Assembly (NCBI RefSeq): GCF_039523335.1
Contig: NZ_BAAAFC010000001.1
Location: 1,612,001-1,676,000 of the forward strand
Direction of reading: 5' to 3'
Origin: Marinobacter szutsaonensis
Lineage (GTDB): Bacteria; Pseudomonadota; Gammaproteobacteria; Pseudomonadales; Oleiphilaceae
Length of the DNA: 64,000 bases
This document shows, piece by piece, positions 1-64,000 of this stretch (position 1 is its first letter; each line of letters starts with the position of its first letter). Made by a program: the position numbers and the translations under genes. The notes under the pieces are model-generated. The model worked only from the letters and a program-made list of their open reading frames with translations, did not search any database and was not told the DNA's origin.

Positions 1-94
1 GACTTCTCCTGCTAGATCTCCAGCGGCCTGACAACACGGCCGATTGAAATGTGCTCCCGGCCGAAGCGAGCCGGAAAACTGTATTTGCGAACGG

Positions 95-122
95 ATATGG
101 GGCCCACTCGGCCGGTTTCAAC
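95..122 (-). promoter_or_regulatory. Sigma-32 (heat-shock) promoter reading leftward out of the window
   Basis: On the minus strand a -35 element GTTGAAA (116-122) is followed after 13 bases by CCCCATAT (95-102). This is close to the RpoH consensus CTTGAAA-N(11-16)-CCCCATnT. A Shine-Dalgarno-like GGAG lies at 6-9 on the same strand, so a start codon probably sits just outside position 1. In Pseudomonas the neighbour divergent from recN is grpE, a heat-shock gene, so grpE is the expected target. That identity is inference. Confidence 0.7.
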
Positions 123-163
123 CATTTTGCTCCGTATTCGTGAAGAAATTCCCGCCGGTCAGT

Positions 164-192
164 TTGCAAACAGGAAAAAGCCTGTATATATT
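164..192 (+). promoter_or_regulatory. Sigma-70 promoter of recN
   Basis: TTGCAA (164-169) and TATATT (187-192) are separated by 17 bases. The -10 hexamer lies inside the first LexA box, so LexA binding would block RNA polymerase directly. Confidence 0.65.
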
Positions 193-197
193 CACAG
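182..197 (+). promoter_or_regulatory. LexA (SOS) box 1 of recN
   Basis: CTGTATATATTCACAG is a perfect CTGT-N8-ACAG LexA site. It lies over the recN -10 hexamer, 83 bases before the start codon. Confidence 0.88.
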
Positions 198-200
198 TCA

Positions 201-216
201 CTGTATGTAACACCAG
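201..216 (+). promoter_or_regulatory. LexA (SOS) box 2 of recN
   Basis: CTGTATGTAACACCAG fits CTGT-N8-CCAG, with one departure from the consensus in the right half-site. E. coli recN has a comparable CCAG-type box among its multiple LexA sites. The site begins 19 bases after the start of box 1, so two LexA dimers could bind in tandem just downstream of the promoter. Confidence 0.7.
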
Positions 217-279
217 TATTCCAGACAGACACCGCCGAGCACTCAACAACGGATTCTGAATCGGGAGCGGAGGTTATCC

Positions 280-1959
280 ATGCTCACACAACTTACGGTT
301 TCCAATTACGCCATTGCCGAACGAGTGGAACTCCAGTTCAACAAGGGCATGACGGCCCTGACCGGGGAGACCGGTGCGGGCAAATCCATCGTCCTTGATG
401 CCCTCGGACTGGCCATGGGCGGCCGCGCGGATGCCGGGGCCGTCCGTCATGGCGCCAAACGGGCGGATATCACCGCCACCTTTGATGTCAGCGACATTCC
501 CGAAGCCGTGGAGTGGCTCGACCAGCACGAACTGGACGATGACAACGACTGCATCCTGCGCCGGGTGATCAGCAAGGACGGCCGCTCCCGGGCCTATATC
601 AACGGCCAGCCCTGCCCCCTGGCACACCTGAAGGAACTGGGCGGCCTGCTGATGGATATCCACAGCCAGCACCAGCACCAGTCCCTGCTGCGCAAGGAAA
701 CCCACCGCAAACTGCTCGACGAGTTCGCCGGCATCGAAACCCTGGCCGCCGAGAGCCGCGCGGCCTGGAAAGCCTGGCACCAGACCCGTCAGCGCCTGAC
801 CGAACGGCAACAGAACGCCGATGAAGCCGAAGCCCGGCTGCAACTGCTGCGCTACCAGGTGGAAGAGCTGGACCGACTGGCTCTCGAAGACGGCGAACAG
901 GAAGCCCTGGAACAGGAACAGGCGCAACTGAGCCAGGCGGATTCGGTACTGCACAGCAGTCACCAGGCCGCCCTGCTCTGTACCGAGGAGGAGACCAGCG
1001 CCTCGGACCTCATCCGCCAGGCCCTGCAGCAACTGGAGCAGCTACCAGTCGAGGTGCCCGCCCTGGCGGACACCATCCAGATGCTGAACGAGGCCCAGAT
1101 CCAGGTGTCCGAGGCCGGCGACAACCTGCGCCGGTTCGTGGAGGATTATGAAGCAGACCCGGCCCGCCTCGCCGAGGTGGAGGAACGCCTGAGCGCCATC
1201 TACCAGATGGCGCGCAAACACCGCATCACACCCGAAGAGTTACCGGAACTCCACGAGCGCCTGAGCAACGAACTGGCGGAACTCGACGGTGGCGAGGGCA
1301 GTCTCGAGCAACTGGAAGCGGAACTGGAGAAACAACGCGCCAGCTTTGACGAACTGGCCGGCCAGCTCACCGAAGCCCGGCAAAAGGCCGCCGTGGAGCT
1401 GGATCAGCGCATTGCCGAAGAACTGGCCCAGCTGAGCATGCCGTCAGTGCAGTTCGTCACCCACCTGAACCGCAACAGTGACGAACAACCCGCCCCCCAC
1501 GGCATGGAAGACATCGAGTTCCTGGTCAGTGCCAACCCGGGCCAGCCGGCACGGTCTCTGGCCAAAGTGGCCTCCGGTGGTGAGCTGTCCCGGATCAGCC
1601 TGGCTATCCAGGTAGTGGTGGCCCAGACCTCCACCACGCCCACCCTGGTGTTTGATGAAGTGGATGTCGGCATCGGTGGCGGCACGGCCGAGGTGGTCGG
1701 CAAGTTGCTGCGCAGCCTTGGCAGCAACGGCCAGGTGCTGTGCGTCACCCATCTACCGCAGGTGGCAGCGCAGTGCCATCAGCATCTGTTCGTCAGCAAG
1801 TTTACCGAAAAAGACGCGACCTTCTCGAAAATCGAGGCACTCGATGACAAGGGAAGAATCAGTGAAGTGGCGAGAATGCTGGGTGGTGTGGACATGACCG
1901 AGCAGACCATTGCCCATGCCCGGGAGATGTTCTCCAAGGGGCAGGCGACTCACCACTGA
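280..1959 (+). CDS. recN: DNA repair protein RecN
   Basis: SMC-like ATPase of 559 residues acting in recombinational repair of double-strand breaks. The Walker A motif GETGAGKS is at residues 29-36. The ABC signature (SGGELS) is at about 432-437 and the Walker B FDE at 458-460, followed by the glycine-rich VGIGGG. The middle (about 150-380) is rich in Glu, Gln and Leu, as expected for the coiled coil. Length is normal for the family. The gene is preceded by two LexA boxes and a promoter, so it should be SOS-induced, and followed by a strong intrinsic terminator, so it is probably transcribed alone. The ATG at 280 follows a GGAG-type ribosome site. Confidence 0.97.
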   Translation: MLTQLTVSNYAIAERVELQFNKGMTALTGETGAGKSIVLDALGLAMGGRADAGAVRHGAKRADITATFDVSDIPEAVEWLDQHELDDDNDCILRRVISKDGRSRAYINGQPCPLAHLKELGGLLMDIHSQHQHQSLLRKETHRKLLDEFAGIETLAAESRAAWKAWHQTRQRLTERQQNADEAEARLQLLRYQVEELDRLALEDGEQEALEQEQAQLSQADSVLHSSHQAALLCTEEETSASDLIRQALQQLEQLPVEVPALADTIQMLNEAQIQVSEAGDNLRRFVEDYEADPARLAEVEERLSAIYQMARKHRITPEELPELHERLSNELAELDGGEGSLEQLEAELEKQRASFDELAGQLTEARQKAAVELDQRIAEELAQLSMPSVQFVTHLNRNSDEQPAPHGMEDIEFLVSANPGQPARSLAKVASGGELSRISLAIQVVVAQTSTTPTLVFDEVDVGIGGGTAEVVGKLLRSLGSNGQVLCVTHLPQVAAQCHQHLFVSKFTEKDATFSKIEALDDKGRISEVARMLGGVDMTEQTIAHAREMFSKGQATHH

Positions 1960-2003
1960 CGGCGGACCGGAACCTCTACCCCTCTCGATCCTGAGAGCTG
2001 TTT

Positions 2004-2033
2004 GGGGGCAGGCTGATACCTGCCCCCTTTTTT
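2004..2033 (+). terminator. Intrinsic terminator of recN
   Basis: A 9-bp perfect stem, GGGGGCAGG (2004-2012) with CCTGCCCCC (2019-2027), has a 6-base loop and is followed by seven T residues starting at 2027/2028. On the minus strand there is no T-run, so it mainly serves recN. The convergent fur gene ends 13 bases further on. Confidence 0.88.
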
Positions 2034-2045
2034 CTGTTCGCCTGC

Positions 2046-2468
2046 TTATTCGCCGTCTTTGGCCTTGATTGGCTTCACGTAGAGAATCAGGCTGTGATCC
2101 ACGATCTCATAGCCATGCTCTTCGGCAATCTTCTTCTGGCGCTCCTCGATCACCTCGTCCACGAACTCGATGACCTCACCTGTCTGGGTGCACACCATGT
2201 GGTCGTGATGGTCATCGCCCGCCATCTCGAAGACCGCGTGACCACCCTCGAAGTTGTGCCGCAGTACCAGGCCAGCCGCCTCGAACTGGGTCAACACCCG
2301 GTAGACGGTTGCCAGCCCCACGTCATCTCCCTGCTCCAGCAGCTTCTTGTAAACGTCTTCGGCACTCAGGTGGTGCTCTTCGGCGTTCTCCAGAATATTG
2401 AAGATCTTGACCCGTGGCAGAGTGACCTTCAGACCGACTTTTCGTAATTCGGCGTTTTCAGATGACAT
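2046..2468 (-). CDS. fur: Ferric uptake regulator Fur
   Basis: Iron-responsive repressor of about 140 residues. The N-terminal winged helix carries the typical opening (LRKVGLKVTLPR). The metal site shows the His-rich DDHHDH stretch followed by a single Cys. It lacks the paired CxxC zinc ligands of E. coli Fur, as does Pseudomonas Fur. The frame is open further upstream to 2534, but the ATG at 2466-2468 is chosen because the family starts with a short Met-Ser-Glu leader. fur is divergent from bamE with a short shared promoter region, the arrangement known for fur-omlA in Pseudomonas. Confidence 0.95.
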   Translation of the reverse strand: MSSENAELRKVGLKVTLPRVKIFNILENAEEHHLSAEDVYKKLLEQGDDVGLATVYRVLTQFEAAGLVLRHNFEGGHAVFEMAGDDHHDHMVCTQTGEVIEFVDEVIEERQKKIAEEHGYEIVDHSLILYVKPIKAKDGE

Positions 2469-2483
2469 GTTACTATTCGCTCT

Positions 2484-2534
2484 TTGGTGTGCCTCACGGC
2501 TTCCGGTATGATGAAGCCGCCATTTAACGGTCAA
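2484..2534. promoter_or_regulatory. Overlapping divergent promoters of fur and bamE
   Basis: On the plus strand TTGGTG (2484-2489) and TATGAT (2507-2512) are 17 bases apart and could drive bamE. On the minus strand a TTGACC -35 (2529-2534) is followed at 15 bases by a poor -10 (CATCAT, 2508-2513) that could drive fur. The two -10 elements overlap, so the genes may compete for polymerase. No clear Fur box was seen. Confidence 0.45.
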
Positions 2535-2590
2535 CCCGTGTCACACCTGCCTCTGGCAGGCGATTTCAAGATAGAGGATTTCCCCCGGCG

Positions 2591-2917
2591 ATGCAAAAGC
2601 TCACAGCTCTCATTCTCACTCTCTTTATGACCGGTTGTGTCTTCCCCGGCGTGTACAAGATCAACGTGCAGCAGGGCAACATTGTGACCGATGAAGAGCT
2701 GACTTCACTGAACGCCGGCATGCCCCGGAGCCAAGTCCACGCGCTGCTTGGCACACCGCTGGCATTGAACCCCGTGGACGCCTCCCGAGAGTACTACGTG
2801 TACACATTCCAGCGCTCCGGCGGAGACATCGAGGAGCAACGCATTATCGTCTACTATGATGGCGATAGCTTTTCCCATTACGAAGCGCAGCTGCTTGAGG
2901 AAACTCCCGCCTACTGA
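2591..2917 (+). CDS. bamE: Outer-membrane assembly lipoprotein BamE (SmpA/OmlA)
   Basis: Small lipoprotein of 108 residues belonging to the BAM complex that inserts beta-barrel proteins into the outer membrane. A signal peptide ends in a lipobox (MTGC) with the acylated Cys at residue 16. The SmpA/OmlA fold is recognisable from the GMPRSQVHALLGTPL segment followed by a YYVYTF strand. It is divergent from fur and convergent with rnfH, whose stop is only seven bases away. Length is typical of the family. Confidence 0.93.
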   Translation: MQKLTALILTLFMTGCVFPGVYKINVQQGNIVTDEELTSLNAGMPRSQVHALLGTPLALNPVDASREYYVYTFQRSGGDIEEQRIIVYYDGDSFSHYEAQLLEETPAY

Positions 2918-2924
2918 GCCCGGC

Positions 2925-3209
2925 TCAGGTGTCTTTCTTCTTTGCCCGATTCAGGCGCGCCTGTTTCGGGTCGATCTTCAGGGGCCGGTACAGCTCCACA
3001 CGGTCGCCGTCACGCAATTCGTGGGCGGCCGGATCCTTGATCACCTTGCCGAAGATGCCCATGTCATTTGAGCCCGGATCCACTTCCGGAAAAATGTCGG
3101 TAATTCCGGAGAGCTTCACCGCCTCGAGCGCAGTGGTGCCTTCGGGCACCGTCACCGGCACGATTTCCTGCTTGTCCGGCCGGGCGTAGGCCACTTCTAC
3201 CCGCATCAT
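2925..3209 (-). CDS. rnfH: RnfH-family ubiquitin-like protein (RatB homologue)
   Basis: 94-residue protein of the UPF0125/RnfH family, a beta-grasp (ubiquitin-like) fold of unclear function. Seen directly: an N-terminal VEVAYARP strand, a VPEGTTALEAV helix start, the GIFGK segment and a Lys/Arg-rich C-terminus. The ATG (3207-3209) overlaps the ratA stop by one base (TGATG) and is preceded by GGAGGG, so the pair is translationally coupled. A second ATG follows at once. The same two genes stand side by side in E. coli (ratA-ratB). No Rnf complex gene is nearby despite the family name. Confidence 0.88.
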   Translation of the reverse strand: MMRVEVAYARPDKQEIVPVTVPEGTTALEAVKLSGITDIFPEVDPGSNDMGIFGKVIKDPAAHELRDGDRVELYRPLKIDPKQARLNRAKKKDT

Positions 3210-3652
3210 CAGTTCCCTCCCCGATACAGCTCGTCGGCCCGGCGGCAGAACGCATCCACCATGGTGTTGGCGGCCTGGGAGAAGACCGGCCCGAACGTCA
3301 TCCGGGACAGGGAACCGGAGAACTCGAATTCCAGGGTCAGGATGACCTTGCAGGCATTGTCGTCCAACGCTTTGAAATGCCAGCGACCGGTGAGGTTCCG
3401 GAACGGCCCGTCCACCAGGTTCATCTCGATGGCTTCGGGCATCAGGAGCTGGTTGCGGGTAGTCAGCCGGTGGCGGATACCGCCCTTGGCGATTTCCAGG
3501 GAGGCGGTCACCTGTTCCTCGCCACGATCGTGGACCTCGGCCCCGGCACACCAGGGCAGGAACTCGGGATAGCTGGCAATATCATTGACCAGATGGAACA
3601 TGCGCTCGGCGGAGTGCATCACAAGTGCGGTTTTATCAATCTGATGGGCCAT
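3209..3652 (-). CDS. ratA: RatA/Coq10-type START-domain protein
   Basis: 147-residue polyketide-cyclase/START-like protein. E. coli RatA is described as a toxin blocking 70S ribosome association. The same family includes Coq10, a ubiquinone-binding protein, so the physiological role here could be either. The family hallmark near residue 28 (SYPEFLPWC) is present, as is the hydrophobic C-terminal helix (SQAANTMVDAFCRRA). It is followed by rnfH with a one-base overlap and lies in the conserved bamE-rnfH-ratA-smpB neighbourhood. Confidence 0.9.
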   Translation of the reverse strand: MAHQIDKTALVMHSAERMFHLVNDIASYPEFLPWCAGAEVHDRGEEQVTASLEIAKGGIRHRLTTRNQLLMPEAIEMNLVDGPFRNLTGRWHFKALDDNACKVILTLEFEFSGSLSRMTFGPVFSQAANTMVDAFCRRADELYRGGN

Positions 3653-3681
3653 GGGCTCCTCAGTAAAAAGTACAGCCTGAA

Positions 3682-5301
3682 TCAGACGCTATGATAAAGG
3701 ATCTCGTCCTCTTTGGGGGCATTTTCAGGCTGTTCTACCCGTTCCGGTGTAGCTTGCTCGTCCCCGTCCGCGGGTTCCGCCCCCTCCGACCGGGGCTCAC
3801 TGCCTTGCCCGCCGGAAACCGACGGCCGGGGGTCAGCTCCTTGCGTCTCATCCGGGGCAATCTCCAGCACGAGCGGCGCCGGACGCTCGCACCAGAGTGC
3901 AGCACTGCCATTATCACAAAGGTTATTGAGGGAAAAAGCGGTGTACATGATGCCAACGTAGGCCACTACCACCGGCAGCACCGTGCGCATATCCCAGTAC
4001 CAGACCCGGGCAAACAGCCCGGGGGTCCGACCAAGCAGCTGATGCGCCAGCCGGCGAGTCAGGCACCACCCGGTGAACAGGGCAATGAGGATCGCCACCA
4101 GGGGGATCAGCAGGCCGCCGGTGAACAGTTCCAACCAACGGAACAGGGTCGCACCATAAAGCCGGTATTCCGCCCAGATATTGAAAGACAGCAGCGTTAC
4201 CAGCCCCGCCGCCCAAACCAGCAGCCCCACCAGCACCACGGAAATACCTCTCGGTGCGCCGGTCCATTCCCGCAACCAGCCGACCACCGGCTCCAGCAAC
4301 GCCAACGAGGTGGTCCAGACGATCATCACCACCAGCAGAAACGCACAGGCTATGATCAGCTGGCTACCGGGGAACTGGGCCAGTGAAACCGGAAGGGAAA
4401 CGAACAGCAGGCTGAAGCCCCGTTCGCCGTCAAAGTCCGTGCCTCCGGTGGCAAGCGCAAAGATCATCAGGCCAGCCAGCACCGCGACGAGCGTATCCAT
4501 CAGAACGACGGCAAGGATCGACCGCTTGAAGCGGGTATCAGGCGTGGTGTAGGTGCCAAAAACCGTCCATACCCCCATGCCCAGCCCCAGGGTAAAGAAA
4601 GCGTGAAAAAGCGCCGCCTTGATACTGCCGAGGGACACATCCTCCGGTCGTATTTCCAGGATGTGGGCAAATGCACCATCGATCCGGCCCTGCCAGGCCG
4701 CCAGCCCGAACAGCACCAGCATCAGTACCAGGGCGCCCGGCACCACCACCCGCATGGTGCGCTCCAGCCCCCGGGCCACGCCCTGAACGGAAACCCAGAC
4801 CACCAACAGCAGGAAGAACGCATGCCAGGCCATGAAATTACGGTACTGCCCGGGATCCGACACCAGTCCGGAGAGCACCGAAGCGGCCTCCGCCTCACTA
4901 CCGGAGGACAACCGCCCCATGGCCCCGAAAAACACGTACGCCAGGGCAATCGATCCGAACACCGCGGTGTAGGAGAGCACCACAAACGCTGCCAGTACAC
5001 TCAACCGACCGGCCAGCATCCAGCCGCGGGAGCACCGCGTGCTACGGATCAGCCCGTCCATGGCCAGGACAATGCCGTGGCGGGAATAGCGCCCCAGGGC
5101 CGACTCGGTCACCATCAGTGGCAGTGTGACCAGCAGCAGGCAGGCCAGGTAGATCAGCACGAACAGGCCACCGCCGTGGAGGCTGGCGAGGTAGGGAAAC
5201 TGCCACAGGTTGGCCAGCCCCACCGTCGCACCCACGGAGGCCCAGAAGAATGTGGATTTACGGGTGAAGGCCCCGTTGGCTGTCTGATACGACGTCGACA
5301 T
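3682..5301 (-). CDS. Sodium-dependent transporter, NSS (SLC6-like) family
   Basis: Inner-membrane transporter of 539 residues with about 11-12 hydrophobic segments. The family signature is at the start of helix 1 (SVGATVGLANLWQFPY), where NSS proteins bind sodium and substrate. The substrate is likely an amino acid or other small amine but cannot be read from sequence. The ATG at 5299-5301 is preceded by AGGGA; the frame opens further upstream without a better site. The last 70 or so residues form a hydrophilic Glu/Pro/Gly-rich tail not needed for the fold. The gene interrupts the otherwise conserved ratA-smpB adjacency. Confidence 0.9.
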   Translation of the reverse strand: MSTSYQTANGAFTRKSTFFWASVGATVGLANLWQFPYLASLHGGGLFVLIYLACLLLVTLPLMVTESALGRYSRHGIVLAMDGLIRSTRCSRGWMLAGRLSVLAAFVVLSYTAVFGSIALAYVFFGAMGRLSSGSEAEAASVLSGLVSDPGQYRNFMAWHAFFLLLVVWVSVQGVARGLERTMRVVVPGALVLMLVLFGLAAWQGRIDGAFAHILEIRPEDVSLGSIKAALFHAFFTLGLGMGVWTVFGTYTTPDTRFKRSILAVVLMDTLVAVLAGLMIFALATGGTDFDGERGFSLLFVSLPVSLAQFPGSQLIIACAFLLVVMIVWTTSLALLEPVVGWLREWTGAPRGISVVLVGLLVWAAGLVTLLSFNIWAEYRLYGATLFRWLELFTGGLLIPLVAILIALFTGWCLTRRLAHQLLGRTPGLFARVWYWDMRTVLPVVVAYVGIMYTAFSLNNLCDNGSAALWCERPAPLVLEIAPDETQGADPRPSVSGGQGSEPRSEGAEPADGDEQATPERVEQPENAPKEDEILYHSV

Positions 5302-5478
5302 GCATTTCCCTGAAAGTATCTGCGACGCCATTGTAGCTGATGGCGGCAAAGTCGCACGCCTGATCGGTCACGATTACGGCGATTTCGTGACCGGTCTGGC
5401 AGTCCTGGGCTACAATGCGCGTTTTGCCGGGGCAAGCCCGGCCGTTCGTTCATTTATCCGAACCCGGATCACTGATTC

Positions 5479-5958
5479 ATGAGCAAGAAGAAACCCGGAA
5501 CGCCGAGCAATACTATTGCGCTTAACAAGAAGGCGAAGCACGAATATCACATCGAGGAACGCTTTGAGGCGGGTCTCGCCCTGCTGGGCTGGGAAGTAAA
5601 GTCCCTGCGGGCAGGCAAGGCACAGCTGGTGGACGCCTATGTGCTACTCAAGGACGGCGAGGCCTGGTTGCTCGGCTCCCACATTACCCCGCTGATTGCA
5701 GCATCCACCCATGTCATCGCAGACCCGACGCGTACCCGCAAGCTCCTGCTCCACGCCAAGGAGATTGCCAAGATCGTTGGCAAGGTCAACCAGGCCGGTT
5801 ACACCTGCATTCCGCTGGCTCTATACTGGAAAAACAACAAGGTAAAGTGCGAGATTGCACTGGTGAAAGGCAAGAAGCTGTTCGATAAGCGCGCCACCGA
5901 GAAGGAGCGTGACTGGAACCGCCAGAAGCAGCGAATTCTGCGCGAAACCAACCTCTGA
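5479..5958 (+). CDS. smpB: SsrA-binding protein SmpB
   Basis: 159-residue tmRNA partner that delivers alanyl-tmRNA to stalled ribosomes. Family features are visible: [12 protein letters not shown] near the start, [13 protein letters not shown], the GKKLFDKR segment, and a basic C-terminal tail (DWNRQKQR) that enters the mRNA channel. ssrA lies 1.6 kb downstream on the same strand, so the two trans-translation components are nearly adjacent. A possible promoter precedes it (GTGACC at 5387-5392, TACAAT at 5411-5416). Confidence 0.97.
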
Positions 5959-6098
5959 TTCCGCTCCCCGCGGATTAGCAAATACCTGACGCCGGTCATG
6001 GCCGGCGCCGGCGGGCCTGTTGCATACTCACTCTCTTTGTTCAGAAATCCAACAGGCCTATACTCGGGAATTCCGGTGCATGGCAAAGGGAGCCGCTT

Positions 6099-7517
6099 AT
6101 GTCACCCAAACAGACGCCGATGTCCTCCGTAGACCGTGCGTGGCTGCGCATGGATACCCCCCAGAACCCCATGATGATCTGCGGGGTATGGGCACTGGAG
6201 CGGCCGGTTTCAATGAGCCGGCTTCGGCACACGCTTGAAGAGCGATTTCTGTGCTTCGATCGGTTCCGGCAACGGGTCATAGACACCGGAGACCGGGCTT
6301 ACTGGCAGGACGACCCCTTGTTCGACCTGGACAATCACCTGCACCGCATCGCCCTGCCAGGCAAGGCGGACAAAGCCGAGTTACAGAAGCTGGTCAGTGA
6401 CATGAACAGCACCTCCCTGGATTTCCGGCAACCGCTCTGGCAAATGCATTACATCGACAATTACGGTGACGGAGGCGCCCTGCTGATCCGCATTCATCAT
6501 TGTATCGCCGATGGTATCTCGCTGGTTCGGGTGATGCTGTCACTCACCGATAAAACGCCGGAACCCAGACTGGGCAAAGTGGCCCGCAAGCGTCGCTCCA
6601 AACCCCACCAGAGATCGACAATCCAGAACTTCCTGCACCGTGCTGTAGACAGCGCGCAAACGGCGACCAATCAGGCAAGACTGTTCATTCAGTCCGTTCG
6701 CAATGAGCCCAACTACCCCCTGAAACTCGCATCCACCGCCAGCGGCGTAGCCTTCGACCTTTTCAAGCTTGGCCTGGCCCCGGTAGAGCCCAGAACCGGT
6801 CTGAAGGAACCGCTATCCGGACGCAAGCAGGTCGCCTGGGCGGATCCTCTGGATCTTGCCGAAGTGAAGGCCTGCGCCAAGGCTTTGGGCGGCACCATCA
6901 ACGACGCCCTGCTCTGCACCGTCACCGGGGCGTTGCAGCGGCATTTTGCGGCTCACAAGGAGACAATCCCCGAGTGCGGAATCCGCGTGGCGGTGCCGTT
7001 CAACCTGCGGCCTCTTGATCAACCTATCGAAACACTCGGCAACAAGTTCGGCCTGGTGCTGGTTACGCTGCCGGTAGAAGTGATGGACCCTCTCCTGTGC
7101 TTCCGCCAGGTACAGGAGAACATGAACCGCCTCAAGCGCTCCTATCAGGCCCAGGTTACCTACAGCCTGCTTGATATCTTCGGTCGGGGCCCCGATGTTA
7201 TTGAACGAAGGGCTCTGGATCTGCTCAGTAACAAGGCCTCCGCCGTGCTGACCAACGTGCCCGGACCCAAAGAGCCCCTGTACCTGGCAGGCAGCAAGCT
7301 GACCCAGCCCATGTTCTGGGTGCCCCAGAGCGGCACCATCGGTATCGGCATGAGCATCCTGAGCTATGCCGGCACCGTGCAATTCGGCATCACCGTGGAC
7401 AAGGCAATTCACGCTGATCCGGATGCCGTAATGGATTACTTCCGGGAGAGCTTCCAGGCCCTGAGCCACGCGGCTCTGGCCGGACGCCCCGAAGCAGTGA
7501 AGCGCCACGCAAGCTGA
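6099..7517 (+). CDS. Wax ester synthase/diacylglycerol acyltransferase (WS/DGAT)
   Basis: 472-residue acyltransferase using acyl-CoA to make wax esters or triacylglycerol as storage lipid. The catalytic HHxxxDG motif is HHCIADG at residues 133-139. A second family motif, a TINDALLC-like stretch, is near 265. The C-terminal half carries the VTNVPGP-like segment and the QSGTIGIGMSILSYAG block. The start at 6099 follows GGGAG. It is a distant paralogue of the 53822-55222 gene, and having several copies is usual in Marinobacter. Whether this copy prefers alcohols or diacylglycerol cannot be decided from sequence. Confidence 0.92.
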   Translation: MSPKQTPMSSVDRAWLRMDTPQNPMMICGVWALERPVSMSRLRHTLEERFLCFDRFRQRVIDTGDRAYWQDDPLFDLDNHLHRIALPGKADKAELQKLVSDMNSTSLDFRQPLWQMHYIDNYGDGGALLIRIHHCIADGISLVRVMLSLTDKTPEPRLGKVARKRRSKPHQRSTIQNFLHRAVDSAQTATNQARLFIQSVRNEPNYPLKLASTASGVAFDLFKLGLAPVEPRTGLKEPLSGRKQVAWADPLDLAEVKACAKALGGTINDALLCTVTGALQRHFAAHKETIPECGIRVAVPFNLRPLDQPIETLGNKFGLVLVTLPVEVMDPLLCFRQVQENMNRLKRSYQAQVTYSLLDIFGRGPDVIERRALDLLSNKASAVLTNVPGPKEPLYLAGSKLTQPMFWVPQSGTIGIGMSILSYAGTVQFGITVDKAIHADPDAVMDYFRESFQALSHAALAGRPEAVKRHAS

Positions 7518-7549
7518 GCAGGGGTAGGTATAAATAGCGCAATTAACCC

Positions 7550-7579
7550 TTGAAGTCCGGTATTCCGGACACATATACT
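7550..7579 (+). promoter_or_regulatory. Promoter of ssrA
   Basis: TTGAAG (7550-7555) and TATACT (7574-7579) are 18 bases apart. The -10 ends 11 bases before the mature 5' end of tmRNA. Confidence 0.7.
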
Positions 7580-7590
7580 GAGATAACTAA

Positions 7591-7955
7591 GGGGACGACA
7601 TGGCTTCGACGCCGGTGGCGAACCCTTGAGTGCATGTCGAGATGGCAGCCAATCTCGTTAATCCAAAGCTGCAACGCAATAGTCGCAAACGACGAAAACT
7701 ACGCACTAGCAGCGTAAGCTGCTAGTCGTCCTGACCGGGTCGCCCGTAGCCCGGAAGCAACATCTCAGGACGTCATCGCTTACGGGATGCTCCGTTACCC
7801 AGAGTTCACTGGTTAACGGCTAAGATTCAAAGAACTCGGTTCTTGCACCCTGGCTCTCGGGTCGCTTGAACTTAAATCAATAGAGAGACGCTAAACATGT
7901 AGACCTCAAGGCTGAGTACTGGCGGACGCGGGTTCAATTCCCGCCGTCTCCACCA
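7591..7955 (+). ncRNA. ssrA: Transfer-messenger RNA (tmRNA)
   Basis: The 5' end GGGGAC pairs with GTCTCC just before the 3' terminal ACCA, closing the tRNA-like acceptor stem with G-U wobble. The T-loop GGTTCAATTCCC is present near 7931-7942. The resume codon GCA (7685) opens a tag frame reading ANDENYALAA and stopping at TAA (7715-7717). The gene is 365 bases long, one-piece rather than permuted. The CCA is genome-encoded. Its protein partner smpB is upstream. The 3' end, a frequent phage/island integration site, is intact and followed directly by a terminator. Confidence 0.97.
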
Positions 7956-7965
7956 AACAACCTAA

Positions 7966-7991
7966 AGGCTCCCGACCCCGGGAGCCTTTTT
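7966..7991 (+). terminator. Intrinsic terminator of ssrA
   Basis: AGGCTCCC (7966-7973) pairs with GGGAGCCT (7980-7987) around a 6-base loop, followed by T residues to 7991. Confidence 0.9.
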
Positions 7992-8171
7992 CATTTCTGC
8001 TCCACGATCCCAACCACCACCCACTGCCTAAAATTTGCACACTACCCTTTCCTGTGCTTCTATTTTTCTGAATGATCGATTTGGTTGTTCGACCTTTCGA
8101 ACCCACCGCCTGCACAGGGAGCCTTCGTGCAGCGCGATGCCGCATTGACGTTACATGGAGTTGATTCTGTT

Positions 8172-8417
8172 ATGGCTTACGAAACGATTGATGGTCAGAA
8201 GTACGAGAAGGAATTGCTGGACCTGGCCCGCAAGCACACTACGGGACGCGGGGAAGGCAAGCTTTCCAAGGATGAGGTTGCCGAGTTGTTCAAGTCGGCG
8301 CAGGATGGCCCCGGGGTCACCGAGACCGAGAAGAATACCCTTGCCTATATTCGCGATACCTTTGAATTCACGGATGCAGCTGCGGCGGATTTTGATGCCG
8401 CCTTTGCCAAGCTTTAG
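8172..8417 (+). CDS. Small acidic hypothetical protein
   Basis: 81-residue soluble protein with no signal peptide or membrane segment. I do not recognise a named family. It is rich in Asp, Glu, Ala and Lys and predicted mostly helical. A KLSKDEVAELF segment recalls an EF-hand-like helix but without a clear calcium loop. The ATG at 8172 follows GGAG at a long spacing of about 12 bases; the frame opens further upstream to 8085, but that extension looks non-coding. It stands alone between ssrA and the SDR gene. A near-perfect hairpin just after the stop may end its transcript. Confidence 0.65.
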   Translation: MAYETIDGQKYEKELLDLARKHTTGRGEGKLSKDEVAELFKSAQDGPGVTETEKNTLAYIRDTFEFTDAAAADFDAAFAKL

Positions 8418-8429
8418 CCATTCGTTCGA

Positions 8430-8453
8430 AAGGCTCTCAGCGCTGGGAGCCTT
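8430..8453 (+). terminator. Hairpin without a T-run after the small gene
   Basis: AAGGCTCTCAG (8430-8440) pairs with CTGGGAGCCTT (8443-8453) with one G-U pair. There is no following T-tract, so it may be a weak or factor-dependent terminator. Confidence 0.35.
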
Positions 8454-8559
8454 ACCCTGCCCCACAACTGTAGCCTCTGACCACTTCCCCTGACCTGACC
8501 AAGCTGGTATTCCTGGGCCTCACGCACACCCGTATCTACCAAGCCAAAAGGTCTTCGTC

Positions 8560-9216
8560 ATGACAATACTCATCACAGGCGCCAACCGGGGCATCGGTCA
8601 GGCATTAGCCGAGCAATGGCGCGATGCCGGGCAGACAGTGATTGCAACAGCCCGAAGCACGCCTGGCATGGAGCCTCTGGACGTTACCGATCCGGCCAGC
8701 ATCGAGGCGCTCGCCAAACGGCTTGATGGACAGCCGATCTCGACTCTGGTCTGCAACGCCGGCGTTTCCCTGGACAAGTTTGATGAACTGGAAACCGGTT
8801 ATGCCGCCGAAGACTGGGCACAGACCTTCGCGGTCAATGTCACCGGGGTTTTTCTGGTGGTTCAGGCCTTGTTGGCCAATCTGAGAGCCAGTAAAGATGC
8901 TGGTGAAAACCCTAAAATCGCAATCATCGCCAGCCAGATGGGCTCGCAGCAATCGCCCGCTGGCAACCGGTTCATTTATCGTGCCTCCAAGGCCGCGGCC
9001 ATCAATCTCGGGCGCAATCTTGCGGTGAGCCTTGAGAGTGAGGGCATTGCCGTCGGCATCTACCATCCGGGATGGATTGCCACGGATATGGGTGGCGAGT
9101 CGGCGGATCTGACCCTTGAGGATGCTGTACCAGGCTTGCGTAAGCAGATTGACGGGCTGACCTTGTCCGAAACCGGTTGTTTCAGGGACTGGGAAGGCCG
9201 GGATTGCGAATTTTGA
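8560..9216 (+). CDS. Short-chain dehydrogenase/reductase (SDR)
   Basis: 218-residue classical SDR. The nucleotide-binding TGANRGIG lies at residues 6-13 and CNAGV follows beta-4. The active site shows Ser125, Tyr140 and Lys144 (YRASK). The PGWIATDMGG segment after beta-6 is typical. The lack of an acidic residue after beta-2 (TARS) suggests NADPH preference, which is inference. The C-terminus is short. The substrate is unknown. The ExoD-like gene starts 22 bases downstream, so the two may be cotranscribed. Confidence 0.88.
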   Translation: MTILITGANRGIGQALAEQWRDAGQTVIATARSTPGMEPLDVTDPASIEALAKRLDGQPISTLVCNAGVSLDKFDELETGYAAEDWAQTFAVNVTGVFLVVQALLANLRASKDAGENPKIAIIASQMGSQQSPAGNRFIYRASKAAAINLGRNLAVSLESEGIAVGIYHPGWIATDMGGESADLTLEDAVPGLRKQIDGLTLSETGCFRDWEGRDCEF

Positions 9217-9238
9217 GTACCGGAGGACACCACGCCCC

Positions 9239-9835
9239 ATGAACCAGCCGGACGATCCGGAAAACCTCGAGCAACTGCTGGACCGCCTGCGCACCCGCAC
9301 CGATGGCCAGGCAGAGGTTTCGGTGGCGGATATCCTGAGTGCGGTCGGGGAGCGTTCCTTCGGCCCCGTCGCCCTGGTGGCGGGTCTGGTTGTGGTTGCC
9401 CCCCTCATTGGCGACATTCCAGGCGTGCCCACCGTGCTCGGGTTGCTGGTATTGCTGACGCTTGGCCAGCTGCTGTTCCTGCGCCACTCCATCTGGCTAC
9501 CAGCAGCCCTTGCCAACCGGAGGGTGGCACAGGCGAAACTGACCAGGGGCCTGGACTGGGTGGAGAAACCCGCGCGCTACCTGGACCGGTACACCAGGCC
9601 ACGCCTGGTCTGGCTCACCCGGGGCGCGGGGCAATATCTAATGGCCCTGGTGTGTCTGTCGGTGGCGCTGGCCATGCCGGCCATGGAGGTGGTGCCTTTC
9701 AGTGCCAATGGTGGTGGGCTGGCGCTGATGGCGTTCGGGTTGGCGATGATCGCCCGGGACGGGTTGCTGGCACTGTTCGCGACAACGGTCACGCTGGGTA
9801 CTTTCTGGTTTGTGGTGTCCGGGTTGATGGGGTGA
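9239..9835 (+). CDS. ExoD-family membrane protein
   Basis: 198-residue protein of the exopolysaccharide synthesis ExoD family. The N-terminal 50 residues are soluble (LEQLLDRLR...VSVADILSAVGERSFGP). The GERSFGP-x-A segment and the following hydrophobic stretch with PLIGDIPGVPTV are family hallmarks. Three or four hydrophobic helices follow. ExoD was named from rhizobial mutants with exopolysaccharide and alkali-sensitivity phenotypes; its biochemical role is unknown. GGAGG lies upstream of the ATG. Cotranscription with the SDR is likely from the short gap. Confidence 0.85.
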   Translation: MNQPDDPENLEQLLDRLRTRTDGQAEVSVADILSAVGERSFGPVALVAGLVVVAPLIGDIPGVPTVLGLLVLLTLGQLLFLRHSIWLPAALANRRVAQAKLTRGLDWVEKPARYLDRYTRPRLVWLTRGAGQYLMALVCLSVALAMPAMEVVPFSANGGGLALMAFGLAMIARDGLLALFATTVTLGTFWFVVSGLMG

Positions 9836-9877
9836 GAGCGGCGGTCCCTGCCCCCCACTACCAAACGCGGTCCCCGA

Positions 9878-10555
9878 TTACATCGAAAACCAGTTGCGCT
9901 TGATTTGCTCATAATCCTCTTTTCCGATAACCCCGGCTTCCGCCAGCCGGCGCATTTCCGCGACAGCCAGGGGAATTCGCCGTTTACCCTCGGGCAGCTG
10001 CCGCTGGCCACGGAGTATGCCTTCCCGGAGCTCGGTCAGGAACGAATCCACCTGCTCCCGGCTCGGGGTACGGGCGTCGATGGTGAATAACACCACATCG
10101 CTGTTCAAGGCCCGGAACTCGAAGATATGCCGGGTGGTGCGAACGGCGAGGGACATGAAGACGACGGCCAGCACCAGCGGTGCGATCAGCCAGGGCAGCG
10201 GTGCCGGGAATACCGAATACAGGGCCGCCGGTACAGTCATGCAGATAGCGCCGGCGAGCCAGAGGCCCAGCCGGTAATCCCGGATCTCCCTGGGTTCTTC
10301 CTGGACGAAGGTCAGATCAATCACCTGCTCCGGCAGGTCTTTCTTGCGCCGGTTGGTCTGGATCAGCAGGTAATGGCTGCTGAACCGTGTAAACAGTGTG
10401 CTGATTTTCGCGGATACCCGGGTCTGGCGCAGCCGGCGGTCAATCCGCCAGCTGTCCCGGGGCGGGACGCTCCAGCCGTCCCGTTGCATTTCAAGGTCTG
10501 GCACGCTCCATCGATCCAGTTCAATTACATCCTCCTGGGTCACAGCAATGGTCAC
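9878..10555 (-). CDS. Two-helix membrane protein at the end of the envelope operon
   Basis: 225 residues from a GTG start at 10553-10555, preceded by AAGGAGAC at good spacing; the open frame reaches 10645, but that part overlaps the upstream gene and has no ribosome site. Residues about 100-145 form two hydrophobic helices. The C-terminal 30 residues (AEMRRLAEAGVIGKEDYEQIKR) resemble a SHOCT-like helical motif. Function is not recognised. It lies 19 bases after the HzsA-like gene and is read in the same direction, so it is probably the last gene of the long operon. Confidence 0.72.
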   Translation of the reverse strand: MTIAVTQEDVIELDRWSVPDLEMQRDGWSVPPRDSWRIDRRLRQTRVSAKISTLFTRFSSHYLLIQTNRRKKDLPEQVIDLTFVQEEPREIRDYRLGLWLAGAICMTVPAALYSVFPAPLPWLIAPLVLAVVFMSLAVRTTRHIFEFRALNSDVVLFTIDARTPSREQVDSFLTELREGILRGQRQLPEGKRRIPLAVAEMRRLAEAGVIGKEDYEQIKRNWFSM

Positions 10556-10574
10556 GTTACGTCTCCTTATTCTT

Positions 10575-13493
10575 TTATTGTGTCGGGAATTCGAACTTGT
10601 CCGGGTCGTTGTAGATGTGCGCACCGCCATCCAGCCATTCCGCAATCAGGCGGAGCTCGGCTTCGGTGAGCATGCCCATGTGGCTCTCTCGGATCGCGGC
10701 GGTTTCCGCGGTTTCCACTTGGTACTCGTCGTCATCCGGGTCGTCATCGAACAGGCTGAAGAAGCGGGCACTGGCGATGGCGCCACGGCCGCTCATCAGG
10801 CGGCGGGCGAAGCATACGCCCGGGTCTGGGAGGACCGTCATGTCGCCCTGGACACCATCCGGGCACATGGTGGCAAGCTCCGAATCCGCCACTTCGACCC
10901 AGTCACCTCCCTCGGTCTGGCGGATGTAATAATCAGGCTCGAACAGCTCGACATAGGATTCGAGCTGGCGACCATCCCAGGAGGCATAGCCATCTCCCAG
11001 CAACAGGCCGTTCGAGGCGCCACTACCGGAGTCTCCGGGACAGGGCTTTCCGCCCTGTTCGGCGGCGGTGTGGCAATTCTGGCATGACGTGGTATTGCCG
11101 GTGTTCGGGTTGATCCGGCATTCCCGCCAGATCGGCTGGATGTGCTCCTGGTAGTTGATGGTGGCCTTGCAGTCCGCCGTCCAGTTGGTCAGGCAGCTCG
11201 GATCCGTGACCGGCTTCGGTGTGGTCAGGCCGCTGTAGCGAACTTCGAAGGCCAGGGATGGATCGGGTGGATTGGTCCAGAAATCCTCGAAATGCATGGT
11301 GTCCGCCCAGGTGGCCTGCAGGCCCTTGAGGGAGTCGATCAGGGCCTGGGCCATGGTGTCCTTCCACTGCACCGCCCGGATCTTCGGGTTGGCATTGGGG
11401 AACGGCATGCCGTCGCCCGGTGCACCCGGGTTGGCGGAGGCCAGTTCGACATCGGTCCGGGCATGGGGAATGTCCACTTCCGGATCGTGACAGCCATAGC
11501 ACTTGAGCTTCTCGCCCTCCTCCAGGCGCAGCGGCTGCGGGTGCTGCATCAGGTAGTTGTAGTTGTAATCCGGTGCGGCAATCAGATCCACCCGCTTGCC
11601 GTACTTGTTCACCACCTCGAAGCTGAAGTTGGTGTCCGCCGGTACCTTGACCATGGCGGAGCCGTCCGGCTCGACCATGGCATAAGAGAGAACATCGTAG
11701 AGAATACGGTTACCGGAACCCACCAGCGGTGTCAGACCCAGGGGCGGCTGCGGACCATCGGGCGGGTTCAGGATCTCGTCGGTCAGAATGGCCTGCTCCA
11801 GTTCCGGGGGAATCTGGCGTACGCCAACCACCCGGATGAAGCGTTCGGAGCGATCGTCTGGACGGGTCAGGCTGGGGTCGCGGCGGGTCTCGATGCCGCC
11901 GTCATACAGCTCGGCCATGTCGGCGCCGTCCATATCGTAGATGCTGCGGATCTCGAACAGGGCGGTGTTGTCTTCCAGTTGCAGGTCGTGGCGCTCACCG
12001 GTGTAGGGTTCAGCCAGCTCATTACGATCGGCGATGACGATATCGGTATAAAGAGCCTGCTTGTGGCCCTGGACCACCGGCAGCCGGGTATTCTCGATGG
12101 GGTCCACCATCCAGATGCCGTATCGGGGCTCACCCAGATTCTCGGTGGTGGCGCTGCCCTCACAGGGAGTACTGGTGGTGCCATCGGTGGTCAGGCATTG
12201 GGCCCAGCTGGCAAGCAGACGGGCAGAGCCATCGTTGTATGGCGCAACGGCGCTGTACCAGCCGTTCGGGGACACCTGGTTGGGGTAGAAGTTGACCAGC
12301 CCGGGAGTCATGGACTCCTCGGCTTCGCCGATCACGCTCTCGTCTACGGGCTTGCCGACAGCAAAGAAATTCTTGCTGTTGATCTTCACCACATCGCCGC
12401 CGTAAATCGGGTTGTAGATATGGCGCATGGTTGTCAGCAGGTTGCCGTCATCCAGGGGAATCGGGTCCATGTAATGGATGAAGGAGGCGTCGGAGAACTC
12501 CTCGCTCAGGCTGCCGAAGTAACGGTGCACGTTACCGCCGGCCGGCGTGATGCGGTACATGCTCAGCACGTCTTCCACGAACACCCGCTCGCCTTCGACT
12601 TCACCAGCCAGGGACGCGCTGCATTTGTCCTCTACGGTCCATTCCTTCGGATCCTCCAGGCCGGAGGGGAAGCCACCACCATTGCCCTGGCCGTACCCGC
12701 CGCCGTGGGGGTGCTGGTTGAAGTTGGGGTCGTCGATGTTTTCCAGGGTGCAGTCGGTCAGGGTTTCATAGATGCGGCCGAACCGGATGAACACCACATG
12801 TCCATCGTTCATGGTGCTCGGCTCGATGTCATGGAACTGGCCAAAGGTGATCTGCACCAGCTCGCTGCCGTCCGGCTTGACCGAGTGCAGCAGCGAGGCC
12901 GGCTCGTCGAAGTCTTCCAGGTACTCGCGCAGGTCCAGTTTCTGCCAGTCACCCCGGGAATGCTGGCGGCTGGAGGAGAAGATGATCCGGCCTTCGTTGG
13001 TGTAGGTGGGGTTGGTGTCCTCACCCGCATTGGCCACCAGATCGTCTTCGAAGATCCGTCGCACCTCACCGGTGGCGAAGGTGTACTCGAATATGTTCCA
13101 GGTGAAGTTGTCGGGGCTTTCCGCCGGGCCATGGGCGGCAAAGACCATGCGCTCGCCGTCCGGCGAGACATCCAGATCCTTGACGTCATAGTCCCCGCCG
13201 AAATACCCCGCCAGCACATGGCGTTCGTCCGAACTGAGAGCAATGCGGTCCCGCACCATCAGCTTTGCCCCGGGTTTGAACGCATAGGGCGCCCGGGGGT
13301 CCAGCGGCGGCCGGGCATTGACGGAGGCGGTCTCGCCCATGTCCGGGTAGTCCCGGACTACATAGGCAAAGGGCTGGTCGGAAAGCATTTCCTCCTGCCC
13401 TTCGCTGATCTGTCCCTCAAAACATCCGGTCAGCCCGACCAGTCCGAGGCTGGCCAGGGCCAGGAGGCGCAATCCGCTGCTAAATCCGATCAT
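10575..13493 (-). CDS. HzsA-like di-heme c-type cytochrome lipoprotein with a predicted beta-propeller
   Basis: 972-residue exported lipoprotein. The signal peptide ends in a lipobox LTGC, with Cys at about residue 24. The ATG at 13491-13493 is favoured over one seven codons upstream because AGAGAG precedes it. The first 500 residues contain repeated propeller-like strands (LDVSPDGERMVFAAHG, GRIIFSSSR). Two c-type heme motifs follow: CYGCH at 665-669 and CQNCH at 804-808. The arrangement recalls the HzsA-related proteins widespread outside anammox bacteria; I infer electron transfer or ligand binding, not hydrazine synthesis. It follows the TonB/AgmX-like gene after a 66-base gap holding a strong stem-loop. 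Confidence 0.82.
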   Translation of the reverse strand: MIGFSSGLRLLALASLGLVGLTGCFEGQISEGQEEMLSDQPFAYVVRDYPDMGETASVNARPPLDPRAPYAFKPGAKLMVRDRIALSSDERHVLAGYFGGDYDVKDLDVSPDGERMVFAAHGPAESPDNFTWNIFEYTFATGEVRRIFEDDLVANAGEDTNPTYTNEGRIIFSSSRQHSRGDWQKLDLREYLEDFDEPASLLHSVKPDGSELVQITFGQFHDIEPSTMNDGHVVFIRFGRIYETLTDCTLENIDDPNFNQHPHGGGYGQGNGGGFPSGLEDPKEWTVEDKCSASLAGEVEGERVFVEDVLSMYRITPAGGNVHRYFGSLSEEFSDASFIHYMDPIPLDDGNLLTTMRHIYNPIYGGDVVKINSKNFFAVGKPVDESVIGEAEESMTPGLVNFYPNQVSPNGWYSAVAPYNDGSARLLASWAQCLTTDGTTSTPCEGSATTENLGEPRYGIWMVDPIENTRLPVVQGHKQALYTDIVIADRNELAEPYTGERHDLQLEDNTALFEIRSIYDMDGADMAELYDGGIETRRDPSLTRPDDRSERFIRVVGVRQIPPELEQAILTDEILNPPDGPQPPLGLTPLVGSGNRILYDVLSYAMVEPDGSAMVKVPADTNFSFEVVNKYGKRVDLIAAPDYNYNYLMQHPQPLRLEEGEKLKCYGCHDPEVDIPHARTDVELASANPGAPGDGMPFPNANPKIRAVQWKDTMAQALIDSLKGLQATWADTMHFEDFWTNPPDPSLAFEVRYSGLTTPKPVTDPSCLTNWTADCKATINYQEHIQPIWRECRINPNTGNTTSCQNCHTAAEQGGKPCPGDSGSGASNGLLLGDGYASWDGRQLESYVELFEPDYYIRQTEGGDWVEVADSELATMCPDGVQGDMTVLPDPGVCFARRLMSGRGAIASARFFSLFDDDPDDDEYQVETAETAAIRESHMGMLTEAELRLIAEWLDGGAHIYNDPDKFEFPTQ

Positions 13494-13521
13494 GATGTCT
13501 CTCTCCACCTGCACATCCGTT

Positions 13522-13554
13522 GCACCGGTACCCGGCGGAGGCCGGGCCCGGTGC
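13522..13554 (-). promoter_or_regulatory. Stem-loop between the AgmX-like and HzsA-like genes
   Basis: Nested inverted repeats are present: GCACCGG (13522-13528) with CCGGTGC (13548-13554), and inside them CCCGGC (13531-13536) with GCCGGG (13541-13546) around GGAG. No T-run follows in the reading direction, so RNA processing, mRNA stabilisation or partial termination inside the operon is more likely than full termination. Confidence 0.5.
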
Positions 13555-13559
13555 GTTCA

Positions 13560-14507
13560 TCAACCAGGCATGAAATCAAACTTGTAATTGACGGGGGTGG
13601 CCGCCACGTCTTCCGGGCCAAACGAGATCATCTGGATCCGCGCCAGCAGTTTGAGCTCCAGACGCTGATCCCCCAGCTGGCTGTCCACCAGCTCGATGTC
13701 GGAGATACTACCGTCCGGCTCGATCACGATGTGGAAGACAAACTTGCCCTGCAGTCCGGGATCGCTGCGCAATGCCCGGTTGTAGAGCGCGTAGATGGCC
13801 CCCTTGTGCTGCTCGAAGACCCGCCGGATGGATTCCATGTCCCGGCCACCGGCCACCGTCGAGCTGCGTGAGCCACCGTTGCCACTGGCACCGCTGCCAC
13901 CACCACCGGAGCCATTGCCGATGGGGCTTTCCACCGCGGTGGAGCCTTTCCCGGCCAGCTGGGTACCGGAGCCGGTATCGTTCATCACCGAGCTGTTCAC
14001 ACCGCCACTGGTCTTGTTGGCCGAAGTGGCCCCCAGTACCGAGCGGGCAGCCTTGGCGGCGGCGCCGGTCTTCACGTTGGTGTTTTGAGCCTGAAGCTTG
14101 GCCACGTCAGCGGAGCTACGCAGGGCTGACAGTTCCTTGGAGAACGCCGCGACGCCCATCTTCGAAACCTTTTCCCGGGCCTTTTTCACTTCCTTGGCCG
14201 GTGCCGGCTCCGGAGCCGCCTTCTTGGCCTCGGTGGGCTCGGTTTTCTCTTCCTGCTTCACCGGCTCGGGTGGCGGAGGTGGCGGGGCCACCTTGCGTTG
14301 CTCGATCAGGACCTTGGCCAGGGTCGGGGGTACCCGCTCCTTCTCCTCCCGATCGATTTCCGGCAGCGGCAGCCAGGGAAAGATCACCGCCAGCAGCAGG
14401 AGCAGCAGCAACAAACGTTTGAGAATGCGTTTGAAGCGGCTGTCCTCGTCACCGCTGGCGTCCCAGGGCAATGAAAAGTCGTAAGGTGTTGCTGTCATTG
14501 CTGTCAT
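13560..14507 (-). CDS. TonB-like energy-transducing protein with AgmX/PglI C-terminal domain
   Basis: 315 residues, built like TonB: a short cytoplasmic N-terminus, one membrane helix at about 32-48, a periplasmic Pro/Glu/Lys linker with a run of six prolines near 75, a long Gly/Ser/Thr low-complexity region, and a C-terminal domain (about 222-315). That domain has the GKFVFHIVIEPDGSI core typical of the AgmX/PglI branch of TonB C-terminal domains. It should couple the ExbB/ExbD motor to a partner across the periplasm. Gene order ExbB-ExbD-ExbD-TonB with gaps of 19 bases or fewer supports one complex. In Myxococcus, proteins with this domain belong to the gliding machinery. Confidence 0.88.
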   Translation of the reverse strand: MTAMTATPYDFSLPWDASGDEDSRFKRILKRLLLLLLLLAVIFPWLPLPEIDREEKERVPPTLAKVLIEQRKVAPPPPPPEPVKQEEKTEPTEAKKAAPEPAPAKEVKKAREKVSKMGVAAFSKELSALRSSADVAKLQAQNTNVKTGAAAKAARSVLGATSANKTSGGVNSSVMNDTGSGTQLAGKGSTAVESPIGNGSGGGGSGASGNGGSRSSTVAGGRDMESIRRVFEQHKGAIYALYNRALRSDPGLQGKFVFHIVIEPDGSISDIELVDSQLGDQRLELKLLARIQMISFGPEDVAATPVNYKFDFMPG

Positions 14508-14520
14508 CGATTCCCTCCTG

Positions 14521-15030
14521 TCATGCGCCGCTGCTGCCGGATACCCGTGAAACGGCCATGGAGAGGTCCCGATAGTCCGCCTTGGCGCAGGTCAGCATCA
14601 CCCGCTTGAGCAGCGCGTAGGGGATTTCCTGGTCACCGAGGATGGTCACGGCACGCCCAAGGCTCTTCTCCCGCTCGGTCAGTTCCGTGCGCTTGCTGGC
14701 CTGGAACGTGAGCTCTTCCATCAGGCCATCGATCAGGCCATCGGAGGCAATCACCTCATCCAGGGTGGCGACCGGGCGGCCATCCACCAGGATGTCATCC
14801 TCGGTGATCGTCACCACGGTGGTCTCCTTCGGGCGTTCCTCTGCGGTCGAGTCCGGCAGGGCAACGTCGTTGACCTTGATCAGCTGGTTGGCACCGGAGT
14901 TCAACAGCAGGAAGAACACCAGGATGGTGAAGATATCCATGAGCGAGACCAGGTTGAGCTTGGCCGGCTTCATGAAGGTCTTGGCGCTGCTCTGGAGGCC
15001 GAAGGACGTGAACTTGTCGTTCGCGTTCAT
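14521..15030 (-). CDS. ExbD/TolR-type motor subunit with the canonical Asp
   Basis: 169-residue biopolymer-transport subunit. One membrane helix at about 27-46 carries the conserved proton-path aspartate (Asp32 in SLMDIFTILVFF). The periplasmic part shows the usual ExbD strands (DDILVDGRPVATLDEV) and a C-terminal ILGDQEIPYALLKRVM segment. The start ATG overlaps the upstream ExbD gene by four bases (ATGA), showing translational coupling. With the TolQ/ExbB protein it should form a proton-driven stator that energises the AgmX-like protein. Confidence 0.92.
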   Translation of the reverse strand: MNANDKFTSFGLQSSAKTFMKPAKLNLVSLMDIFTILVFFLLLNSGANQLIKVNDVALPDSTAEERPKETTVVTITEDDILVDGRPVATLDEVIASDGLIDGLMEELTFQASKRTELTEREKSLGRAVTILGDQEIPYALLKRVMLTCAKADYRDLSMAVSRVSGSSGA

Positions 15031-15557
15031 GACTTACCTCCCTTCTTGGGCGCATCCCCCAGGGAGATTTCCGGGAACAGCTCGACATCCACCGCATCGG
15101 TTACCACGACGGTCTTCGCGACCCGAAGGGTATCCATGGTGGACACCAGGGACTGGTAGGTGACGCCGGGCTCGGACAGCAGCAGGGCGTCGTTCTTGGC
15201 GATGTTCTTGGCCGCCAGCCGACGTTTGATCTCCTGCAGCACCTCGGAGAGGGTGCGGAAATTGTGGCGGGCTTCCTCGCCCTCGGCTTCGGGCTCAATC
15301 TTGTCAATGGTCTTGACCAGATTACCGCTGGGGTAATACACCTCGATGCCGGACTGCCGCACCACCACTTCCAGCTGCCGGTTCTCCTCGGCACTGGCGG
15401 TCTGGGCACCGGTCAGGTCGGGCAGATTGAGCTCCAGAATCGAGATATGGTTGAACACCATACTCATCAGCAGTACCGGCACCAGCACGATCATGAGGTT
15501 CATGAACGCCGTGATGTCGATATCCGCCTCTTCCTGTTCTCTGCGTTTTGTAAACAT
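15027..15557 (-). CDS. ExbD/TolR-type motor subunit with Asn in place of the membrane Asp
   Basis: 176-residue second ExbD paralogue. It has the N-terminal charged segment (REQEEADIDITAF) and a membrane helix at about 17-35. Aligned on the other ExbD, the proton-path aspartate is replaced by Asn20 (FMNLMIVLVPVLLM). The periplasmic domain is intact and contains an extra Glu-rich insert (EPEAEGEEARHN) near 90. It sits between ExbB (19 bases upstream) and the first ExbD (overlap of four bases). A hetero-oligomeric stator with one active and one inactive ExbD is the likely reading. Confidence 0.9.
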   Translation of the reverse strand: MFTKRREQEEADIDITAFMNLMIVLVPVLLMSMVFNHISILELNLPDLTGAQTASAEENRQLEVVVRQSGIEVYYPSGNLVKTIDKIEPEAEGEEARHNFRTLSEVLQEIKRRLAAKNIAKNDALLLSEPGVTYQSLVSTMDTLRVAKTVVVTDAVDVELFPEISLGDAPKKGGKS

Positions 15558-15576
15558 AAGGAATTACCCGCTGTGA

Positions 15577-16242
15577 TCAGGCGTCGGACTCACGCGTGTT
15601 AACAGCGCGACGATTGCTGCGAACGATGGTGTTCAGGGCCTTTACGCCGGCCATTTCGATGCTCTCGACGATTTCCAGGGTCTTGTTCTGCAGCAGGGAG
15701 TGGATCAGCAGCAGCGGGATCGCCGCGATCAGGCCGAAGGCCGTGGTGTTCATGGCCACCGAAATGGACTGGGACAGCAGCGTAGCCTTGTCCGCCGGAT
15801 CCGCGTTGGCCACGGCGGTAAAGGCGGCGATCAGACCGATGATGGTACCGAGCAGCCCCAGCAGGGTGGAGACGTTGGCCAGGATGGACAGGTAGTTGGT
15901 GCGCTTGGACAGGCGCGGAATGCTCTCCATCACGCCTTCCTGCATGGCGGCGTGGATGTCATCCCGGCGCGGGGAGGCTCGCATGGTGTCGAGACCAACG
16001 GAAATCAGACGTGAGATCGCGGAGTTGCCGGACTGGGCCGCCTGCTCGGCCTGATCGAATTTGTTTTCATTCATCAGCGGCAACAGTTCGCTGTAGGCGG
16101 ACCGGTTGGATTGGTAGGCCCGCTTGAGGAATACCCAGCGCTCCACCGCAATGGCCAGGCCGACAAACAGCACCAGGGCGATGGGGAACATGAAAGCGCC
16201 GCCTTCCTGGAAGAATGAAACAATGCTTGTGTAAACGTTCAT
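15577..16242 (-). CDS. MotA/TolQ/ExbB-type proton-channel protein
   Basis: 221-residue inner-membrane protein with the family's three helices: near 16-34, about 118-142 (LGLLGTIIGLIAAF) and about 160-182 (TTAFGLIAAIPLLL). The cytoplasmic loop between helices 1 and 2 is Arg-rich (RASPRRDDIH). No N-terminal extension is present, so it is TolQ-like in size. It is followed by two ExbD genes and the TonB-like gene, making a full ExbBD-TonB-type module. It is distinct from the cell-division Tol system, because tolA, tolB and pal are absent here. Confidence 0.93.
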   Translation of the reverse strand: MNVYTSIVSFFQEGGAFMFPIALVLFVGLAIAVERWVFLKRAYQSNRSAYSELLPLMNENKFDQAEQAAQSGNSAISRLISVGLDTMRASPRRDDIHAAMQEGVMESIPRLSKRTNYLSILANVSTLLGLLGTIIGLIAAFTAVANADPADKATLLSQSISVAMNTTAFGLIAAIPLLLIHSLLQNKTLEIVESIEMAGVKALNTIVRSNRRAVNTRESDA

Positions 16243-16283
16243 GGCAGGTCTCCAGACTTTTCTTTTCGTTCGGTTGCAGTTTT

Positions 16284-16604
16284 TCAGTTAGTGCTTTGCC
16301 CCGAGGGCCCGGCTGGGGCCTCCAGGGAAAGTTCGTCGTAGAAGCGCATGGTCCGGGCGTGTATGTCCCGATCCACCACTTCGAATACCCGGCCAGACAC
16401 CGACGTGATCGAGCGGTACAGGTTGTCCGGCCCCTCTGGTGGCTTCCAGGGGATGAAGTAACTCACCGACGGCTGCTCCTTGTCCCCGACAAAGGTACTC
16501 TCCAGATCGATGGACTCCTGGGCGCTGGCCGGAGCCGCAATCGCCCCACCCAGACACAGGGTCGCCGCAACGAGCCAGCCGGCCCCTGGATTCAGCATTC
16601 CCAT
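16284..16604 (-). CDS. Small secreted hypothetical protein
   Basis: 106 residues with an N-terminal signal peptide ending near APASAQE (about residue 28). The mature part of about 78 residues is mixed polar, with aromatic patches (SVSYFIPWKPPEG) and no Cys, so it should be a soluble periplasmic or surface protein. AGGAGA precedes the ATG at 16602-16604. I do not recognise a family. Its position between the TPR lipoprotein and ExbB suggests an accessory subunit of the envelope complex. Confidence 0.7.
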   Translation of the reverse strand: MGMLNPGAGWLVAATLCLGGAIAAPASAQESIDLESTFVGDKEQPSVSYFIPWKPPEGPDNLYRSITSVSGRVFEVVDRDIHARTMRFYDELSLEAPAGPSGQSTN

Positions 16605-16630
16605 GGCATTCTCCTAGTCCTGTTCTTCGC

Positions 16631-17494
16631 CTAGCCTTGTTCTTCGGTTTCCGGGGAGCCCCCGCCGGAGGCATCCGCTGAGACCGCCTCGCTTTCAGCG
16701 CCCTGTTCGGCAGGTGCCTCCGGTTCCGGGGGTGGGTTATCGATGAAACTGGTCTCAATGCCAGTCCGGCGGCGGATCTCGATGAGCCAGTCCGCCACTT
16801 TCGGATCCGAACCGCCGGTCAGGAAGTCGTAGGCCTCGTAATGGGGCTGGGCCTCCTCCGGCCGGTTCATGTAGAGGTCGTAGAGGATCGCCAGATTCAG
16901 GTGCGCCTCGGGGAAGTCGTTCCAGGTTTCCAGGGCCGCCAGATACGCATCCCGGGCCCTGGCAAATTCACCCTGGCGCCGCTCGAACACCGCCTGTTTC
17001 AGGTAGGCGTTGACGTTGGCCGGATTCACCTCCAGCGCCTTCTGGTAGTACTCCCGGGCCTTTTCGGGCTTCTCCCGCTGTTCGGCCAGCTCCGCCAGCT
17101 TCACCCAGGGACCGGAGAGTTCCGGAAAATCCTTGGTCATGGCCCAGAAGCCCTTGCGGGCCATGCGCAGATCCCCGTCTTTCATCAGGGCCACGGCATC
17201 GGCAAAAGCCGCCTGAGCGGCCGGGGGGACCGGCGCCGGCTGCTGGGTGTACGGGTTCGGTGCCGGCACATAGGGAATTTTCTTGCCCTCGGCATCGTAG
17301 GCCTGTTGCGGCAGGAACACGCCGCCGCTGCTCTCGGCCGGATCGGCTTGCGTTTCTTCCTCGGCGGGCCCGGATTCAACCGTTTTCGGCCCGGACTCGG
17401 TCTGCTTGACCGGCAGGACTCCGGCACAACCGGAGAGCAGGGTCAGCACCAGCAACGCTGCCGGAGTGGATGCCTTAACGGATGCCATCGCCAT
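16631..17494 (-). CDS. TPR lipoprotein of the envelope cluster
   Basis: 287 residues. The signal peptide ends in a lipobox LSGC with Cys at residue 23. A disordered Glu/Pro/Ser linker follows, then three or four tetratricopeptide repeats at about 90-230 (KPEKAREYYQKALEVNPANV is typical). The C-terminus is acidic and low-complexity. The start overlaps the end of the preceding gene by 20 bases; a second in-frame ATG at 17488 has better spacing from GGTGG. Size and architecture resemble the TPR lipoprotein GltE of the Myxococcus gliding complex, but that equivalence is inference. Confidence 0.85.
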   Translation of the reverse strand: MAMASVKASTPAALLVLTLLSGCAGVLPVKQTESGPKTVESGPAEEETQADPAESSGGVFLPQQAYDAEGKKIPYVPAPNPYTQQPAPVPPAAQAAFADAVALMKDGDLRMARKGFWAMTKDFPELSGPWVKLAELAEQREKPEKAREYYQKALEVNPANVNAYLKQAVFERRQGEFARARDAYLAALETWNDFPEAHLNLAILYDLYMNRPEEAQPHYEAYDFLTGGSDPKVADWLIEIRRRTGIETSFIDNPPPEPEAPAEQGAESEAVSADASGGGSPETEEQG

Positions 17495-20324
17495 ACGCCA
17501 CCTTTACTTCCTGTTTGTCGAACCGGGCGGGGTTGAGCTTGGCCATCGCCTCGAAACTCCGCTCGATCCAGGGATTGAATGTGCCGCTCCAGGAGCGCTC
17601 GATGTTGGCCTGGTGCACTTCGATGGCCAGGTCCTCGAACGGAATGGCCTGTTCTTCCAGCACCAGCTCGTATTGCATGGCTTCCAGCTGGCTCAGGCCG
17701 CTGGGCCGCGGCGCGTCCATCAGCTCCCGGGCAAACTGACCGTAGAGATCGGCAATGTTGAAAGTGGCCCGTGTGGTCTGGTCGAGCACGCCGTAGTCGG
17801 CTGCCTGCTGGTAACGGTCCAGGGCGTTCTTGAGCTTCTCGTTCTTGCGCGGAATGCTCTTGTTGAGCGGGTGCTTCAGGCGCACGCGATCAAACTCGAT
17901 GCGCCAGTAGTCGCCGTACTTGTTGTTGGCCCAGGCCGCCAGCCAGGCAGAGCGGTCCGACTGCCAGTTCTCCGGGGCCTTGTTGTGGCCATCGATGACC
18001 CGGCGCAACCAGTACAGGTGGCGGTGGTAGTCGTCCCGGCGCTCGTACAGGTAGGCGACGTGGTAACGGGCTTCCATCCGCGTATCGAAAGGTTCTTCGT
18101 AGTCGAAGGCCCACTTCTTGAAGTACTCCAGGGCCTGGTCCTCGTTCCCGGCTTTCTCATACAGTTCCGCCGCCAGGAACAGGGCATCCCGGCGCACGTC
18201 GGCGCGGTCGTCGGTCCGGTAGATTTCTTCGTACTCGGTGGCGGCCATCTGCCACTGCTCGTCCTGCTCGTAGGTCCAGGCGATCTTCTGGTCCAGGTCC
18301 TTCGCCAGCTTGTGGTTCGGGAACAGGCGCCGCAGCTCCAGCATTTCCGTCAGGGCCGGCTCCCACTCCTCCAGGGTCAACAGGTGGGTGGCGGCGTCAA
18401 ACTGAGCCACAACGCGGACATCGGTCTTCGGAGCCACCGCCTTGATGCGCAGGAAGTGATCGATGGCGCCTTCCAGGTCCTTGGCGGCCAGGGCCTGTTC
18501 ACCCTGTTTGTAGATGGTGACCGCCATGCGCTCGGTAACTGCCTTGAACTCGGGATCGTCCAGGTCGATGTAACGCAGCTGGTTGCGGTAGCCTTCCTCG
18601 GCCGCGGCAAAATCTGCCAGTTCGTACTGACTGTGGGCGATGACACCCCAGGCGGTGCGGTTGAGCTCGCGATCCACCTCGCCGGCCTTGCTGACGATGC
18701 TGGTGGCCACTTCCAGTGCTTTTTCGTAACGGCCCAGGGCGAACAGCTCTTCCGAGGTCTTGGCCAGCACGGCACCGGAGCGTTCGTCATCCCGGAAGGT
18801 CTGCACAAATCGCAGCTGGCTCTCCACGCCCTTGCTGCGCCAGTCACGGAGCCGCTCGCTGTCCTTACCCGCCTGGGCGATCAAACGCTCGGCCTCTTTC
18901 TGATAGGCGATGATGGCGGCGTAGCCGGCGTCGGCCCCGAACTCGGAGTTGCCGAACTCGTAGGCGGTGCGTTCGTAGTGGGTGATGGCGGTGGGGAAAT
19001 CGCCACCATCGAAGGCGGCTTCGGCGCGCATATAGACCATTTCCGGGACTTTCGGGTCGTTCGGGAAAGTCTGCTCAAACTCGCCATAGAACTGGGCCGC
19101 CTTCAGGAAGCTGGTCTGGCGTGTGGACTCGGCGGCTGCCACGGCAGACGCCTTGATCGCGCCATCCGCCAGTTCCCGGGTCAGGCGCTGGCCGGTGGCG
19201 TGGTAATGCCTGGCCAATTCGTCGATGAAGGTCTTCAAGTTGGGAATGACCTTGGCTTTCACCTCCGCCGGTTTGGTCTTCCAGAACTCGGAATGAACGC
19301 CGTAGTTACGCACGTAGTTCTCTTTCTCCGGCAGCACCTGCTGGGAGAACTCGCCATCGACATAGGCACGGATCATCTCGGCGTGCATCTCCGGCGCCCG
19401 CTCGGAGTCCGGGTTCTGCACCACGAAGGCCCGGAACGAGGACGCGGAATCCTCATACCGCTCCTTCTCCAGGTAGTGCTGGCCGAGGCTGGAATAGAGA
19501 ATCCAGGTGTACTTCTTCGCCTCCGGCCGGTTGGCGAACATGCTGTCGATCTTGGAGGAGCCGCCGGCATAGGCCAGGCCCACACTCATGATGCGCAGGG
19601 TGTCGTCCACCAGGGAGCGATTGACCTTGTCGAGCTTCTCGATCTTGCCATCCTCGGGCACCAGCCGGTCGAGGACACGGGAGAAGGACATCAGGCTCCG
19701 GTCGTAATCGGACAGTTTGTACTGGGACCAGCCGAGCAGGTACCAGGAGTTGTTCAGGAACGCGGATTCCTGGCCGATGGCCACCACCGAACGGTAGGCC
19801 TGCTCCGCCTGCTCATACTCCTCGTGCCGGAAGTGGATGTCGCCCTTGCGGAAATACACCTCCGCCAGCCGATGTGAGTGCGGATGCTCGGTGATGAACT
19901 CTTCCAGCACAGCCTTGGCTTCCTGGTCGCGGCCATCCAGATCGTAGGCCTTGGCCAGCTGGTACATGGCCTCGGCGTTGCGTTCGGAATCCGGGTACTT
20001 GTTGAGCAGCTGGTGATAGGCAGTGATCGCTTCGGGGAAGTAGCCATCCTCGCCCGGCATCACGCCACGAAGCTGATCGTAGTCTCCCTCCAGCATGTAC
20101 ACGCTGGCAATGCGGCGCTCGATCTGCTCGTACAGTCGCCGGTCCTCGATGGTTTCCAGCAGTTCCCGATATTCCCGGCGCACGTCTTCGTGCATTACCC
20201 TCGGCAGGGGCACATCCTCCAGTGGCTTTTGTTCCTTCTGGAGGCTGGCAATGGTCGAGGGATTCTGGAAGGTGCCACAGCCGCTGACCATGACCGCCAG
20301 CATGAGGAGACTAGATCGTTTCAT
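17475..20324 (-). CDS. Large TPR-repeat lipoprotein
   Basis: 949-residue exported protein with a lipobox VSGC (Cys16) and tetratricopeptide repeats over nearly its whole length. Examples are EAITAYHQLLNKYPDSERN near 105, EEYEQAEQAYRSVV near 170 and DQALEYFKKWAFDYEEPFD near 725. It should form a long superhelical scaffold anchored to the outer membrane by its lipid. It overlaps the upstream TPR gene by 14 bases and the downstream one by 20, so the three are coupled. The length is unusual for a lone TPR lipoprotein. The partner is unknown; the operon suggests a periplasmic scaffold for the ExbBD-AgmX motor. Confidence 0.88.
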   Translation of the reverse strand: MKRSSLLMLAVMVSGCGTFQNPSTIASLQKEQKPLEDVPLPRVMHEDVRREYRELLETIEDRRLYEQIERRIASVYMLEGDYDQLRGVMPGEDGYFPEAITAYHQLLNKYPDSERNAEAMYQLAKAYDLDGRDQEAKAVLEEFITEHPHSHRLAEVYFRKGDIHFRHEEYEQAEQAYRSVVAIGQESAFLNNSWYLLGWSQYKLSDYDRSLMSFSRVLDRLVPEDGKIEKLDKVNRSLVDDTLRIMSVGLAYAGGSSKIDSMFANRPEAKKYTWILYSSLGQHYLEKERYEDSASSFRAFVVQNPDSERAPEMHAEMIRAYVDGEFSQQVLPEKENYVRNYGVHSEFWKTKPAEVKAKVIPNLKTFIDELARHYHATGQRLTRELADGAIKASAVAAAESTRQTSFLKAAQFYGEFEQTFPNDPKVPEMVYMRAEAAFDGGDFPTAITHYERTAYEFGNSEFGADAGYAAIIAYQKEAERLIAQAGKDSERLRDWRSKGVESQLRFVQTFRDDERSGAVLAKTSEELFALGRYEKALEVATSIVSKAGEVDRELNRTAWGVIAHSQYELADFAAAEEGYRNQLRYIDLDDPEFKAVTERMAVTIYKQGEQALAAKDLEGAIDHFLRIKAVAPKTDVRVVAQFDAATHLLTLEEWEPALTEMLELRRLFPNHKLAKDLDQKIAWTYEQDEQWQMAATEYEEIYRTDDRADVRRDALFLAAELYEKAGNEDQALEYFKKWAFDYEEPFDTRMEARYHVAYLYERRDDYHRHLYWLRRVIDGHNKAPENWQSDRSAWLAAWANNKYGDYWRIEFDRVRLKHPLNKSIPRKNEKLKNALDRYQQAADYGVLDQTTRATFNIADLYGQFARELMDAPRPSGLSQLEAMQYELVLEEQAIPFEDLAIEVHQANIERSWSGTFNPWIERSFEAMAKLNPARFDKQEVKVAYGDGIR

Positions 20325-22089
20325 CGCCGCTTCCCTCCTCTGGAGACGGTTGGCTTTGCGCCTGTTCGGGAGCTGGATCTACAGGCACCTCCTCGTCCGG
20401 GTTCAGTGTCTGCAGGGACCGGTCCAGAATCCGCACCTTGGCCAGCTGGGCTTCGACCTGGTATTGCTCCAGCCGCTGCTCGTGGATGTCCAGTTCGGTG
20501 GTCACCAGCGCCAGCATCACGTCTTCCAGACGGGCGATCAGGCTTTCGGTCTGGACCAGCCGGGCGTCCACCTCGGCCATCATGCGAGTGACCGACTGCT
20601 CAAAATAGCTGTTGTCCGAGAGCGCCTTGCTGCCCTCGAGCGCGGCCAGCGCGCTTTCAGCCCGGGTGATTTCAAAGGTGAGGTCCTCGAGCAGCCATTC
20701 GATGGACTCGCGTTTGTCTTCGGGCAGTCCGGCCAGGCGGGCCTTCAAGGCCTCACGCCGATCCCGGGCATCGGCCAGGGAACGGAAGATCAGGCGTACC
20801 CGATCGCCATGGCTCGGGCCATCGGCACTGCCGGCGCGGGCGGCCATGATGGTGTCAAAGTCGGATCGGCGCTCTTTCCAGCGCTCGAGGTTGTTGCGAA
20901 TGGCATACAGATCCCGCAGATCCTTCAGTACCGACTGGAAACTGTGGTCCGACATCAGTTCCACCAGGAACGGCGAGAGACGGTTGACCGCCACCGCCGG
21001 AGCCCTGCCGAACCAGTCGCTCTCGTCCAGCACGTCATCGAGGTTGCGGACGAAAAGTTCCAGCACATCGGCGTCCTGCAGGCCCTCCCGAGCCGTTTGC
21101 AGATCCCTCAGGGTGGTCCGGAACTGCCGGTCTGCGGCAATGAAATCCTTGGCCGCGCGACCTTCCAGGCCCATGCGCTCGTAGACATGGGGGCGCAGGA
21201 GGATGGCTTCCTGCACTTCCGGCAGCGCCAGGGAGCGGGTGGTCAGCACGTCCAACGGGGCCAGGGCCCGTCGGAATTCGCCGGCATTGATGGCCATCCA
21301 GCTGGCTCCCAGCAGGCCCCGGTTGGAGTAGGCACCGGTGGTGTTGATGCTGGCCAGCTGCAATCCTGCGTTCAGGTTGTCCTCGTGGCTGGCGTAGACA
21401 TGGGCCAGGGCCATGCGTGCGCGGTCCGCCAGGCGCTGCAGCTCAGCAGACCCGTCATTGAGGTCCAGGACCCGGTTCAGGGCATCGATGGCATCGCTGG
21501 TGCGGCCCTGCCCTTCCAGGGCTATGGCGAGGTTGAAGTAGAAGTAGGGCGCGTAGGGGCTGTCCTCGCTGATGGTGTCGGCCACCGTCTTGCCGGCATC
21601 CAGGTAGCCCAGCTTCACGTTGACCAGCGCGGCCAGGTAGCGGTACTCGGCATCGACGCTATCGGGCAGCTCGCCACGGATCTGGTTCAGGTTGCGGGCA
21701 GCGGTGTCGGCCTCACCGCGCAGATACTGCATCTTGCCCAGGAAGAAACGAGCCCGGTTGCGCACCGGCTCGCTAAGGTTGCTCTCCGCGAGGCGGTCAA
21801 AGATGGATTCGGCCTGCTCATCCAGACCGTAGGACAGGCTGACGCCGCCCTTGAGCAGTTCAGGGTAAGTACCGTGGTTGGCGATGCCGCCCTGCTCCTC
21901 GGCCCAGGCGTACTCGACCAGGGTTTCAAAATAGTTCTGTTGGTAGTACTGGAACAGGACTGCGCCGTACTTGAGGTCCCGGGCTTCCGTTTCGGACGCC
22001 GATACCATCGCTGCCGACGGTAGAGCGAGCATCAGTGCCGCTAACGTCCGGAGGGATTTTGCCTGCTGAAGTGCGCGCCGGAGAATCAT
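20311..22089 (-). CDS. TPR and coiled-coil periplasmic protein
   Basis: 592 residues with a basic N-terminus and a signal peptide cleaved near residue 31 (ALPSAAMVSASE); there is no lipobox. Helical repeats fill about 40-330, including a YFNLAIALEGQGRTSDAIDAL unit near 190. From about 420 to 570 the sequence looks coiled-coil (LIARLEDVMLALVTTELDIH). A Gln/Pro/Glu tail ends the protein. It starts three bases after the upstream gene and overlaps the next by 14. It looks like a second scaffold protein of the same machine; GltD of Myxococcus is a loose analogue. Confidence 0.85.
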   Translation of the reverse strand: MILRRALQQAKSLRTLAALMLALPSAAMVSASETEARDLKYGAVLFQYYQQNYFETLVEYAWAEEQGGIANHGTYPELLKGGVSLSYGLDEQAESIFDRLAESNLSEPVRNRARFFLGKMQYLRGEADTAARNLNQIRGELPDSVDAEYRYLAALVNVKLGYLDAGKTVADTISEDSPYAPYFYFNLAIALEGQGRTSDAIDALNRVLDLNDGSAELQRLADRARMALAHVYASHEDNLNAGLQLASINTTGAYSNRGLLGASWMAINAGEFRRALAPLDVLTTRSLALPEVQEAILLRPHVYERMGLEGRAAKDFIAADRQFRTTLRDLQTAREGLQDADVLELFVRNLDDVLDESDWFGRAPAVAVNRLSPFLVELMSDHSFQSVLKDLRDLYAIRNNLERWKERRSDFDTIMAARAGSADGPSHGDRVRLIFRSLADARDRREALKARLAGLPEDKRESIEWLLEDLTFEITRAESALAALEGSKALSDNSYFEQSVTRMMAEVDARLVQTESLIARLEDVMLALVTTELDIHEQRLEQYQVEAQLAKVRILDRSLQTLNPDEEVPVDPAPEQAQSQPSPEEGSGDETI

Positions 22090-22092
22090 GGC

Positions 22093-22773
22093 TTACCACT
22101 CCCGGACCATGAATTCGGGCTGCTGACGGGCTTCGGAGTCAGCCACGGCCAGCTCGACGAACTTGGGGCCCTGCTCCTTGGTGAACCTCAGGCTGCTGCC
22201 ACGCTTGTACTCGCGGCCATTGGGTCCCTGGCCGACGAAAAACGCGGACAGGGTGTGCTGACCCGGGCTCAGATTGCCCAGGTACAGCTGGTGCTTGCCG
22301 CCCTTCGCCAGGGCCTGGCGTTCTTCGGCGCTGTACAGGTAGGTGGACACCACGCGGTTATCCAGGCGCAGCTCGACCCCTTCGAGGCGGAAATACTCAC
22401 CGACATTCAGGGAAACGAAAACGTGGAACCGGGTATTGGCCGGGAACAGCAGATCTTCCTCGAGCACGCGAAGATCCTTGTTCAGGGTGACCACGGTCTG
22501 TTTGAGATCCTGGATATCCCGGGACAATTCGTTCACCGCCCGCTGCGCCCGCTCCCGGCTTTCCCGGACGGACAGCGGAGTCTCGATGATGCGATCCAGG
22601 GCCACGCCCGCTGCAGATTCTCCGGATTCTTCCTGGCCTCCGGTTGCCGGCTCGGCGGCAAAAACCGGCCCGGCCGCAAGGGCCAGGCACAACACCACCA
22701 GAATCCCAAGACGGCTCCACAACACGGTGCCGGCAGCACCACTCAGTCCATTTTTAAATTGAAAAGCCACCAT
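22093..22773 (-). CDS. First operon gene: exported coiled-coil protein
   Basis: 226 residues from the ATG at 22771-22773, which has AGGAG five bases upstream; the frame runs open to 22827 with no ribosome site there. A membrane-spanning signal region (ILVVLCLALAAGPVFAAE) is followed by a short coiled coil at about 60-100 (ELSRDIQDLKQTVVTLNKDL). The C-terminal half is beta-rich and ends in SEARQQPEFMVREW. The phrase LSPGQHTLSAFFVGQGPNG suggests an Ig- or PEGA-like domain. No family name is certain. As the first gene downstream of the divergent promoter region it should set expression of the whole leftward operon. Confidence 0.78.
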   Translation of the reverse strand: MVAFQFKNGLSGAAGTVLWSRLGILVVLCLALAAGPVFAAEPATGGQEESGESAAGVALDRIIETPLSVRESRERAQRAVNELSRDIQDLKQTVVTLNKDLRVLEEDLLFPANTRFHVFVSLNVGEYFRLEGVELRLDNRVVSTYLYSAEERQALAKGGKHQLYLGNLSPGQHTLSAFFVGQGPNGREYKRGSSLRFTKEQGPKFVELAVADSEARQQPEFMVREW

Positions 22774-23159
22774 CCTGCTCCTGCGCCGGCTTGCCTGGGG
22801 CGTACGCCGACAACGCTTGATGCACATTCAGGGGGCTGACTTTCAGGTTGCCCGACTTTGCTTCCGAAGGCTCTTTTTCGCGGCCTCTTTCTTTGGAGCG
22901 GTCAGGTTCTTTTCGGGAATGCTTCAATCGTCAAATTGTGTGAAATACGCTAGCACAGGTTCCCGAAATAAAAACGAATGATTTGACTTCTGATTTTGTT
23001 TCTGTGGAGGGCATCTCAAAAAACCGAAGTGACAGTTGCCCAACGCCAGAATGGCGGCCAAAGTTCCCCGCAATTCAAAATTTTTTTGTTTAAAAACATT
23101 TATTTACATTGTTTAACGTATTTTTACATTTAACGCGGGTGGTCAAGCTGGTGATCAGG
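22774..23159. promoter_or_regulatory. Divergent control region of the envelope cluster
   Basis: About 390 non-coding bases between the leftward operon and the rightward beta-barrel pair. The right part (about 23070-23135) is strikingly AT-rich against a GC-rich background. It contains a plausible rightward promoter, TTTACA (23103-23108) and TACATT (23125-23130) at 16 bases, which would leave a leader of about 20-30 bases. No convincing leftward hexamers or operator were found. Confidence 0.45.
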
Positions 23160-23960
23160 ATGACGTGCAGAACCACATCTCGATTGAGCCGGTCTCGCCG
23201 GGGCGATTTCAGAAACCGGTGGGTACCGGCATTGTTCACAGCGCTGGTGCTGACCGCCGGAGCCTCCCCCGGGGTATCACAGGCTGCGGATCCCGCCCCT
23301 GTCCTGGAGGTGGCGGATCCCTTTATCGAGCTGCACACGGCACCCGGCCGGGGTTATCCGGTTTTTCATGTGATTGAAAAGGGCGAGCAGGTCGAGCTGC
23401 TGAAGCGGAAAACCAACTGGTACAAGGTGAAAGCCGTTTCCGGCGAAACCGGCTGGACCAAGGCCACGCAACTGGGCCGAACACTGCAACCGACAGGCCT
23501 TCCCGCTGATCTGCCCGAGGTCACCCATGGTCAGTACCTGGAATCGAGCTGGCGGGTGGGCTTTACCGCCGGCATGTTCGAGGAGTCCCCGAGTTTCAGC
23601 CTGACCGCCGGCTACCGGCCACTAACCTGGCTCGGCGCCGAACTGGAAGCGGGCAAGATCTACAACGAGTCCGTGACCAGCGACTACTACGGCGCCAACC
23701 TGGTGATCGAGCCCCTGCACCAGTGGTCCCTCACCCCCTACGTCCTTGCCGGCTACAGCCAGTTCTCCTTTGATGCGCGGCAGAAAGTACTGCTGAGCGA
23801 GCTCGGCGATGCCGATGGTGTCACCTTTGGCGGCGGACTGGGTTACTACATTGGCAGGAATTTCCTGATTCGGGCCGAGTACCGGGTGTACTCGGTGTCG
23901 TCCAATTCTGACAGCACAGGTCTAAGCGAATGGAAAATCGGTCTAAACACCTTCTTTTGA
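23160..23960 (+). CDS. SH3-domain outer-membrane beta-barrel protein
   Basis: 266 residues from the ATG at 23160; the frame opens at 23109, but no ribosome site supports a longer form. After a basic N-terminus and signal peptide (ending near SQAAD), residues about 45-110 form a bacterial SH3 domain (PFIELHTAPGRGYPVFHVI, then GETGWTKATQL). The rest alternates aromatic and small residues as in an eight-stranded barrel (FGGGLGYYIGRNFLIRAEY) and ends in Phe-Phe, a signal for BAM insertion. It fits the SH3-plus-barrel type seen with AgmX-like loci. The next gene overlaps it by 31 bases. Confidence 0.85.
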   Translation: MTCRTTSRLSRSRRGDFRNRWVPALFTALVLTAGASPGVSQAADPAPVLEVADPFIELHTAPGRGYPVFHVIEKGEQVELLKRKTNWYKVKAVSGETGWTKATQLGRTLQPTGLPADLPEVTHGQYLESSWRVGFTAGMFEESPSFSLTAGYRPLTWLGAELEAGKIYNESVTSDYYGANLVIEPLHQWSLTPYVLAGYSQFSFDARQKVLLSELGDADGVTFGGGLGYYIGRNFLIRAEYRVYSVSSNSDSTGLSEWKIGLNTFF

Positions 23961-24619
23961 GCACCCGGAAACCACGGGGCATCAGTACTGCGCTGTTAAC
24001 CGGTCTACTCGCCCTGACGCCGATGGGGCCTTTGCAGGCGCAGGAGGGAGGCTCGGCGCCGGTGCAGGTCATCGAGCCTGACATCGAGCCCAGAAGCATC
24101 AGCGAAGCGGATATTGATTCGGAGTTCTTCGAGGTTGGCGCCTTTGCCGGGATGCTGACGATCGATAACTTCAGCAGCGAACCACTTGTTGGCGTCAGCG
24201 CCGCGTTCCACGCCACCGAGGATTTCTTCCTGCAGTTCAACTACGGCATGAGCGAGGCCGGCCTGACCTCTTTCGAGGAGCTCAGTGGCGCCAATGTCCG
24301 CCTGCTCACGGACGATGACCGGGACTACAGCTACTACGATTTCCTGGTGGGCTACAACATCTTTCCCGGGGAGATCTTCTTCAGCGATTCGCTGACCTTC
24401 AACTCGGCGTTCTACCTGGTCGGTGGCGTCGGCAACACCGAATTCGGTGGCGAAAGCAATTTCACCACCACCATCGGGACCGGGTTCCGTATCGTGCTGC
24501 TGGACTGGCTGACGGTACACGTCGACTTCCGTGACCACATGTTCAACAGCGACCTGATCCGCGAATCCCAGCTGACCCACAACATCGAACTGTCTTCAGG
24601 CATCACCCTGTTCTTCTGA
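23930..24619 (+). CDS. Outer-membrane beta-barrel protein
   Basis: 229 residues with a signal peptide ending at about PLQAQE (residue 38). An acidic stretch (EPDIEPRSISEADIDSEFFE) leads into a barrel-like region with strands such as FFLQFNYGMSEAGL and DFLVGYNIFPGEIFF, ending in terminal Phe-Phe. It starts inside the preceding barrel gene (31-base overlap in another frame), so the two are translated together. It resembles the outer-membrane barrel family found in myxobacteria and some gammaproteobacteria. Together the two barrels could be the outer-membrane exit or anchor for the adjacent ExbBD-AgmX machine. Confidence 0.85.
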   Translation: MENRSKHLLLSTRKPRGISTALLTGLLALTPMGPLQAQEGGSAPVQVIEPDIEPRSISEADIDSEFFEVGAFAGMLTIDNFSSEPLVGVSAAFHATEDFFLQFNYGMSEAGLTSFEELSGANVRLLTDDDRDYSYYDFLVGYNIFPGEIFFSDSLTFNSAFYLVGGVGNTEFGGESNFTTTIGTGFRIVLLDWLTVHVDFRDHMFNSDLIRESQLTHNIELSSGITLFF

Positions 24620-24641
24620 TCCCCGGCCAGCCCGGATCATG

Positions 24642-24664
24642 GGGCCAGCGCTCAGCGCTGGCCC
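24642..24664. terminator. Hairpin between convergent genes
   Basis: GGGCCAGCGC (24642-24651) pairs perfectly with GCGCTGGCCC (24655-24664) around TCA, which is also the stop codon of the leftward lipoprotein gene. There is no T-run on either strand. Confidence 0.45.
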
Positions 24665-25518
24665 AGGTCTTCGAAAAAGGCCCTGGTATCGGCCCGGATT
24701 TCGTCGAGCCGCGTCTCCCACTGATCCCGGTACTGCGCCCAGGTCTCGCTGCTGAGGCGAGACAGGTTCTCTCCGGCTTCGGCCACTGCCCGGGTCGCCT
24801 CGGCCAGATGCTCTGCCGTCGGCTCGTCCAGGGCTTCGGCCTTCTGGTCCAGATCCCGTGAGGCCTGCTCCAGGATCACCCGGTCTTCCTGGGGCGCCTG
24901 GTCGTTGTCCTCCAGGGAGTCGTTCAGGGACTCCTCCAGATCTTTCATTGCCTCCTGCAGTGCCTCCGCGAAGTCTTCCATGGCACTTTCAGCCCGGATC
25001 CGGAGCTCATCGGAGTAGGCCTCCAGATCCTGTGACAGCTCATTCATACGAGCTTCAAGGTCTTCCGAAGATCGGGCAAAGCTGGAGGAGAGTTTTTCTC
25101 CCAGGCTGTTGAGTTGGCCCATCAGGCCGCTGAACGGGGAAGGGTTGAGAATGGCGTCGCCGGTGCGCTGGTAATCCACCAGCCACCCCTCGGCGGTGGA
25201 CACCAGGTAGGTAACGAGCTCCAGCCGCTCGCCTTCGGTACCTTCCTCTGTGGGCAGGCGGGTGACGATGGTGGCTTCCCGCTCCTCGATCACCACCCGG
25301 CCAAAAGAGGGTACGGCGTTGGTCCAGTCACGCCGGTAAGCATCAAACGCGGCTTCGTTGGTCAGCGTGGAGAGCTCCACCACATCGCCCACATCGTTTT
25401 CTGCCATGGCCTGCCAGAAGGCAGCAGCCACTTCCTGCGGGGTTTCAGGCTTGCTACATCCGGCCAGCACCAGCAGCCCTGCCGCCAGTGCCAACCATCG
25501 GAGTCGGGAAAACATCAT
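24652..25518 (-). CDS. Coiled-coil lipoprotein with NTF2-like N-terminal domain
   Basis: 288 residues from the ATG at 25516-25518, which follows AAGGAT; an upstream in-frame ATG overlaps that ribosome site. A lipobox LAGC is near residue 21. Residues about 25-120 look like the DUF4878/NTF2-like fold seen in many small lipoproteins (TPQEVAAAFWQAMAENDVGDVVEL). The remainder is a long Glu/Ala/Ser-rich coiled coil (RIRAESAMEDFAEALQEAM). Function is unknown. It is convergent with the beta-barrel genes and reads away from the envelope operon, so membership in that system is doubtful. Confidence 0.78.
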   Translation of the reverse strand: MMFSRLRWLALAAGLLVLAGCSKPETPQEVAAAFWQAMAENDVGDVVELSTLTNEAAFDAYRRDWTNAVPSFGRVVIEEREATIVTRLPTEEGTEGERLELVTYLVSTAEGWLVDYQRTGDAILNPSPFSGLMGQLNSLGEKLSSSFARSSEDLEARMNELSQDLEAYSDELRIRAESAMEDFAEALQEAMKDLEESLNDSLEDNDQAPQEDRVILEQASRDLDQKAEALDEPTAEHLAEATRAVAEAGENLSRLSSETWAQYRDQWETRLDEIRADTRAFFEDLGQR

Positions 25519-25559
25519 TGCGTACATCCTTCGGTTGAATCGATCGCAATGATACAACG

Positions 25560-27230
25560 CTAAAGCCGATGGGTCAGTTCCGCCAACTCCTCATCAAACA
25601 CCCGACGGTTCTCACTGTAATCCACAGGCACATCCACCAGATGCACTCCGCCAGCCGCCAGCGCTCGCTCAAGCGTCGGACGCAGGTCCTCAGTGCGGGA
25701 GACCCGGTGACCGGTGGCGCCATAGGATTCGGCGTATTTCACGAAGTCCGGATTGCGGTAATCCAGCCCGAAATCGGCCAGCCCTTCCTGGGCCTGCTTC
25801 CACTTGATCATGCCGTAGGCGCTGTCGTTGATGATCAGCACCACCAGGTTGAGGTCCAGCCGGACCGCCGTCTCCAGCTCCTGGCTGTTCATCATGAAGC
25901 CGCCATCGCCGCAGATGGCCATCACCTTCAGGTCCTGGTATAGCATGGACGCCATCATGGCACTGGGCAGTCCGGCGCCCATGGAGGCAAGCGCGTTATC
26001 CAGCAGCACGGTGTTGTTGTCGTAGGCCGGATAGTTACGGGCGAACCAGAGCTTGTACATGCCGTTATCCAGGGCAATGATGCCGTCCTCCGGCATCACC
26101 GCCCGCACGTCGTGAACAATGCGCTGGGGAATCACCGGGAAGCGGTCATCCTCGGCCTTGTCCCGTAGGTGCCGGTCGACGGCGGCCTTCACTTCCATGA
26201 ACCGGCTGAAGTCGTGGTTGTGGCAGATACCGCAGTTCTCCGCCATATACTCGACGCTGTTGGCGATGTCCCCGACCACCTCGTGCTGCGGGAAGTACAC
26301 CGGGTCCACGTCGGCCCCGGAGAAGTTCACATGGATAACCTTCTTGCCACCCGGCTGCATGAAGAAGGGGGGCTTTTCCACCACATCGTGTCCGACGTTG
26401 ATCACCAGGTCGGCGTGGTCGATGGCCCGGTGCACAAAGTCTCCCGACGACAGCGCGGCATTACCCAGGTACCGGGGATGGCGTTCATCGACCACGCCCT
26501 TGCCCATCTGGGTGGTAAAGAATGGGATGTTGGTGGTGTTCACCAGGTGGATCAGTGCCTGGGAGACCCGCTTCCGGTTGGCACCGGCCCCGATCATGAT
26601 CAGCGGGTGCTTGGCCTCACGAAGCATGTCGCAGGCGATCTCCAGACTCTTCTGGCTGGCCGAGGGGCGCCGGGCATCACTGGGCGCGAAGATGTGAGTG
26701 TCCGGTGCCGGCACTTCGGCGGCGATGTCCTCCGGTAGTTCCAGATGCACGGCGCCGGGGCGCTCCTCTGAGGCCAGCCGGAAGGCTTCCCGGACCTTGG
26801 CCGGAATGGTATTGGCGTTCGAGATCTGGCGGGTGTACTTGGTGAGCGGCCGCATCAGGTCCACCACGTCGAGGATCTGGAACAGCCCCTGCTTGGAGGA
26901 TTTGATCGGCTTCTGCCCGGAAATCATCATCATGGGCATGCCACCGAGCTGGGCGTAGGCAGCCGCCGTGACCAGGTTGGTGGCGCCCGGCCCCAGGGTG
27001 GACAGGCAGACCCCGACCCGGCCGGTCAGACGGCCAAAGGTGGCGGCCATGAAACCCGCCGCCTGTTCATGGCGGTTGAGGATCAACTGGATGTCGCTCT
27101 CCCGGAGCGCCTCCAGCAGGTCCAGGTTCTCCTCACCCGGTACTGCGAAGATGTACTTTACGCCCTCGTTCTCGAGGGCCCGGACGAACAGTTCCGCCCC
27201 ATTACGCGGCGTGGCTTGCGCGTTGGTCAT
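25560..27230 (-). CDS. Acetolactate-synthase-like ThDP-dependent enzyme, large subunit
   Basis: 556 residues from the ATG at 27228-27230. ThDP-enzyme domains are in order: Pyr domain with the catalytic Glu55 (NRHEQAAGF), central domain with PLIMIGAGANRK, and PP domain with the ThDP motif starting GDGGFMMNSQE and an NDSAYGMIKWKQ segment. It reads most like the acetolactate synthase branch (GEENLDLLEAL start). No small regulatory subunit gene is adjacent, which argues for a catabolic or non-ilv role. It follows the 674-residue unknown gene after 65 bases in the same direction. Confidence 0.85.
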   Translation of the reverse strand: MTNAQATPRNGAELFVRALENEGVKYIFAVPGEENLDLLEALRESDIQLILNRHEQAAGFMAATFGRLTGRVGVCLSTLGPGATNLVTAAAYAQLGGMPMMMISGQKPIKSSKQGLFQILDVVDLMRPLTKYTRQISNANTIPAKVREAFRLASEERPGAVHLELPEDIAAEVPAPDTHIFAPSDARRPSASQKSLEIACDMLREAKHPLIMIGAGANRKRVSQALIHLVNTTNIPFFTTQMGKGVVDERHPRYLGNAALSSGDFVHRAIDHADLVINVGHDVVEKPPFFMQPGGKKVIHVNFSGADVDPVYFPQHEVVGDIANSVEYMAENCGICHNHDFSRFMEVKAAVDRHLRDKAEDDRFPVIPQRIVHDVRAVMPEDGIIALDNGMYKLWFARNYPAYDNNTVLLDNALASMGAGLPSAMMASMLYQDLKVMAICGDGGFMMNSQELETAVRLDLNLVVLIINDSAYGMIKWKQAQEGLADFGLDYRNPDFVKYAESYGATGHRVSRTEDLRPTLERALAAGGVHLVDVPVDYSENRRVFDEELAELTHRL

Positions 27231-27295
27231 TCTCTGCTTCCCCGTCAGGCCAAATTTGCCTCCGAGCATAGCATTCTTTCCAACGCTGCCGGCAA

Positions 27296-29320
27296 TCAGT
27301 CGGTGCGGGGAGGCTCGGCCTGTAGACTGTCCGAGGGCACCCGGTTCACGCCCCAGCTCCGGTAAATCGCATCAAGCACCCGGGTCAGCTCACCCTGGCT
27401 GACATCCGCCGGCTCACCCCGTTCCAGCGGATCAAAGTGGAAAATGTAAAGCCGGGAGGTGAACTGCTCGAACGGCAGGGACGACTCGCCAAAGCGCTCG
27501 CCATGGCCGGCCGTACTCACCCGCACGCCATCGCCCCAGTTCTGGCCGCTGTCGTTGTTGGGGTTGAAGAAATAGACCCGCATCTGGCCCTCCGGATCAA
27601 GCGCCACCCGCAGGATGGTGATGGCATGCCAGCCGATGAACCGCGCCGCACTGTCGGTAACGGCAATGCCGGCTGGCTGGGGATGGATCAGGGGCTGGTT
27701 GCCGTTGTAGTACGGGTGGTAACTGGCATAGAAGTGGCGGATGAAACCTTCCGGGTTATCCAGCTTGCCGGTCCCCACATCCACGTTGATGGCGAAGCCC
27801 CGACCGGCGGACCAGCCGTGGAACTCCGGGTTCACCCAGCGATGGGGGTCGCCCTCGCGGCCAGCACAGAGCCGGCCCATTTCGGCATAGATACGGTCCA
27901 GGTGTGGCACCACCACCAGGGACACCGGATCGAGATCGAGGGTGACCTCGGAGGCCACGCCACCGGCGCTTTGCGCCGAGGACACCGGCTTGCCCTCGAA
28001 GTGCATCATGATTTCGTTGTCACGGGCCGCCCAGGCCACCATCTGCAGCAGATAGTCCGGGTCGTTGTAGGCCCACATGGACAGGGCCCGGGCCGACTGG
28101 CAGGTGGGATTGTTGCCCTGCCCCACACCCAGGGGCTGGCCCAGCATGTTCAGCACACCCTGGATCAGCCAGGCCGCCGGCTGCGGCTCGTAGCCATAGG
28201 CCAGCTGCAGGCGTTCGCGGGCTTCCGGACACAGGGACAAACGGATCTGGCGCCACAGCGCCGGTGCCACCGGGGGCTGGTACAGGATGCCCCGCTCCAG
28301 CATCAGCGCCAGACCATACAGGCCCTGGGCGGTCTCCGGGAAAATACCCTCAAATATCAGGGTGTGGACCAGTTCCCGATAACACAACAGGCAATCACGG
28401 CCGGTACTGGAGAGGCCCAGGGCCTCGCTCAGCAAGGCGTCCTGGTCTTCCAGGATAAAACGCACGAATGCGGCGTGATACGGCGACACCAGACCGGTGT
28501 CGTGCATCGACCGGGCAAAACCCGTGGCCTCGTTCTGCAAGGCCTGGGCATCCATGGATTCCAGCCGTTGGCCATAGACCACGGTGCCGGGATCCTCGCT
28601 GCAGGCCCGGGTCGGGCCATAGAGGCTGGAGATCAGGCGGTCCGCGCCCCGGCCGGAGCTGCCAAGGTCGGCGTTCGGATCCGCCCGGCACAGGGCGATC
28701 TGGGTAATCATTCGGCGAACATCGGTGACCTGTATCGGCCGCTGCTGCAGGATGCGCCAGATTTCCTCGATCAGGCTGTCGATCACGTGCTCATAACCGA
28801 TATGGTGAGCCACGTACTGGACCAACGCCTGGCTGATCAGGGCCAGCTTGCCCTGCTCCCGTTCCGCTTCGCCGGTCATGCCGAACAGCAGGCCGAGATT
28901 AATGGCAAGGACCTGGGTCAGGTAATGGTGGGCCTGTTCCGAGGAGACCGAAGGGTGCAGATAGAGCCCCCGGGCCACCGCCAGCAGGCGCAACTCGCTG
29001 AAGGCCTCAACCACGACGGTATCGGCATTCGTGCTCTGAAGGGAGTGGGTGGTCAGCGACGGCAGCAGGATACCCGGCTCAGCCCAGTCGGTGCCGACGA
29101 AGACACCCGCCTGCTCCAGCCGTTGCGCCCGTTCCTCAATCGCCTGGCAGCCACCCGGCTGCAGAAGCACCCGGCGGGCAATATCGAATACCCGCGGGAG
29201 CTTGCCGGCCCTGGCAAAGGACCGGCTTTCTTCAAGAGCCTGGATCGACTCATCAAGTCTTTGCACCAGCTTGTCAAAGTTCACTGCCGGTGCTGCACTG
29301 CCCGGTTGGTGATCGCTCAA
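27296..29320 (-). CDS. Large uncharacterised protein with a possible papain-like catalytic triad
   Basis: 674 residues with no signal peptide or membrane helix. The start is a TTG at 29318-29320 preceded by AGGAGA. I do not recognise the family. The first 400 residues are helical (SLIEEIWRILQQRPIQ). The C-terminal part shows, in papain order, a Cys beginning a helix (Cys407 in NPTCQSARALSMWA), a His in a strand (His565 in GWHAITILRV) and an Asn followed by a Gly/Trp motif (Asn586 in YFFNPNNDSGQNWG). This suggests a cysteine peptidase, amidase or transglutaminase-like domain, as inference only. It lies 56 bases downstream of an ATP-grasp ligase gene on the same strand. Confidence 0.7.
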   Translation of the reverse strand: MSDHQPGSAAPAVNFDKLVQRLDESIQALEESRSFARAGKLPRVFDIARRVLLQPGGCQAIEERAQRLEQAGVFVGTDWAEPGILLPSLTTHSLQSTNADTVVVEAFSELRLLAVARGLYLHPSVSSEQAHHYLTQVLAINLGLLFGMTGEAEREQGKLALISQALVQYVAHHIGYEHVIDSLIEEIWRILQQRPIQVTDVRRMITQIALCRADPNADLGSSGRGADRLISSLYGPTRACSEDPGTVVYGQRLESMDAQALQNEATGFARSMHDTGLVSPYHAAFVRFILEDQDALLSEALGLSSTGRDCLLCYRELVHTLIFEGIFPETAQGLYGLALMLERGILYQPPVAPALWRQIRLSLCPEARERLQLAYGYEPQPAAWLIQGVLNMLGQPLGVGQGNNPTCQSARALSMWAYNDPDYLLQMVAWAARDNEIMMHFEGKPVSSAQSAGGVASEVTLDLDPVSLVVVPHLDRIYAEMGRLCAGREGDPHRWVNPEFHGWSAGRGFAINVDVGTGKLDNPEGFIRHFYASYHPYYNGNQPLIHPQPAGIAVTDSAARFIGWHAITILRVALDPEGQMRVYFFNPNNDSGQNWGDGVRVSTAGHGERFGESSLPFEQFTSRLYIFHFDPLERGEPADVSQGELTRVLDAIYRSWGVNRVPSDSLQAEPPRTD

Positions 29321-29376
29321 ACGACGTTCTCCTGAGGGCCTGCGCCAAACCCGATTATTGTTGATTGCTCTCCCGA

Positions 29377-30609
29377 TTATACATAGAAATCGAGCTCTTC
29401 CTGATGTTTCAGCAAATCCCTCATCCGGTAAGGGTCATCACCGAAGAAATAGACCAGCCCCCAATGGGTACCGAAAGCAGTCCGTTTGGTGACCGTTTCC
29501 TCCACCGGAGGAGTGAGCTCGTGGCTTTCGAAGTAATCGTCGTTCTCGGTTTCTTCCGGGATCTCCAGGCGACTGACCACACGACGGCGCGGGTACACCC
29601 CGAAGCATCCGGCGTAACCCTTGGCGTCGACCACCTCTTTCGGAAAGAACGCGCTGATCTCTTCCTCACTGGTTTTCGGGTCGAACGCAAGGATCATGCC
29701 CTGGTAGGCATTGAAGCCATAGGCACGCTCAAGCAGCTCGAACACCTTGAAGCCCGGCGGACGATAGGCCACTTCGCCGAAGTACATGGTGCCATCACTG
29801 GTCACGAAGTACTCGGGGTGGACAAAGCCGAAATCGATATCGAAGGTCTTGATCAGCTTTTCGATTTCCCTGGTAATTTGCTCCCGGTATTTCTCAAGGT
29901 CCGGTGTTGCCGGCACGAACACCGAGTAGCCGAGGGTGACGTACTCGGAAATGTTCAGGAACCGGATCTTGCCGTTGTGAATCCAGGCCTCGACGGCGAA
30001 TTCCCAGCCATCCAGGTGGGATTCCATCAGCACCGGGAATTCCTCCTCCGGGATGGTATCCACCTCGTCAGGTGTGCGTATTACCCGGTGCCCGAGGCAA
30101 CCGGCCTTGTCGAAGGCCTTGAGGTGAATCGGATCGTTGGGGTCGCCGTCCAGTTTAAGCAGCGTCTGGTTGACCCGTTTCAGGAATCGGATCACATCGT
30201 CCCGGTCATGGGCTTCCTCGAAGATTCCCACACGGATACCGCCCAGCTGCGCACGCCGCTTCATCAGCGCCTTGTCCCGGAGCAGCATGGCCTGACCAAA
30301 CAGACGAGGCTTATCCATAAGAACCGAGTTGATAGCGCCCGCCCACTCGACAGTTTCCTCGAACAGAGGAATCGCCACATCGACCCCCATGTCCTTCAGT
30401 GCATGGGCAATTTCAAAGGAACGCTCGTTCAACCTCTCGAAATTCCAGGGCACATACGGAATATCATGCTCTTCGCAATAGGCTTCCGCCCAGTCTGGAG
30501 CCACCACCACGTACCGGCGATCAAACTTGTCCGCTGCCTCCACGGCATTCAGACTCCAGCCGAGTAACGCCACATACCCCTTGTCCGGGTTGTACTTGTG
30601 CTCACTCAT
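29377..30609 (-). CDS. ATP-grasp carboxylate-amine ligase-like protein
   Basis: 410 residues from the ATG at 30607-30609, behind a strong AAAAGGAGA. The N-terminal Rossmann-like domain (GYVALLGWSLNAVEAADKF) is followed by ATP-grasp elements: DKALMKRRAQLGGI near 130, a LLKLDGDPNDPIHL lysine-bearing strand near 165, a MESHLDGWEFAVEAWI segment near 200 and a DFGFVHPEYFVTSDGTMYFGE metal-binding stretch near 270. Such enzymes join a carboxylate to an amine through an acyl phosphate; the substrate is unknown. The cytoplasmic location and the downstream peptidase-like gene suggest a ligase-hydrolase pair. Confidence 0.85.
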   Translation of the reverse strand: MSEHKYNPDKGYVALLGWSLNAVEAADKFDRRYVVVAPDWAEAYCEEHDIPYVPWNFERLNERSFEIAHALKDMGVDVAIPLFEETVEWAGAINSVLMDKPRLFGQAMLLRDKALMKRRAQLGGIRVGIFEEAHDRDDVIRFLKRVNQTLLKLDGDPNDPIHLKAFDKAGCLGHRVIRTPDEVDTIPEEEFPVLMESHLDGWEFAVEAWIHNGKIRFLNISEYVTLGYSVFVPATPDLEKYREQITREIEKLIKTFDIDFGFVHPEYFVTSDGTMYFGEVAYRPPGFKVFELLERAYGFNAYQGMILAFDPKTSEEEISAFFPKEVVDAKGYAGCFGVYPRRRVVSRLEIPEETENDDYFESHELTPPVEETVTKRTAFGTHWGLVYFFGDDPYRMRDLLKHQEELDFYV

Positions 30610-30689
30610 AGGCTTTCTCCTTTTTACTGGGTGTCTATTTACCCTAGGCTTACTGAAATAAATCGCAACCAAAGGCGGCTGTCCGGACC

Positions 30690-30738
30690 AAAAAAAACGC
30701 GGCGGACAGCAGGTTAGACCCACTGTCCGCCGCGTTTT
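30690..30738 (-). terminator. Intrinsic terminator of mqo
   Basis: A 14-bp perfect stem, AACGCGGCGGACAG (30696-30709) with CTGTCCGCCGCGTT (30723-30736), has a 13-base loop. Read on the minus strand it ends in a run of eight T residues. It separates mqo from the ATP-grasp gene. Confidence 0.92.
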
Positions 30739-30765
30739 CAGCCCGATCTATACTGATTGGTTATA

Positions 30766-32247
30766 TCAGGCGAGCTTGAGAGTTGAGAGCGTCCTCTCCC
30801 GTACCTTGTTGAGCAAAGCTTCGTCCTCGACCAGCGACTGGCCATAGGACGGTACCAGATCCCGCATACGCTCCTGCCACTGGGCGGATTTCATTTTCTC
30901 CGGGAAGCAGCGCTCGAGCACATCGATCATGGCATTGGCCGCTGTCGAGGCGCCCGGGGAGGCACCCAACAGGGCCGCCAGGGTGCCGTCTTTGGCTGCG
31001 ACGATCTCGGTACCGAACTCCAGCTTGCCACCGCCGTCTTCGGTTTCCTTGATGATCTGTACCCGCTGGCCGGCCATCTGGAGCTTCCAGTCTTCCTCCC
31101 GGGCATCCGGGAAGAAGTTACGCAGCGAGGCAACACGATCGCTGTGGGACTGGAACACCTCGCCGATCAGGTACCGGGTCAGATCCATATTGCTCTTGCT
31201 CACCGACAACATTGGCTTGAGGTTGGTGGTGCGTACCGAGCCGATCAGGTCGAAGATGGAGCCTTGCTTCAGGAAACGGGTGGTAAAACCGGCGAACGGT
31301 CCGAACAGCAGCGCCGGTTCGCCATTGATGATGCGGGTATCCAGGTGAGGCACCGACATGGGCGGCGCGCCGATCGGAGCCTTGCCGTAGACCTTGGAGT
31401 TGTGCTGGCCAACGATATCCGGTTTGCCACACACCAGCCACTGGCCGCTGACCGGGAAGCCTCCGTAACCACGGGCTTCGTCGACGCCGGACTTCTGCAG
31501 CAGCGGCAGTGCACCGCCACCGGCACCGAGGAACACGAAGCCGGCTTCCAGCTTGGTGAGTTCGCCGGTCTTCTGGTTCTTCACCCGGACCTTCCAGCGA
31601 CCGTTGTCACGCTGGTCGATATAGTGCACCGGACAGCTGAGCATCAGCTCGAAGTTGTCCTGGGTCTCCAGCCACTTCACCATGCTGCGGGTCAGGGAGC
31701 CGAAGTCGACATCCGAACCGTGGTTGATACGAGTGGCGGCCACGCGCTGCATGGGATCGCGGTGGTTGACCACCAGCGGCATCCATTCTTCCAGCACGTC
31801 CGGAGACTCGGAGTATTCCATTTCCCGGAACAGGTGATGGGCGCTGAGTCTCTCATGGCGACGCTTGAGGAACGCCACGTCCTTCTCACCCCAGACAAAG
31901 CTCTGGTGCGGCGTACGGTTGATGAAGGACTTCGGTTCGGGCAGAACCCCCTGCTCGACCAGGTAGGACCAGAACTGCAGGGAAACCTCGAATTGGGCGT
32001 TGATCTTCAGCGCCCGTTCGATGGCCACGTCGCCATCGTCGGTTTCCGGGGTGTAGTTGAGTTCGCAGTAGCCGGCGTGGCCGGTGCCTGCGTTGTTCCA
32101 TCCGTCCGTGCTTTCATGGGCAACGTGGTCAAGACGCTCCACCATGACGATGTCCAGCGACGGATCGAGCTGTTTGAGCATCATGCCGAGGGTGGCGCTC
32201 ATGACGCCACCGCCGACCAGCACTACGTCTGCCTGTCTAACGGCCAT
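30766..32247 (-). CDS. mqo: Malate:quinone oxidoreductase
   Basis: 493-residue FAD-dependent peripheral membrane enzyme oxidising malate to oxaloacetate with electrons to ubiquinone. The N-terminal FAD motif is VVLVGGGVMSATL near residue 8. Family blocks include NAGTGHAGYCELNYTP near 52, FVFLGAGGGALPLLQKSG and GQRVQIIKETEDGGGKLEFGTE. Length is typical. It has its own strong terminator and divergent spacing from nhaD, so it is a single-gene unit. fumC nearby supplies the previous step of the TCA cycle. Confidence 0.96.
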   Translation of the reverse strand: MAVRQADVVLVGGGVMSATLGMMLKQLDPSLDIVMVERLDHVAHESTDGWNNAGTGHAGYCELNYTPETDDGDVAIERALKINAQFEVSLQFWSYLVEQGVLPEPKSFINRTPHQSFVWGEKDVAFLKRRHERLSAHHLFREMEYSESPDVLEEWMPLVVNHRDPMQRVAATRINHGSDVDFGSLTRSMVKWLETQDNFELMLSCPVHYIDQRDNGRWKVRVKNQKTGELTKLEAGFVFLGAGGGALPLLQKSGVDEARGYGGFPVSGQWLVCGKPDIVGQHNSKVYGKAPIGAPPMSVPHLDTRIINGEPALLFGPFAGFTTRFLKQGSIFDLIGSVRTTNLKPMLSVSKSNMDLTRYLIGEVFQSHSDRVASLRNFFPDAREEDWKLQMAGQRVQIIKETEDGGGKLEFGTEIVAAKDGTLAALLGASPGASTAANAMIDVLERCFPEKMKSAQWQERMRDLVPSYGQSLVEDEALLNKVRERTLSTLKLA

Positions 32248-32569
32248 TGGTTTGTACCCTGGTTAGTAATGAACCTGTTTGCACCACCACGATCAGCGGC
32301 GGCGCCTGTCGGAAGCCGGTCACGCGCCAGGTAGAGTACGCTGCCGTGTGCTTCCGGTCTGAATTTGCGCGCGATTATCCCGATTTTCGCCGAAATAATA
32401 AATTGCGAATGTCAACCGTTGAGATCCTGCCGGCTCCCGGCCCGCATGCATCCGGTCCTGTGTGTCTGTTACGGACAGTGGCCCCTCCCGGGTCAAACGT
32501 CTACAATCCGGCGCGTATTTTTTGTGGCCTGCCTGAGGCCTTGCCAGAGTCACCACTTCGGGGTGCCCA
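32248..32569. other. Non-coding region between mqo and nhaD
   Basis: About 320 bases with both start codons facing outward. An AT-rich patch lies at about 32385-32410. A TACAAT (32502-32507) could be the -10 of nhaD, but no good -35 is at the right distance. On the minus strand TTGACA occurs within the AT-rich patch without a properly spaced -10. I see no riboswitch fold, repeat or small gene I would defend. Confidence 0.4.
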
Positions 32570-33820
32570 ATGTCCGTTCTTGATACTGTTCTGATTATTC
32601 TTGCTGTTCTGGCTCTTCTGGGAGTCATCTTCGAAGAGATCACCCACATCAATAAAGCCAAGGTTACGCTGTTTTTCGGCACCCTGGCCTGGGTGTTGCT
32701 GTTCCTGTTCAGCGACTCGCCAGAGGAGACCCAGGCCGTCACCACCGGACTCACGGAGAGCATTGCCGAAATCGCCGGGCTGTGGCTGTTCCTGGTCGCG
32801 GCGATGACGTTCGTCGCCTACCTGAATAAAAAGGGAATGATCGAAAACGTGATCTACCTGATCATGCCGAGGCAGGTAAGCGAACGGCGACTGCTGTTCC
32901 TGACCGGACTGTTCTGTTTCATTTTCTCGTCTTTAGCAGACAATATAACTGCCACTTTAGTCTCATGCTCTCTGATTCTCTCCCTGAATCTGGAGCTGAA
33001 AAAACGCCTCCAGTTCGTCACTCTGGTGGTGTTTGCGGTGAACTCCGGAGGCGTTTCCCTGATCACCGGCGACGTCACCACACTGATGATCTTCCTCGCG
33101 GACAAGGTGGAAATACTGACTTTGCTGACCCTGGCCATCCCCGCCTCGATCACCGTTTTCATTCTCGCGGTTTTCCTCTCAAGGGGACTGACAGGAACTG
33201 TGACCCTGCACTCCAACACCACACCGGTACGGAAAGTGGATGCCGTGATCAGCGGCCTGTTTTTGTTAACAATCCTGAGCACCATTGCCGGTAATGCCCT
33301 GTTCAGCATTCCACCGGTTCTGACCTTCCTGTTTGGACTTTCCATCATGTTCCTGGTCTCCCGTTTCATGAGCGATGACTCGGACCTGGACCCGATACTC
33401 GAATACATCCGAGTCATCGAATTCGAGACCCTGCTGTTCTTCCTCGGCATCCTGCTGCTGGTGGGCATGCTCAAGGAAATCCATGCCCTGGACTCGCTGG
33501 TCGCGATCTACGACCTCCTGCCCCCGCTGTACGCCAATTACCTGATGGGAATCTTCTCAGCAGTTATTGATAATGTGCCGCTGACTGCTGCACTCCTGAA
33601 GGCGGGCATTACCATGACGCCCGGAGAGTGGATGGGACTGACCTATGCGGTTGGCGTCGGCGGGTCTCTGCTCATCATCGGTTCCGCGGCCGGCATCGTA
33701 GCCATGAGCAAGATCGAAGGGCTGACCTTTGGTGCCTATATGCGGTATCTTGCCCACCTTCTGGCCGCCTACACCCTGGGCTATGCCGGGGTGTTCATGC
33801 TCGGACGATTCATCCACTGA
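32570..33820 (+). CDS. nhaD: NhaD-type sodium/proton antiporter
   Basis: 416-residue membrane protein with about 12 helices, of the ion-transporter superfamily member NhaD. Two related half-motifs with a membrane Asp-Asn are visible: SSLADNITATLVSC near 120 and SAVIDNVPLTAALLKAG near 330. A VNSGGVSLITGDVTTLM loop lies between. NhaD exports sodium (or lithium) in exchange for protons at high pH and salt, fitting a marine host. It is followed after 12 bases by a calcium/sodium exchanger, probably as one transcript. Confidence 0.92.
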   Translation: MSVLDTVLIILAVLALLGVIFEEITHINKAKVTLFFGTLAWVLLFLFSDSPEETQAVTTGLTESIAEIAGLWLFLVAAMTFVAYLNKKGMIENVIYLIMPRQVSERRLLFLTGLFCFIFSSLADNITATLVSCSLILSLNLELKKRLQFVTLVVFAVNSGGVSLITGDVTTLMIFLADKVEILTLLTLAIPASITVFILAVFLSRGLTGTVTLHSNTTPVRKVDAVISGLFLLTILSTIAGNALFSIPPVLTFLFGLSIMFLVSRFMSDDSDLDPILEYIRVIEFETLLFFLGILLLVGMLKEIHALDSLVAIYDLLPPLYANYLMGIFSAVIDNVPLTAALLKAGITMTPGEWMGLTYAVGVGGSLLIIGSAAGIVAMSKIEGLTFGAYMRYLAHLLAAYTLGYAGVFMLGRFIH

Positions 33821-33832
33821 GGCTTTGTTTAT

Positions 33833-34822
33833 ATGTTGATGGCTTTTGGCTCGATCATTGCCGGGCTGGTACTGCTGGTCTGGAGTGCCGACAAATTCGT
33901 CGAGGGTGCGGCGGCAACCGCCAAGCACCTGGGCATGCCCACACTGCTGATCGGCATGGTGATCATCGGCTTCGGCACCTCGGCGCCCGAACTGGCGGTA
34001 TCCGCCATGGCGGCGGCCGACGGCAACCCGGGCCTGGCACTGGGTAATGGTTACGGCTCCAACATCACCAACATCGCCCTGATTGTCGGCCTGACCGCCG
34101 TCATCGCGCCCATTGCGGTCCATTCCCAGGTGATTCGCAAGGAGTTACCCCTGCTGGTGATCCTGACCCTGATTGCCGGGTCCCAACTGATCGACGGCGA
34201 TCTGACGCGGCTAGACGGCGCCATTCTGCTGCTGGTGTTCGCGGGGGTGATGGGCTGGTCCATTTTCCAGGGCATCCGTGGCAAGGATGATCCGCTTGGC
34301 GGAGAGACCGATGCCGAGATCATCGCCCACCCCATGCCATTGAAATCCGCCATCCTTTGGCTGGTGATCGGTCTGGTGCTGCTGGTGGTCAGTTCCCGGA
34401 TCCTGGTCTGGGGCGCTGTGACCATTGCCCAGAGCCTGGGCGTCAGTGACCTGGTAATTGGCCTGACCATCGTGGCGATCGGCACCTCTCTGCCGGAACT
34501 GGCCTCTGCGCTGGCTGCGGTGAAAAAGAACGAACATGACCTGATCCTCGGCAATATCCTGGGATCGGGCATCTTCAACACCCTGGCGGTGGTGGGGCTC
34601 GCCGCAGCCATCGAACCACTGAAAGTCGACCCGGAAGTGCTCTATCGCGACTGGACGCTGATGCTCGGTCTGACTGTCGGCCTTCTGATCATGGGGTTCG
34701 GCCTGACCGGCTGGCGCAAGCGCATCTCCCGGTTCGATGGCGGCGCACTGCTGCTGGTTTATGTCGCCTACACCGGCTATCTGCTTACCACGGTGGTTAC
34801 GGCAGGAACGTCCGCGACCTGA
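33833..34822 (+). CDS. Calcium/sodium exchanger of the CaCA family (YrbG-like)
   Basis: 329 residues, about 10 helices. The duplicated alpha-repeats that form the ion site are clear: GFGTSAPELAVSAMAA near 45 and IGTSLPELASALAAV near 220, each with the conserved G-T-S-x-P-E. A hydrophilic loop at about 140-170 separates the halves. It probably exchanges calcium for sodium or protons; direction and specificity are inferred from the family. It is cotranscribed with nhaD by position and convergent with plsC, without a clear hairpin between. Confidence 0.92.
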   Translation: MLMAFGSIIAGLVLLVWSADKFVEGAAATAKHLGMPTLLIGMVIIGFGTSAPELAVSAMAAADGNPGLALGNGYGSNITNIALIVGLTAVIAPIAVHSQVIRKELPLLVILTLIAGSQLIDGDLTRLDGAILLLVFAGVMGWSIFQGIRGKDDPLGGETDAEIIAHPMPLKSAILWLVIGLVLLVVSSRILVWGAVTIAQSLGVSDLVIGLTIVAIGTSLPELASALAAVKKNEHDLILGNILGSGIFNTLAVVGLAAAIEPLKVDPEVLYRDWTLMLGLTVGLLIMGFGLTGWRKRISRFDGGALLLVYVAYTGYLLTTVVTAGTSAT

Positions 34823-34840
34823 CCCCGCAGGAGGGCCGGG

Positions 34841-35605
34841 TTACTCGGCCTCGCCATCCCCCAGCAAACCTTCCAGCCGGGCCCGCACCTCTGTCATGAT
34901 TTCCGGCAGGTCCTGCTTGGACCTGCCAGCCACATCCAGCGGTTCGCCGACGCGCACATCCACCGGCTGCCCGAGGTTGATCTGCCAGGTCCTGGCCGGC
35001 AGTACCTGGTGAATGCCCCGGATAGCCACCGGCACGATCACCGCTTCGGTATCCAGGGCCAGGTGAAAACACCCCTTCTTGAACGGCAGCAGCTTGCCGT
35101 CCGGTGAGCGGGTGCCCTCCGGCGCAGCCCAGAGCACGATCCCGCTTTCCATCATCTCCCGGGCTTTCTCCAGGTCCCGGACCGCGCGGTTGGGGTTGGA
35201 CCGGTCCACCGACGGAAACTCGGCAGCGCGCATGGCCTGGCCAAGCAGAGGGATACTGAACAGTTCCTTTTTCGCCAGCATGCGGATCGAGCCGGGCAAA
35301 GAGACGAAACTGACCGGGATGTCATAGTGGCTGGCGTGGGTACACATGATGATGTACCGCCGGCCATCCCCGAAATCCGGCACCTCTCCCCGGACTGTCA
35401 GATTGGCCCGCACCAGCCGCAGTAACGCGGCCGACCATTCCCGGCAATACTGGTCGACGATCCGGCGATCGAGCTTGCCGAACAGGGCCCGGAGCAGGAT
35501 CAGAACCGAATACAGGGCCGTCAGCCCCACTGATCCGAGCACCACACCGGCACGGCGCAGGAGCGTGGCGGATTCGGTCAGCGGATTCAGTTTCAGTCGG
35601 ATCAT
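34841..35605 (-). CDS. plsC: 1-acyl-sn-glycerol-3-phosphate acyltransferase
   Basis: 254-residue membrane-associated acyltransferase making phosphatidic acid. The catalytic HX4D motif (THASHYDIPV) lies near residue 90 and the phosphate-binding EGTRS near 168. A hydrophobic N-terminal helix (VGLTALYSVLILLRALFG) anchors it. AAGGAC precedes the ATG. Marinobacter-type genomes often hold several PlsC paralogues, so this may not be the housekeeping copy. It stands alone, divergent from sorA. Confidence 0.88.
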   Translation of the reverse strand: MIRLKLNPLTESATLLRRAGVVLGSVGLTALYSVLILLRALFGKLDRRIVDQYCREWSAALLRLVRANLTVRGEVPDFGDGRRYIIMCTHASHYDIPVSFVSLPGSIRMLAKKELFSIPLLGQAMRAAEFPSVDRSNPNRAVRDLEKAREMMESGIVLWAAPEGTRSPDGKLLPFKKGCFHLALDTEAVIVPVAIRGIHQVLPARTWQINLGQPVDVRVGEPLDVAGRSKQDLPEIMTEVRARLEGLLGDGEAE

Positions 35606-35709
35606 GGTTGCTCTGTCCTTCTCCGGGGCGTCGTATTTTCAGCAGGCTGTGCCAGTAGCGGCGCATTATAGCCGGTCCCGTTGCCGGTGGATAACAGCGG
35701 AAACTTGCA

Positions 35710-35738
35710 TTGATCAATTATCAAACTCAGCCTATAAA
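35710..35738 (+). promoter_or_regulatory. Promoter and possible operator of sorAB
   Basis: TTGATC (35710-35715) and TATAAA (35733-35738) are exactly 17 bases apart. The -35 is part of a perfect inverted repeat, TTGAT-N5-ATCAA (35710-35724), that could bind a regulator. The sorA start is 75 bases further on. Confidence 0.62.
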
Positions 35739-35812
35739 TAATAAGGATATAACTGCGACCTATCGGCCGCGGAAGGCCCTGCCTTCGTACAAGACCAAAA
35801 AGGAGAGGCACC

Positions 35813-37039
35813 ATGAAACACCCGACCGAGATGAAACGGGGGCCCAACGACCCCGGTCTCGAGAACCCCGGACGCAGAACCATGCTGCTGGGCAGCGCTG
35901 GCGCCATGGCGGCGGTCAGCCTGCTGGGCTTTACTCCGCTGGCCCGGGGCGAAGAACCCAAGACCTTGCCGGATTACGTGGCGTGGAAGGAACGCAACGC
36001 ACTCATTCTTCATAGTGCCAACACCATGGAAACCCAGCGCGGCGCTATCGGCCAGGGAGTGATCACCTCCAGTGACCGGCTGTTCGTGCGCAACAACCTG
36101 CCCGCCCCGTCCGAAGAGATCGTGGCCGACCGGGATGCCTGGGAAGTGAACATCGAGGGTGTGAAGAACCCGCGCGCCCTGACCATCGGCGAACTCAAGA
36201 CCATGGGCGTTACCACCGTGGCATCCGTGCTCCAGTGTTCCGGTAACGGCCGGGCCTTCTTCCCACACGGCGCCAGCGGCACCCAGTGGTCGGTCGGCGC
36301 CGCAGGTTGCGTCATGTGGACAGGGGTACCACTGAAAACCGTCGTCGAAGCCCTGGGCGGCCCTGCAGACGGCATGAAATACATCACCAGTACCGGCGGC
36401 GAATCCCTGCCGGACGGCATCGATCCCAAGACCATCATGGTGGAACGATCCGTACCGTTACACGCTCTGGACTCTGCCATGCTGGCCTGGGAGATGAATG
36501 ACGAGCCCCTGCCGCTGACCCACGGAGGCCCGTTGCGGATGGTGGTTCCGGGCTTCTACGGCGTGAACAACGTCAAGTACGTAAAGAACGTCGCTTTCAC
36601 TGAAGGCCAGACCGACGCCAAGATCCAGGCCTCCGGCTACCGCATCCGTGACGTGGGCAAGAAAGGTTCACCGGACCAGCCGTCCATGTGGGAGATGAAT
36701 GTGAAGTCCTGGGTGACCGCACCACTGGAAACCGGTCGTTCCGGACGCAACATGATCTATGGCGTGGCCTTTGGTGGCACCAAGTCCCTGGACAAGGTGG
36801 AAGTCTCCACCGATGGTGGCCAAAGCTGGAAGCAGGCGCAGTTCCTGGGACCGGACCTTGGCCCCTATGCCTGGCGTCCGTTCGTGCTGGCTGCAGATCT
36901 CTCAGCCGGCGAGCATCGTATTGTCAGCAAGGCGACTGATGTCGAGGGCAACAGTCAGCCGGAAGGCCGTACCGAGAACGAGCGCGGCTACGGGCACAAT
37001 GGCTGGAAGGATCACGGAGTGACCGTCACTGTAAGCTGA
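35813..37039 (+). CDS. sorA: Sulfite dehydrogenase molybdopterin subunit (SorA/SoxC family)
   Basis: 408-residue periplasmic sulfite:cytochrome c oxidoreductase. A twin-arginine signal (Arg21-Arg22, RRTMLLGSAG) indicates folded export with its cofactor. The molybdenum-ligating cysteine is Cys142 in VLQCSGNGR. The HGGPLRMVVPGFYGVNNVKY block is typical of the sulfite oxidase fold, and the C-terminal part is the Ig-like dimerisation domain. No sox thiosulfate genes surround it, and a small cytochrome c follows after 66 bases, so the SorAB reading is preferred to SoxCD. The tatABC genes in this window would supply its export route. Confidence 0.92.
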   Translation: MKHPTEMKRGPNDPGLENPGRRTMLLGSAGAMAAVSLLGFTPLARGEEPKTLPDYVAWKERNALILHSANTMETQRGAIGQGVITSSDRLFVRNNLPAPSEEIVADRDAWEVNIEGVKNPRALTIGELKTMGVTTVASVLQCSGNGRAFFPHGASGTQWSVGAAGCVMWTGVPLKTVVEALGGPADGMKYITSTGGESLPDGIDPKTIMVERSVPLHALDSAMLAWEMNDEPLPLTHGGPLRMVVPGFYGVNNVKYVKNVAFTEGQTDAKIQASGYRIRDVGKKGSPDQPSMWEMNVKSWVTAPLETGRSGRNMIYGVAFGGTKSLDKVEVSTDGGQSWKQAQFLGPDLGPYAWRPFVLAADLSAGEHRIVSKATDVEGNSQPEGRTENERGYGHNGWKDHGVTVTVS

Positions 37040-37105
37040 CCATCCGGGGCGGCTGACCAGGGAGAACCAGCCGCCCCGTCATTATCATTATCGGATCCGT
37101 ACCAG

Positions 37106-37426
37106 ATGAACAAAAAAGCTGTATTGGCCATCGCTGGCCTGATGACCTTTTCTCTCCACGCTTCAGCAGACGACCTGGCTACCCAGGGCAAGAATGTCTT
37201 CACCCAGGAAGCCCAACCCTCCTGCACTATCTGCCATACCCTCTCCGATGCCGGTTCTGCCGGTGCGATCGGACCGAACCTGGACGACCTCAAACCCACC
37301 GAGGACCAGGTGAGGATGGCCGTGACCCAGGGCGTTGGCGTCATGCCATCGTTCGAGGCAAGTCTGTCGGAAGAGCAGATCAAGGCTGTCGCCCATTACG
37401 TCTCAACAGTGACTGGCGGCAAGTAA
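37106..37426 (+). CDS. sorB: Cytochrome c subunit of sulfite dehydrogenase
   Basis: 106 residues with a signal peptide cleaved near residue 21 (SLHASADD). One heme motif, CTICH at 40-44, is present. A methionine in GVMPSFEA near 80 is the likely sixth ligand. It should take electrons from SorA and pass them to the respiratory chain. The pairing with sorA and the shared terminator support a two-gene operon. Confidence 0.9.
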   Translation: MNKKAVLAIAGLMTFSLHASADDLATQGKNVFTQEAQPSCTICHTLSDAGSAGAIGPNLDDLKPTEDQVRMAVTQGVGVMPSFEASLSEEQIKAVAHYVSTVTGGK

Positions 37427-37430
37427 CAGA

Positions 37431-37458
37431 AAACGGGGCCTGCGCCCCGTTTCCTTTT
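37431..37458. terminator. Bidirectional terminator between sorB and msrB
   Basis: AAACGGGGC (37431-37439) pairs with GCCCCGTTT (37444-37452) around a 4-base loop. T-rich tracts follow on both strands, so it can serve both convergent genes. Confidence 0.85.
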
Positions 37459-37475
37459 ATCCGGATTCCTCCTGC

Positions 37476-37901
37476 TCAATCCTTCTCTCGGAACACCATG
37501 GCAATGGAGTTCAGACAGTAGCGCTGCCCGGTCGGTGGCGGGCCATCTGGAAAGACATGCCCCAGGTGGCTGTCACAGCGCGGGCACCGGATCTCGGTGC
37601 GGGTCATGCCCAGGCTGCTGTCTTCCAGGTAGCGGATATGATCCGGGTCGAAGGGCTGGAAGAAGCTCGGCCAGCCGGTGCCGGAGTCGAATTTCGAGTC
37701 CGAACTGAACAGGGGCAGATCACACAGCCGGCAGTGGTAGACACCGGCCTGCTTGTTATCCAGCAGTGTGCCGCAGAACGGGTGCTCCGTTCCGTGATCG
37801 AGCAACACGCGTCGCTCATCCGGCGTCAGATCCGCCGCTTTTTCGTCCACCTGAGCCTGCGTCAGGGGCGTCAGGTCGTAACCTGATGCGGATACGGTCA
37901 T
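37476..37901 (-). CDS. msrB: Peptide-methionine (R)-S-oxide reductase MsrB
   Basis: 141-residue repair enzyme reducing the R isomer of methionine sulfoxide. Two CxxC pairs that bind zinc are seen (CRLCDLPLF and [12 protein letters not shown]). The catalytic cysteine is in RYCLNSIAM near the C-terminus. The [10 protein letters not shown] block is a family hallmark. No signal peptide, so cytoplasmic. It lies 11 bases after msrA, giving an msrA-msrB operon repairing both isomers. Confidence 0.96.
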
Positions 37902-37912
37902 AACTTCTCTCC

Positions 37913-38563
37913 TCAGGCCTGGCCCGGTTCGCTGTCAGTGTATTCAGGTTTGAGGCGGTCGCCGTAGCTGTCCACAAGCTTTTCCATCTTGGGGGCAGCC
38001 ACCGCCATGATGTAGGGCTGGTAGGGGTTGCGGGCGGCGAAGTTCTGGTGGTACTCCTCCGCCGGATAGAAGGCCTCCAACGGCTCCAGGCCGGTGACGA
38101 TCGGATCGGGATAGACGCCCGCCGCATCCAGCTGGTGGATGTAGGCCTCCGCCACAGCTTTCTGCTCCGGCGTTTCGTAAAAGATGGCCGAGCGGTACTG
38201 CGTGCCCCGATCGTTGCCCTGGCGGTTGAGCTGGGTCGGATCGTGAGCCACGGAGAAGAACACCTTCAGAAGCTCGCCAAAGCTGACCTTTGCCGGGTCA
38301 TAGCGGATTTCCACCACCTCGGCGTGACCGGTAGTGCCGGTGCAGACGGCCTCGTAGTTCGCGGTTTCTTCTTTGCCCCCGGCATAACCGGAGATTACCT
38401 GGCTGACACCGTCCATCGCCAGGAATACCGCCTCGACACACCAGAAACAGCCGCCGGCCAGCACCACGCGCGCCTCACCAGCCCCACCGGGCAGATCCCG
38501 CTCCGGGTCCGGAAAGCGGCTACGGGGCACGGTCAGGCCCGGTATATTGCATGACTCTGTCAT
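37913..38563 (-). CDS. msrA: Peptide-methionine (S)-S-oxide reductase MsrA
   Basis: 216 residues from the ATG at 38561-38563; the frame opens upstream to 38638 but without a ribosome site as good as AGAGGTG. The active-site motif is GGCFWCVE with the catalytic cysteine at 39. [18 protein letters not shown] and the [10 protein letters not shown] segment are typical. Residues 1-30 form an extra N-terminal stretch common in longer MsrA proteins. First gene of the msrA-msrB pair. Confidence 0.95.
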
Positions 38564-38765
38564 AGTCACCTCTGGATTGAATGTCTGTACGTCTAGCTTA
38601 AAGAGTTTTACGCACAAATCCCAAACCGGGACTTCCATTACCGAACATGAACATCGCGCCGGGCCAGTTGCATCCCCCCATCAGCCAACCATAATGAAAG
38701 ACAGGGTTTGCCATTGCTTATCGCAGGCACTCAGCCAGAACCCGCTCGGCATCAAGGAAAGAATA

Positions 38766-39740
38766 ATGACGGCAAGGGCTCGTGCATCTGAAAACCAGAA
38801 TGAACTGCTGGAGTATCGCCTCAGCCTGCGCCTCGGGCCGGTCCACGCGCGCCAGAGACTTGGCATCGAGGAAGAGTCCGAAGCCCTGGTCTTTGGCAAG
38901 GATCACCATTCCTTTCACCTGGAAAACCTGACCAATGCCCCCGGGCTGATCCGCTTCTGCCTGAAGTGCGTCGGCCTGTTCCGGCGGGCCCAGGCCAATA
39001 CCCTGAAACTGTCCACCGTTCACAACCCGTTCGTTATTCCCGACCTCCCGGAGGCCTTCGAGGGCTACCGCATCCTGCACCTGACCGATCTGCATGTGGA
39101 TATGGACGAGGCCAACCTGCAGGCGGTGATTCGCCAGATCGAGCCCCTCGAGTATGACTTGTGCGTACTGACCGGGGATTACCGGCGCCTGACCTGGGGC
39201 CCGGTGGATGAGGCGGTGGCGGGCATGGGCAGGTTGCGCGCGGCGATCAGGGGCAAGCCCTACGCGGTACTGGGCAACCACGACAGCATCCGCATGGTTC
39301 CGGCCCTGGAGGACATGGGGTACCAGTTACTGCTCAACGAGATGGTCCCCCTGGAGCGCAATGGCCAGAAGCTGTACCTGGCGGGGGTAGACGACGCTCA
39401 TTTCTACAAGGTCCACAACCTGCATCGGGCCGGGGATGACATCCCCGTCGGAGCCATCAGCATCCTGCTCAGCCACACCCCGGAAATCTGGCGCGAAGCC
39501 GCGCACGCCGGCTACGACATCTTCCTGTGCGGCCACACCCACGGCGGCCAGATCTGCCTGCCCGGAGGTATTCCGGTAACCCTGGACTCCGATTGCCCAC
39601 GGCACTTGGGCCGCGGTTACTGGCAGGTCAACGGCATGCAGGGCTACACCTCCCCGGGCGCCGGAACTTCAGTGCTGAATGTCAGGCTGAACTGCCCGCC
39701 GGAGGTCACCCTCCACACCCTGACCCGGGGTCCGCAGTAA
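38766..39740 (+). CDS. Calcineurin-like metallophosphoesterase
   Basis: 324 residues from the ATG at 38766, preceded by AAGGAAAG; an open frame reaches back to 38547 but overlaps msrA control sequence. The dinuclear metal motifs occur in order: DLHVD near 110, GDYRR near 138, GNHD near 169 and GHTHGGQ near 258. A hydrophobic helix at about 60-75 (NAPGLIRFCLKCVGLFR) may hold it at the membrane, as in YkuE/LpxH-like phosphodiesterases. Substrate unknown. It is convergent with the CarS-like gene six bases away. Confidence 0.88.
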   Translation: MTARARASENQNELLEYRLSLRLGPVHARQRLGIEEESEALVFGKDHHSFHLENLTNAPGLIRFCLKCVGLFRRAQANTLKLSTVHNPFVIPDLPEAFEGYRILHLTDLHVDMDEANLQAVIRQIEPLEYDLCVLTGDYRRLTWGPVDEAVAGMGRLRAAIRGKPYAVLGNHDSIRMVPALEDMGYQLLLNEMVPLERNGQKLYLAGVDDAHFYKVHNLHRAGDDIPVGAISILLSHTPEIWREAAHAGYDIFLCGHTHGGQICLPGGIPVTLDSDCPRHLGRGYWQVNGMQGYTSPGAGTSVLNVRLNCPPEVTLHTLTRGPQ

Positions 39741-39746
39741 CCCGCG

Positions 39747-40229
39747 TCAGTGTGGCCTGTCCCGAATTCCGAGCTGGTGCAGCAGCGGAGATAGCAGAAT
39801 GTTGGAGAGCGTGAACAGGACGACCACCAGCAAGGCACTCTCCCACCCGACCGGCAGCCAGAAGGTGGCAAGAATCATTGGCAGGGCCGCTTCCGGGATC
39901 TGATCCAGGCCCAGCGCCCGGGCACTCGACTGCAAGCCCATCCGGCGTTTGACGAAGCTGCTGATCATGTCACCCAGCAACCCCAGGAACCCGAACAGCG
40001 CCCCGAACAGGAAACCCAGCCCGGCGACCAGGGAGAACAGGGCGCAGGCCAGGCAACCGCTGACCAGCCCCCGCCAGGTCTTGCTTTTCCCCAGCATCGG
40101 CCGACCATCGGACCAGAGCCGGTTACCGTCAACCGGCTGATCCCAACGCTCCCCGAGAATCCGGGCAGCCACCACGGGGGCGCCGTTGGCGAGCACCAGC
40201 ATCACGTACAACTCCAGCGATAATAGCAA
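39747..40229 (-). CDS. CarS-like CDP-alcohol synthase
   Basis: 160-residue integral membrane protein of the CDP-archaeol synthase family (CTP transferase). Four or five helices are visible. The polar signature DGRPMLGKSKTWRG near 40 and the GFLGLLGDMISSFVKRRMG block match this family. In archaea it loads CTP on archaetidic acid; bacterial members presumably act on another lipid phosphate, which is inference. The likely start is TTG at 40227-40229 behind GGGAG; an ATG nine codons later is an alternative. It lies 23 bases after fumC in the same direction. Confidence 0.8.
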   Translation of the reverse strand: MLLSLELYVMLVLANGAPVVAARILGERWDQPVDGNRLWSDGRPMLGKSKTWRGLVSGCLACALFSLVAGLGFLFGALFGFLGLLGDMISSFVKRRMGLQSSARALGLDQIPEAALPMILATFWLPVGWESALLVVVLFTLSNILLSPLLHQLGIRDRPH

Positions 40230-40252
40230 CTGCCAGCGCTCCCTTCAGGTTG

Positions 40253-41629
40253 TCAGTCCAGCCCGCCCCGGGTCAGTTTCAGGGGATCCATCAACTGCTC
40301 CAGTCGCGCACGGCTCAGGCCACTGCGCTCCTCGGCCACATCAATGACCGGTCGACCGGTGCGGTAGGCTTCCTTGGCGATATCCGCCGCCAGGCTGTAG
40401 CCGATCTCCGGGTTCAGCGCGGTGACCAGTACCGGGTTACGGCCGACACCGGCGTTCAGGTTATCCGCGTTGACAGAGAAATCCTTGATGGCCTTGTCCG
40501 CCAGGATGGTCGCCGCATTGCTCAGCAGGCCGACCATATCCAGCAGGTTGCCACCCACCAGCGGCAGCATGACATTGAGCTGGAAGTTACCGGACTGGCC
40601 AGCGATCGCGACGGCGCTGTCCAGTCCCATCACCTGGGCACCCACCATCGCCACCGACTCGGGAATCACCGGATTGACCTTGCCCGGCATGATGCTGGAG
40701 CCCGGCTGCAGTGCCGGCAGGCTGATTTCCGCCAGGCCGTGGATCGGACCGCTGTTCATCCAACGCAGGTCGTTGGCGATCTTGGTGAGCACGATGGCCA
40801 CACCCCGTAACTGGGATGACAGCGCCACCGGCGCATCCACCGCGCTCTGGCCGACAAACTTATGCTCGAGCGACCGGAATGGATAACCGGTATTGCTCTT
40901 GAGGAACTTCACGAATTGCCCGGCAAACTCCGGCGCGGCGTTAACACCGGTGCCTACCGCCGTGCCGCCCTGCGGTACCGCCAGCAATTCATCGGTTGCC
41001 GCTTCCACGCGCTGCTCGGCCGCCGCCAACTGCTCGCGCCAGGTCCGCAGTTCCTGGCCGAGGGTGACCGGCATGGCGTCCATCAGGTGGGTCCGACCCG
41101 TTTTTACCTGCTCGGAGAACAACGCCTCACGTTCATAGATCACTCCGCGCAGATGGGTCAGTGCCGGCACCAGGGAATCCTTTACCGCCATCACCGAGCT
41201 GACGTGAATCGCGGTGGGAATCACATCGTTGGAGCTCTGGCTCATGTTGACGTGATCGTTGGGGTGAATGTCCACACCTTCCTTCCGGCACAGGGCGGCA
41301 ATCACCTCGTTGGCGTTCATGTTGGTACTGGTACCGGATCCGGTCTGGTAGCGATCCACCGGGAACTGGTCGGCATACTCGCCGTTGATCAGGGCATCAC
41401 AGGCCTGGACGATGGCATCCCGGCGGGCGTTGTCGAGCAGCCCGAGGCTGGTATTGGCCTCGGCGGCCGCTTTCTTGATCTGTGCCACGGCCTTGATGAA
41501 CGTGGCCGGCATGGGCTGACCGCTGACCGGGAAGTTGTCGACGGCGCGCTGGGTCTGGGCGCCCCAGAGTGCATCAGCGGGCACATGGACTTCACCCAGG
41601 CTGTCTTTCTCCGTTCTGAATTCGCTCAT
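40253..41629 (-). CDS. fumC: Class II fumarate hydratase
   Basis: 458-residue iron-independent fumarase converting fumarate to malate. The superfamily signature GSSIMPGKVNPVIPE is near residue 315. GSGTSTNMNANEVIA near 97 and TGRTHLMDAMPVTLGQE near 185 complete the active site. Aspartase is the main alternative, but the block after the signature reads as FumC. GGAGGG precedes the ATG. It is followed by the CarS-like gene. Confidence 0.93.
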   Translation of the reverse strand: MSEFRTEKDSLGEVHVPADALWGAQTQRAVDNFPVSGQPMPATFIKAVAQIKKAAAEANTSLGLLDNARRDAIVQACDALINGEYADQFPVDRYQTGSGTSTNMNANEVIAALCRKEGVDIHPNDHVNMSQSSNDVIPTAIHVSSVMAVKDSLVPALTHLRGVIYEREALFSEQVKTGRTHLMDAMPVTLGQELRTWREQLAAAEQRVEAATDELLAVPQGGTAVGTGVNAAPEFAGQFVKFLKSNTGYPFRSLEHKFVGQSAVDAPVALSSQLRGVAIVLTKIANDLRWMNSGPIHGLAEISLPALQPGSSIMPGKVNPVIPESVAMVGAQVMGLDSAVAIAGQSGNFQLNVMLPLVGGNLLDMVGLLSNAATILADKAIKDFSVNADNLNAGVGRNPVLVTALNPEIGYSLAADIAKEAYRTGRPVIDVAEERSGLSRARLEQLMDPLKLTRGGLD

Positions 41630-41711
41630 GTTCCCTCCTGTCCGTCCGTTTACTTTGAGGTTTTACCCGCAGTTACGAAGCCAACTCGCCTCCGTATCAT
41701 TGGCAACCCGC

Positions 41712-41996
41712 TCAGTCGTTGGCATGGCTCCGCAGCCGGACATGGTCGCAGATCCCCGTCACCTGCTCAAAATTCAGAATCAGGGTGTGCACGGTGTTGG
41801 TATAGGTATCGTGCAGGTGGAACTTGAAGCGTTGCTGTTTCTCGCCCTGCAGGAAAGCGTCGTACTCACGGACCAGTTCGCGGACATCCCCGCCCTCGTC
41901 CCTGGTCCAGGTGGCATTGAAAGGGCCCAGCACGGCGCCGCCGGCCAGGCAGATGGTGACTTCGTGGTTGGTCAGTCCGGTATCGGAATTGCTCAT
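41712..41996 (-). CDS. Small hypothetical protein
   Basis: 94-residue soluble protein with no signal or membrane segment. Ribosome site AAAGGAGG is excellent, which supports the gene. The composition is balanced, with a central helix (DVRELVREYDAFLQGEKQQ) and a beta-like C-terminal half (FKFHLHDTYTNTVHTLIL). I do not recognise a family. It sits between exaC and fumC on the same strand, separated from exaC by a REP-like palindrome. Confidence 0.68.
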   Translation of the reverse strand: MSNSDTGLTNHEVTICLAGGAVLGPFNATWTRDEGGDVRELVREYDAFLQGEKQQRFKFHLHDTYTNTVHTLILNFEQVTGICDHVRLRSHAND

Positions 41997-42061
41997 GGCG
42001 CTGGGCCTCCTTTTTCCCCGAGGTTGGTGAAATAAGTGTAGACCCAGCAGGCAAGATCGTG

Positions 42062-42091
42062 AGGGTCAGATGAAAGCCTTCATCTGACCCT
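42062..42091. repeat. REP-like palindrome
   Basis: AGGGTCAGATGAA (42062-42074) pairs perfectly with TTCATCTGACCCT (42079-42091) around AGCC. The same core and the same AGCC loop recur at 50082-50111, and relatives occur in the tandem array at 49895-50056. T residues follow on the plus strand, but the flanking genes both run leftward, so this is more a dispersed repeat than a dedicated terminator. Confidence 0.75.
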
Positions 42092-42108
42092 TTTATTACA
42101 TGAGGATG

Positions 42109-43629
42109 TCAGAAGAAACCCAGCGGGTTGGTGTCGTAGCTGACCAGCATGCACTTGGTCTGCTGGTAGTGCTCAAGCGCCATCTTGTGGGTTTCGCGGC
42201 CAACACCGGACTTCTTGTAGCCACCGAAAGCGGCGTGCGCCGGGTAGGCGTGGTAGCAGTTCATCCAGACCCGACCGGCCTGAATGTTGCGGCCCATGCG
42301 GTAGGCGAGGTTGGTGTCGCGGGTCCAGACCCCGGCACCCAGACCGAACTCAGTGTCGTTGGCGATGGCCAGGGCTTCTTCCTCGGTCTTGAAGGTGGTA
42401 ACACCCACAACCGGGCCGAAGATTTCCTCCTGGAACACGCGCATCTTGTTGTCGCCCTTGAACAGGGTCGGCTGGATATAGAAGCCGTTATTGAACTCCT
42501 CGTCCAGATGCTCACGGTCGCCGCCGGTCAGCACCACAGCGCCTTCCTGTTTGCCGATCTCCAGGTAGGACATGATCTTGTCGAACTGTTCCTTGGAGGC
42601 CTGGGCACCCACCTGAACGTCGGTATCCAGCGGGTTACCACGCTTGATGGCCTTGGTGCGCTGGATGACCTTCTGCATGAACTCTTCGAACATGTCCTCC
42701 TGGACCAGGGCGCGGGACGGGCAGGTGCACACCTCACCCTGGTTGAAGAACGCCAGCACCAGACCTTCCACACACTTGTCGACGAATTCCGGCTCGGCCT
42801 TCATGACGTCGGAGAAGTAGATGTTCGGGGACTTGCCACCGAGCTCCACGGTGGACGGAATGATGTTCTCGGCGGCGCACTTGAGGATGTGGGAGCCGAC
42901 CGGGGTGGAGCCGGTGAAGGCGATCTTGGCAATGCGCTTGCTGGTGGCCAGGGCCTGACCGGCTTCGATGCCGTAGCCGTTCACCACGTTGAGTACGCCC
43001 GGCGGCAGCAGGTCACCGATGATTTCCATCAGCAGCAGGATGCTGGCGGGGGTCTGCTCGGCCGGCTTGAGCACGGTGCAGTTACCGGCAGCCAGGCAGG
43101 GGCCCAGCTTCCAGGCCGCCATCAGCAGCGGGAAGTTCCAGGGAATGATCTGGCCGACAACGCCCAGCGGCTCGTGGAAGTGGTAGGCTACGGTGTTGTG
43201 GTCGATCTCACCCATGTGGCCTTCCTGGGCACGGATACAGCCGGCGAAATAACGGAAGTGGTCGGCCGCCAGCGGGATGTCGGCATTCAGGGTTTCACGA
43301 ACGGCCTTGCCGTTATCCCAGGTTTCGGCAACCGCCAGTTTTTCCAGGTTCGCCTCGATACGATCGGCAATCTTCAGCAGGATGTTGGAACGCTCGGTCG
43401 GTGAGGTCTTGCCCCAGGCCGGTGCGGCCTTGTGTGCCGCGTCCAGCGCCAGATCGATGTCTTCGGCGGTGGAACGTGGAATCTCGCAGATCACCTCACC
43501 GGTCACCGGCGTGATGTTCTCGAAATACTGGCCTTTGACAGGTGCCACCCACTCACCGCCAATGTAGTTCTCGTAGCGGGATTTAAAGGAGACGACGGAA
43601 CCTTCTTTTCCGGGTTGTGCGTAGATCAT
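42109..43629 (-). CDS. exaC: NAD-dependent aldehyde dehydrogenase (ExaC/AldB type)
   Basis: 506-residue ALDH oxidising acetaldehyde or similar short aldehydes to acids, the second step of ethanol catabolism in pseudomonads. The catalytic Cys301 is in FNQGEVCTC, with Cys303 next to it. The glutamate motif is in VELGGKSPN and the Rossmann motif in [12 protein letters not shown]. Start ATG at 43627-43629 follows AGAGG. Divergent from two LuxR-type regulators, with an inverted repeat 130 bases upstream. A quinoprotein ethanol dehydrogenase (exaA) is not in the window, so the substrate could instead come from other alcohols. Confidence 0.9.
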
Positions 43630-43955
43630 GTTATCGACCTCTTGTTGTGTTTATCGCATGGCAACGCGGCCTTTCGCGTTTACCCATTCAATGTAGACCC
43701 CGATCCGCGATACGTGAATGATGCGATAGAGGCGAAAAACTCCTTCCTTGGTAGTAGATGCACAACCAAGGTCATACCCGCTGATGGCGAATCCTGACGC
43801 TTCGCGAGTGTGACGAAGTTGGGGCCCGGAATTTTTTAACCTTATTTTACGTTCTCAGATGTCTGACTCGACTAAGCTGATCCCAAACCAACTGCGTCTC
43901 TTGACGCTGATCAAGAACAGTCAGGCCTCATATAACGCCGAGCGGTGGGATGTGA
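43630..43955. other. Control region between exaC and the LuxR pair
   Basis: About 325 non-coding bases between divergent genes. It holds the inverted repeat at 43746-43771 and an AT-rich block (about 43830-43855) upstream of the regulator. No clean sigma-70 hexamer pair stands out on either strand. Confidence 0.4.
43746..43771. promoter_or_regulatory. Inverted repeat upstream of exaC
   Basis: CCTTGGT (43746-43752) and ACCAAGG (43765-43771) form a perfect 7-bp inverted repeat with a 12-base spacer, about 120-140 bases before exaC. The form suits a dimeric regulator such as one of the adjacent LuxR-type proteins; the assignment is inference. Confidence 0.5.
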
Positions 43956-45167
43956 ATGCCCGGACGGAAAGGGCCCGTCGCTGTGACAAACCCGAATATT
44001 CCCGGCTCTCCGGATTCCGCAGGTGAACTCGCTTTTCCTTTTCCCTCCCTGGGAGGCGAGGATCTTCAGGCATATAACACGCTCGTCAGCACCCTGTACC
44101 GCTGCCTGCATGACAATAAAGGCTTCCAGCCATTCTTTGATGCCTTCCAACATCGATTCCAAGCCCTGCAAGGTGGCATCCTGGGACTCACCAGCAATCC
44201 TCAGCGCATGTTGTATGGCTGGACTTTCGGCTATCCGGATGGCTTCGAAGAGTGGTACATCAACAGCGATCTGCCGGAACGGGATGAAGCCCTGACCCGG
44301 TATCGCCAGCTTCCGCCACGGCAGTTCGACTCCTTTCTCCGTGGTGATACCAGTCGCACCATTCTCGATATTCTGGGCCCGGAAAGCCGCGCCTGGGCCG
44401 AGCAGGTTGGCATGGGCGATAGCGCTGGCATGCTGGTTACACGGGAGAACGACACTCATGTGGTGTTCATGGCTAACCGACACAAGGAATTCGGCCCCTA
44501 CACCGATGACGAACTCCTGCAGATGAATCTGCTGGCTCCCCATATCGAGAATGCCGTGGCCCTGCATCTGAAGCTGTACGAGACCCGCAGCGATAATGAA
44601 AACCTGGCCATGGCACTCAACCATGTAAAAAAAGCACTCATCGTCTTCAACGCTCTGGGCAATATCGCCCAGGCCAACGACGCGGCCCTGGCTCTTATCG
44701 AAAACAGCAGGAGCCTGTCCATTACCGGCTCCGAGCGACTGCAGAGCGCAGACCGTCGCATCACCCGTATGCTGCAGGATGCCATCACCACCTGCATCGT
44801 CCACTCCCACAAAGGTATTCTCTCGCCGCAAACAGTATTTACCAGTCGCGGCCATGAACGTATCGCGGTCTGTCTGACACCCCTGATCGCCGATAGCGCG
44901 GAAAATAACGGCGTACTGGCGGAATTGTTCTGTTTTGACTCCTCGATGGAGCCGGATCAGGAACGACTACAGACGCTGTTCCAGTGCACACCGGCCGAAG
45001 CCGCTGTCGCCGCAGACCTGGCCCAGGGCCTGAGTGCCAGCGATGTCGCCGAGAGAAAACAGATTTCCATCCACACCGCCCGCCAACATATCAAGAGCCT
45101 GTTGGCGAAAAACGGCTATCGCAAACAGACCGAGTTGGTGTCCATGCTGGTGCGGGCTGTGGGGTAA
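43956..45167 (+). CDS. LuxR-type transcriptional regulator
   Basis: 403 residues. The N-terminal 300 residues look like sensory (PAS/GAF-like) folds with two helical linkers (EDLQAYNTLVSTLYRCLHD). The C-terminal LuxR helix-turn-helix spans about 340-400 (FQCTPAEAAVAADLAQGLS, then SIHTARQHIKSLLAKNG). No receiver domain, so it probably senses a ligand or partner. It is divergent from exaC. The next gene, a paralogue, starts on its stop codon (TAATG). Confidence 0.87.
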   Translation: MPGRKGPVAVTNPNIPGSPDSAGELAFPFPSLGGEDLQAYNTLVSTLYRCLHDNKGFQPFFDAFQHRFQALQGGILGLTSNPQRMLYGWTFGYPDGFEEWYINSDLPERDEALTRYRQLPPRQFDSFLRGDTSRTILDILGPESRAWAEQVGMGDSAGMLVTRENDTHVVFMANRHKEFGPYTDDELLQMNLLAPHIENAVALHLKLYETRSDNENLAMALNHVKKALIVFNALGNIAQANDAALALIENSRSLSITGSERLQSADRRITRMLQDAITTCIVHSHKGILSPQTVFTSRGHERIAVCLTPLIADSAENNGVLAELFCFDSSMEPDQERLQTLFQCTPAEAAVAADLAQGLSASDVAERKQISIHTARQHIKSLLAKNGYRKQTELVSMLVRAVG

Positions 45168-46285
45168 TGAAAATGATGACACTGGAACTGCAGAGTGAGC
45201 ACAGCCTGATTCAGTCCCTTTACGGTGCGTTGACTGATCGGGAAGGTTTTCATGGATTTCTGGAGCAACTGGTTGGCATAGCCAATGGCTGCGCGGCTCA
45301 ACTGCTGGTTGTGCGCAAGCACCCCTTGCAGATGGACCACCTCTGGTATCACGGCCTCTCCGATGAGTTCCTGGGCTGGTACCTGGAAAACAACATGATT
45401 GCCCAGGATGTGGTCACCAATCAGGCGGTAAACCAACCCCCCGGTCTGTTTCAGTCCGCCCTGCCCCTGCTCCCGGATTTCCAGCCAGGCGAAGATTATT
45501 CCAGATGGGAAAATGATCAGGATATGCTGGACTCAGCCTGGCTGGTCGTGGATAGCACCCCCACCCATACCTTTCTATTGACCATCCAGCGTACCGTGGC
45601 ACAAGGCCCCTATCGGGAGTCAGAGCTGCAATCCCTGAACCGTTTGGTGCCGCACATCCGCCAGGCCGTGTTGCTGTACCGGCAACTGGAATCACGCAGC
45701 AAGGCGGCCTCCTCACTGGCCTCCGTGATTGAAGTCTTGCCCGATGCCACTTTTGTACTCGACAGTCTGGCTACCGTTTTGCATTGCAACAAAACCGCCC
45801 GCAACCTGATTCAACGGGAACGCTGTCTGGGCATCCGTCATGACCGCTTCAGCTTCGCAGAGAAAGACCTGCAGGCCGCCTTCCTTCGCACATCGGCCCA
45901 AGTGGTGCGCTCCAGCATGGGCAAGGAGACTTATTCCAGTGAGACTCTGTTTCTCAAGCGAGAGGGCCGTGCTCCGCTGATCTTTGTCATACGTCCGATT
46001 GAAAGCAGTGAATTGCTGGCCGGGGGAGCCCTGGTCACCGTGTATGACCCCGAGAATCGGATCCTACCGAGTGCAGAACACATTGCCGCTTATTTCAAGC
46101 TGACTCCCGCCGAGGCCCAGGTCTGCGAAAACCTGGTTGCAGGGATTGACCCCCAGGGATGTGCGGACCGGTTGGGACGCAGCGTCGCTACGGTGCGTTC
46201 ACAGATCAAACAGATATTTCAGAAGACCGATTGTTCGCGGCAAGGGGAGCTGATCAGCCGGATTCTGTCGGCACTGTTGCATTAG
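45167..46285 (+). CDS. Second LuxR-type transcriptional regulator
   Basis: 372 residues from the ATG at 45167-45169, which overlaps the upstream stop by one base; two more in-frame ATGs follow within three codons. Architecture matches the upstream protein: N-terminal EHSLIQSLYGALTDREGF, a central PAS-like segment (VIEVLPDATFVLDS near 185) and a C-terminal LuxR helix-turn-helix (FKLTPAEAQVCENLVAG, SVATVRSQIKQIFQKT). The two likely arose by duplication and may heterodimerise. A hairpin follows. Confidence 0.87.
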   Translation: MKMMTLELQSEHSLIQSLYGALTDREGFHGFLEQLVGIANGCAAQLLVVRKHPLQMDHLWYHGLSDEFLGWYLENNMIAQDVVTNQAVNQPPGLFQSALPLLPDFQPGEDYSRWENDQDMLDSAWLVVDSTPTHTFLLTIQRTVAQGPYRESELQSLNRLVPHIRQAVLLYRQLESRSKAASSLASVIEVLPDATFVLDSLATVLHCNKTARNLIQRERCLGIRHDRFSFAEKDLQAAFLRTSAQVVRSSMGKETYSSETLFLKREGRAPLIFVIRPIESSELLAGGALVTVYDPENRILPSAEHIAAYFKLTPAEAQVCENLVAGIDPQGCADRLGRSVATVRSQIKQIFQKTDCSRQGELISRILSALLH

Positions 46286-46306
46286 AGGTTTTCGACAAAC
46301 AGAAAG

Positions 46307-46343
46307 CATGACGGGCGCCGACCTTTCGGAGGCGCCCGTCATG
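46307..46343. terminator. Hairpin between convergent LuxR and lipoprotein genes
   Basis: CATGACGGGCGCC (46307-46319) pairs perfectly with GGCGCCCGTCATG (46331-46343) with an 11-base loop. There is no T-run, but the position between converging genes and the 13-bp stem suggest termination or transcript protection. Confidence 0.5.
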
Positions 46344-46373
46344 TTAACCCTCATGAACGTTCAGGGCTCACTG

Positions 46374-48020
46374 CTACAGTTGCACCGGCCTCAGCTCACT
46401 AACAAAAAAGCCCAGCGGACTATCAGTTCCACCATCAATATGCCGGAAATCCACCAGTGCCCACTCTTTGCCGTCGGCGGTCCTGATGGGGGCAAACACC
46501 CAGCTTCCCGTGGACGAATCGCCAGGATTGGTCTCCTCGTAGGAGAGGGTGCCGCCGGCGTTCACCGTCCAGAAGTCAATAACAGTTTGTTCATTATCGG
46601 CCAGATAGGTAACCGAGCCTGTATTTCCTGAGAGGATGACCTCGGCGGCTGCACCCTCACCCACTAGATCAAACTCAAATGACTTGTCCGTTCCATCAGC
46701 AAAGACACCACCGGCACGCTCGACAAGAATACTGCTGGTATTGCCTGCCAGATCGCTCAGCTCCACGCTGAAACGCCCCACCCGTCGGAGGGCCACCACG
46801 GCATCACCTGCCGGTTCAAGTTGAAGATCTCCGTACGCCGTCACTGCGGACCCGGCCGTCAGACCGCCGGCGCCGCCGTCATCATACAGTCCGCCCGGGC
46901 CATCGGTTTCGGTTTCAACGCCACTCACCTGGAAGCTGCCATTACTGACGCTGTAAGTGCCCCATTCTGAGGAAACCTCTACAACAGCGGCACCTGTGTA
47001 CGCCTCACCATTTGCGTTATGGGCGATGACATAGTGGCTGTCATCCAGAATGGTCAGCACATTGAAGCCTTCCCCTTCTGGCAGATACCAGGCGCCCACA
47101 TACGGGTTACTGGCATCTTCGATGGACTGGAGGGGCGTCGCGGCCGCGGCTTCGCTGCCAAAGTGCAACTCGTCGCCCACCAGTTGAACGGTTTCCGTGC
47201 AGTCTCCCAGTCCCGGACACAGGCCCCCTTCGCCACCTTCTGACTCACCGAGCACGGTAACATTCAGCTCGCCGGTTGCCGGGTTCCAGGTGTACGTGCC
47301 CCATTCCGCTGTGGCCGCGCCCTGATCATCGTTGCCATACTTGTGGGCAAGGATGTAGGTGCCATCGACCAGGAAGGTCAGCACATTGATCTCTTCACCA
47401 TTCGGGCCCTGGCCGTTGCTGCTTTCACCATCGGGTTCCACGAAAATCCAGCTGCCACGCAGGTCTGCCTGCTGGGAAGCGTAAAAATGGGCCTCGGCGT
47501 CTTCGGCACTGATGAGGGGTTTGTTAACCGAGACAGTCACCTCATTGGCAAACTGGGTTTCAAACTCGGCGGCTGGCTGATCCACTTCCAGCAAGGCATT
47601 CTCCAGCGCCGTGTGGGTGTCAGCGGTGATGGTGATGCCGTTATCGGGGTTGCCATCCTCGTCGAGGCTTTGCAGCAGCCTCAGGATATTGGTCAACTGG
47701 TCAGGGGAACTCGTATCAGCGGTCATGTCAGCGGGCGTGATCCGCCCGGTTGCCGTAACCGGGGGCAACTCAATACCGCCAATGCTGAAGGTTACCGTTT
47801 CACCCTCAACGTACTCGTATTCCCCGAGCGCGTTGGTAAAGTCACTTTGGGTCTCAGTCTGGTAACGGATGTTGGCGACTGCGCTATCCGTGAAGATGCC
47901 CGTTTTGGTGTTTTCCGGTGTTGTGGTGTCTTCCGTCACGGCGGTTGAAGAAGAGCCACTACCGCCACAACCACTGAGTGCTAATGCCAGAGCCAGGGAG
48001 CCGAATTTGATTACTTTCAT
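46374..48020 (-). CDS. Large surface lipoprotein with internal repeats
   Basis: 548 residues with a lipobox LSGC (Cys18) followed by a Gly/Ser/Thr linker. The first domain (GIFTDSAVANIRYQTETQS) is of the kind found at the start of many secreted gammaproteobacterial proteins. Two internal repeats follow, near 190-260 and 305-370, each with a tryptophan start (GSWIF / GAWYL), an NVLTF/NVLTI strand, a YILAH/YVIAH strand and EWGTY. The C-terminus closes with GSWVFAPIRTADGKEWALVDF. The composition is strongly acidic, suiting a halophile's exported protein. Function unknown. ATG at 48020 follows AGGAA. Confidence 0.8.
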   Translation of the reverse strand: MKVIKFGSLALALALSGCGGSGSSSTAVTEDTTTPENTKTGIFTDSAVANIRYQTETQSDFTNALGEYEYVEGETVTFSIGGIELPPVTATGRITPADMTADTSSPDQLTNILRLLQSLDEDGNPDNGITITADTHTALENALLEVDQPAAEFETQFANEVTVSVNKPLISAEDAEAHFYASQQADLRGSWIFVEPDGESSNGQGPNGEEINVLTFLVDGTYILAHKYGNDDQGAATAEWGTYTWNPATGELNVTVLGESEGGEGGLCPGLGDCTETVQLVGDELHFGSEAAAATPLQSIEDASNPYVGAWYLPEGEGFNVLTILDDSHYVIAHNANGEAYTGAAVVEVSSEWGTYSVSNGSFQVSGVETETDGPGGLYDDGGAGGLTAGSAVTAYGDLQLEPAGDAVVALRRVGRFSVELSDLAGNTSSILVERAGGVFADGTDKSFEFDLVGEGAAAEVILSGNTGSVTYLADNEQTVIDFWTVNAGGTLSYEETNPGDSSTGSWVFAPIRTADGKEWALVDFRHIDGGTDSPLGFFVSELRPVQL

Positions 48021-48148
48021 AATTTTTCCTGTTGTTGGAATAACCGAAAGTAATACTTAATAATTTCCACCCCCCTGCGCATCCCCAAAATTGGGTATGC
48101 GGCGAGCGATGAGCGCGAAGCAGCTCACAGTCGCCAGTTTCAGGGACT

Positions 48149-49018
48149 CTATGGGGCAAGCGGAACCAGCCTCCGCCCCATCATGATGAGGATGGCGCCG
48201 AAGCCGTACATCATGACGCTGTACACCACCGCCGGGATGGACATCTCGGAGGATTCCAGCAGGGTCAGGGTGACCATCAGGGCAATGGTGCCGTTCTTGA
48301 TGCCCAGCTCCACGGCCACCGCCAGGGATTCCCGTTGGGAAAGGCCGCACAGGCGGCTGCTGGCCAGACCGATGAGCACACCCACCAGGTTGAGCAGAAA
48401 GGCCGCCGGGCCGGCCTGGGCGAGCAGTTCCAGCAGTCGGTCGCGGGAGCCATACATCAACGCGATGATCAGCGCGAGCAGCACCAGACCACCGAAGATG
48501 CTGACCATGCCCTCGGCCTTTTTCGCACGCTCTGGCGCGCGGGTCCGGATAAACATGCCGATAGCGACCGGTAACAGCACGATGATCACCAGCATTGCGA
48601 TGGTCTTGCCGACCGGGAGTGAGATATCCGCCCCTTCGCCAAAGTGCATCTGCAGGGCGTAGTTGGTGAAAAACGGCAGGGTCAAGATGGTGATCAGGCT
48701 GGCAGAGACTGTCAGCAGGATGGACAGGGCAATATTGCCCCTGGATAGAAGTACGAAGAGATTGGAGGTGGTACCGCCCGGGCAGGCGGCGATAATCACC
48801 AGGCCAACCGCCAGCGCGGGACCGAGACCCAGCATCGGAGCGATGGCGAAGGCCACCAGGGGCATCAGGAGTATCTGGGCAATGGTGCCGACGATCATCC
48901 CCCTGGGATTCATGGTGACCTGGCCAAAGTCTCTGAGGGTAAGGGTCAGACCGATCCCCACCATGATGATGAACAGCGAGATCGGAAGGCCGATCGAGAT
49001 CAGTGGACTCGATTCCAC
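48149..49018 (-). CDS. Bile acid:sodium symporter (BASS) family transporter
   Basis: 289 residues with about nine or ten hydrophobic helices. Features of the family include MNPRGMIVGTIAQILLMPLVAFAIA near the start and the crossover-type segment CPGGTTSNLFVLLSRGN near 105; the second half holds a VELGIKNGTIALM motif. Members use sodium to import organic anions; the substrate here is unknown. The start is a GTG at 49016-49018 behind AAGGAG. It stands between the large lipoprotein and the divergent response regulator. Confidence 0.88.
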   Translation of the reverse strand: MESSPLISIGLPISLFIIMVGIGLTLTLRDFGQVTMNPRGMIVGTIAQILLMPLVAFAIAPMLGLGPALAVGLVIIAACPGGTTSNLFVLLSRGNIALSILLTVSASLITILTLPFFTNYALQMHFGEGADISLPVGKTIAMLVIIVLLPVAIGMFIRTRAPERAKKAEGMVSIFGGLVLLALIIALMYGSRDRLLELLAQAGPAAFLLNLVGVLIGLASSRLCGLSQRESLAVAVELGIKNGTIALMVTLTLLESSEMSIPAVVYSVMMYGFGAILIMMGRRLVPLAP

Positions 49019-49194
49019 GTTACTACTCCTTCGTTATTGTTGTTCAAAAAGGATCATAATAATAGAAATTGAAGGGGTACCAACCGCCTTAGACGCAGAG
49101 AGCATAATTTACAACGATCCTCATACCGCACTGTAGTCGGAAAACCGTTATCATCGGCCTGATTTCAATAAAAAATAAACAGACGGAGACCCTC

Positions 49195-49872
49195 ATGGAG
49201 CCGGCTTACAAGATCCTGATTGCCGACGACCACCCGCTGTTCCGCGAAGCCATCAGCAGTGTGATTTCTTCCGGTTTCGAAGGCAGTGAAGTCATCGAGA
49301 CCGATGACCTCAACAGCACCCTGGAGATCACCCGGGAAAACGATGACCTGGACCTGATACTGCTGGACCTGAATATGCCGGGCATGCACGGGCTCAATGG
49401 CCTGATCACGCTGCGCAATGAGGCACCCAGTATTCCGGTGGTGATTGTCTCCGCCGAGGAAGACAAGCAAGTGGTCCTGCAGGCCATCACTTACGGCGCC
49501 GTGGGGTTTATCACCAAATCCTCACCCCGGGCCCAGATGACCGAGGCTATCCAGCAGATCCTCAACGGTAATGTCTACCTCCCTTCCGACATCATCCGCA
49601 CCGGCAAGGAAAGCAGCCAGCGCCGGACTCGGAGCGACGACAACCCGGTCTCACCGGAGCTGCTCAAATCCCTGACCCGCCGGCAGCTGCTGGTACTGGA
49701 GCGGATGTCCAAGGGGGAGTCCAACAAGCAGATTGCCTATAACCTGAACATTGCCGAGACCACGGTGAAAGCTCATGTATCCGCCATTCTTCGGAAGTTG
49801 GGGGTGCATAATCGGGTGCAGGCGATCTTGTCGGCCAGTGATGTGGATTTCAGTCAGTATCTGAAGCGCTGA
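49195..49872 (+). CDS. LuxR-family response regulator (ErdR/CrbR-like)
   Basis: 225 residues. The receiver has Asp11-Asp12, phosphoacceptor Asp58 (ILLDLNMPG) and a conserved Lys near 108 (FITKSS). The C-terminal LuxR helix-turn-helix spans about 158-220 ([22 protein letters not shown]). The opening ([16 protein letters not shown]) is like ErdR of Pseudomonas and CrbR of Vibrio, regulators of alcohol and acetate use, consistent with exaC nearby; this is inference. No kinase gene is directly adjacent in the same direction. The stop is followed within 23 bases by the 63-base tandem repeats. Confidence 0.87.
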
Positions 49873-49894
49873 GGGTTTGATGCCTGAATTGAAG

Positions 49895-50056
49895 ATGGGG
49901 TCAGATGAACAAGTTCATCAGACCCCTGAGCAGGAGGGTTTGGCGCTGGGGTTGAACATGGGGTCAGATGAACGAGTTCATCAGACCCCTGAGCAGGAGG
50001 ATTTGGTGCTGGGGTTGAATATGGGGTCAGATGAACTTGTTCACCAGACCCCTGAG
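49895..50056. repeat. Three tandem copies of a 63-base REP-like unit
   Basis: Unit starts are at 49895, 49958 and 50021, an exact 63-base period; the third copy diverges after about 36 bases. Each unit begins with a 30-base imperfect palindrome, GGGGTCAGATGAAC, two variable bases, then GTTCATCAGACCCC (49897-49926, 49960-49989, 50023-50052). The spacer is a conserved Gln/Glu/Leu-coding stretch. Because 63 is a multiple of three, a frame stays open across the array (49877-50107, 21-residue repeats such as MGSDERVHQTPEQE). I favour a non-coding REP/BIME-like element, but a small repeat protein cannot be excluded. Confidence 0.75.
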
Positions 50057-50081
50057 TTTGGCGAGACCATGGGCTTGCTCC

Positions 50082-50116
50082 GGGGTCTGAAGAAAGCCTT
50101 CTTCTGACCCCTTTTT
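50082..50116 (+). terminator. REP-like hairpin acting as terminator
   Basis: GGGGTC...GAAGAA (50082-50094) pairs with TTCTTC...GACCCC (50099-50111) around AGCC, followed by TTTTT. The stem has the same framework and loop as the palindrome at 42062-42091. It closes the repeat block downstream of the response regulator. Confidence 0.7.
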
Positions 50117-50145
50117 CATGCCACGGCCTGACTCCGCCTCCGGTC

Positions 50146-52407
50146 TCACCCCCGAATAACGTGATTCAACACACTCCGCAACTTCAACGGCTTCACCGGC
50201 TTGTTCATCAGCAGGTAGCCGAGCTCGCGGATGTGCTGCTTCAACTCGTTGGTGTAATTGGCGGTGATCATCAATACAGGCGCCGGAACCGCCCGCCGGC
50301 GGTTGATTTCCCCCACCACGTCCACACCGTTTTCGTCGTTATCCAGGTGATAATCCGCCAGGATGAGATCCACAGGGCAGGACTCAATCGGCAGCTGCCG
50401 TTCCAGATCCTCCAGAGACACCGCCGTCACCACCCGGCAGTCCCAGCCTTCCAGCAGTGTTTTCATGCCCTGACAGATCGACTGATCGTTGTCGATGACC
50501 CACACACGGGCGCCGCTCAGGCCGTCATCAAGACTGTTCCCCACCCCGTTATCGGCGCCTGGCCGGCGGGGTTTCAGCTGGCCTAGGGGGACCTGTACGC
50601 TGAACACCGACCCTTTGCCCTCCACCGAGGACACGGTCACTTCGTGCCCTAGCATCCGGGAAATCTTGTCCACGATGGCGAGCCCCAGGCCCAACCCCTT
50701 GTCCGCCTGCGAACCGCTCGGCCGGATACGTTTGAACTCCTGGAAGATTTCGGTGAGTTTGTCCTCGGGAATCCCGGGCCCGGTATCCCAGACCTGCAAC
50801 AGGACATGGTTTCCGCTCCGCCGGCAACCCAGCAGAATGCGACCGGAGCTGGTGTAGCGGATGGCATTGGTGAGGAAGTTTCGCAGTATCCGGGCCAGCA
50901 GCTGGGAATCGGACTCCACCACCACTGACGAGGGCACGAAATCCAGGACCAGGTTTTCCGCCAGCGCCATCTGGCGGAACTCGCGGGCGATGTTGTTGAG
51001 CAGATCCCGAAGGTCGAAGGCGGTGACGTCCGGCTTGATCACACCGGCATCCAGCTTGGAGATGTCCACCAGCGTGCCGAGCAGGTTCTCGACGTCGTCC
51101 AGGGAGGTACTGACCGACCGCACCAGACCCTCCGCCTTGGGCCCGAAGGACTGTTCCTGCAAGGCGCTGGTGAACAGGCGGGCGGCATTCAGCGGTTGCA
51201 GGAGATCGTGACTGACCGCCGCCAGGAACTTGGTCTTGGACATGTTGGCGCGCTCGGCTTCCTGCTTGGCGTCCCGCAGTCGGGCCTCCACCGCGGCACG
51301 TTCCGAGATTTGCTGGCGTAGCTGGCTGTTGAGGCCGGTCAGGGCGGCGGTGCGCTCCTTCACCCGGCGCTCGAGGTTGTCATAAGCCTGCTCCAGCGCC
51401 AGAGCAGTCTTGCGCCGGTCGGTAATGTCACGAATCAGTACGAAAAAGCCGATGATATCCCCGAACTCGTCGAAGTTGGGCACGTAGGAACGCAGCATGT
51501 AACGCACTTCCCCGGCCTCACCGGTCTCCTCCAGCTCGAAGGTGACGTTGTCACCGTCCAGGACTTCCATGATCTGGGGCAGCAATCGCTGGTAAAACTC
51601 GGGGCAGTGGATCTGATCCAGCCGCTGCCCCAACAGGGGCGCCCCGCCGCGCCCGTACCAGGCCTCGTAGACCTTGTTGCAGAACTGCACGGTCATGTCC
51701 GCGCCGACGTAGGCGATCAGGGCCGGCACATGGTCGGTGACTACACGGATCCAGCGCTCGCTCTCTTCCAGGGCCTTGATCCGGCGTGCCATCTCGCTGT
51801 TCTTGACGTCGGTAATATCGGAATACAGCACCACCAGGCCGCCTTCGCGGGTCGGCCGCTCGGTCATCTGCACCCACCGGTCGTTGGACAGCAGGAACAC
51901 GGTGCCTTCGGCGTCCTCATGGCTGTGTTCCTCGACAATCAGGCCACAGGCCACCGCCCTCGCCTTCACATCGTCAATGGAGGTACCTGCTTCGGGTGGG
52001 CTCACGCCGGCATGGCGCCAGTAACTGCGAAACCGGCTGTTGCTCTGGATCATCCGGTGCTGGCGATCGAACAGGACAAAACCGTCGGCGATGCTCTCGA
52101 TGGCATCGCTGAGTCGCTGACGAGTGGTCTCCGCTTCTTCCCTCGCCCGGCTCAGGGCCTTGTTACTGGCCTTGAGCTCTTCCATGGTGAGGTTCAGGGC
52201 TTCAGTACGCTCGCGCACCTGTTCGGCCAGGATGACCGAATGTTCGAACGCCGCATAGGGCTCGGGCTTGTGCGCAACACCGGATTCCACCCTTACGATC
52301 AGGGCATCACGGATGCGGCGCAACCGCTGGTTTTCCGCCTCCAGCTCGGCAATGCGCCGGTCCTTCAGCTCTTCCTTGATTTCCTCAGGCTGCTCCCGAG
52401 CGGGCAT
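50146..52407 (-). CDS. nahK: Hybrid histidine kinase NahK-like, partner of NosP
   Basis: 753 residues from the ATG at 52405-52407; a TTG four codons upstream is closer to GGGGTGG and may be the true start. Order: N-terminal coiled coil (IAELEAENQRLRRIRDALI), a PAS-7-like domain with the FVLFDRQHRMIQSN core, a second PAS (about 210-330), the phosphoacceptor His400 (AVSHDLLQPLN), the ATPase domain with DTGPGIPED and GLGLGLAIV, and a C-terminal receiver with Asp685. The lack of membrane helices indicates a cytoplasmic sensor. It overlaps nosP by 23 bases, the same pairing as PA1975-PA1976 of P. aeruginosa, where NahK feeds a phosphotransfer protein (HptB). Confidence 0.85.
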   Translation of the reverse strand: MPAREQPEEIKEELKDRRIAELEAENQRLRRIRDALIVRVESGVAHKPEPYAAFEHSVILAEQVRERTEALNLTMEELKASNKALSRAREEAETTRQRLSDAIESIADGFVLFDRQHRMIQSNSRFRSYWRHAGVSPPEAGTSIDDVKARAVACGLIVEEHSHEDAEGTVFLLSNDRWVQMTERPTREGGLVVLYSDITDVKNSEMARRIKALEESERWIRVVTDHVPALIAYVGADMTVQFCNKVYEAWYGRGGAPLLGQRLDQIHCPEFYQRLLPQIMEVLDGDNVTFELEETGEAGEVRYMLRSYVPNFDEFGDIIGFFVLIRDITDRRKTALALEQAYDNLERRVKERTAALTGLNSQLRQQISERAAVEARLRDAKQEAERANMSKTKFLAAVSHDLLQPLNAARLFTSALQEQSFGPKAEGLVRSVSTSLDDVENLLGTLVDISKLDAGVIKPDVTAFDLRDLLNNIAREFRQMALAENLVLDFVPSSVVVESDSQLLARILRNFLTNAIRYTSSGRILLGCRRSGNHVLLQVWDTGPGIPEDKLTEIFQEFKRIRPSGSQADKGLGLGLAIVDKISRMLGHEVTVSSVEGKGSVFSVQVPLGQLKPRRPGADNGVGNSLDDGLSGARVWVIDNDQSICQGMKTLLEGWDCRVVTAVSLEDLERQLPIESCPVDLILADYHLDNDENGVDVVGEINRRRAVPAPVLMITANYTNELKQHIRELGYLLMNKPVKPLKLRSVLNHVIRG

Positions 52408-53554
52408 CAGGCTGGCCAATCACCACCCCCGTAAACGTCTGGTTGATATGCATGCCGTCGAACTGTTCGCCATAGGTGTTGAAGCCGATGACCTTGTGAT
52501 GCCGCAGGAACTCGGACACGGCATCCACCTCGCCGGTCAGCTCCGCCTCCAGCCGGCGCAGGAAACAGTCGCAGCCGATGGTCACCAGTGGCGCACCCAC
52601 CACCCGCTCGGAGGCCTCGATCTGCTCGCGCACGCTATCGAGCAGGCCTTCCGGCGCCATGGCGGTCATCACGATGCCGGTCTCGACCGCGCAGTAGAAA
52701 GTCAGGCTGCCGTCCGGGTTGACCCGCTGGATGGAGCGGACGAAATAGTGGCCACCGATCTTCACCCCCAACGGCCGCAGCGCGAAGGTTTTGCGGTCCA
52801 GGGCACCGACGCTGACACCCACCGCCCGTGCATAGGCCTCGGCCGCCGGCTCTGCGTTAAGTTCATAGACAGTCCGGCTCTCCGGGCAGGCATCGGTGAC
52901 CACCAGTTTCTCGCTGCGGTCCACCATGTGGTGAGTGGAGAACACCCGGAAATCCAGCGGCGTGTTCACCAGCATCACCGTGGCTGCCCCGGTGTGGAAC
53001 TGGCCGTCGAAAAACACGTGGGTATTGGCAAGGCGCTCGTCGTCGCCGGCCGAGCCGCCGAACTGGGGAATGGTGCCGAGGGCGGAATTTAGGGTGGCGA
53101 GCACCAGTTCTTCCCGGCTGGACAGGCCATCCAGCAGGGTAATGGCAAAGGTATTACCCTTGACCGGGGCCAGCCTGGCGTCCCGGCAGGTCGCCAGCAG
53201 GCCGTCGATAACACCCTGGGCATCCTGGAGCGTGAAACGGTCCAGCGCCGAGATCAGGGCACAATCGATGGCGAAATAACGCCGGTCAAAGCCGATGGCC
53301 GTGATGCAGCCCCGGCCATAGCCGTCAGGGGTGATTTCTCCGGCCGAGGTGCAGCCGCAGACACGGATCTCCGGGAAGGCACGTTCGAGCGCAGGTCCCA
53401 GCCGCTGCAGGTCGTATTCGGCCGAGCAGAAGAACAGGACACAGCCAAGATGCTCGTGGCTCAACTGGCTGGCAAGCTGGGTGGCCGCCAGCACCGGATC
53501 TCGTACGCTCGCGCTTGCCACCCTGACTGCCGGCAGGGTCGTCGCTGATCTCAT
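52385..53554 (-). CDS. nosP: FIST-domain nitric-oxide sensor NosP-like
   Basis: 389 residues from the ATG at 53552-53554, preceded by GGAG. The FIST N domain (about 10-200) and the FIST C domain (about 215-375) are recognisable: FFCSAEYDLQRLGPALERAF near 50, GCTSAGEITPDGYG near 75, FGGSAGDDE near 165. NosP proteins bind heme and nitric oxide and control biofilm dispersal through the adjacent kinase. Heme ligation here is inferred from the family and the gene pair, not from a visible motif. Confidence 0.85.
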   Translation of the reverse strand: MRSATTLPAVRVASASVRDPVLAATQLASQLSHEHLGCVLFFCSAEYDLQRLGPALERAFPEIRVCGCTSAGEITPDGYGRGCITAIGFDRRYFAIDCALISALDRFTLQDAQGVIDGLLATCRDARLAPVKGNTFAITLLDGLSSREELVLATLNSALGTIPQFGGSAGDDERLANTHVFFDGQFHTGAATVMLVNTPLDFRVFSTHHMVDRSEKLVVTDACPESRTVYELNAEPAAEAYARAVGVSVGALDRKTFALRPLGVKIGGHYFVRSIQRVNPDGSLTFYCAVETGIVMTAMAPEGLLDSVREQIEASERVVGAPLVTIGCDCFLRRLEAELTGEVDAVSEFLRHHKVIGFNTYGEQFDGMHINQTFTGVVIGQPDARSGAA

Positions 53555-53821
53555 GGTCACCGGCTCCAAACGTTTCAGGGTTTCTTCAGATTCTACAGTA
53601 TCCCCTTAACCAGCCAATGCGACTTCCGTGCTTTTTATCTGAGCGGCTGAATCTTCCCAACCCATTGATCGCAATCTGCCGTCTGGTCAGTTCACCGCGA
53701 CACCGCTACTCAATCACCAACGAACCAGCACTTAAGTCGTAGAGGAGGGACAACTGGGGAAATGCCACAAGGGAGCAGGTTTTCTGCTCATTTGGGAGGG
53801 TTCAGAACCGCAACTTTGGGA

Positions 53822-55222
53822 TTACGACCCGCCCGGAAAACGGTCCAGTTCGAGCACGCAGTCTTGCAGAAATGCCGAGGGATCCAACATCACGGACTCG
53901 TCCGCCACCACACCGAACTGCACCTGACCGGCGTAGCTGACGATACTGATACCGACACCGATATCGCCGACCTGCGGCACCCAGAACATCTGTTCGGTAA
54001 TCCGGCAGCCGGCAAGATAGCGCGGTTCCCGTTTGCCGGGCACGTTCGACACCACCACCGATGCCTTGCGGTAAAACACATCGGCGATGGGCTGGCGCAA
54101 CGGATCCGGGATCGCCGAGGCGGTGGAGGCCAGCCCCCAGGCAATTCCCGGCTGCCAGCTTTTCTTCAGCCGGCGGGTTTCCTGCTTGATCCGGTACAGC
54201 CGCTCCAGGGGGCTTTCGCCATCCACCGGCAGCGGTACAAACACGGTACCAAAGTAATTTCCCAAGGTTCCGGGCTTCGGTTTCAGCTCCTCCGGCAGAC
54301 GGCCACGGATATCCACCGGCACCGCGGCATGCATGACCGCCTGTTCCAGCTCGTCATCACTCAGCCCCAATCTGGGCCGGGCTGCGGCTGCCACGCAACT
54401 GAGCAACACATCATTGATGGTAACGTTGGTAGTCCGGGCAATGGCACCGAAGCGCTCGAGCGGGACCGGTGTCGACCAGCGGCAATGACGCCTGCCCAGC
54501 AGCGGCCGCCGGAGTTCGGAGGGGGAGTCTTCGGGCTCTACCAGAAAGTCCGTGACTTCGTTCAGCAAGCGCAGGCCTTTCTGGGCGTATTGCTCAAGGG
54601 CCTGCCCCGCATACTCCAGGGAAGCTGTCGCCGATCGGGACTCATCGGCCCCGGGCTCCCGGTCTTGTTGCCCCGGCACCAACTGTTCCAGCCAGGCCTG
54701 GGCGGCGGTGGTCCAGCGGGAAAACTCACCCTGTTCCGGCGCGCCGTAGAGCGCCGGGTGCTGCCTCGGCGAGGCCGGACAGAGCTGGTCAAAGATCCCC
54801 AGCAGGGACAGGCCATCGGCGTAGCAATGGTGCATCCGTAACACCAGCGCGGCACCGCCGGGGGCATTGGGTGCCAGCCAGAACTTCCACATGGGACGGA
54901 ACAGCGGCAAGGGTTCATTCAGCCGGGCGGACACCCATTCCTGCAGCCCCTCCTCTGAGAAGCGCTCGATGACCACGTCCAGATGACGCCGGACATCGAA
55001 CTCGGCATCCCGCTGCCACCACCAGCCGGGGCCTCTCTGCACCGGGCGATGCACAAAGCGCTCCCAGGCAATCCAGTACACCTCCAGGAATTCACGAAAC
55101 CGGGGCGCGGTGAGCCCATCGACCCTCAGCATCACGGTAATGGTCATCGGATTATCCGGGCGCTCCAGTGCCAGCCAGGCCGAATCTGCGGGCAGCAGGA
55201 GATGCGATTGCGCTTGACTCAA
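53822..55222 (-). CDS. Wax ester synthase/diacylglycerol acyltransferase (WS/DGAT), second copy
   Basis: 466-residue acyltransferase with the catalytic HHCYADG at 131-137. The NVTINDVLLSCV and NYFGTVFVPLPV segments and the final GDIGVGISIVSYAG block match the family. The start is TTG at 55220-55222, since no in-frame ATG lies near the domain start. It shares the whole WS/DGAT plan with the copy at 6099-7517 but differs strongly in sequence, suggesting distinct substrates. Divergent from an alpha/beta hydrolase gene that may act on the lipids made. Confidence 0.9.
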   Translation of the reverse strand: MSQAQSHLLLPADSAWLALERPDNPMTITVMLRVDGLTAPRFREFLEVYWIAWERFVHRPVQRGPGWWWQRDAEFDVRRHLDVVIERFSEEGLQEWVSARLNEPLPLFRPMWKFWLAPNAPGGAALVLRMHHCYADGLSLLGIFDQLCPASPRQHPALYGAPEQGEFSRWTTAAQAWLEQLVPGQQDREPGADESRSATASLEYAGQALEQYAQKGLRLLNEVTDFLVEPEDSPSELRRPLLGRRHCRWSTPVPLERFGAIARTTNVTINDVLLSCVAAAARPRLGLSDDELEQAVMHAAVPVDIRGRLPEELKPKPGTLGNYFGTVFVPLPVDGESPLERLYRIKQETRRLKKSWQPGIAWGLASTASAIPDPLRQPIADVFYRKASVVVSNVPGKREPRYLAGCRITEQMFWVPQVGDIGVGISIVSYAGQVQFGVVADESVMLDPSAFLQDCVLELDRFPGGS

Positions 55223-55548
55223 ACCTGAGGTTCCCCGGGGTCAGTAACATCCAATGGTACGTAAAAACCGAACACCGCATTGTGCCAGACAACCCGAAAC
55301 GGCTCCACACGGCGAGCGCCGCACACGGTTACAAAAAATTACACGTGAGTAACTGTTCAGTCCTATACTGGTTATAAGCCTTGATGCAATGGTTATTAGC
55401 GGGCGCGGTCCCCTGTCTATTGGCCGGGGAATGCCGAAAAAAGTGTATCCGGCGCCAATAAATGCCCGCCGCCATCGCGGTACAACAAGGTTACCAGCAC
55501 AAACCAATACCAATAACCGACATTTGCAGTGCTGGGGGGAGAGCAGGT
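55223..55548. other. Non-coding region between WS/DGAT and the hydrolase
   Basis: About 325 bases separating divergent genes. A TATACT (55364-55369) could be a rightward -10, but no -35 at 17 bases was found. An open frame from 55462 precedes the hydrolase start without a ribosome site. No repeat or RNA structure stands out. Confidence 0.4.
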
Positions 55549-56472
55549 ATGAAAGCGAGCCATGTTCGCAAGCTGATCAAGCCCATCGAGAGCGCCTACT
55601 CCGAGATGTTCTCGGGGCGCGTCTATCGCGTGGGCAAGGGTGCTGTTTCGGTCCGCAACCACAGTGGGAAGGCGGAGCAGACGGTTATTGGTGTGCACGG
55701 CTTTCTCGAGAACCACTGCTACTTCACCCAGGCCTACGAAGGCGCCACCACCGAACTGATCCTGCTGACCTGCAGCAACTACCACATTCCGGTGAACGGC
55801 GTCACACCCGAGACTCCGGACTGGGAAGTGCCCATCAAGCATCTGGAAGGCACCATCGAATACGATGCCTGCATCCTCAACCAGTCCCTGGCCAACCTGC
55901 CCACCACCCGTAACATCCGCGTTCACGGCCACTCCCGCGGCGGCGCGGTGATCCTCGAAGCCATGAAGCAATGGCCCGAACTCTACGAGGAGGTGGAAGT
56001 GGTACTCGAGGCCCCGGTACTTCCCCAGGGACGGCTGCACGGTCTGGTGACCATGCTGCTGGAGCCGGTCAGTCATGGCATGTGGCCCTGGCTGATTCGA
56101 CTGATCAACAGTGCGCCCCAGTCCGCCTACGGCCAGACTTTCTTCGGCAAGATGAATCCACGGAAGAAGCAGTTGCTGAGTAAGCTGTTCTCCGCCACCA
56201 AGGACCATCTGACCATTGTCCGCAACATCGAGAACATCATGGACTGGATGACGCGGACCGACACCTCGGTGTACCAGCATATCCGCCACGGCACCTTCCT
56301 GATCCCGGCGGTGGACCGGATCCTGGACCGCTCCGCCATGTTGGCCAGCGCCCGCCAGAGCCCGACCACCATGCGGATCGTGGAAACCGAGGCACCGAGC
56401 CACTTCATTACCCTGGACAGCAAGGAATGGGTTCCCGGCTTCGAGACCCTGCCGGCCACCGCCCAGGGCTGA
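55549..56472 (+). CDS. Alpha/beta hydrolase, lipase- or esterase-like
   Basis: 307 residues from the ATG at 55549, preceded by GGGGAGAG. The nucleophile elbow is GHSRGGAVI near 140 (Ser in the GxSxG position). The oxyanion strand is IGVHGFLEN near 47. A terminal SHFITLDS stretch holds the likely catalytic His, and Asp could be in AVDRI near 255. No signal peptide, so a cytoplasmic enzyme. It is divergent from the second WS/DGAT, suggesting hydrolysis of storage lipids or acyl esters, as inference. Confidence 0.85.
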   Translation: MKASHVRKLIKPIESAYSEMFSGRVYRVGKGAVSVRNHSGKAEQTVIGVHGFLENHCYFTQAYEGATTELILLTCSNYHIPVNGVTPETPDWEVPIKHLEGTIEYDACILNQSLANLPTTRNIRVHGHSRGGAVILEAMKQWPELYEEVEVVLEAPVLPQGRLHGLVTMLLEPVSHGMWPWLIRLINSAPQSAYGQTFFGKMNPRKKQLLSKLFSATKDHLTIVRNIENIMDWMTRTDTSVYQHIRHGTFLIPAVDRILDRSAMLASARQSPTTMRIVETEAPSHFITLDSKEWVPGFETLPATAQG

Positions 56473-56540
56473 CCCTGCTGCATCTCCGGTTCCGCTCCGC
56501 TAAACTGGCGCCCCCATCCACGGTTTAGCGGAGCTGCCCC

Positions 56541-57290
56541 ATGTACCGTGACCGACTGGTCGCCACCCCTGTTCATTCCGAAGCGGCAAGCCGGCTTCAG
56601 CGGTTGCTGTTGGCGTACCACGACTTCCGGCAGCACAAGGCGGCGCACCCGCTGGTGGAGGACACGTTCAGGGTGGCGGACTGGCAGGCCCAGCGACTTA
56701 AAGCCACCCACCAGGACCTGTATGACCATCCGGGTTACCGCCCCGGCCTGGAGTTCCTGCTCACCGATCTCTACGCACCCGCCGGCATGACCCGCCGGGA
56801 CGACAACATCGACCGGGTTTTCCCGAAAATGGTCAAATGGCTGCCGGACAACCTGCTGGATACCTTTGCGGGGCTGGTGGAGCTGAACCTGGTGACCCAG
56901 GAGCTGGACCTGGAACTGGCCGAACTGCTCGACCGGAACCGGCAGCCGGTGGCGGAACTGGATACCCTGGTCTATTGCAAGGCCTACCGGGCAAGCCGGC
57001 GGCTGGACGACCGGTCAAGGCAGATTCAACTGGTGGCGGAGGTCGGTCAGCAGCTGGACCGCTACGTGCGCAACCGCACCCTGGGCTGGCTGCTGTCCAT
57101 GTCGAAAACACCGGCGGAAATGGCGGACCTGAGCGACCTGCACAGCTTCCTGCACCGCGGTTACAGTGCCTTCCGCAAAATGGACAATGTCGATGGCCTG
57201 ATTGAACGGCTGGTATGGCGGGAACGGAAAGTAATGGAGCAGATCCTGGCGGGCCGCCCGGCGCCTTTCGAGCTACCGGGCGATCTCTGA
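56541..57290 (+). CDS. Helical protein resembling the FFLEE-motif family
   Basis: 249 residues, nearly all helical, with no signal or membrane segment. The stretch HPGYRPGLEFLLTDLYAP near 65-80 and the following RRDDNIDRVFPKMVKWLP resemble proteins annotated for an FFLEE-type motif (helix, aromatic pair, then Leu-Tyr-x-Pro). The Leu-Leu at the aromatic pair departs from the canonical Phe-Phe. The function of the family is unknown to me. It follows the hydrolase gene after 68 bases and is convergent with the PHA-region gene. Confidence 0.65.
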   Translation: MYRDRLVATPVHSEAASRLQRLLLAYHDFRQHKAAHPLVEDTFRVADWQAQRLKATHQDLYDHPGYRPGLEFLLTDLYAPAGMTRRDDNIDRVFPKMVKWLPDNLLDTFAGLVELNLVTQELDLELAELLDRNRQPVAELDTLVYCKAYRASRRLDDRSRQIQLVAEVGQQLDRYVRNRTLGWLLSMSKTPAEMADLSDLHSFLHRGYSAFRKMDNVDGLIERLVWRERKVMEQILAGRPAPFELPGDL

Positions 57291-57294
57291 ACCG

Positions 57295-57573
57295 TCAGGC
57301 CTGAATGATCTGGTCGAGCTGGCTGTGAATCTCCTGCTCGATGCGGTGCTTGAACGGCCGCAGCATCAGGCCCAGCTCCAGACGAATGTGCAGGTCATCC
57401 GGAGTGATGTTCAGGTGCCCCTTCACGCCACTGCGCTTGAACTTCATGACATCACCTTCCCACTGGTAATGCACATCGAACTGCTTCGACAGATCCTGGG
57501 CCAGGGTTTCTGCCGCCTGGCGGGCATGTTCCTTGTCCAGGGAATGGGGGCGATGAACATCAATGACAGACAT
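57295..57573 (-). CDS. Polyhydroxyalkanoic acid system protein
   Basis: 92-residue protein of the PHA_gran_rgn family, encoded near PHA granule genes in many bacteria. Seen directly: an N-terminal HSLDKEHARQAAETLAQDL helix, a DVHYQWEGDVMKFKRSGVKGHL strand pair and a final helix ending IIQA. Its role is unclear. Here it is separated from any PHA synthase but near ubiE and two neutral-lipid genes, so a general storage-granule link is possible. Confidence 0.8.
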   Translation of the reverse strand: MSVIDVHRPHSLDKEHARQAAETLAQDLSKQFDVHYQWEGDVMKFKRSGVKGHLNITPDDLHIRLELGLMLRPFKHRIEQEIHSQLDQIIQA

Positions 57574-57688
57574 GGATCAGTTTTCTCTTCCAAATTGAAA
57601 CGGTTTTACAGTGTAAGGCGGTATTAAACTTGTAGCCACCCCGCCAACCGTTAGAATACGGGGTTCAGATTCTGACAGGACATCCCCC

Positions 57689-58480
57689 ATGAGCGAGCAG
57701 CAAACGCCAGCCAATCCGTCCGGTTCCGGCAATGGCCAGGACGACGTTACCCATTTCGGTTTCCGCAACGTACCGAAAAGCCAGAAGGCCGGCCAGGTGG
57801 CCGAGGTCTTCCACAGCGTGGCGGGCAAGTACGACCTCATGAACGACCTGATGTCGATGGGTATTCACCGGCTCTGGAAGCGCTTTACCATCGAGCTTTC
57901 CGGGGTGCGCCCGGGGCATCAGGTACTGGACATTGCCGGGGGCACGGGCGACCTGACCATGAAATTCTCGGATCTAGTGGGTCCGTCGGGCAAGGTCGTC
58001 CTCGCCGATATCAACGCCTCCATGCTCCAGGTCGGTCGCAGCCGGCTGATGGACCGGGGTTACGCCGGCAACATCGAATACGTGCAGGCGGATGCCGAAC
58101 ACCTGCCCTTCCCGGACAACAACTTCAATGCCGTGTCCATTGCCTTCGGACTGCGCAACGTGACGGACAAGGATCAGGCCCTGCGTGACATGACCCGCGT
58201 GCTCAAGCCCGGCGGCAAGCTCATGGTGCTGGAGTTCTCCAAGCCCACCAATCCGCTGCTGACCAAGGCCTATGACATGTACTCCTTCAGCGCGCTGCCG
58301 CTGATGGGCCAGCTGATTGCCGGTGACAGCGAGAGCTACAAGTACCTCGCCGAGTCCATCCGCATGCACCCGGATCAGGAAACCCTCAAGGGCATGATGG
58401 AGAACGCAGGGCTGGTGAACTGCCGCTACTACAACATGACCGGCGGCATCGTCGCCCTGCACGTGGGAATCAAGCCCTGA
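57689..58480 (+). CDS. ubiE: Ubiquinone/menaquinone C-methyltransferase UbiE
   Basis: 263-residue SAM-dependent methyltransferase of quinone synthesis. The SAM-binding motif I is in [15 protein letters not shown] near 78. The family blocks [20 protein letters not shown] near 32 and [25 protein letters not shown] near 150 are complete. The stop overlaps the ubiJ start by one base (TGATG), giving the usual ubiE-ubiJ-ubiB operon. Confidence 0.97.
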
Positions 58481-59121
58481 TGTTTCCGGGCCCGACCCTG
58501 CAGGCTGCCGCCAGCGCCATCATCGAGAATGCCCTGAACCGGGCACTCGAGCTGGACCCGGCCGGCCGCCAGTCCCTGGTCAAAGCACTGACGGGCCCGG
58601 TGCAGCTGGATATTACCGCCCCGATACCACTGACCTATACCCTCGACCAGACCGGGGAACGGGTCCAGGTCAGCAGCCAGCCCCCAATGGAACCAGCGCT
58701 GCGGATCAGTGGCCGGCCACTGGCCTTTGCCGCCCTCGCCGTGGGCGATGACCGGGTATTTGCGGACGGACGGCTGGCTGTGGATGGCGATACCGGCCTC
58801 GCCCACCAGCTGCAGCGGGCCCTGAACCAGCTGGATCCCGACTGGGAAGCCGCCATGGCCCGGCACATCGGTGACGTGCCGGCACACTTCCTGGGAAAAC
58901 GCCTGCGCCATGCGGTGAAATGGAGCCGGGAAGCGGTCCTTTCCATGAACGCGAACATCGAGGAATACCTCCACGAGGAGAGTCGCACGCTGCCCGGGCG
59001 CCGGGAACTGGAAGCCACCTTCGGGGATATCGATGAGCTGAGTCTGCGCACCGAGCGACTGGAAGCCCGGCTCCGGCTGCTGGAAAACCGCGAAATCACT
59101 GACGAACCGGAGAACCCGTGA
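58480..59121 (+). CDS. ubiJ: Ubiquinone biosynthesis accessory factor UbiJ
   Basis: 213-residue protein with an SCP2 lipid-binding fold at about 15-115. It binds ubiquinone intermediates and helps the Ubi complex. The C-terminal third is helical ([18 protein letters not shown]). The sequence identity of UbiJ is low across bacteria, but position between ubiE and ubiB is decisive. Its stop overlaps the GTG start of ubiB by four bases. Confidence 0.92.
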
Positions 59122-60761
59122 CCCGCCTGAGACGCCTGTTCCGAATTGCCTGGGTATTCTGCCGTTACCGCCTGGACACGTTTCTGCCCATCGCCGAACT
59201 GCCGGCACCCCTGAAGGTGTTTTTCCTGCTGGCACCCTGGCATCTGTTCCCGCAGCCCAAATTGAGCCGGGGCGACCGGTTGCGTCTTGCCCTGGAAGAA
59301 CTGGGGCCGGTGTTCGTGAAATTCGGCCAAATCCTGTCCACCCGGCGTGATCTGCTGCCGGACGACATGGCCGAGTCCCTCAAACAGCTCCAGGACCGGG
59401 TGCCTCCGTTCCCCAGCGACACCGCCCGGAATATCATCGAAACCTCCCTGGGCAAGCCGGTCTCCGAACTGTTTGCAGAGTTCTCCTCCGACCCCATGGC
59501 GTCCGCCTCGGTGGCCCAGGTTCATGCCGCCACCCTGCCCAATGGCCAGCGTGTGGTGGTCAAGGTGCTGAGGCCGGGCATCGAAAAGGTGATTCACCAG
59601 GACCTGGCCCTGATGTACCTGATGGCCGGCCTGCTCGAGAAGTACTGGTCCGAGGGCAAGCGCCTGCACCCGGTGGACGTGGTCGCCGATTACGATTCCA
59701 CCATCCATGACGAACTGGACCTGCAGCGCGAGGCCGCCAACGCCAGCCAGCTGCGCCGCAACTTCGAGAACTCGTCGCTGATCTACATCCCTTTTATCGA
59801 CTGGGATTACACCCGCAAGTCGGTACTGGTGATGGAACGCATCCACGGCATTCCCATCGCCGACGTGCCCGCGCTCGAGGCGGCCGGGGTCAACATGAAG
59901 GTACTGGCGGAAAAGGGCGTGGAAATCTTCTTCACCCAGGTGTTCCGGGACAGCTTCTTTCATGCCGACATGCACCCGGGCAACATCTTCGTCGACGTGT
60001 CCAACCCGGCGGACCCGCGGTACATCGCCATCGATTTCGGCATTGTCGGCACCCTGGCCCCGGATGACCAGAGCTACCTGGCCCGCAACCTGCTGGCGTT
60101 CTTCCGCCGGGATTACCGCCAGGTGGCGCAATTGCATATCCAGTCCGGCTGGGTACCACCGGACACCCGGGTCAACGAGTTCGAGGCCGCCATCCGTACC
60201 GTGTGCGAGCCGATTTTCGAGCGCCCCCTGAAAGACATTTCCTTCGGCCACTTCCTGCTGCGCCTGTTCCAGACCGCCCGACGCTTCAATATGGAAGTCC
60301 AGCCCCAGCTGGTACTGCTGCAGAAAACCCTGCTCAATGTCGAGGGTCTGGGCCGCCAGCTGTATCCGGAACTGGATCTCTGGAGCACCGCCCAGCCTTT
60401 CCTGGAGGACTGGATGCGCAAGCGCATCGGCCCCTCCGGGTTGCTGAAGTCGCTGCAGTCTCATCTGCCCTCCTGGCTGGAACAGTCACCGGAGATGCCG
60501 CAACTGATCCACGACGCTCTGCTGCAGATGCGGCACGCCGGGCCCACCGAACAGCAAAACCGCGATACACTGGAGCTGTTGCGACAGCAGCAGGCCCGTA
60601 CCGAGCGACGCTGGCGCCGGGCCGGTCTGGCCCTTGTACTGGTGACCGCGGCGGTGATCGGAACCCAGCCCGAGGCCCGGGCCTGGGTCGAGAACACGCC
60701 GGCATGGAGCTGGGCCCTGCTGGCCATCGCCGGCGGGCTGGTGCTGCGCGGCGGCCGTTAA
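59118..60761 (+). CDS. ubiB: Ubiquinone biosynthesis regulatory kinase-like UbiB
   Basis: 547 residues from a GTG start at 59118-59120, overlapping ubiJ. The ABC1/ADCK fold is clear: the KxGQ motif in [16 protein letters not shown] near 58, the alanine-rich loop in [16 protein letters not shown] near 133, and the catalytic [12 protein letters not shown] near 282. Two C-terminal membrane helices ([11 protein letters not shown] and [11 protein letters not shown]) anchor it. It supports early and late ubiquinone steps. Confidence 0.96.
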
Positions 60762-60788
60762 ACTACAAGACAACCGGGATTCACATAA

Positions 60789-61205
60789 ATGCAAGAAAGC
60801 TCCGCTACTGTCGACAGCCCTGACTGGTTGAATGCCATTCGCTGGACCGAGGACGGCCTGGTCCCGGCCATTGCCCAGGATGCCGAGACCGGCGAGATCC
60901 TGATGATGGCCTGGATGAACCGGGAATCCCTCCGGCTGACGGCAGAAGAAGGCCATGCGGTGTACTGGTCCCGCTCCCGGGGCAAGCTCTGGCGCAAGGG
61001 CGAGACATCCGGCCACCAACAGGTGGTGAAAGACATCCGGCTGGACTGCGACGAGGACGTGATTCTGCTGAAAGTCGAGCAGAAAGGCGGCATTGCGTGC
61101 CATACTGGCCGACGCAGCTGTTTTTACCGTACCCTGAAGGACGGAGCGTGGGTTGCGGTGGATCCGGTCATCAAGGATCCGGACGCAATCTATGGCAACA
61201 AGTAA
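60789..61205 (+). CDS. hisI: Phosphoribosyl-AMP cyclohydrolase
   Basis: 138-residue histidine biosynthesis enzyme catalysing the third step. The zinc and magnesium ligand region is [23 protein letters not shown], with family block [19 protein letters not shown] preceding it. It is a stand-alone hisI, not the fused hisIE of E. coli, with hisE as a separate gene 10 bases downstream. Confidence 0.95.
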
Positions 61206-61215
61206 GGAGCAGCCC

Positions 61216-61545
61216 GTGAGTGATGTACTGGAACGCCTGGCACAGGTACTGGAAGCCCGCAAGAATGCAGACCCGGAGTCATCCTATGTCGCCAGTCTGC
61301 ATGCCAAAGGGCTGAACAAGATCCTGGAAAAGGTCGGTGAGGAATGTACCGAAACCCTGCTGGCTGCCAAGGATGCCGAGCACAGCGGCGAAACCTCGGA
61401 TGTGGTCTATGAGACCGCTGATCTGTGGTTTCACAGCATGGTCATGCTGTCCCGGCTGGGACTCGGACCGGACGACGTCCTGAACGAGCTGGCAAGGCGT
61501 TTTGACCTGTCAGGACTGGAAGAAAAGGCATCCCGGAGCAAGTAG
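61216..61545 (+). CDS. hisE: Phosphoribosyl-ATP pyrophosphatase
   Basis: 109 residues from a GTG at 61216-61218, which follows AAGGAG by six bases; an upstream ATG at 61192 lies inside hisI without a ribosome site. The MazG-like helical bundle is recognisable from [19 protein letters not shown] near 40 and [17 protein letters not shown]. It performs the second step of histidine synthesis and is coupled to hisI. Confidence 0.93.
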
Positions 61546-61636
61546 GCAGATATTACCCCTTTCGGGGGTTTCCGCATGACGGCTCCGTTAACGTACAATG
61601 TCCCTGAACTGAAACAATGAGAATGAGGAACCCCGC

Positions 61637-61873
61637 ATGGGTATCAGTATCTGGCAACTCCTGATCGTACTTGGCATTGTTATCCTGTTGTTCGGAACCA
61701 AGAAACTGCGGAACATCGGCAGCGACCTCGGTGGCGCTATTCGCGGCTTCAAGAAGTCCATGAATGACGATGACACCGCGAAGGACGAAAAGGATTCCCT
61801 GGAAGAAAAATCCAAGGACGAGCCCCAGCAGGCTGAAGCGGAAGACAAGCCCCGGGAAAAAACCCACAGCTGA
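61637..61873 (+). CDS. tatA: Twin-arginine translocase subunit TatA
   Basis: 78 residues. An N-terminal membrane helix ([16 protein letters not shown]) with the FGTKKL hinge leads into an amphipathic helix ([18 protein letters not shown]) and an acidic, charged tail. It forms the pore-like assembly of the Tat system. It is the first gene of tatABC, with only 11 bases to tatB. Confidence 0.95.
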
Positions 61874-61884
61874 GACCTGGCTGA

Positions 61885-62340
61885 ATGTTCGATATCGGCT
61901 TCCTTGAGCTGCTGATCTGCGGCGTTATTGCGCTTTTGGTGCTTGGCCCCGAACGGCTCCCTACGGCCGCCCGGGCTGCCGGGCGCTGGGTGGGCGCTGC
62001 GCGCCGCATGGTCGGCCAGTTCAGCTCCGAGCTTGACCGGCAACTGAAAGCCGAGGAACTGCGCGAGGAGCTTCGTAAAGCGGGCGATGTCGGCCTGGAT
62101 GATGTGCAGAAAACCGTGCGGGGGGCTCTTGATGAGGCCAAGAAGTACGAGCACATGATCCTGTCCGACGAAGAAGCCCGCAAGCCCAGACCTGCGCCGG
62201 CAACCCGCCGCATGGCCGGCGAAGGCGAGGGAACGGACTCCTCCGGCACAAACAGCCAGCACAACAAGGCACCGGAACCGACCAGCGAATCCTCCGGTGA
62301 ACGCGAGACCCAATCAGGCCCGTCGGATAACCGTTCATGA
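61885..62340 (+). CDS. tatB: Twin-arginine translocase subunit TatB
   Basis: 151 residues. One membrane helix (FLELLICGVIALLVL) with the VLGPERLP hinge diagnostic of TatB, an amphipathic helix and a long Glu/Arg/Ser-rich tail. With TatC it recognises twin-arginine signals such as that of SorA in this window. The stop overlaps tatC by four bases (ATGA). Confidence 0.95.
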   Translation: MFDIGFLELLICGVIALLVLGPERLPTAARAAGRWVGAARRMVGQFSSELDRQLKAEELREELRKAGDVGLDDVQKTVRGALDEAKKYEHMILSDEEARKPRPAPATRRMAGEGEGTDSSGTNSQHNKAPEPTSESSGERETQSGPSDNRS

Positions 62341-63125
62341 CCCAACAGCCAGACGGCAACCAGATCCATCCCGAACAACAACCGGAAATGCCGCTGATCG
62401 AGCACCTGCTCGAGCTGCGTAACCGGCTATTGAAGATGGTGCTGGCCGTGGTGATCTGTTTCGCCGCGATCTACCCCTTCGCCAACGAACTCTATCTCTG
62501 GCTGAGCCAGCCGATCAGGGAGTTACTGCCCGTTGGCCAGAGCATGATCGCCACCGACGTCACCTCCCCCTTCTTCGCCCCGCTGAAGCTGGCACTGGTG
62601 CTCTCGGTTTTTGCCGCGATCCCGGTCATCCTCTACCAGCTCTGGAGCTTCATTGCCCCGGGGCTGTATGCCCACGAGAAGCGCCTGGCATTCCCGTTGC
62701 TGTTCACCTCGGTGATCCTGTTCTATGCCGGTGCGGCCTTTGCCTATTACGTGGTGTTTCCACTGGTGTTCGGGTTCTTTACCGCCATCGGACCCGAGGG
62801 CATTGTGGAGCTGCCGGACATCAGCAGTTACCTGAATTTCGTGCTCAAGATGTTCTTTGCCTTCGGAGTGGCCTTCGAGATCCCGATCGCCACGGTCCTG
62901 CTGATCCTGACCGGCGCCACCACCCCGGACGATCTGGCCGCCAAGCGCCCCTACGTGGTCGTCGGCTGCTTCATCATCGGCATGATGCTGACGCCGCCGG
63001 ACATCATCTCCCAGACGCTGCTGGCGGTACCGATGTGGATCCTGTTCGAGTTCGGCATCCTGTTCGGGCGCCTGGCCCGCCGTGAGGTGGCCAGCGAGGA
63101 TTCGGAAGATTTCCCCGGCGAATGA
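62337..63125 (+). CDS. tatC: Twin-arginine translocase subunit TatC
   Basis: 262-residue membrane protein with six helices. Conserved features include the opening MPLIEHLLELRNRLLKMVLA, the FSSPLKL-like segment (SPFFAPLKLALVLSVF) and LYQLWSFIAPGLYAHEKR in the first periplasmic-cytoplasmic region. It is the receptor for twin-arginine signal peptides. The stop overlaps rsmE by four bases. Confidence 0.96.
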   Translation: MTQQPDGNQIHPEQQPEMPLIEHLLELRNRLLKMVLAVVICFAAIYPFANELYLWLSQPIRELLPVGQSMIATDVTSPFFAPLKLALVLSVFAAIPVILYQLWSFIAPGLYAHEKRLAFPLLFTSVILFYAGAAFAYYVVFPLVFGFFTAIGPEGIVELPDISSYLNFVLKMFFAFGVAFEIPIATVLLILTGATTPDDLAAKRPYVVVGCFIIGMMLTPPDIISQTLLAVPMWILFEFGILFGRLARREVASEDSEDFPGE

Positions 63126-63841
63126 ACCTGGCACTGCTGTTTGACGAGGATTTTGTCACACCGGACCGGGCCGTTCTGGCCGGCCGCCGGCTGGCCCACC
63201 TGCATTCCGTACTGAAAGTCGCCGCCGGTGACCGCATTCCGGTCGGTCGCGTTGACGGCCTGATGGGAAGTGGAGAGGTGATCCGCTTGACGGACACCGA
63301 AGCGGAACTGCAGGTGACGCTGGACCAGCAGCCCCCGACTGCGCTGCCCCTTACCCTGATCCTGGCCATGCCCCGCCCCAAAATGTTCCGCCGGGTGCTG
63401 CAGACCTGCGCCTCCCTCGGCATCAAGGACATCTGGCTGATCAACAGCTACAAGGTGGAGAAGAGTTTCTGGCAGACTCCCTGGCTGTCGGAAGACAACC
63501 TGCGGGAAAACCTGACCCTGGGCCTCGAGCAGGCCAAAGATACGGTGATGCCGACCGTTCACATCCGCAAACTGTTCAAACCCTTCGTGGAAGACGAGCT
63601 GCCCGGCATCCTCACCGGCAAGCGGGCACTGGTGGCCCATCCGGGCACACCCACGCCCTGCCCTGTGCACCTGCATGAACCGGCCGTGCTGTGCATCGGA
63701 CCCGAAGGAGGCTTCACCCCGTATGAGGTGGGCAAGCTCGAGGAGGCGGGTTGCCAGGGCGTTCATCTCGGCCCCCGGATCCTGCGGGTGGAAACCGCCG
63801 TGCCGGTGTTGGTCAGCCGGCTTTTTGACGCCTGCCGTTAA
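63122..63841 (+). CDS. rsmE: 16S rRNA (uracil-1498-N3)-methyltransferase RsmE
   Basis: 239-residue SPOUT-class methyltransferase modifying U1498 of 16S rRNA. The N-terminal PUA-like domain (LAGRRLAHLHSVLKVAAGDRI) is followed by the SPOUT core with the trefoil-knot SAM loop CIGPEGGFTPYEV near 197 and LGPRILRVETAVPV near the end. It overlaps tatC by four bases, so the Tat operon continues through it. Confidence 0.95.
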   Translation: MNLALLFDEDFVTPDRAVLAGRRLAHLHSVLKVAAGDRIPVGRVDGLMGSGEVIRLTDTEAELQVTLDQQPPTALPLTLILAMPRPKMFRRVLQTCASLGIKDIWLINSYKVEKSFWQTPWLSEDNLRENLTLGLEQAKDTVMPTVHIRKLFKPFVEDELPGILTGKRALVAHPGTPTPCPVHLHEPAVLCIGPEGGFTPYEVGKLEEAGCQGVHLGPRILRVETAVPVLVSRLFDACR

Positions 63842-63848
63842 ACCAGCC

Positions 63849-64000
63849 TTACGCAGCTTCCCCGTGGCGTTTCTGCCACCAGTTGATCAGGGGCGTCAGC
63901 ACCCCGACCAGGATACCACCGGCCAGAACCCCGAACAGACCATCGGCCAGTGTGGAAACCAGGGTGGCGCCGATGCCACCAAAGCCTTCGGAGAAGTGGT
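63849..64000 (-). CDS. C-terminus of a membrane protein (possibly DUF808/YedI family)
   Basis: Partial gene running out of the window to the right; about 49 residues are visible before the TAA at 63849-63851. They read as a Gly-rich hydrophobic segment (GFGGIGATLVSTLADGLFG, then LAGGILVGVLTPLINWW) ending in a basic QKRHGEAA tail. The pattern suits the last membrane helices of a DUF808 protein, but the rest of the gene is needed to confirm it. Convergent with rsmE with seven bases between stops. Confidence 0.5.
   Translation of the reverse strand, partial: HFSEGFGGIGATLVSTLADGLFGVLAGGILVGVLTPLINWWQKRHGEAA

What the first reader, a model, noticed from the sequence alone, without database searches (positions are those of the whole stretch)
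9878..24619. Agl/Glt-like trans-envelope machine with an embedded di-heme HzsA-like lipoprotein
Eleven leftward genes with overlaps or short gaps, plus two divergent outer-membrane barrels, encode parts for every envelope layer: TolQ/ExbB, two ExbD, a TonB/AgmX-like transducer, three TPR scaffolds (two lipidated), a coiled-coil exported protein and two barrels. The same mix defines the Myxococcus gliding/Agl-Glt complex, and related cores are known in non-gliding gammaproteobacteria. What looks new is a 972-residue beta-propeller lipoprotein with two CxxCH heme motifs inside the operon, linking a proton-driven machine to redox chemistry. Possible roles include surface adhesion, cargo export or contact with insoluble or hydrophobic substrates such as oil.
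Basis: partly seen in the sequence, partly recalled or inferred. Interest (0 to 1): 0.8.

Follow-up and report, generated by a model that had tools for sequence, protein, structure and literature searches.

The report
Proton-driven envelope machine with heme lipoprotein
A Marinobacter bacterium carries a relative of the proton-driven machine that myxobacteria use to glide, and in many related bacteria this machine goes together with a heme-carrying lipoprotein and two outer-membrane barrels, which suggests that some of these envelope motors serve redox chemistry rather than movement.

Summary
Window 9878-24619 (Marinobacter) has eleven tightly packed leftward genes plus two divergent barrels: TolQ-type protein, two ExbD, GltG-like TonB transducer, three TPR proteins, a coiled-coil protein, a small exported protein and a 972-residue lipoprotein with two CxxCH motifs and the hydrazine-synthase-alpha (HzsA) fold. 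Seven of these gene kinds are the Agl/Glt core already published for gammaproteobacteria. What I did not find in print is its partner: the heme lipoprotein and the barrels form a conserved trio. Of 274 gammaproteobacterial genomes, 39 have the heme gene and 38 of those the core (Fisher p 1.5e-28), 28 of 38 on one contig, all within 4-19 kb. Many relatives add DUF3570, TlpA and ApbE (flavin/thioredoxin proteins); the window clade's loci lack them. A second core in this genome lacks the trio. ExbD1 has Asn at the pore Asp position in 63 of 64 sequences, ExbD2 Asp in 65 of 65, suggesting a one-carboxylate motor. The tyrosine ligand of the hydrazine-forming heme is missing in 44 of 44, so this is not hydrazine synthase. 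Best reading: a redox-coupled variant of the Glt chassis; physical coupling, electron flow and substrate are untested.

The parts
9878..10543 (-). clade-specific protein of about 221 aa with a hydrophobic region at about residues 94-137, no Pfam or NCBIfam match; last gene of the operon; start codon inferred
   Evidence: relatives seen only in window-clade loci
10575..13493 (-). 972-aa diheme lipoprotein: TolB-like propeller, HzsA-type middle domain with CxxCH, C-terminal c-type heme domain
13560..14507 (-). GltG-like TonB/TolA-type transducer with AgmX/PglI C-terminal domain (NF033768)
   Evidence: 61.3 bits, cut-off 40
14521..15030 (-). ExbD2: ExbD/TolR-type subunit with pore Asp32
15027..15557 (-). 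ExbD1: ExbD/TolR-type subunit with Asn20 at the pore Asp position
15577..16242 (-). TolQ/ExbB/AglR-type proton channel subunit
   Evidence: PF01618, 95.6 bits
16284..16604 (-). small protein, 106 aa, signal peptide by eye, found at this place in most core loci seen
16631..17494 (-). TPR lipoprotein (GltE-like by place and weak profile)
17475..20324 (-). 949-aa TPR lipoprotein (GltD-like by size and place only); marker used for the core
20311..22089 (-). TPR/coiled-coil protein, signal peptide by eye (GltC-like by weak profile)
22093..22827 (-). coiled coil followed by an Ig/transthyretin-like beta-sandwich; its counterpart is fused to the TPR protein in the second core
23109..23960 (+). OMP1: SH3 domain plus small outer-membrane barrel (start uncertain)
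23930..24619 (+). OMP2: outer-membrane barrel of family TIGR04565 (OMP_myx_plus)
   Evidence: 164 bits, cut-off 60

Best explanation
The locus encodes a trans-envelope machine built on the Agl/Glt core, in which an outer-membrane unit made of two small barrels and a diheme HzsA-fold lipoprotein takes the place held in Myxococcus by the GltA/GltB barrels and the GltK (CglC) lipoprotein. Inferred mechanism: TolQ with one working (Asp) and one pore-silent (Asn) ExbD uses the proton gradient to drive the GltG-like transducer across the cell wall; the TPR lipoproteins and the coiled-coil protein relay the force; the barrel pair holds or gates the heme lipoprotein at the outer membrane, where it passes electrons or binds a redox ligand. 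In many relatives electrons could reach it through a thioredoxin/flavin chain (TlpA, DUF4266, flavinylated DUF3570, ApbE); in the window clade another donor or acceptor, such as a soluble c-type cytochrome, would have to serve. Shown: gene content, conserved order, co-occurrence, linkage, heme motifs, predicted HzsA fold, Asp/Asn pattern. Inferred: physical coupling, position in the outer membrane, heme loading, electron transfer, force transmission.
Against: No experiment and no interaction prediction ties the heme protein to the motor. The window clade lacks much of the usual company: no DUF3570 in the own genome, no c0, c3 or LamG protein in six window-clade genomes, and no TlpA or ApbE cluster member in 11 window-clade loci (not sought genome-wide), so electron flow by that chain is not essential to the pairing. 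In 10 of 38 genomes heme gene and core are on different contigs, and in G028 they lie on two long contigs, some 50 kb or more apart. The core occurs without the heme gene in 25 of 63 core genomes. Glt equivalog models score far below cut-off. The fold match to HzsA has a large overall rmsd (8.8 A), so domain arrangement is uncertain.
Confidence: 0.6

Rival explanations
1. The core is a generic outer-membrane assembly or maintenance machine (in the manner of Tol-Pal); the heme lipoprotein and barrels are merely its clients, placed or kept at the outer membrane by it, and the redox work does not depend on force.
Against: 39 of 43 trio-bearing cores fall in one clade, which suggests adaptation of the core to this partner, though common descent alone could give the same.
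Confidence: 0.25
2. The heme protein is a sensor or structural part: hemes and HzsA fold stabilise a binding propeller (for polysaccharide or surface ligands), and the machine is an adhesion or surface-polymer device without electron transfer.
For: The window clade keeps the heme protein without the usual neighbours; a LamG-type domain is present in a neighbour of relatives; distant relatives carry PA14, PKD and fibro-slime domains.
Against: Both CxxCH and candidate axial His residues are invariant, and four of the six most frequent neighbours in relatives are of redox type (LamG protein with CxxCH, DUF3570, TlpA, ApbE).
Confidence: 0.1
3. Gliding or other surface motility powered by this core, with the heme protein as an adhesin.
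For: Resemblance of the chassis to the Agl/Glt core.
Against: Luciano et al. 2011 call the core genes not sufficient for motility and gliding undocumented in most bearers (PMC3169522, passages); the GltG, GltJ, GltE and GltC models are far below cut-off.
Confidence: 0.05

Closest known systems
Agl/Glt core complex of gammaproteobacteria (Luciano et al. 2011, PMC3169522)
   Same: aglR, Q, S and gltD, E, G, C-type genes in one region; that paper already notes duplicated cores in two Marinobacter
   Different: Partner trio with diheme lipoprotein; one ExbD with Asn at the pore position; the word cytochrome does not occur in that paper's main text
Myxococcus xanthus gliding (Agl-Glt) and sporulation (Agl-Nfs) machines
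   Same: TolQ/ExbD motor, TonB-like transducer, TPR proteins, barrel pair
   Different: Far below the GltG/J/E/C equivalog cut-offs; both AglQ and AglS are said to have the pore Asp (PMC9389320, passages)
Hydrazine synthase alpha subunit (HzsA, PDB 5C2V) and the wider HZS_alpha family
   Same: Propeller, middle domain with CxxCH, C-terminal heme domain; colinear profile match and fold match
   Different: Lipoprotein; no Tyr at CxxCH His+4 in 44 of 44 rows (Tyr591 per PMC12607021, passages); no beta or gamma subunit recognised beside it
DUF3570/DUF4266/thioredoxin/ApbE flavinylation clusters (Meheust et al. 2021, PMC8238504)
   Same: DUF3570, TlpA and ApbE cluster members adjoin the trio in many relatives, DUF4266 in at least three loci
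   Different: Not in the window; no DUF3570 in its genome. That paper's main text does not contain the words ExbD, gliding or hydrazine
Tol-Pal
   Same: TolQ/R-like motor, TonB/TolA-like transducer, YbgF-like TPR, TolB-like propeller
   Different: Two ExbD, heme motifs, no Pal or TolB N-terminal domain match in the operon; other TolQ/ExbB-type genes, two of them scoring higher, exist in the genome besides the two cores

Membership tests
Agl/Glt core complex (Luciano Group B) | One ExbB-type, two ExbD-type, one TonB-type and three TPR genes in a single region | tested here: met
Agl/Glt core complex (Luciano Group B) | GltG/GltJ-type C-terminal domain (AgmX/PglI) | tested here: met
   NF033768 61.3 bits, cut-off 40
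Agl/Glt core complex (Luciano Group B) | Sequences fall in one clade with the M. xanthus genes | not testable with these tools
   I had no M. xanthus sequences; the tree holds sequences from the class of the window only
M. xanthus gliding machine | GltG, GltE, GltC equivalog scores above curated cut-offs | tested here: not met
   38.7 of 650, 25.7 of 225, 18.8 of 450 bits
M. xanthus gliding machine | GltA/GltB-type barrel pair homologous to the Myxococcus proteins | tested here: inconclusive
   OMP2 matches TIGR04565 OMP_myx_plus, 164 bits; no direct comparison with GltA/GltB was made
AglRQS motor | Pore Asp in both ExbD-type subunits | tested here: not met
   ExbD1 Asn 63 of 64, ExbD2 Asp 65 of 65; the Asp in both AglQ and AglS is taken from PMC9389320 (passages)
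Hydrazine synthase alpha | Homology over propeller, middle domain and C-terminal heme domain | tested here: met
   the Pfam hit is below cut-off (23.7 of 26.6) and above it (28.5)
Hydrazine synthase alpha | Tyr ligand of heme alpha-I at CxxCH His+4 | tested here: not met
   0 of 44 rows
Hydrazine synthase alpha | Beta and gamma subunits encoded alongside | tested here: inconclusive
   No such gene recognised by Pfam in the operon and its near flanks; no search with HzsB or HzsC was made
DUF3570 flavinylation cluster | DUF3570 present | tested here: not met
   0 in own genome; cluster members in 53 of 69 loci outside the window clade, one of them checked by Pfam
Tol-Pal | TolB N-terminal domain and Pal (OmpA domain) | tested here: not met
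   No such Pfam match among the proteins of the locus

The most novel reading that the evidence does not exclude
A force-coupled redox machine: the proton-driven motor moves, displays or gates an outer-membrane diheme lipoprotein through a barrel pair, so that electron exchange with an extracellular partner is mechanically controlled. It would be a third use of the Glt chassis after gliding and spore-coat assembly, run by a motor with a single working carboxylate, and a candidate for the unexplained surface electron exchange of Marinobacter.
Probability: 0.3. Interest if true: 0.85.

Novelty: new variant of a known kind. Interest (0 to 1): 0.62.

Why it matters
Luciano et al. left the function of the Glt core in non-gliding bacteria open in 2011, and my searches showed no later answer. 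A partner module that occurs almost only where the core occurs (38 of 39) gives a concrete handle: delete the trio or the motor and look for a redox phenotype. It also gives part of a large HzsA-fold family of unknown function a setting, joins DUF3570 flavin clusters to a motor, and offers a natural motor with an Asp/Asn ExbD pair for testing how 5:2 rotary motors work. For Marinobacter, one paper states that no mechanism of metal oxidation or electrode electron exchange had been described (PMC8233155, introduction read).

Full report
What is there. The window lies in a 3.96 Mb genome of Marinobacter: the closest named match of the heme gene is M. pelagius at 97%. Eleven leftward genes run from 22827 to 9878 with gaps between -20 and +66 bp, and two rightward barrel genes start at about 23109. 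Pfam and NCBIfam give MotA/TolQ/ExbB (95.6 bits), two ExbD (52 and 37.9 bits), an AgmX/PglI C-terminal domain (61.3 bits, cut-off 40) and TPRs in three proteins, two of them with lipoboxes. The heme protein has a PD40 propeller match, an HZS_alpha match (23.7 bits, cut-off 26.6; 28.5 bits in the genome search), a lipobox and two CxxCH. Rfam finds only a tmRNA in the window; a scan of 22700-23250 gives one promoter-like site, 9 of 12 positions, at 23103-23130 (+), against 0.2 in shuffles.

The chassis is known. Luciano et al. 2011 (PMC3169522; abstract, section 6 and passages read) described a conserved core of aglR, Q, S and gltD, E, G, C, with one additional gene, in one region of several gammaproteobacteria, of unknown function and not sufficient for gliding, with duplications in two Marinobacter among others. 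The window fits in content. The Glt equivalog models of NCBIfam are matched only weakly: GltG 38.7 of 650, GltE 25.7 of 225, GltC 18.8 of 450 bits, and the long TPR protein shows no Glt model among its hits. So I file it as core-like, not as a gliding machine.

The trio is the new element. Among 38 genomes of the genus and order (own included), the heme gene is in 18 and the close form of the core (long TPR protein over 400 bits, 31% identity or more) in 19: the same 18 plus G037. In 16 of 18 they share a contig. In G035 the contigs are short; in G028 heme gene and core lie on separate contigs of 126 and 360 kb. Across the class, 274 genomes were searched at E 1e-30: heme gene 39, core 63, both 38, Fisher p 1.5e-28; 28 of 38 lie on one contig, all within 4.0-18.8 kb, median 6.9 kb; in the other 10 they are on different contigs. 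The one exception, G071, has a heme-gene remnant with in-frame stops and without CxxCH in the 3.2 kb examined, three of the usual neighbours, and no core hit. The tool drew the genomes evenly from the class; kinship was not corrected for in the Fisher test. Core without the heme gene: 25 of 63. I read core stretches of 24 of these 25 genomes (all but G207). Two of them (L175 with both barrels, L185 with OMP2 at a contig end) carry TlpA and DUF3570, and two more (L181, L189) ApbE beside the core, so the redox neighbours can occur without the heme gene.

Two layouts. In the 69, OMP1 follows the heme gene on the same strand in 67; in the other two the contig ends inside the heme gene (L137) or 73 bp behind it (L141). 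Core genes were seen inside the held stretch in 45 of 80 (11 of 11 and 34 of 69); many stretches are short, and the remaining 35 were not followed up. In the window clade the barrels are divergent upstream of the core and the heme gene sits after the GltG-like gene (L062-L066). Outside the clade, loci carry members of cluster c0 (54 of 69, no Pfam match), a LamG protein with CxxCH (53), DUF3570 (53), c3 (47, no Pfam match), a TlpA-type thioredoxin (40) and ApbE (25), and DUF4266 in at least three; one member of each kind was checked by Pfam. None of the first six was seen in the 11 window-clade loci. DUF3570 is absent from the window's genome, and c0, c3 and the LamG protein from six window-clade genomes, while the two other Marinobacter genomes tested have all three (c0 with one stop in G009). 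TlpA, ApbE and DUF4266 were not sought genome-wide. Meheust et al. 2021 (PMC8238504, passages) showed that DUF3570 is flavinylated by ApbE and listed ApbE/DUF3570/thioredoxin/DUF4266 clusters of uncertain function; their main text does not contain ExbD, gliding or hydrazine. Of 52 DUF3570-cluster sequences aligned here, all keep a first S/T-x-A-S/T stretch; in the second, Ser/Thr at the first place is kept in 33, Ala in 50 and the last Ser in 52. This is compatible with their two [S/T]GA[S/T] motifs, no more.

Two cores in one genome. The same genome has a second core at C1:385000-405000 without trio; six further cores of that type in other Marinobacter are alike. A tree of 82 long-TPR sequences puts 39 of 43 trio loci in one 40-row clade (SH-aLRT 99), the trio-less Marinobacter paralogues elsewhere. 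Caveats: rows were gathered partly through the heme gene; L078 and L082 were labelled trio although their heme gene is on another contig; L175 and L185 were labelled by OMP2 alone; the tree came from a quick search, and the program warned of long branches.

The motor. ExbD1 has Asn at the pore Asp position in 63 of 64 sequences (the exception, L175, has Asp), ExbD2 Asp in 65 of 65; near-identical rows were not removed. A review states that AglQ and AglS both have the conserved Asp and that it is not known whether they form heterodimers (PMC9389320, passages). The simplest inference is an ExbD1/ExbD2 heterodimer with one proton-carrying residue. The Asn occurs in cores with and without trio, so it belongs to the chassis.

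Barrels. OMP2 belongs to TIGR04565 OMP_myx_plus (164 bits, cut-off 60), and 2209 of 8000 scored candidates in the protein collection match its profile. In M. xanthus GltA and GltB are paired barrels that stabilise each other and GltC, and the lipoprotein CglC (GltK), encoded divergently beside gltBAC, aids their insertion (PMC4488436, abstract and passages). In M. algicola the order heme lipoprotein-OMP1-OMP2-DUF3570-coiled coil-GltC-like (L106) recalls that arrangement. Homology of the barrels to GltA/GltB was not tested.

Reading. I take the locus as a redox variant of the Glt chassis: chassis kept, outer-membrane unit exchanged. That the heme protein goes with the core is well supported by distribution; that force and electrons meet is inference.

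Noticed in passing
G000:C1:385000-405000 (L080): Second, trio-less Glt-like core in the same genome; its coiled-coil and TPR genes are fused, and two conserved genes beside it (by eye an AAA/MoxR-type ATPase and a VWA-type protein) recur in seven Marinobacter genomes.
   Followed up: partly
window 15027-15557 and 14521-15030: Asn versus Asp at the pore position of the two ExbD proteins, nearly invariant across the gammaproteobacterial cores read.
   Followed up: yes
L206 (G071): Decayed trio: heme-gene remnant with in-frame stops and no CxxCH, c0/LamG/c3 genes present, no core hit in the genome.
   Followed up: partly
L073:1940-4954: Heme protein with a C-terminal extension and a third CxxCH.
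   Followed up: no
P0082-P0110: Distant relatives of part of the heme protein carry PA14, PKD and fibro-slime-type domains.
   Followed up: no
L067 and L144: A second OMP1/OMP2 pair between the trio and the core.
   Followed up: no
window 7591-7955: tmRNA gene; WS/DGAT wax-ester synthase at 6099-7517 and ExoD at 9239-9835 nearby.
   Followed up: no
literature: M. atlanticus ACP86_00815-00830: A TonB-C/ExbD/ExbD/ExbB set whose TonB-C gene was less expressed in a rubredoxin mutant on electrodes (PMC8233155, passages); it may be one of the two Marinobacter cores.
   Followed up: partly
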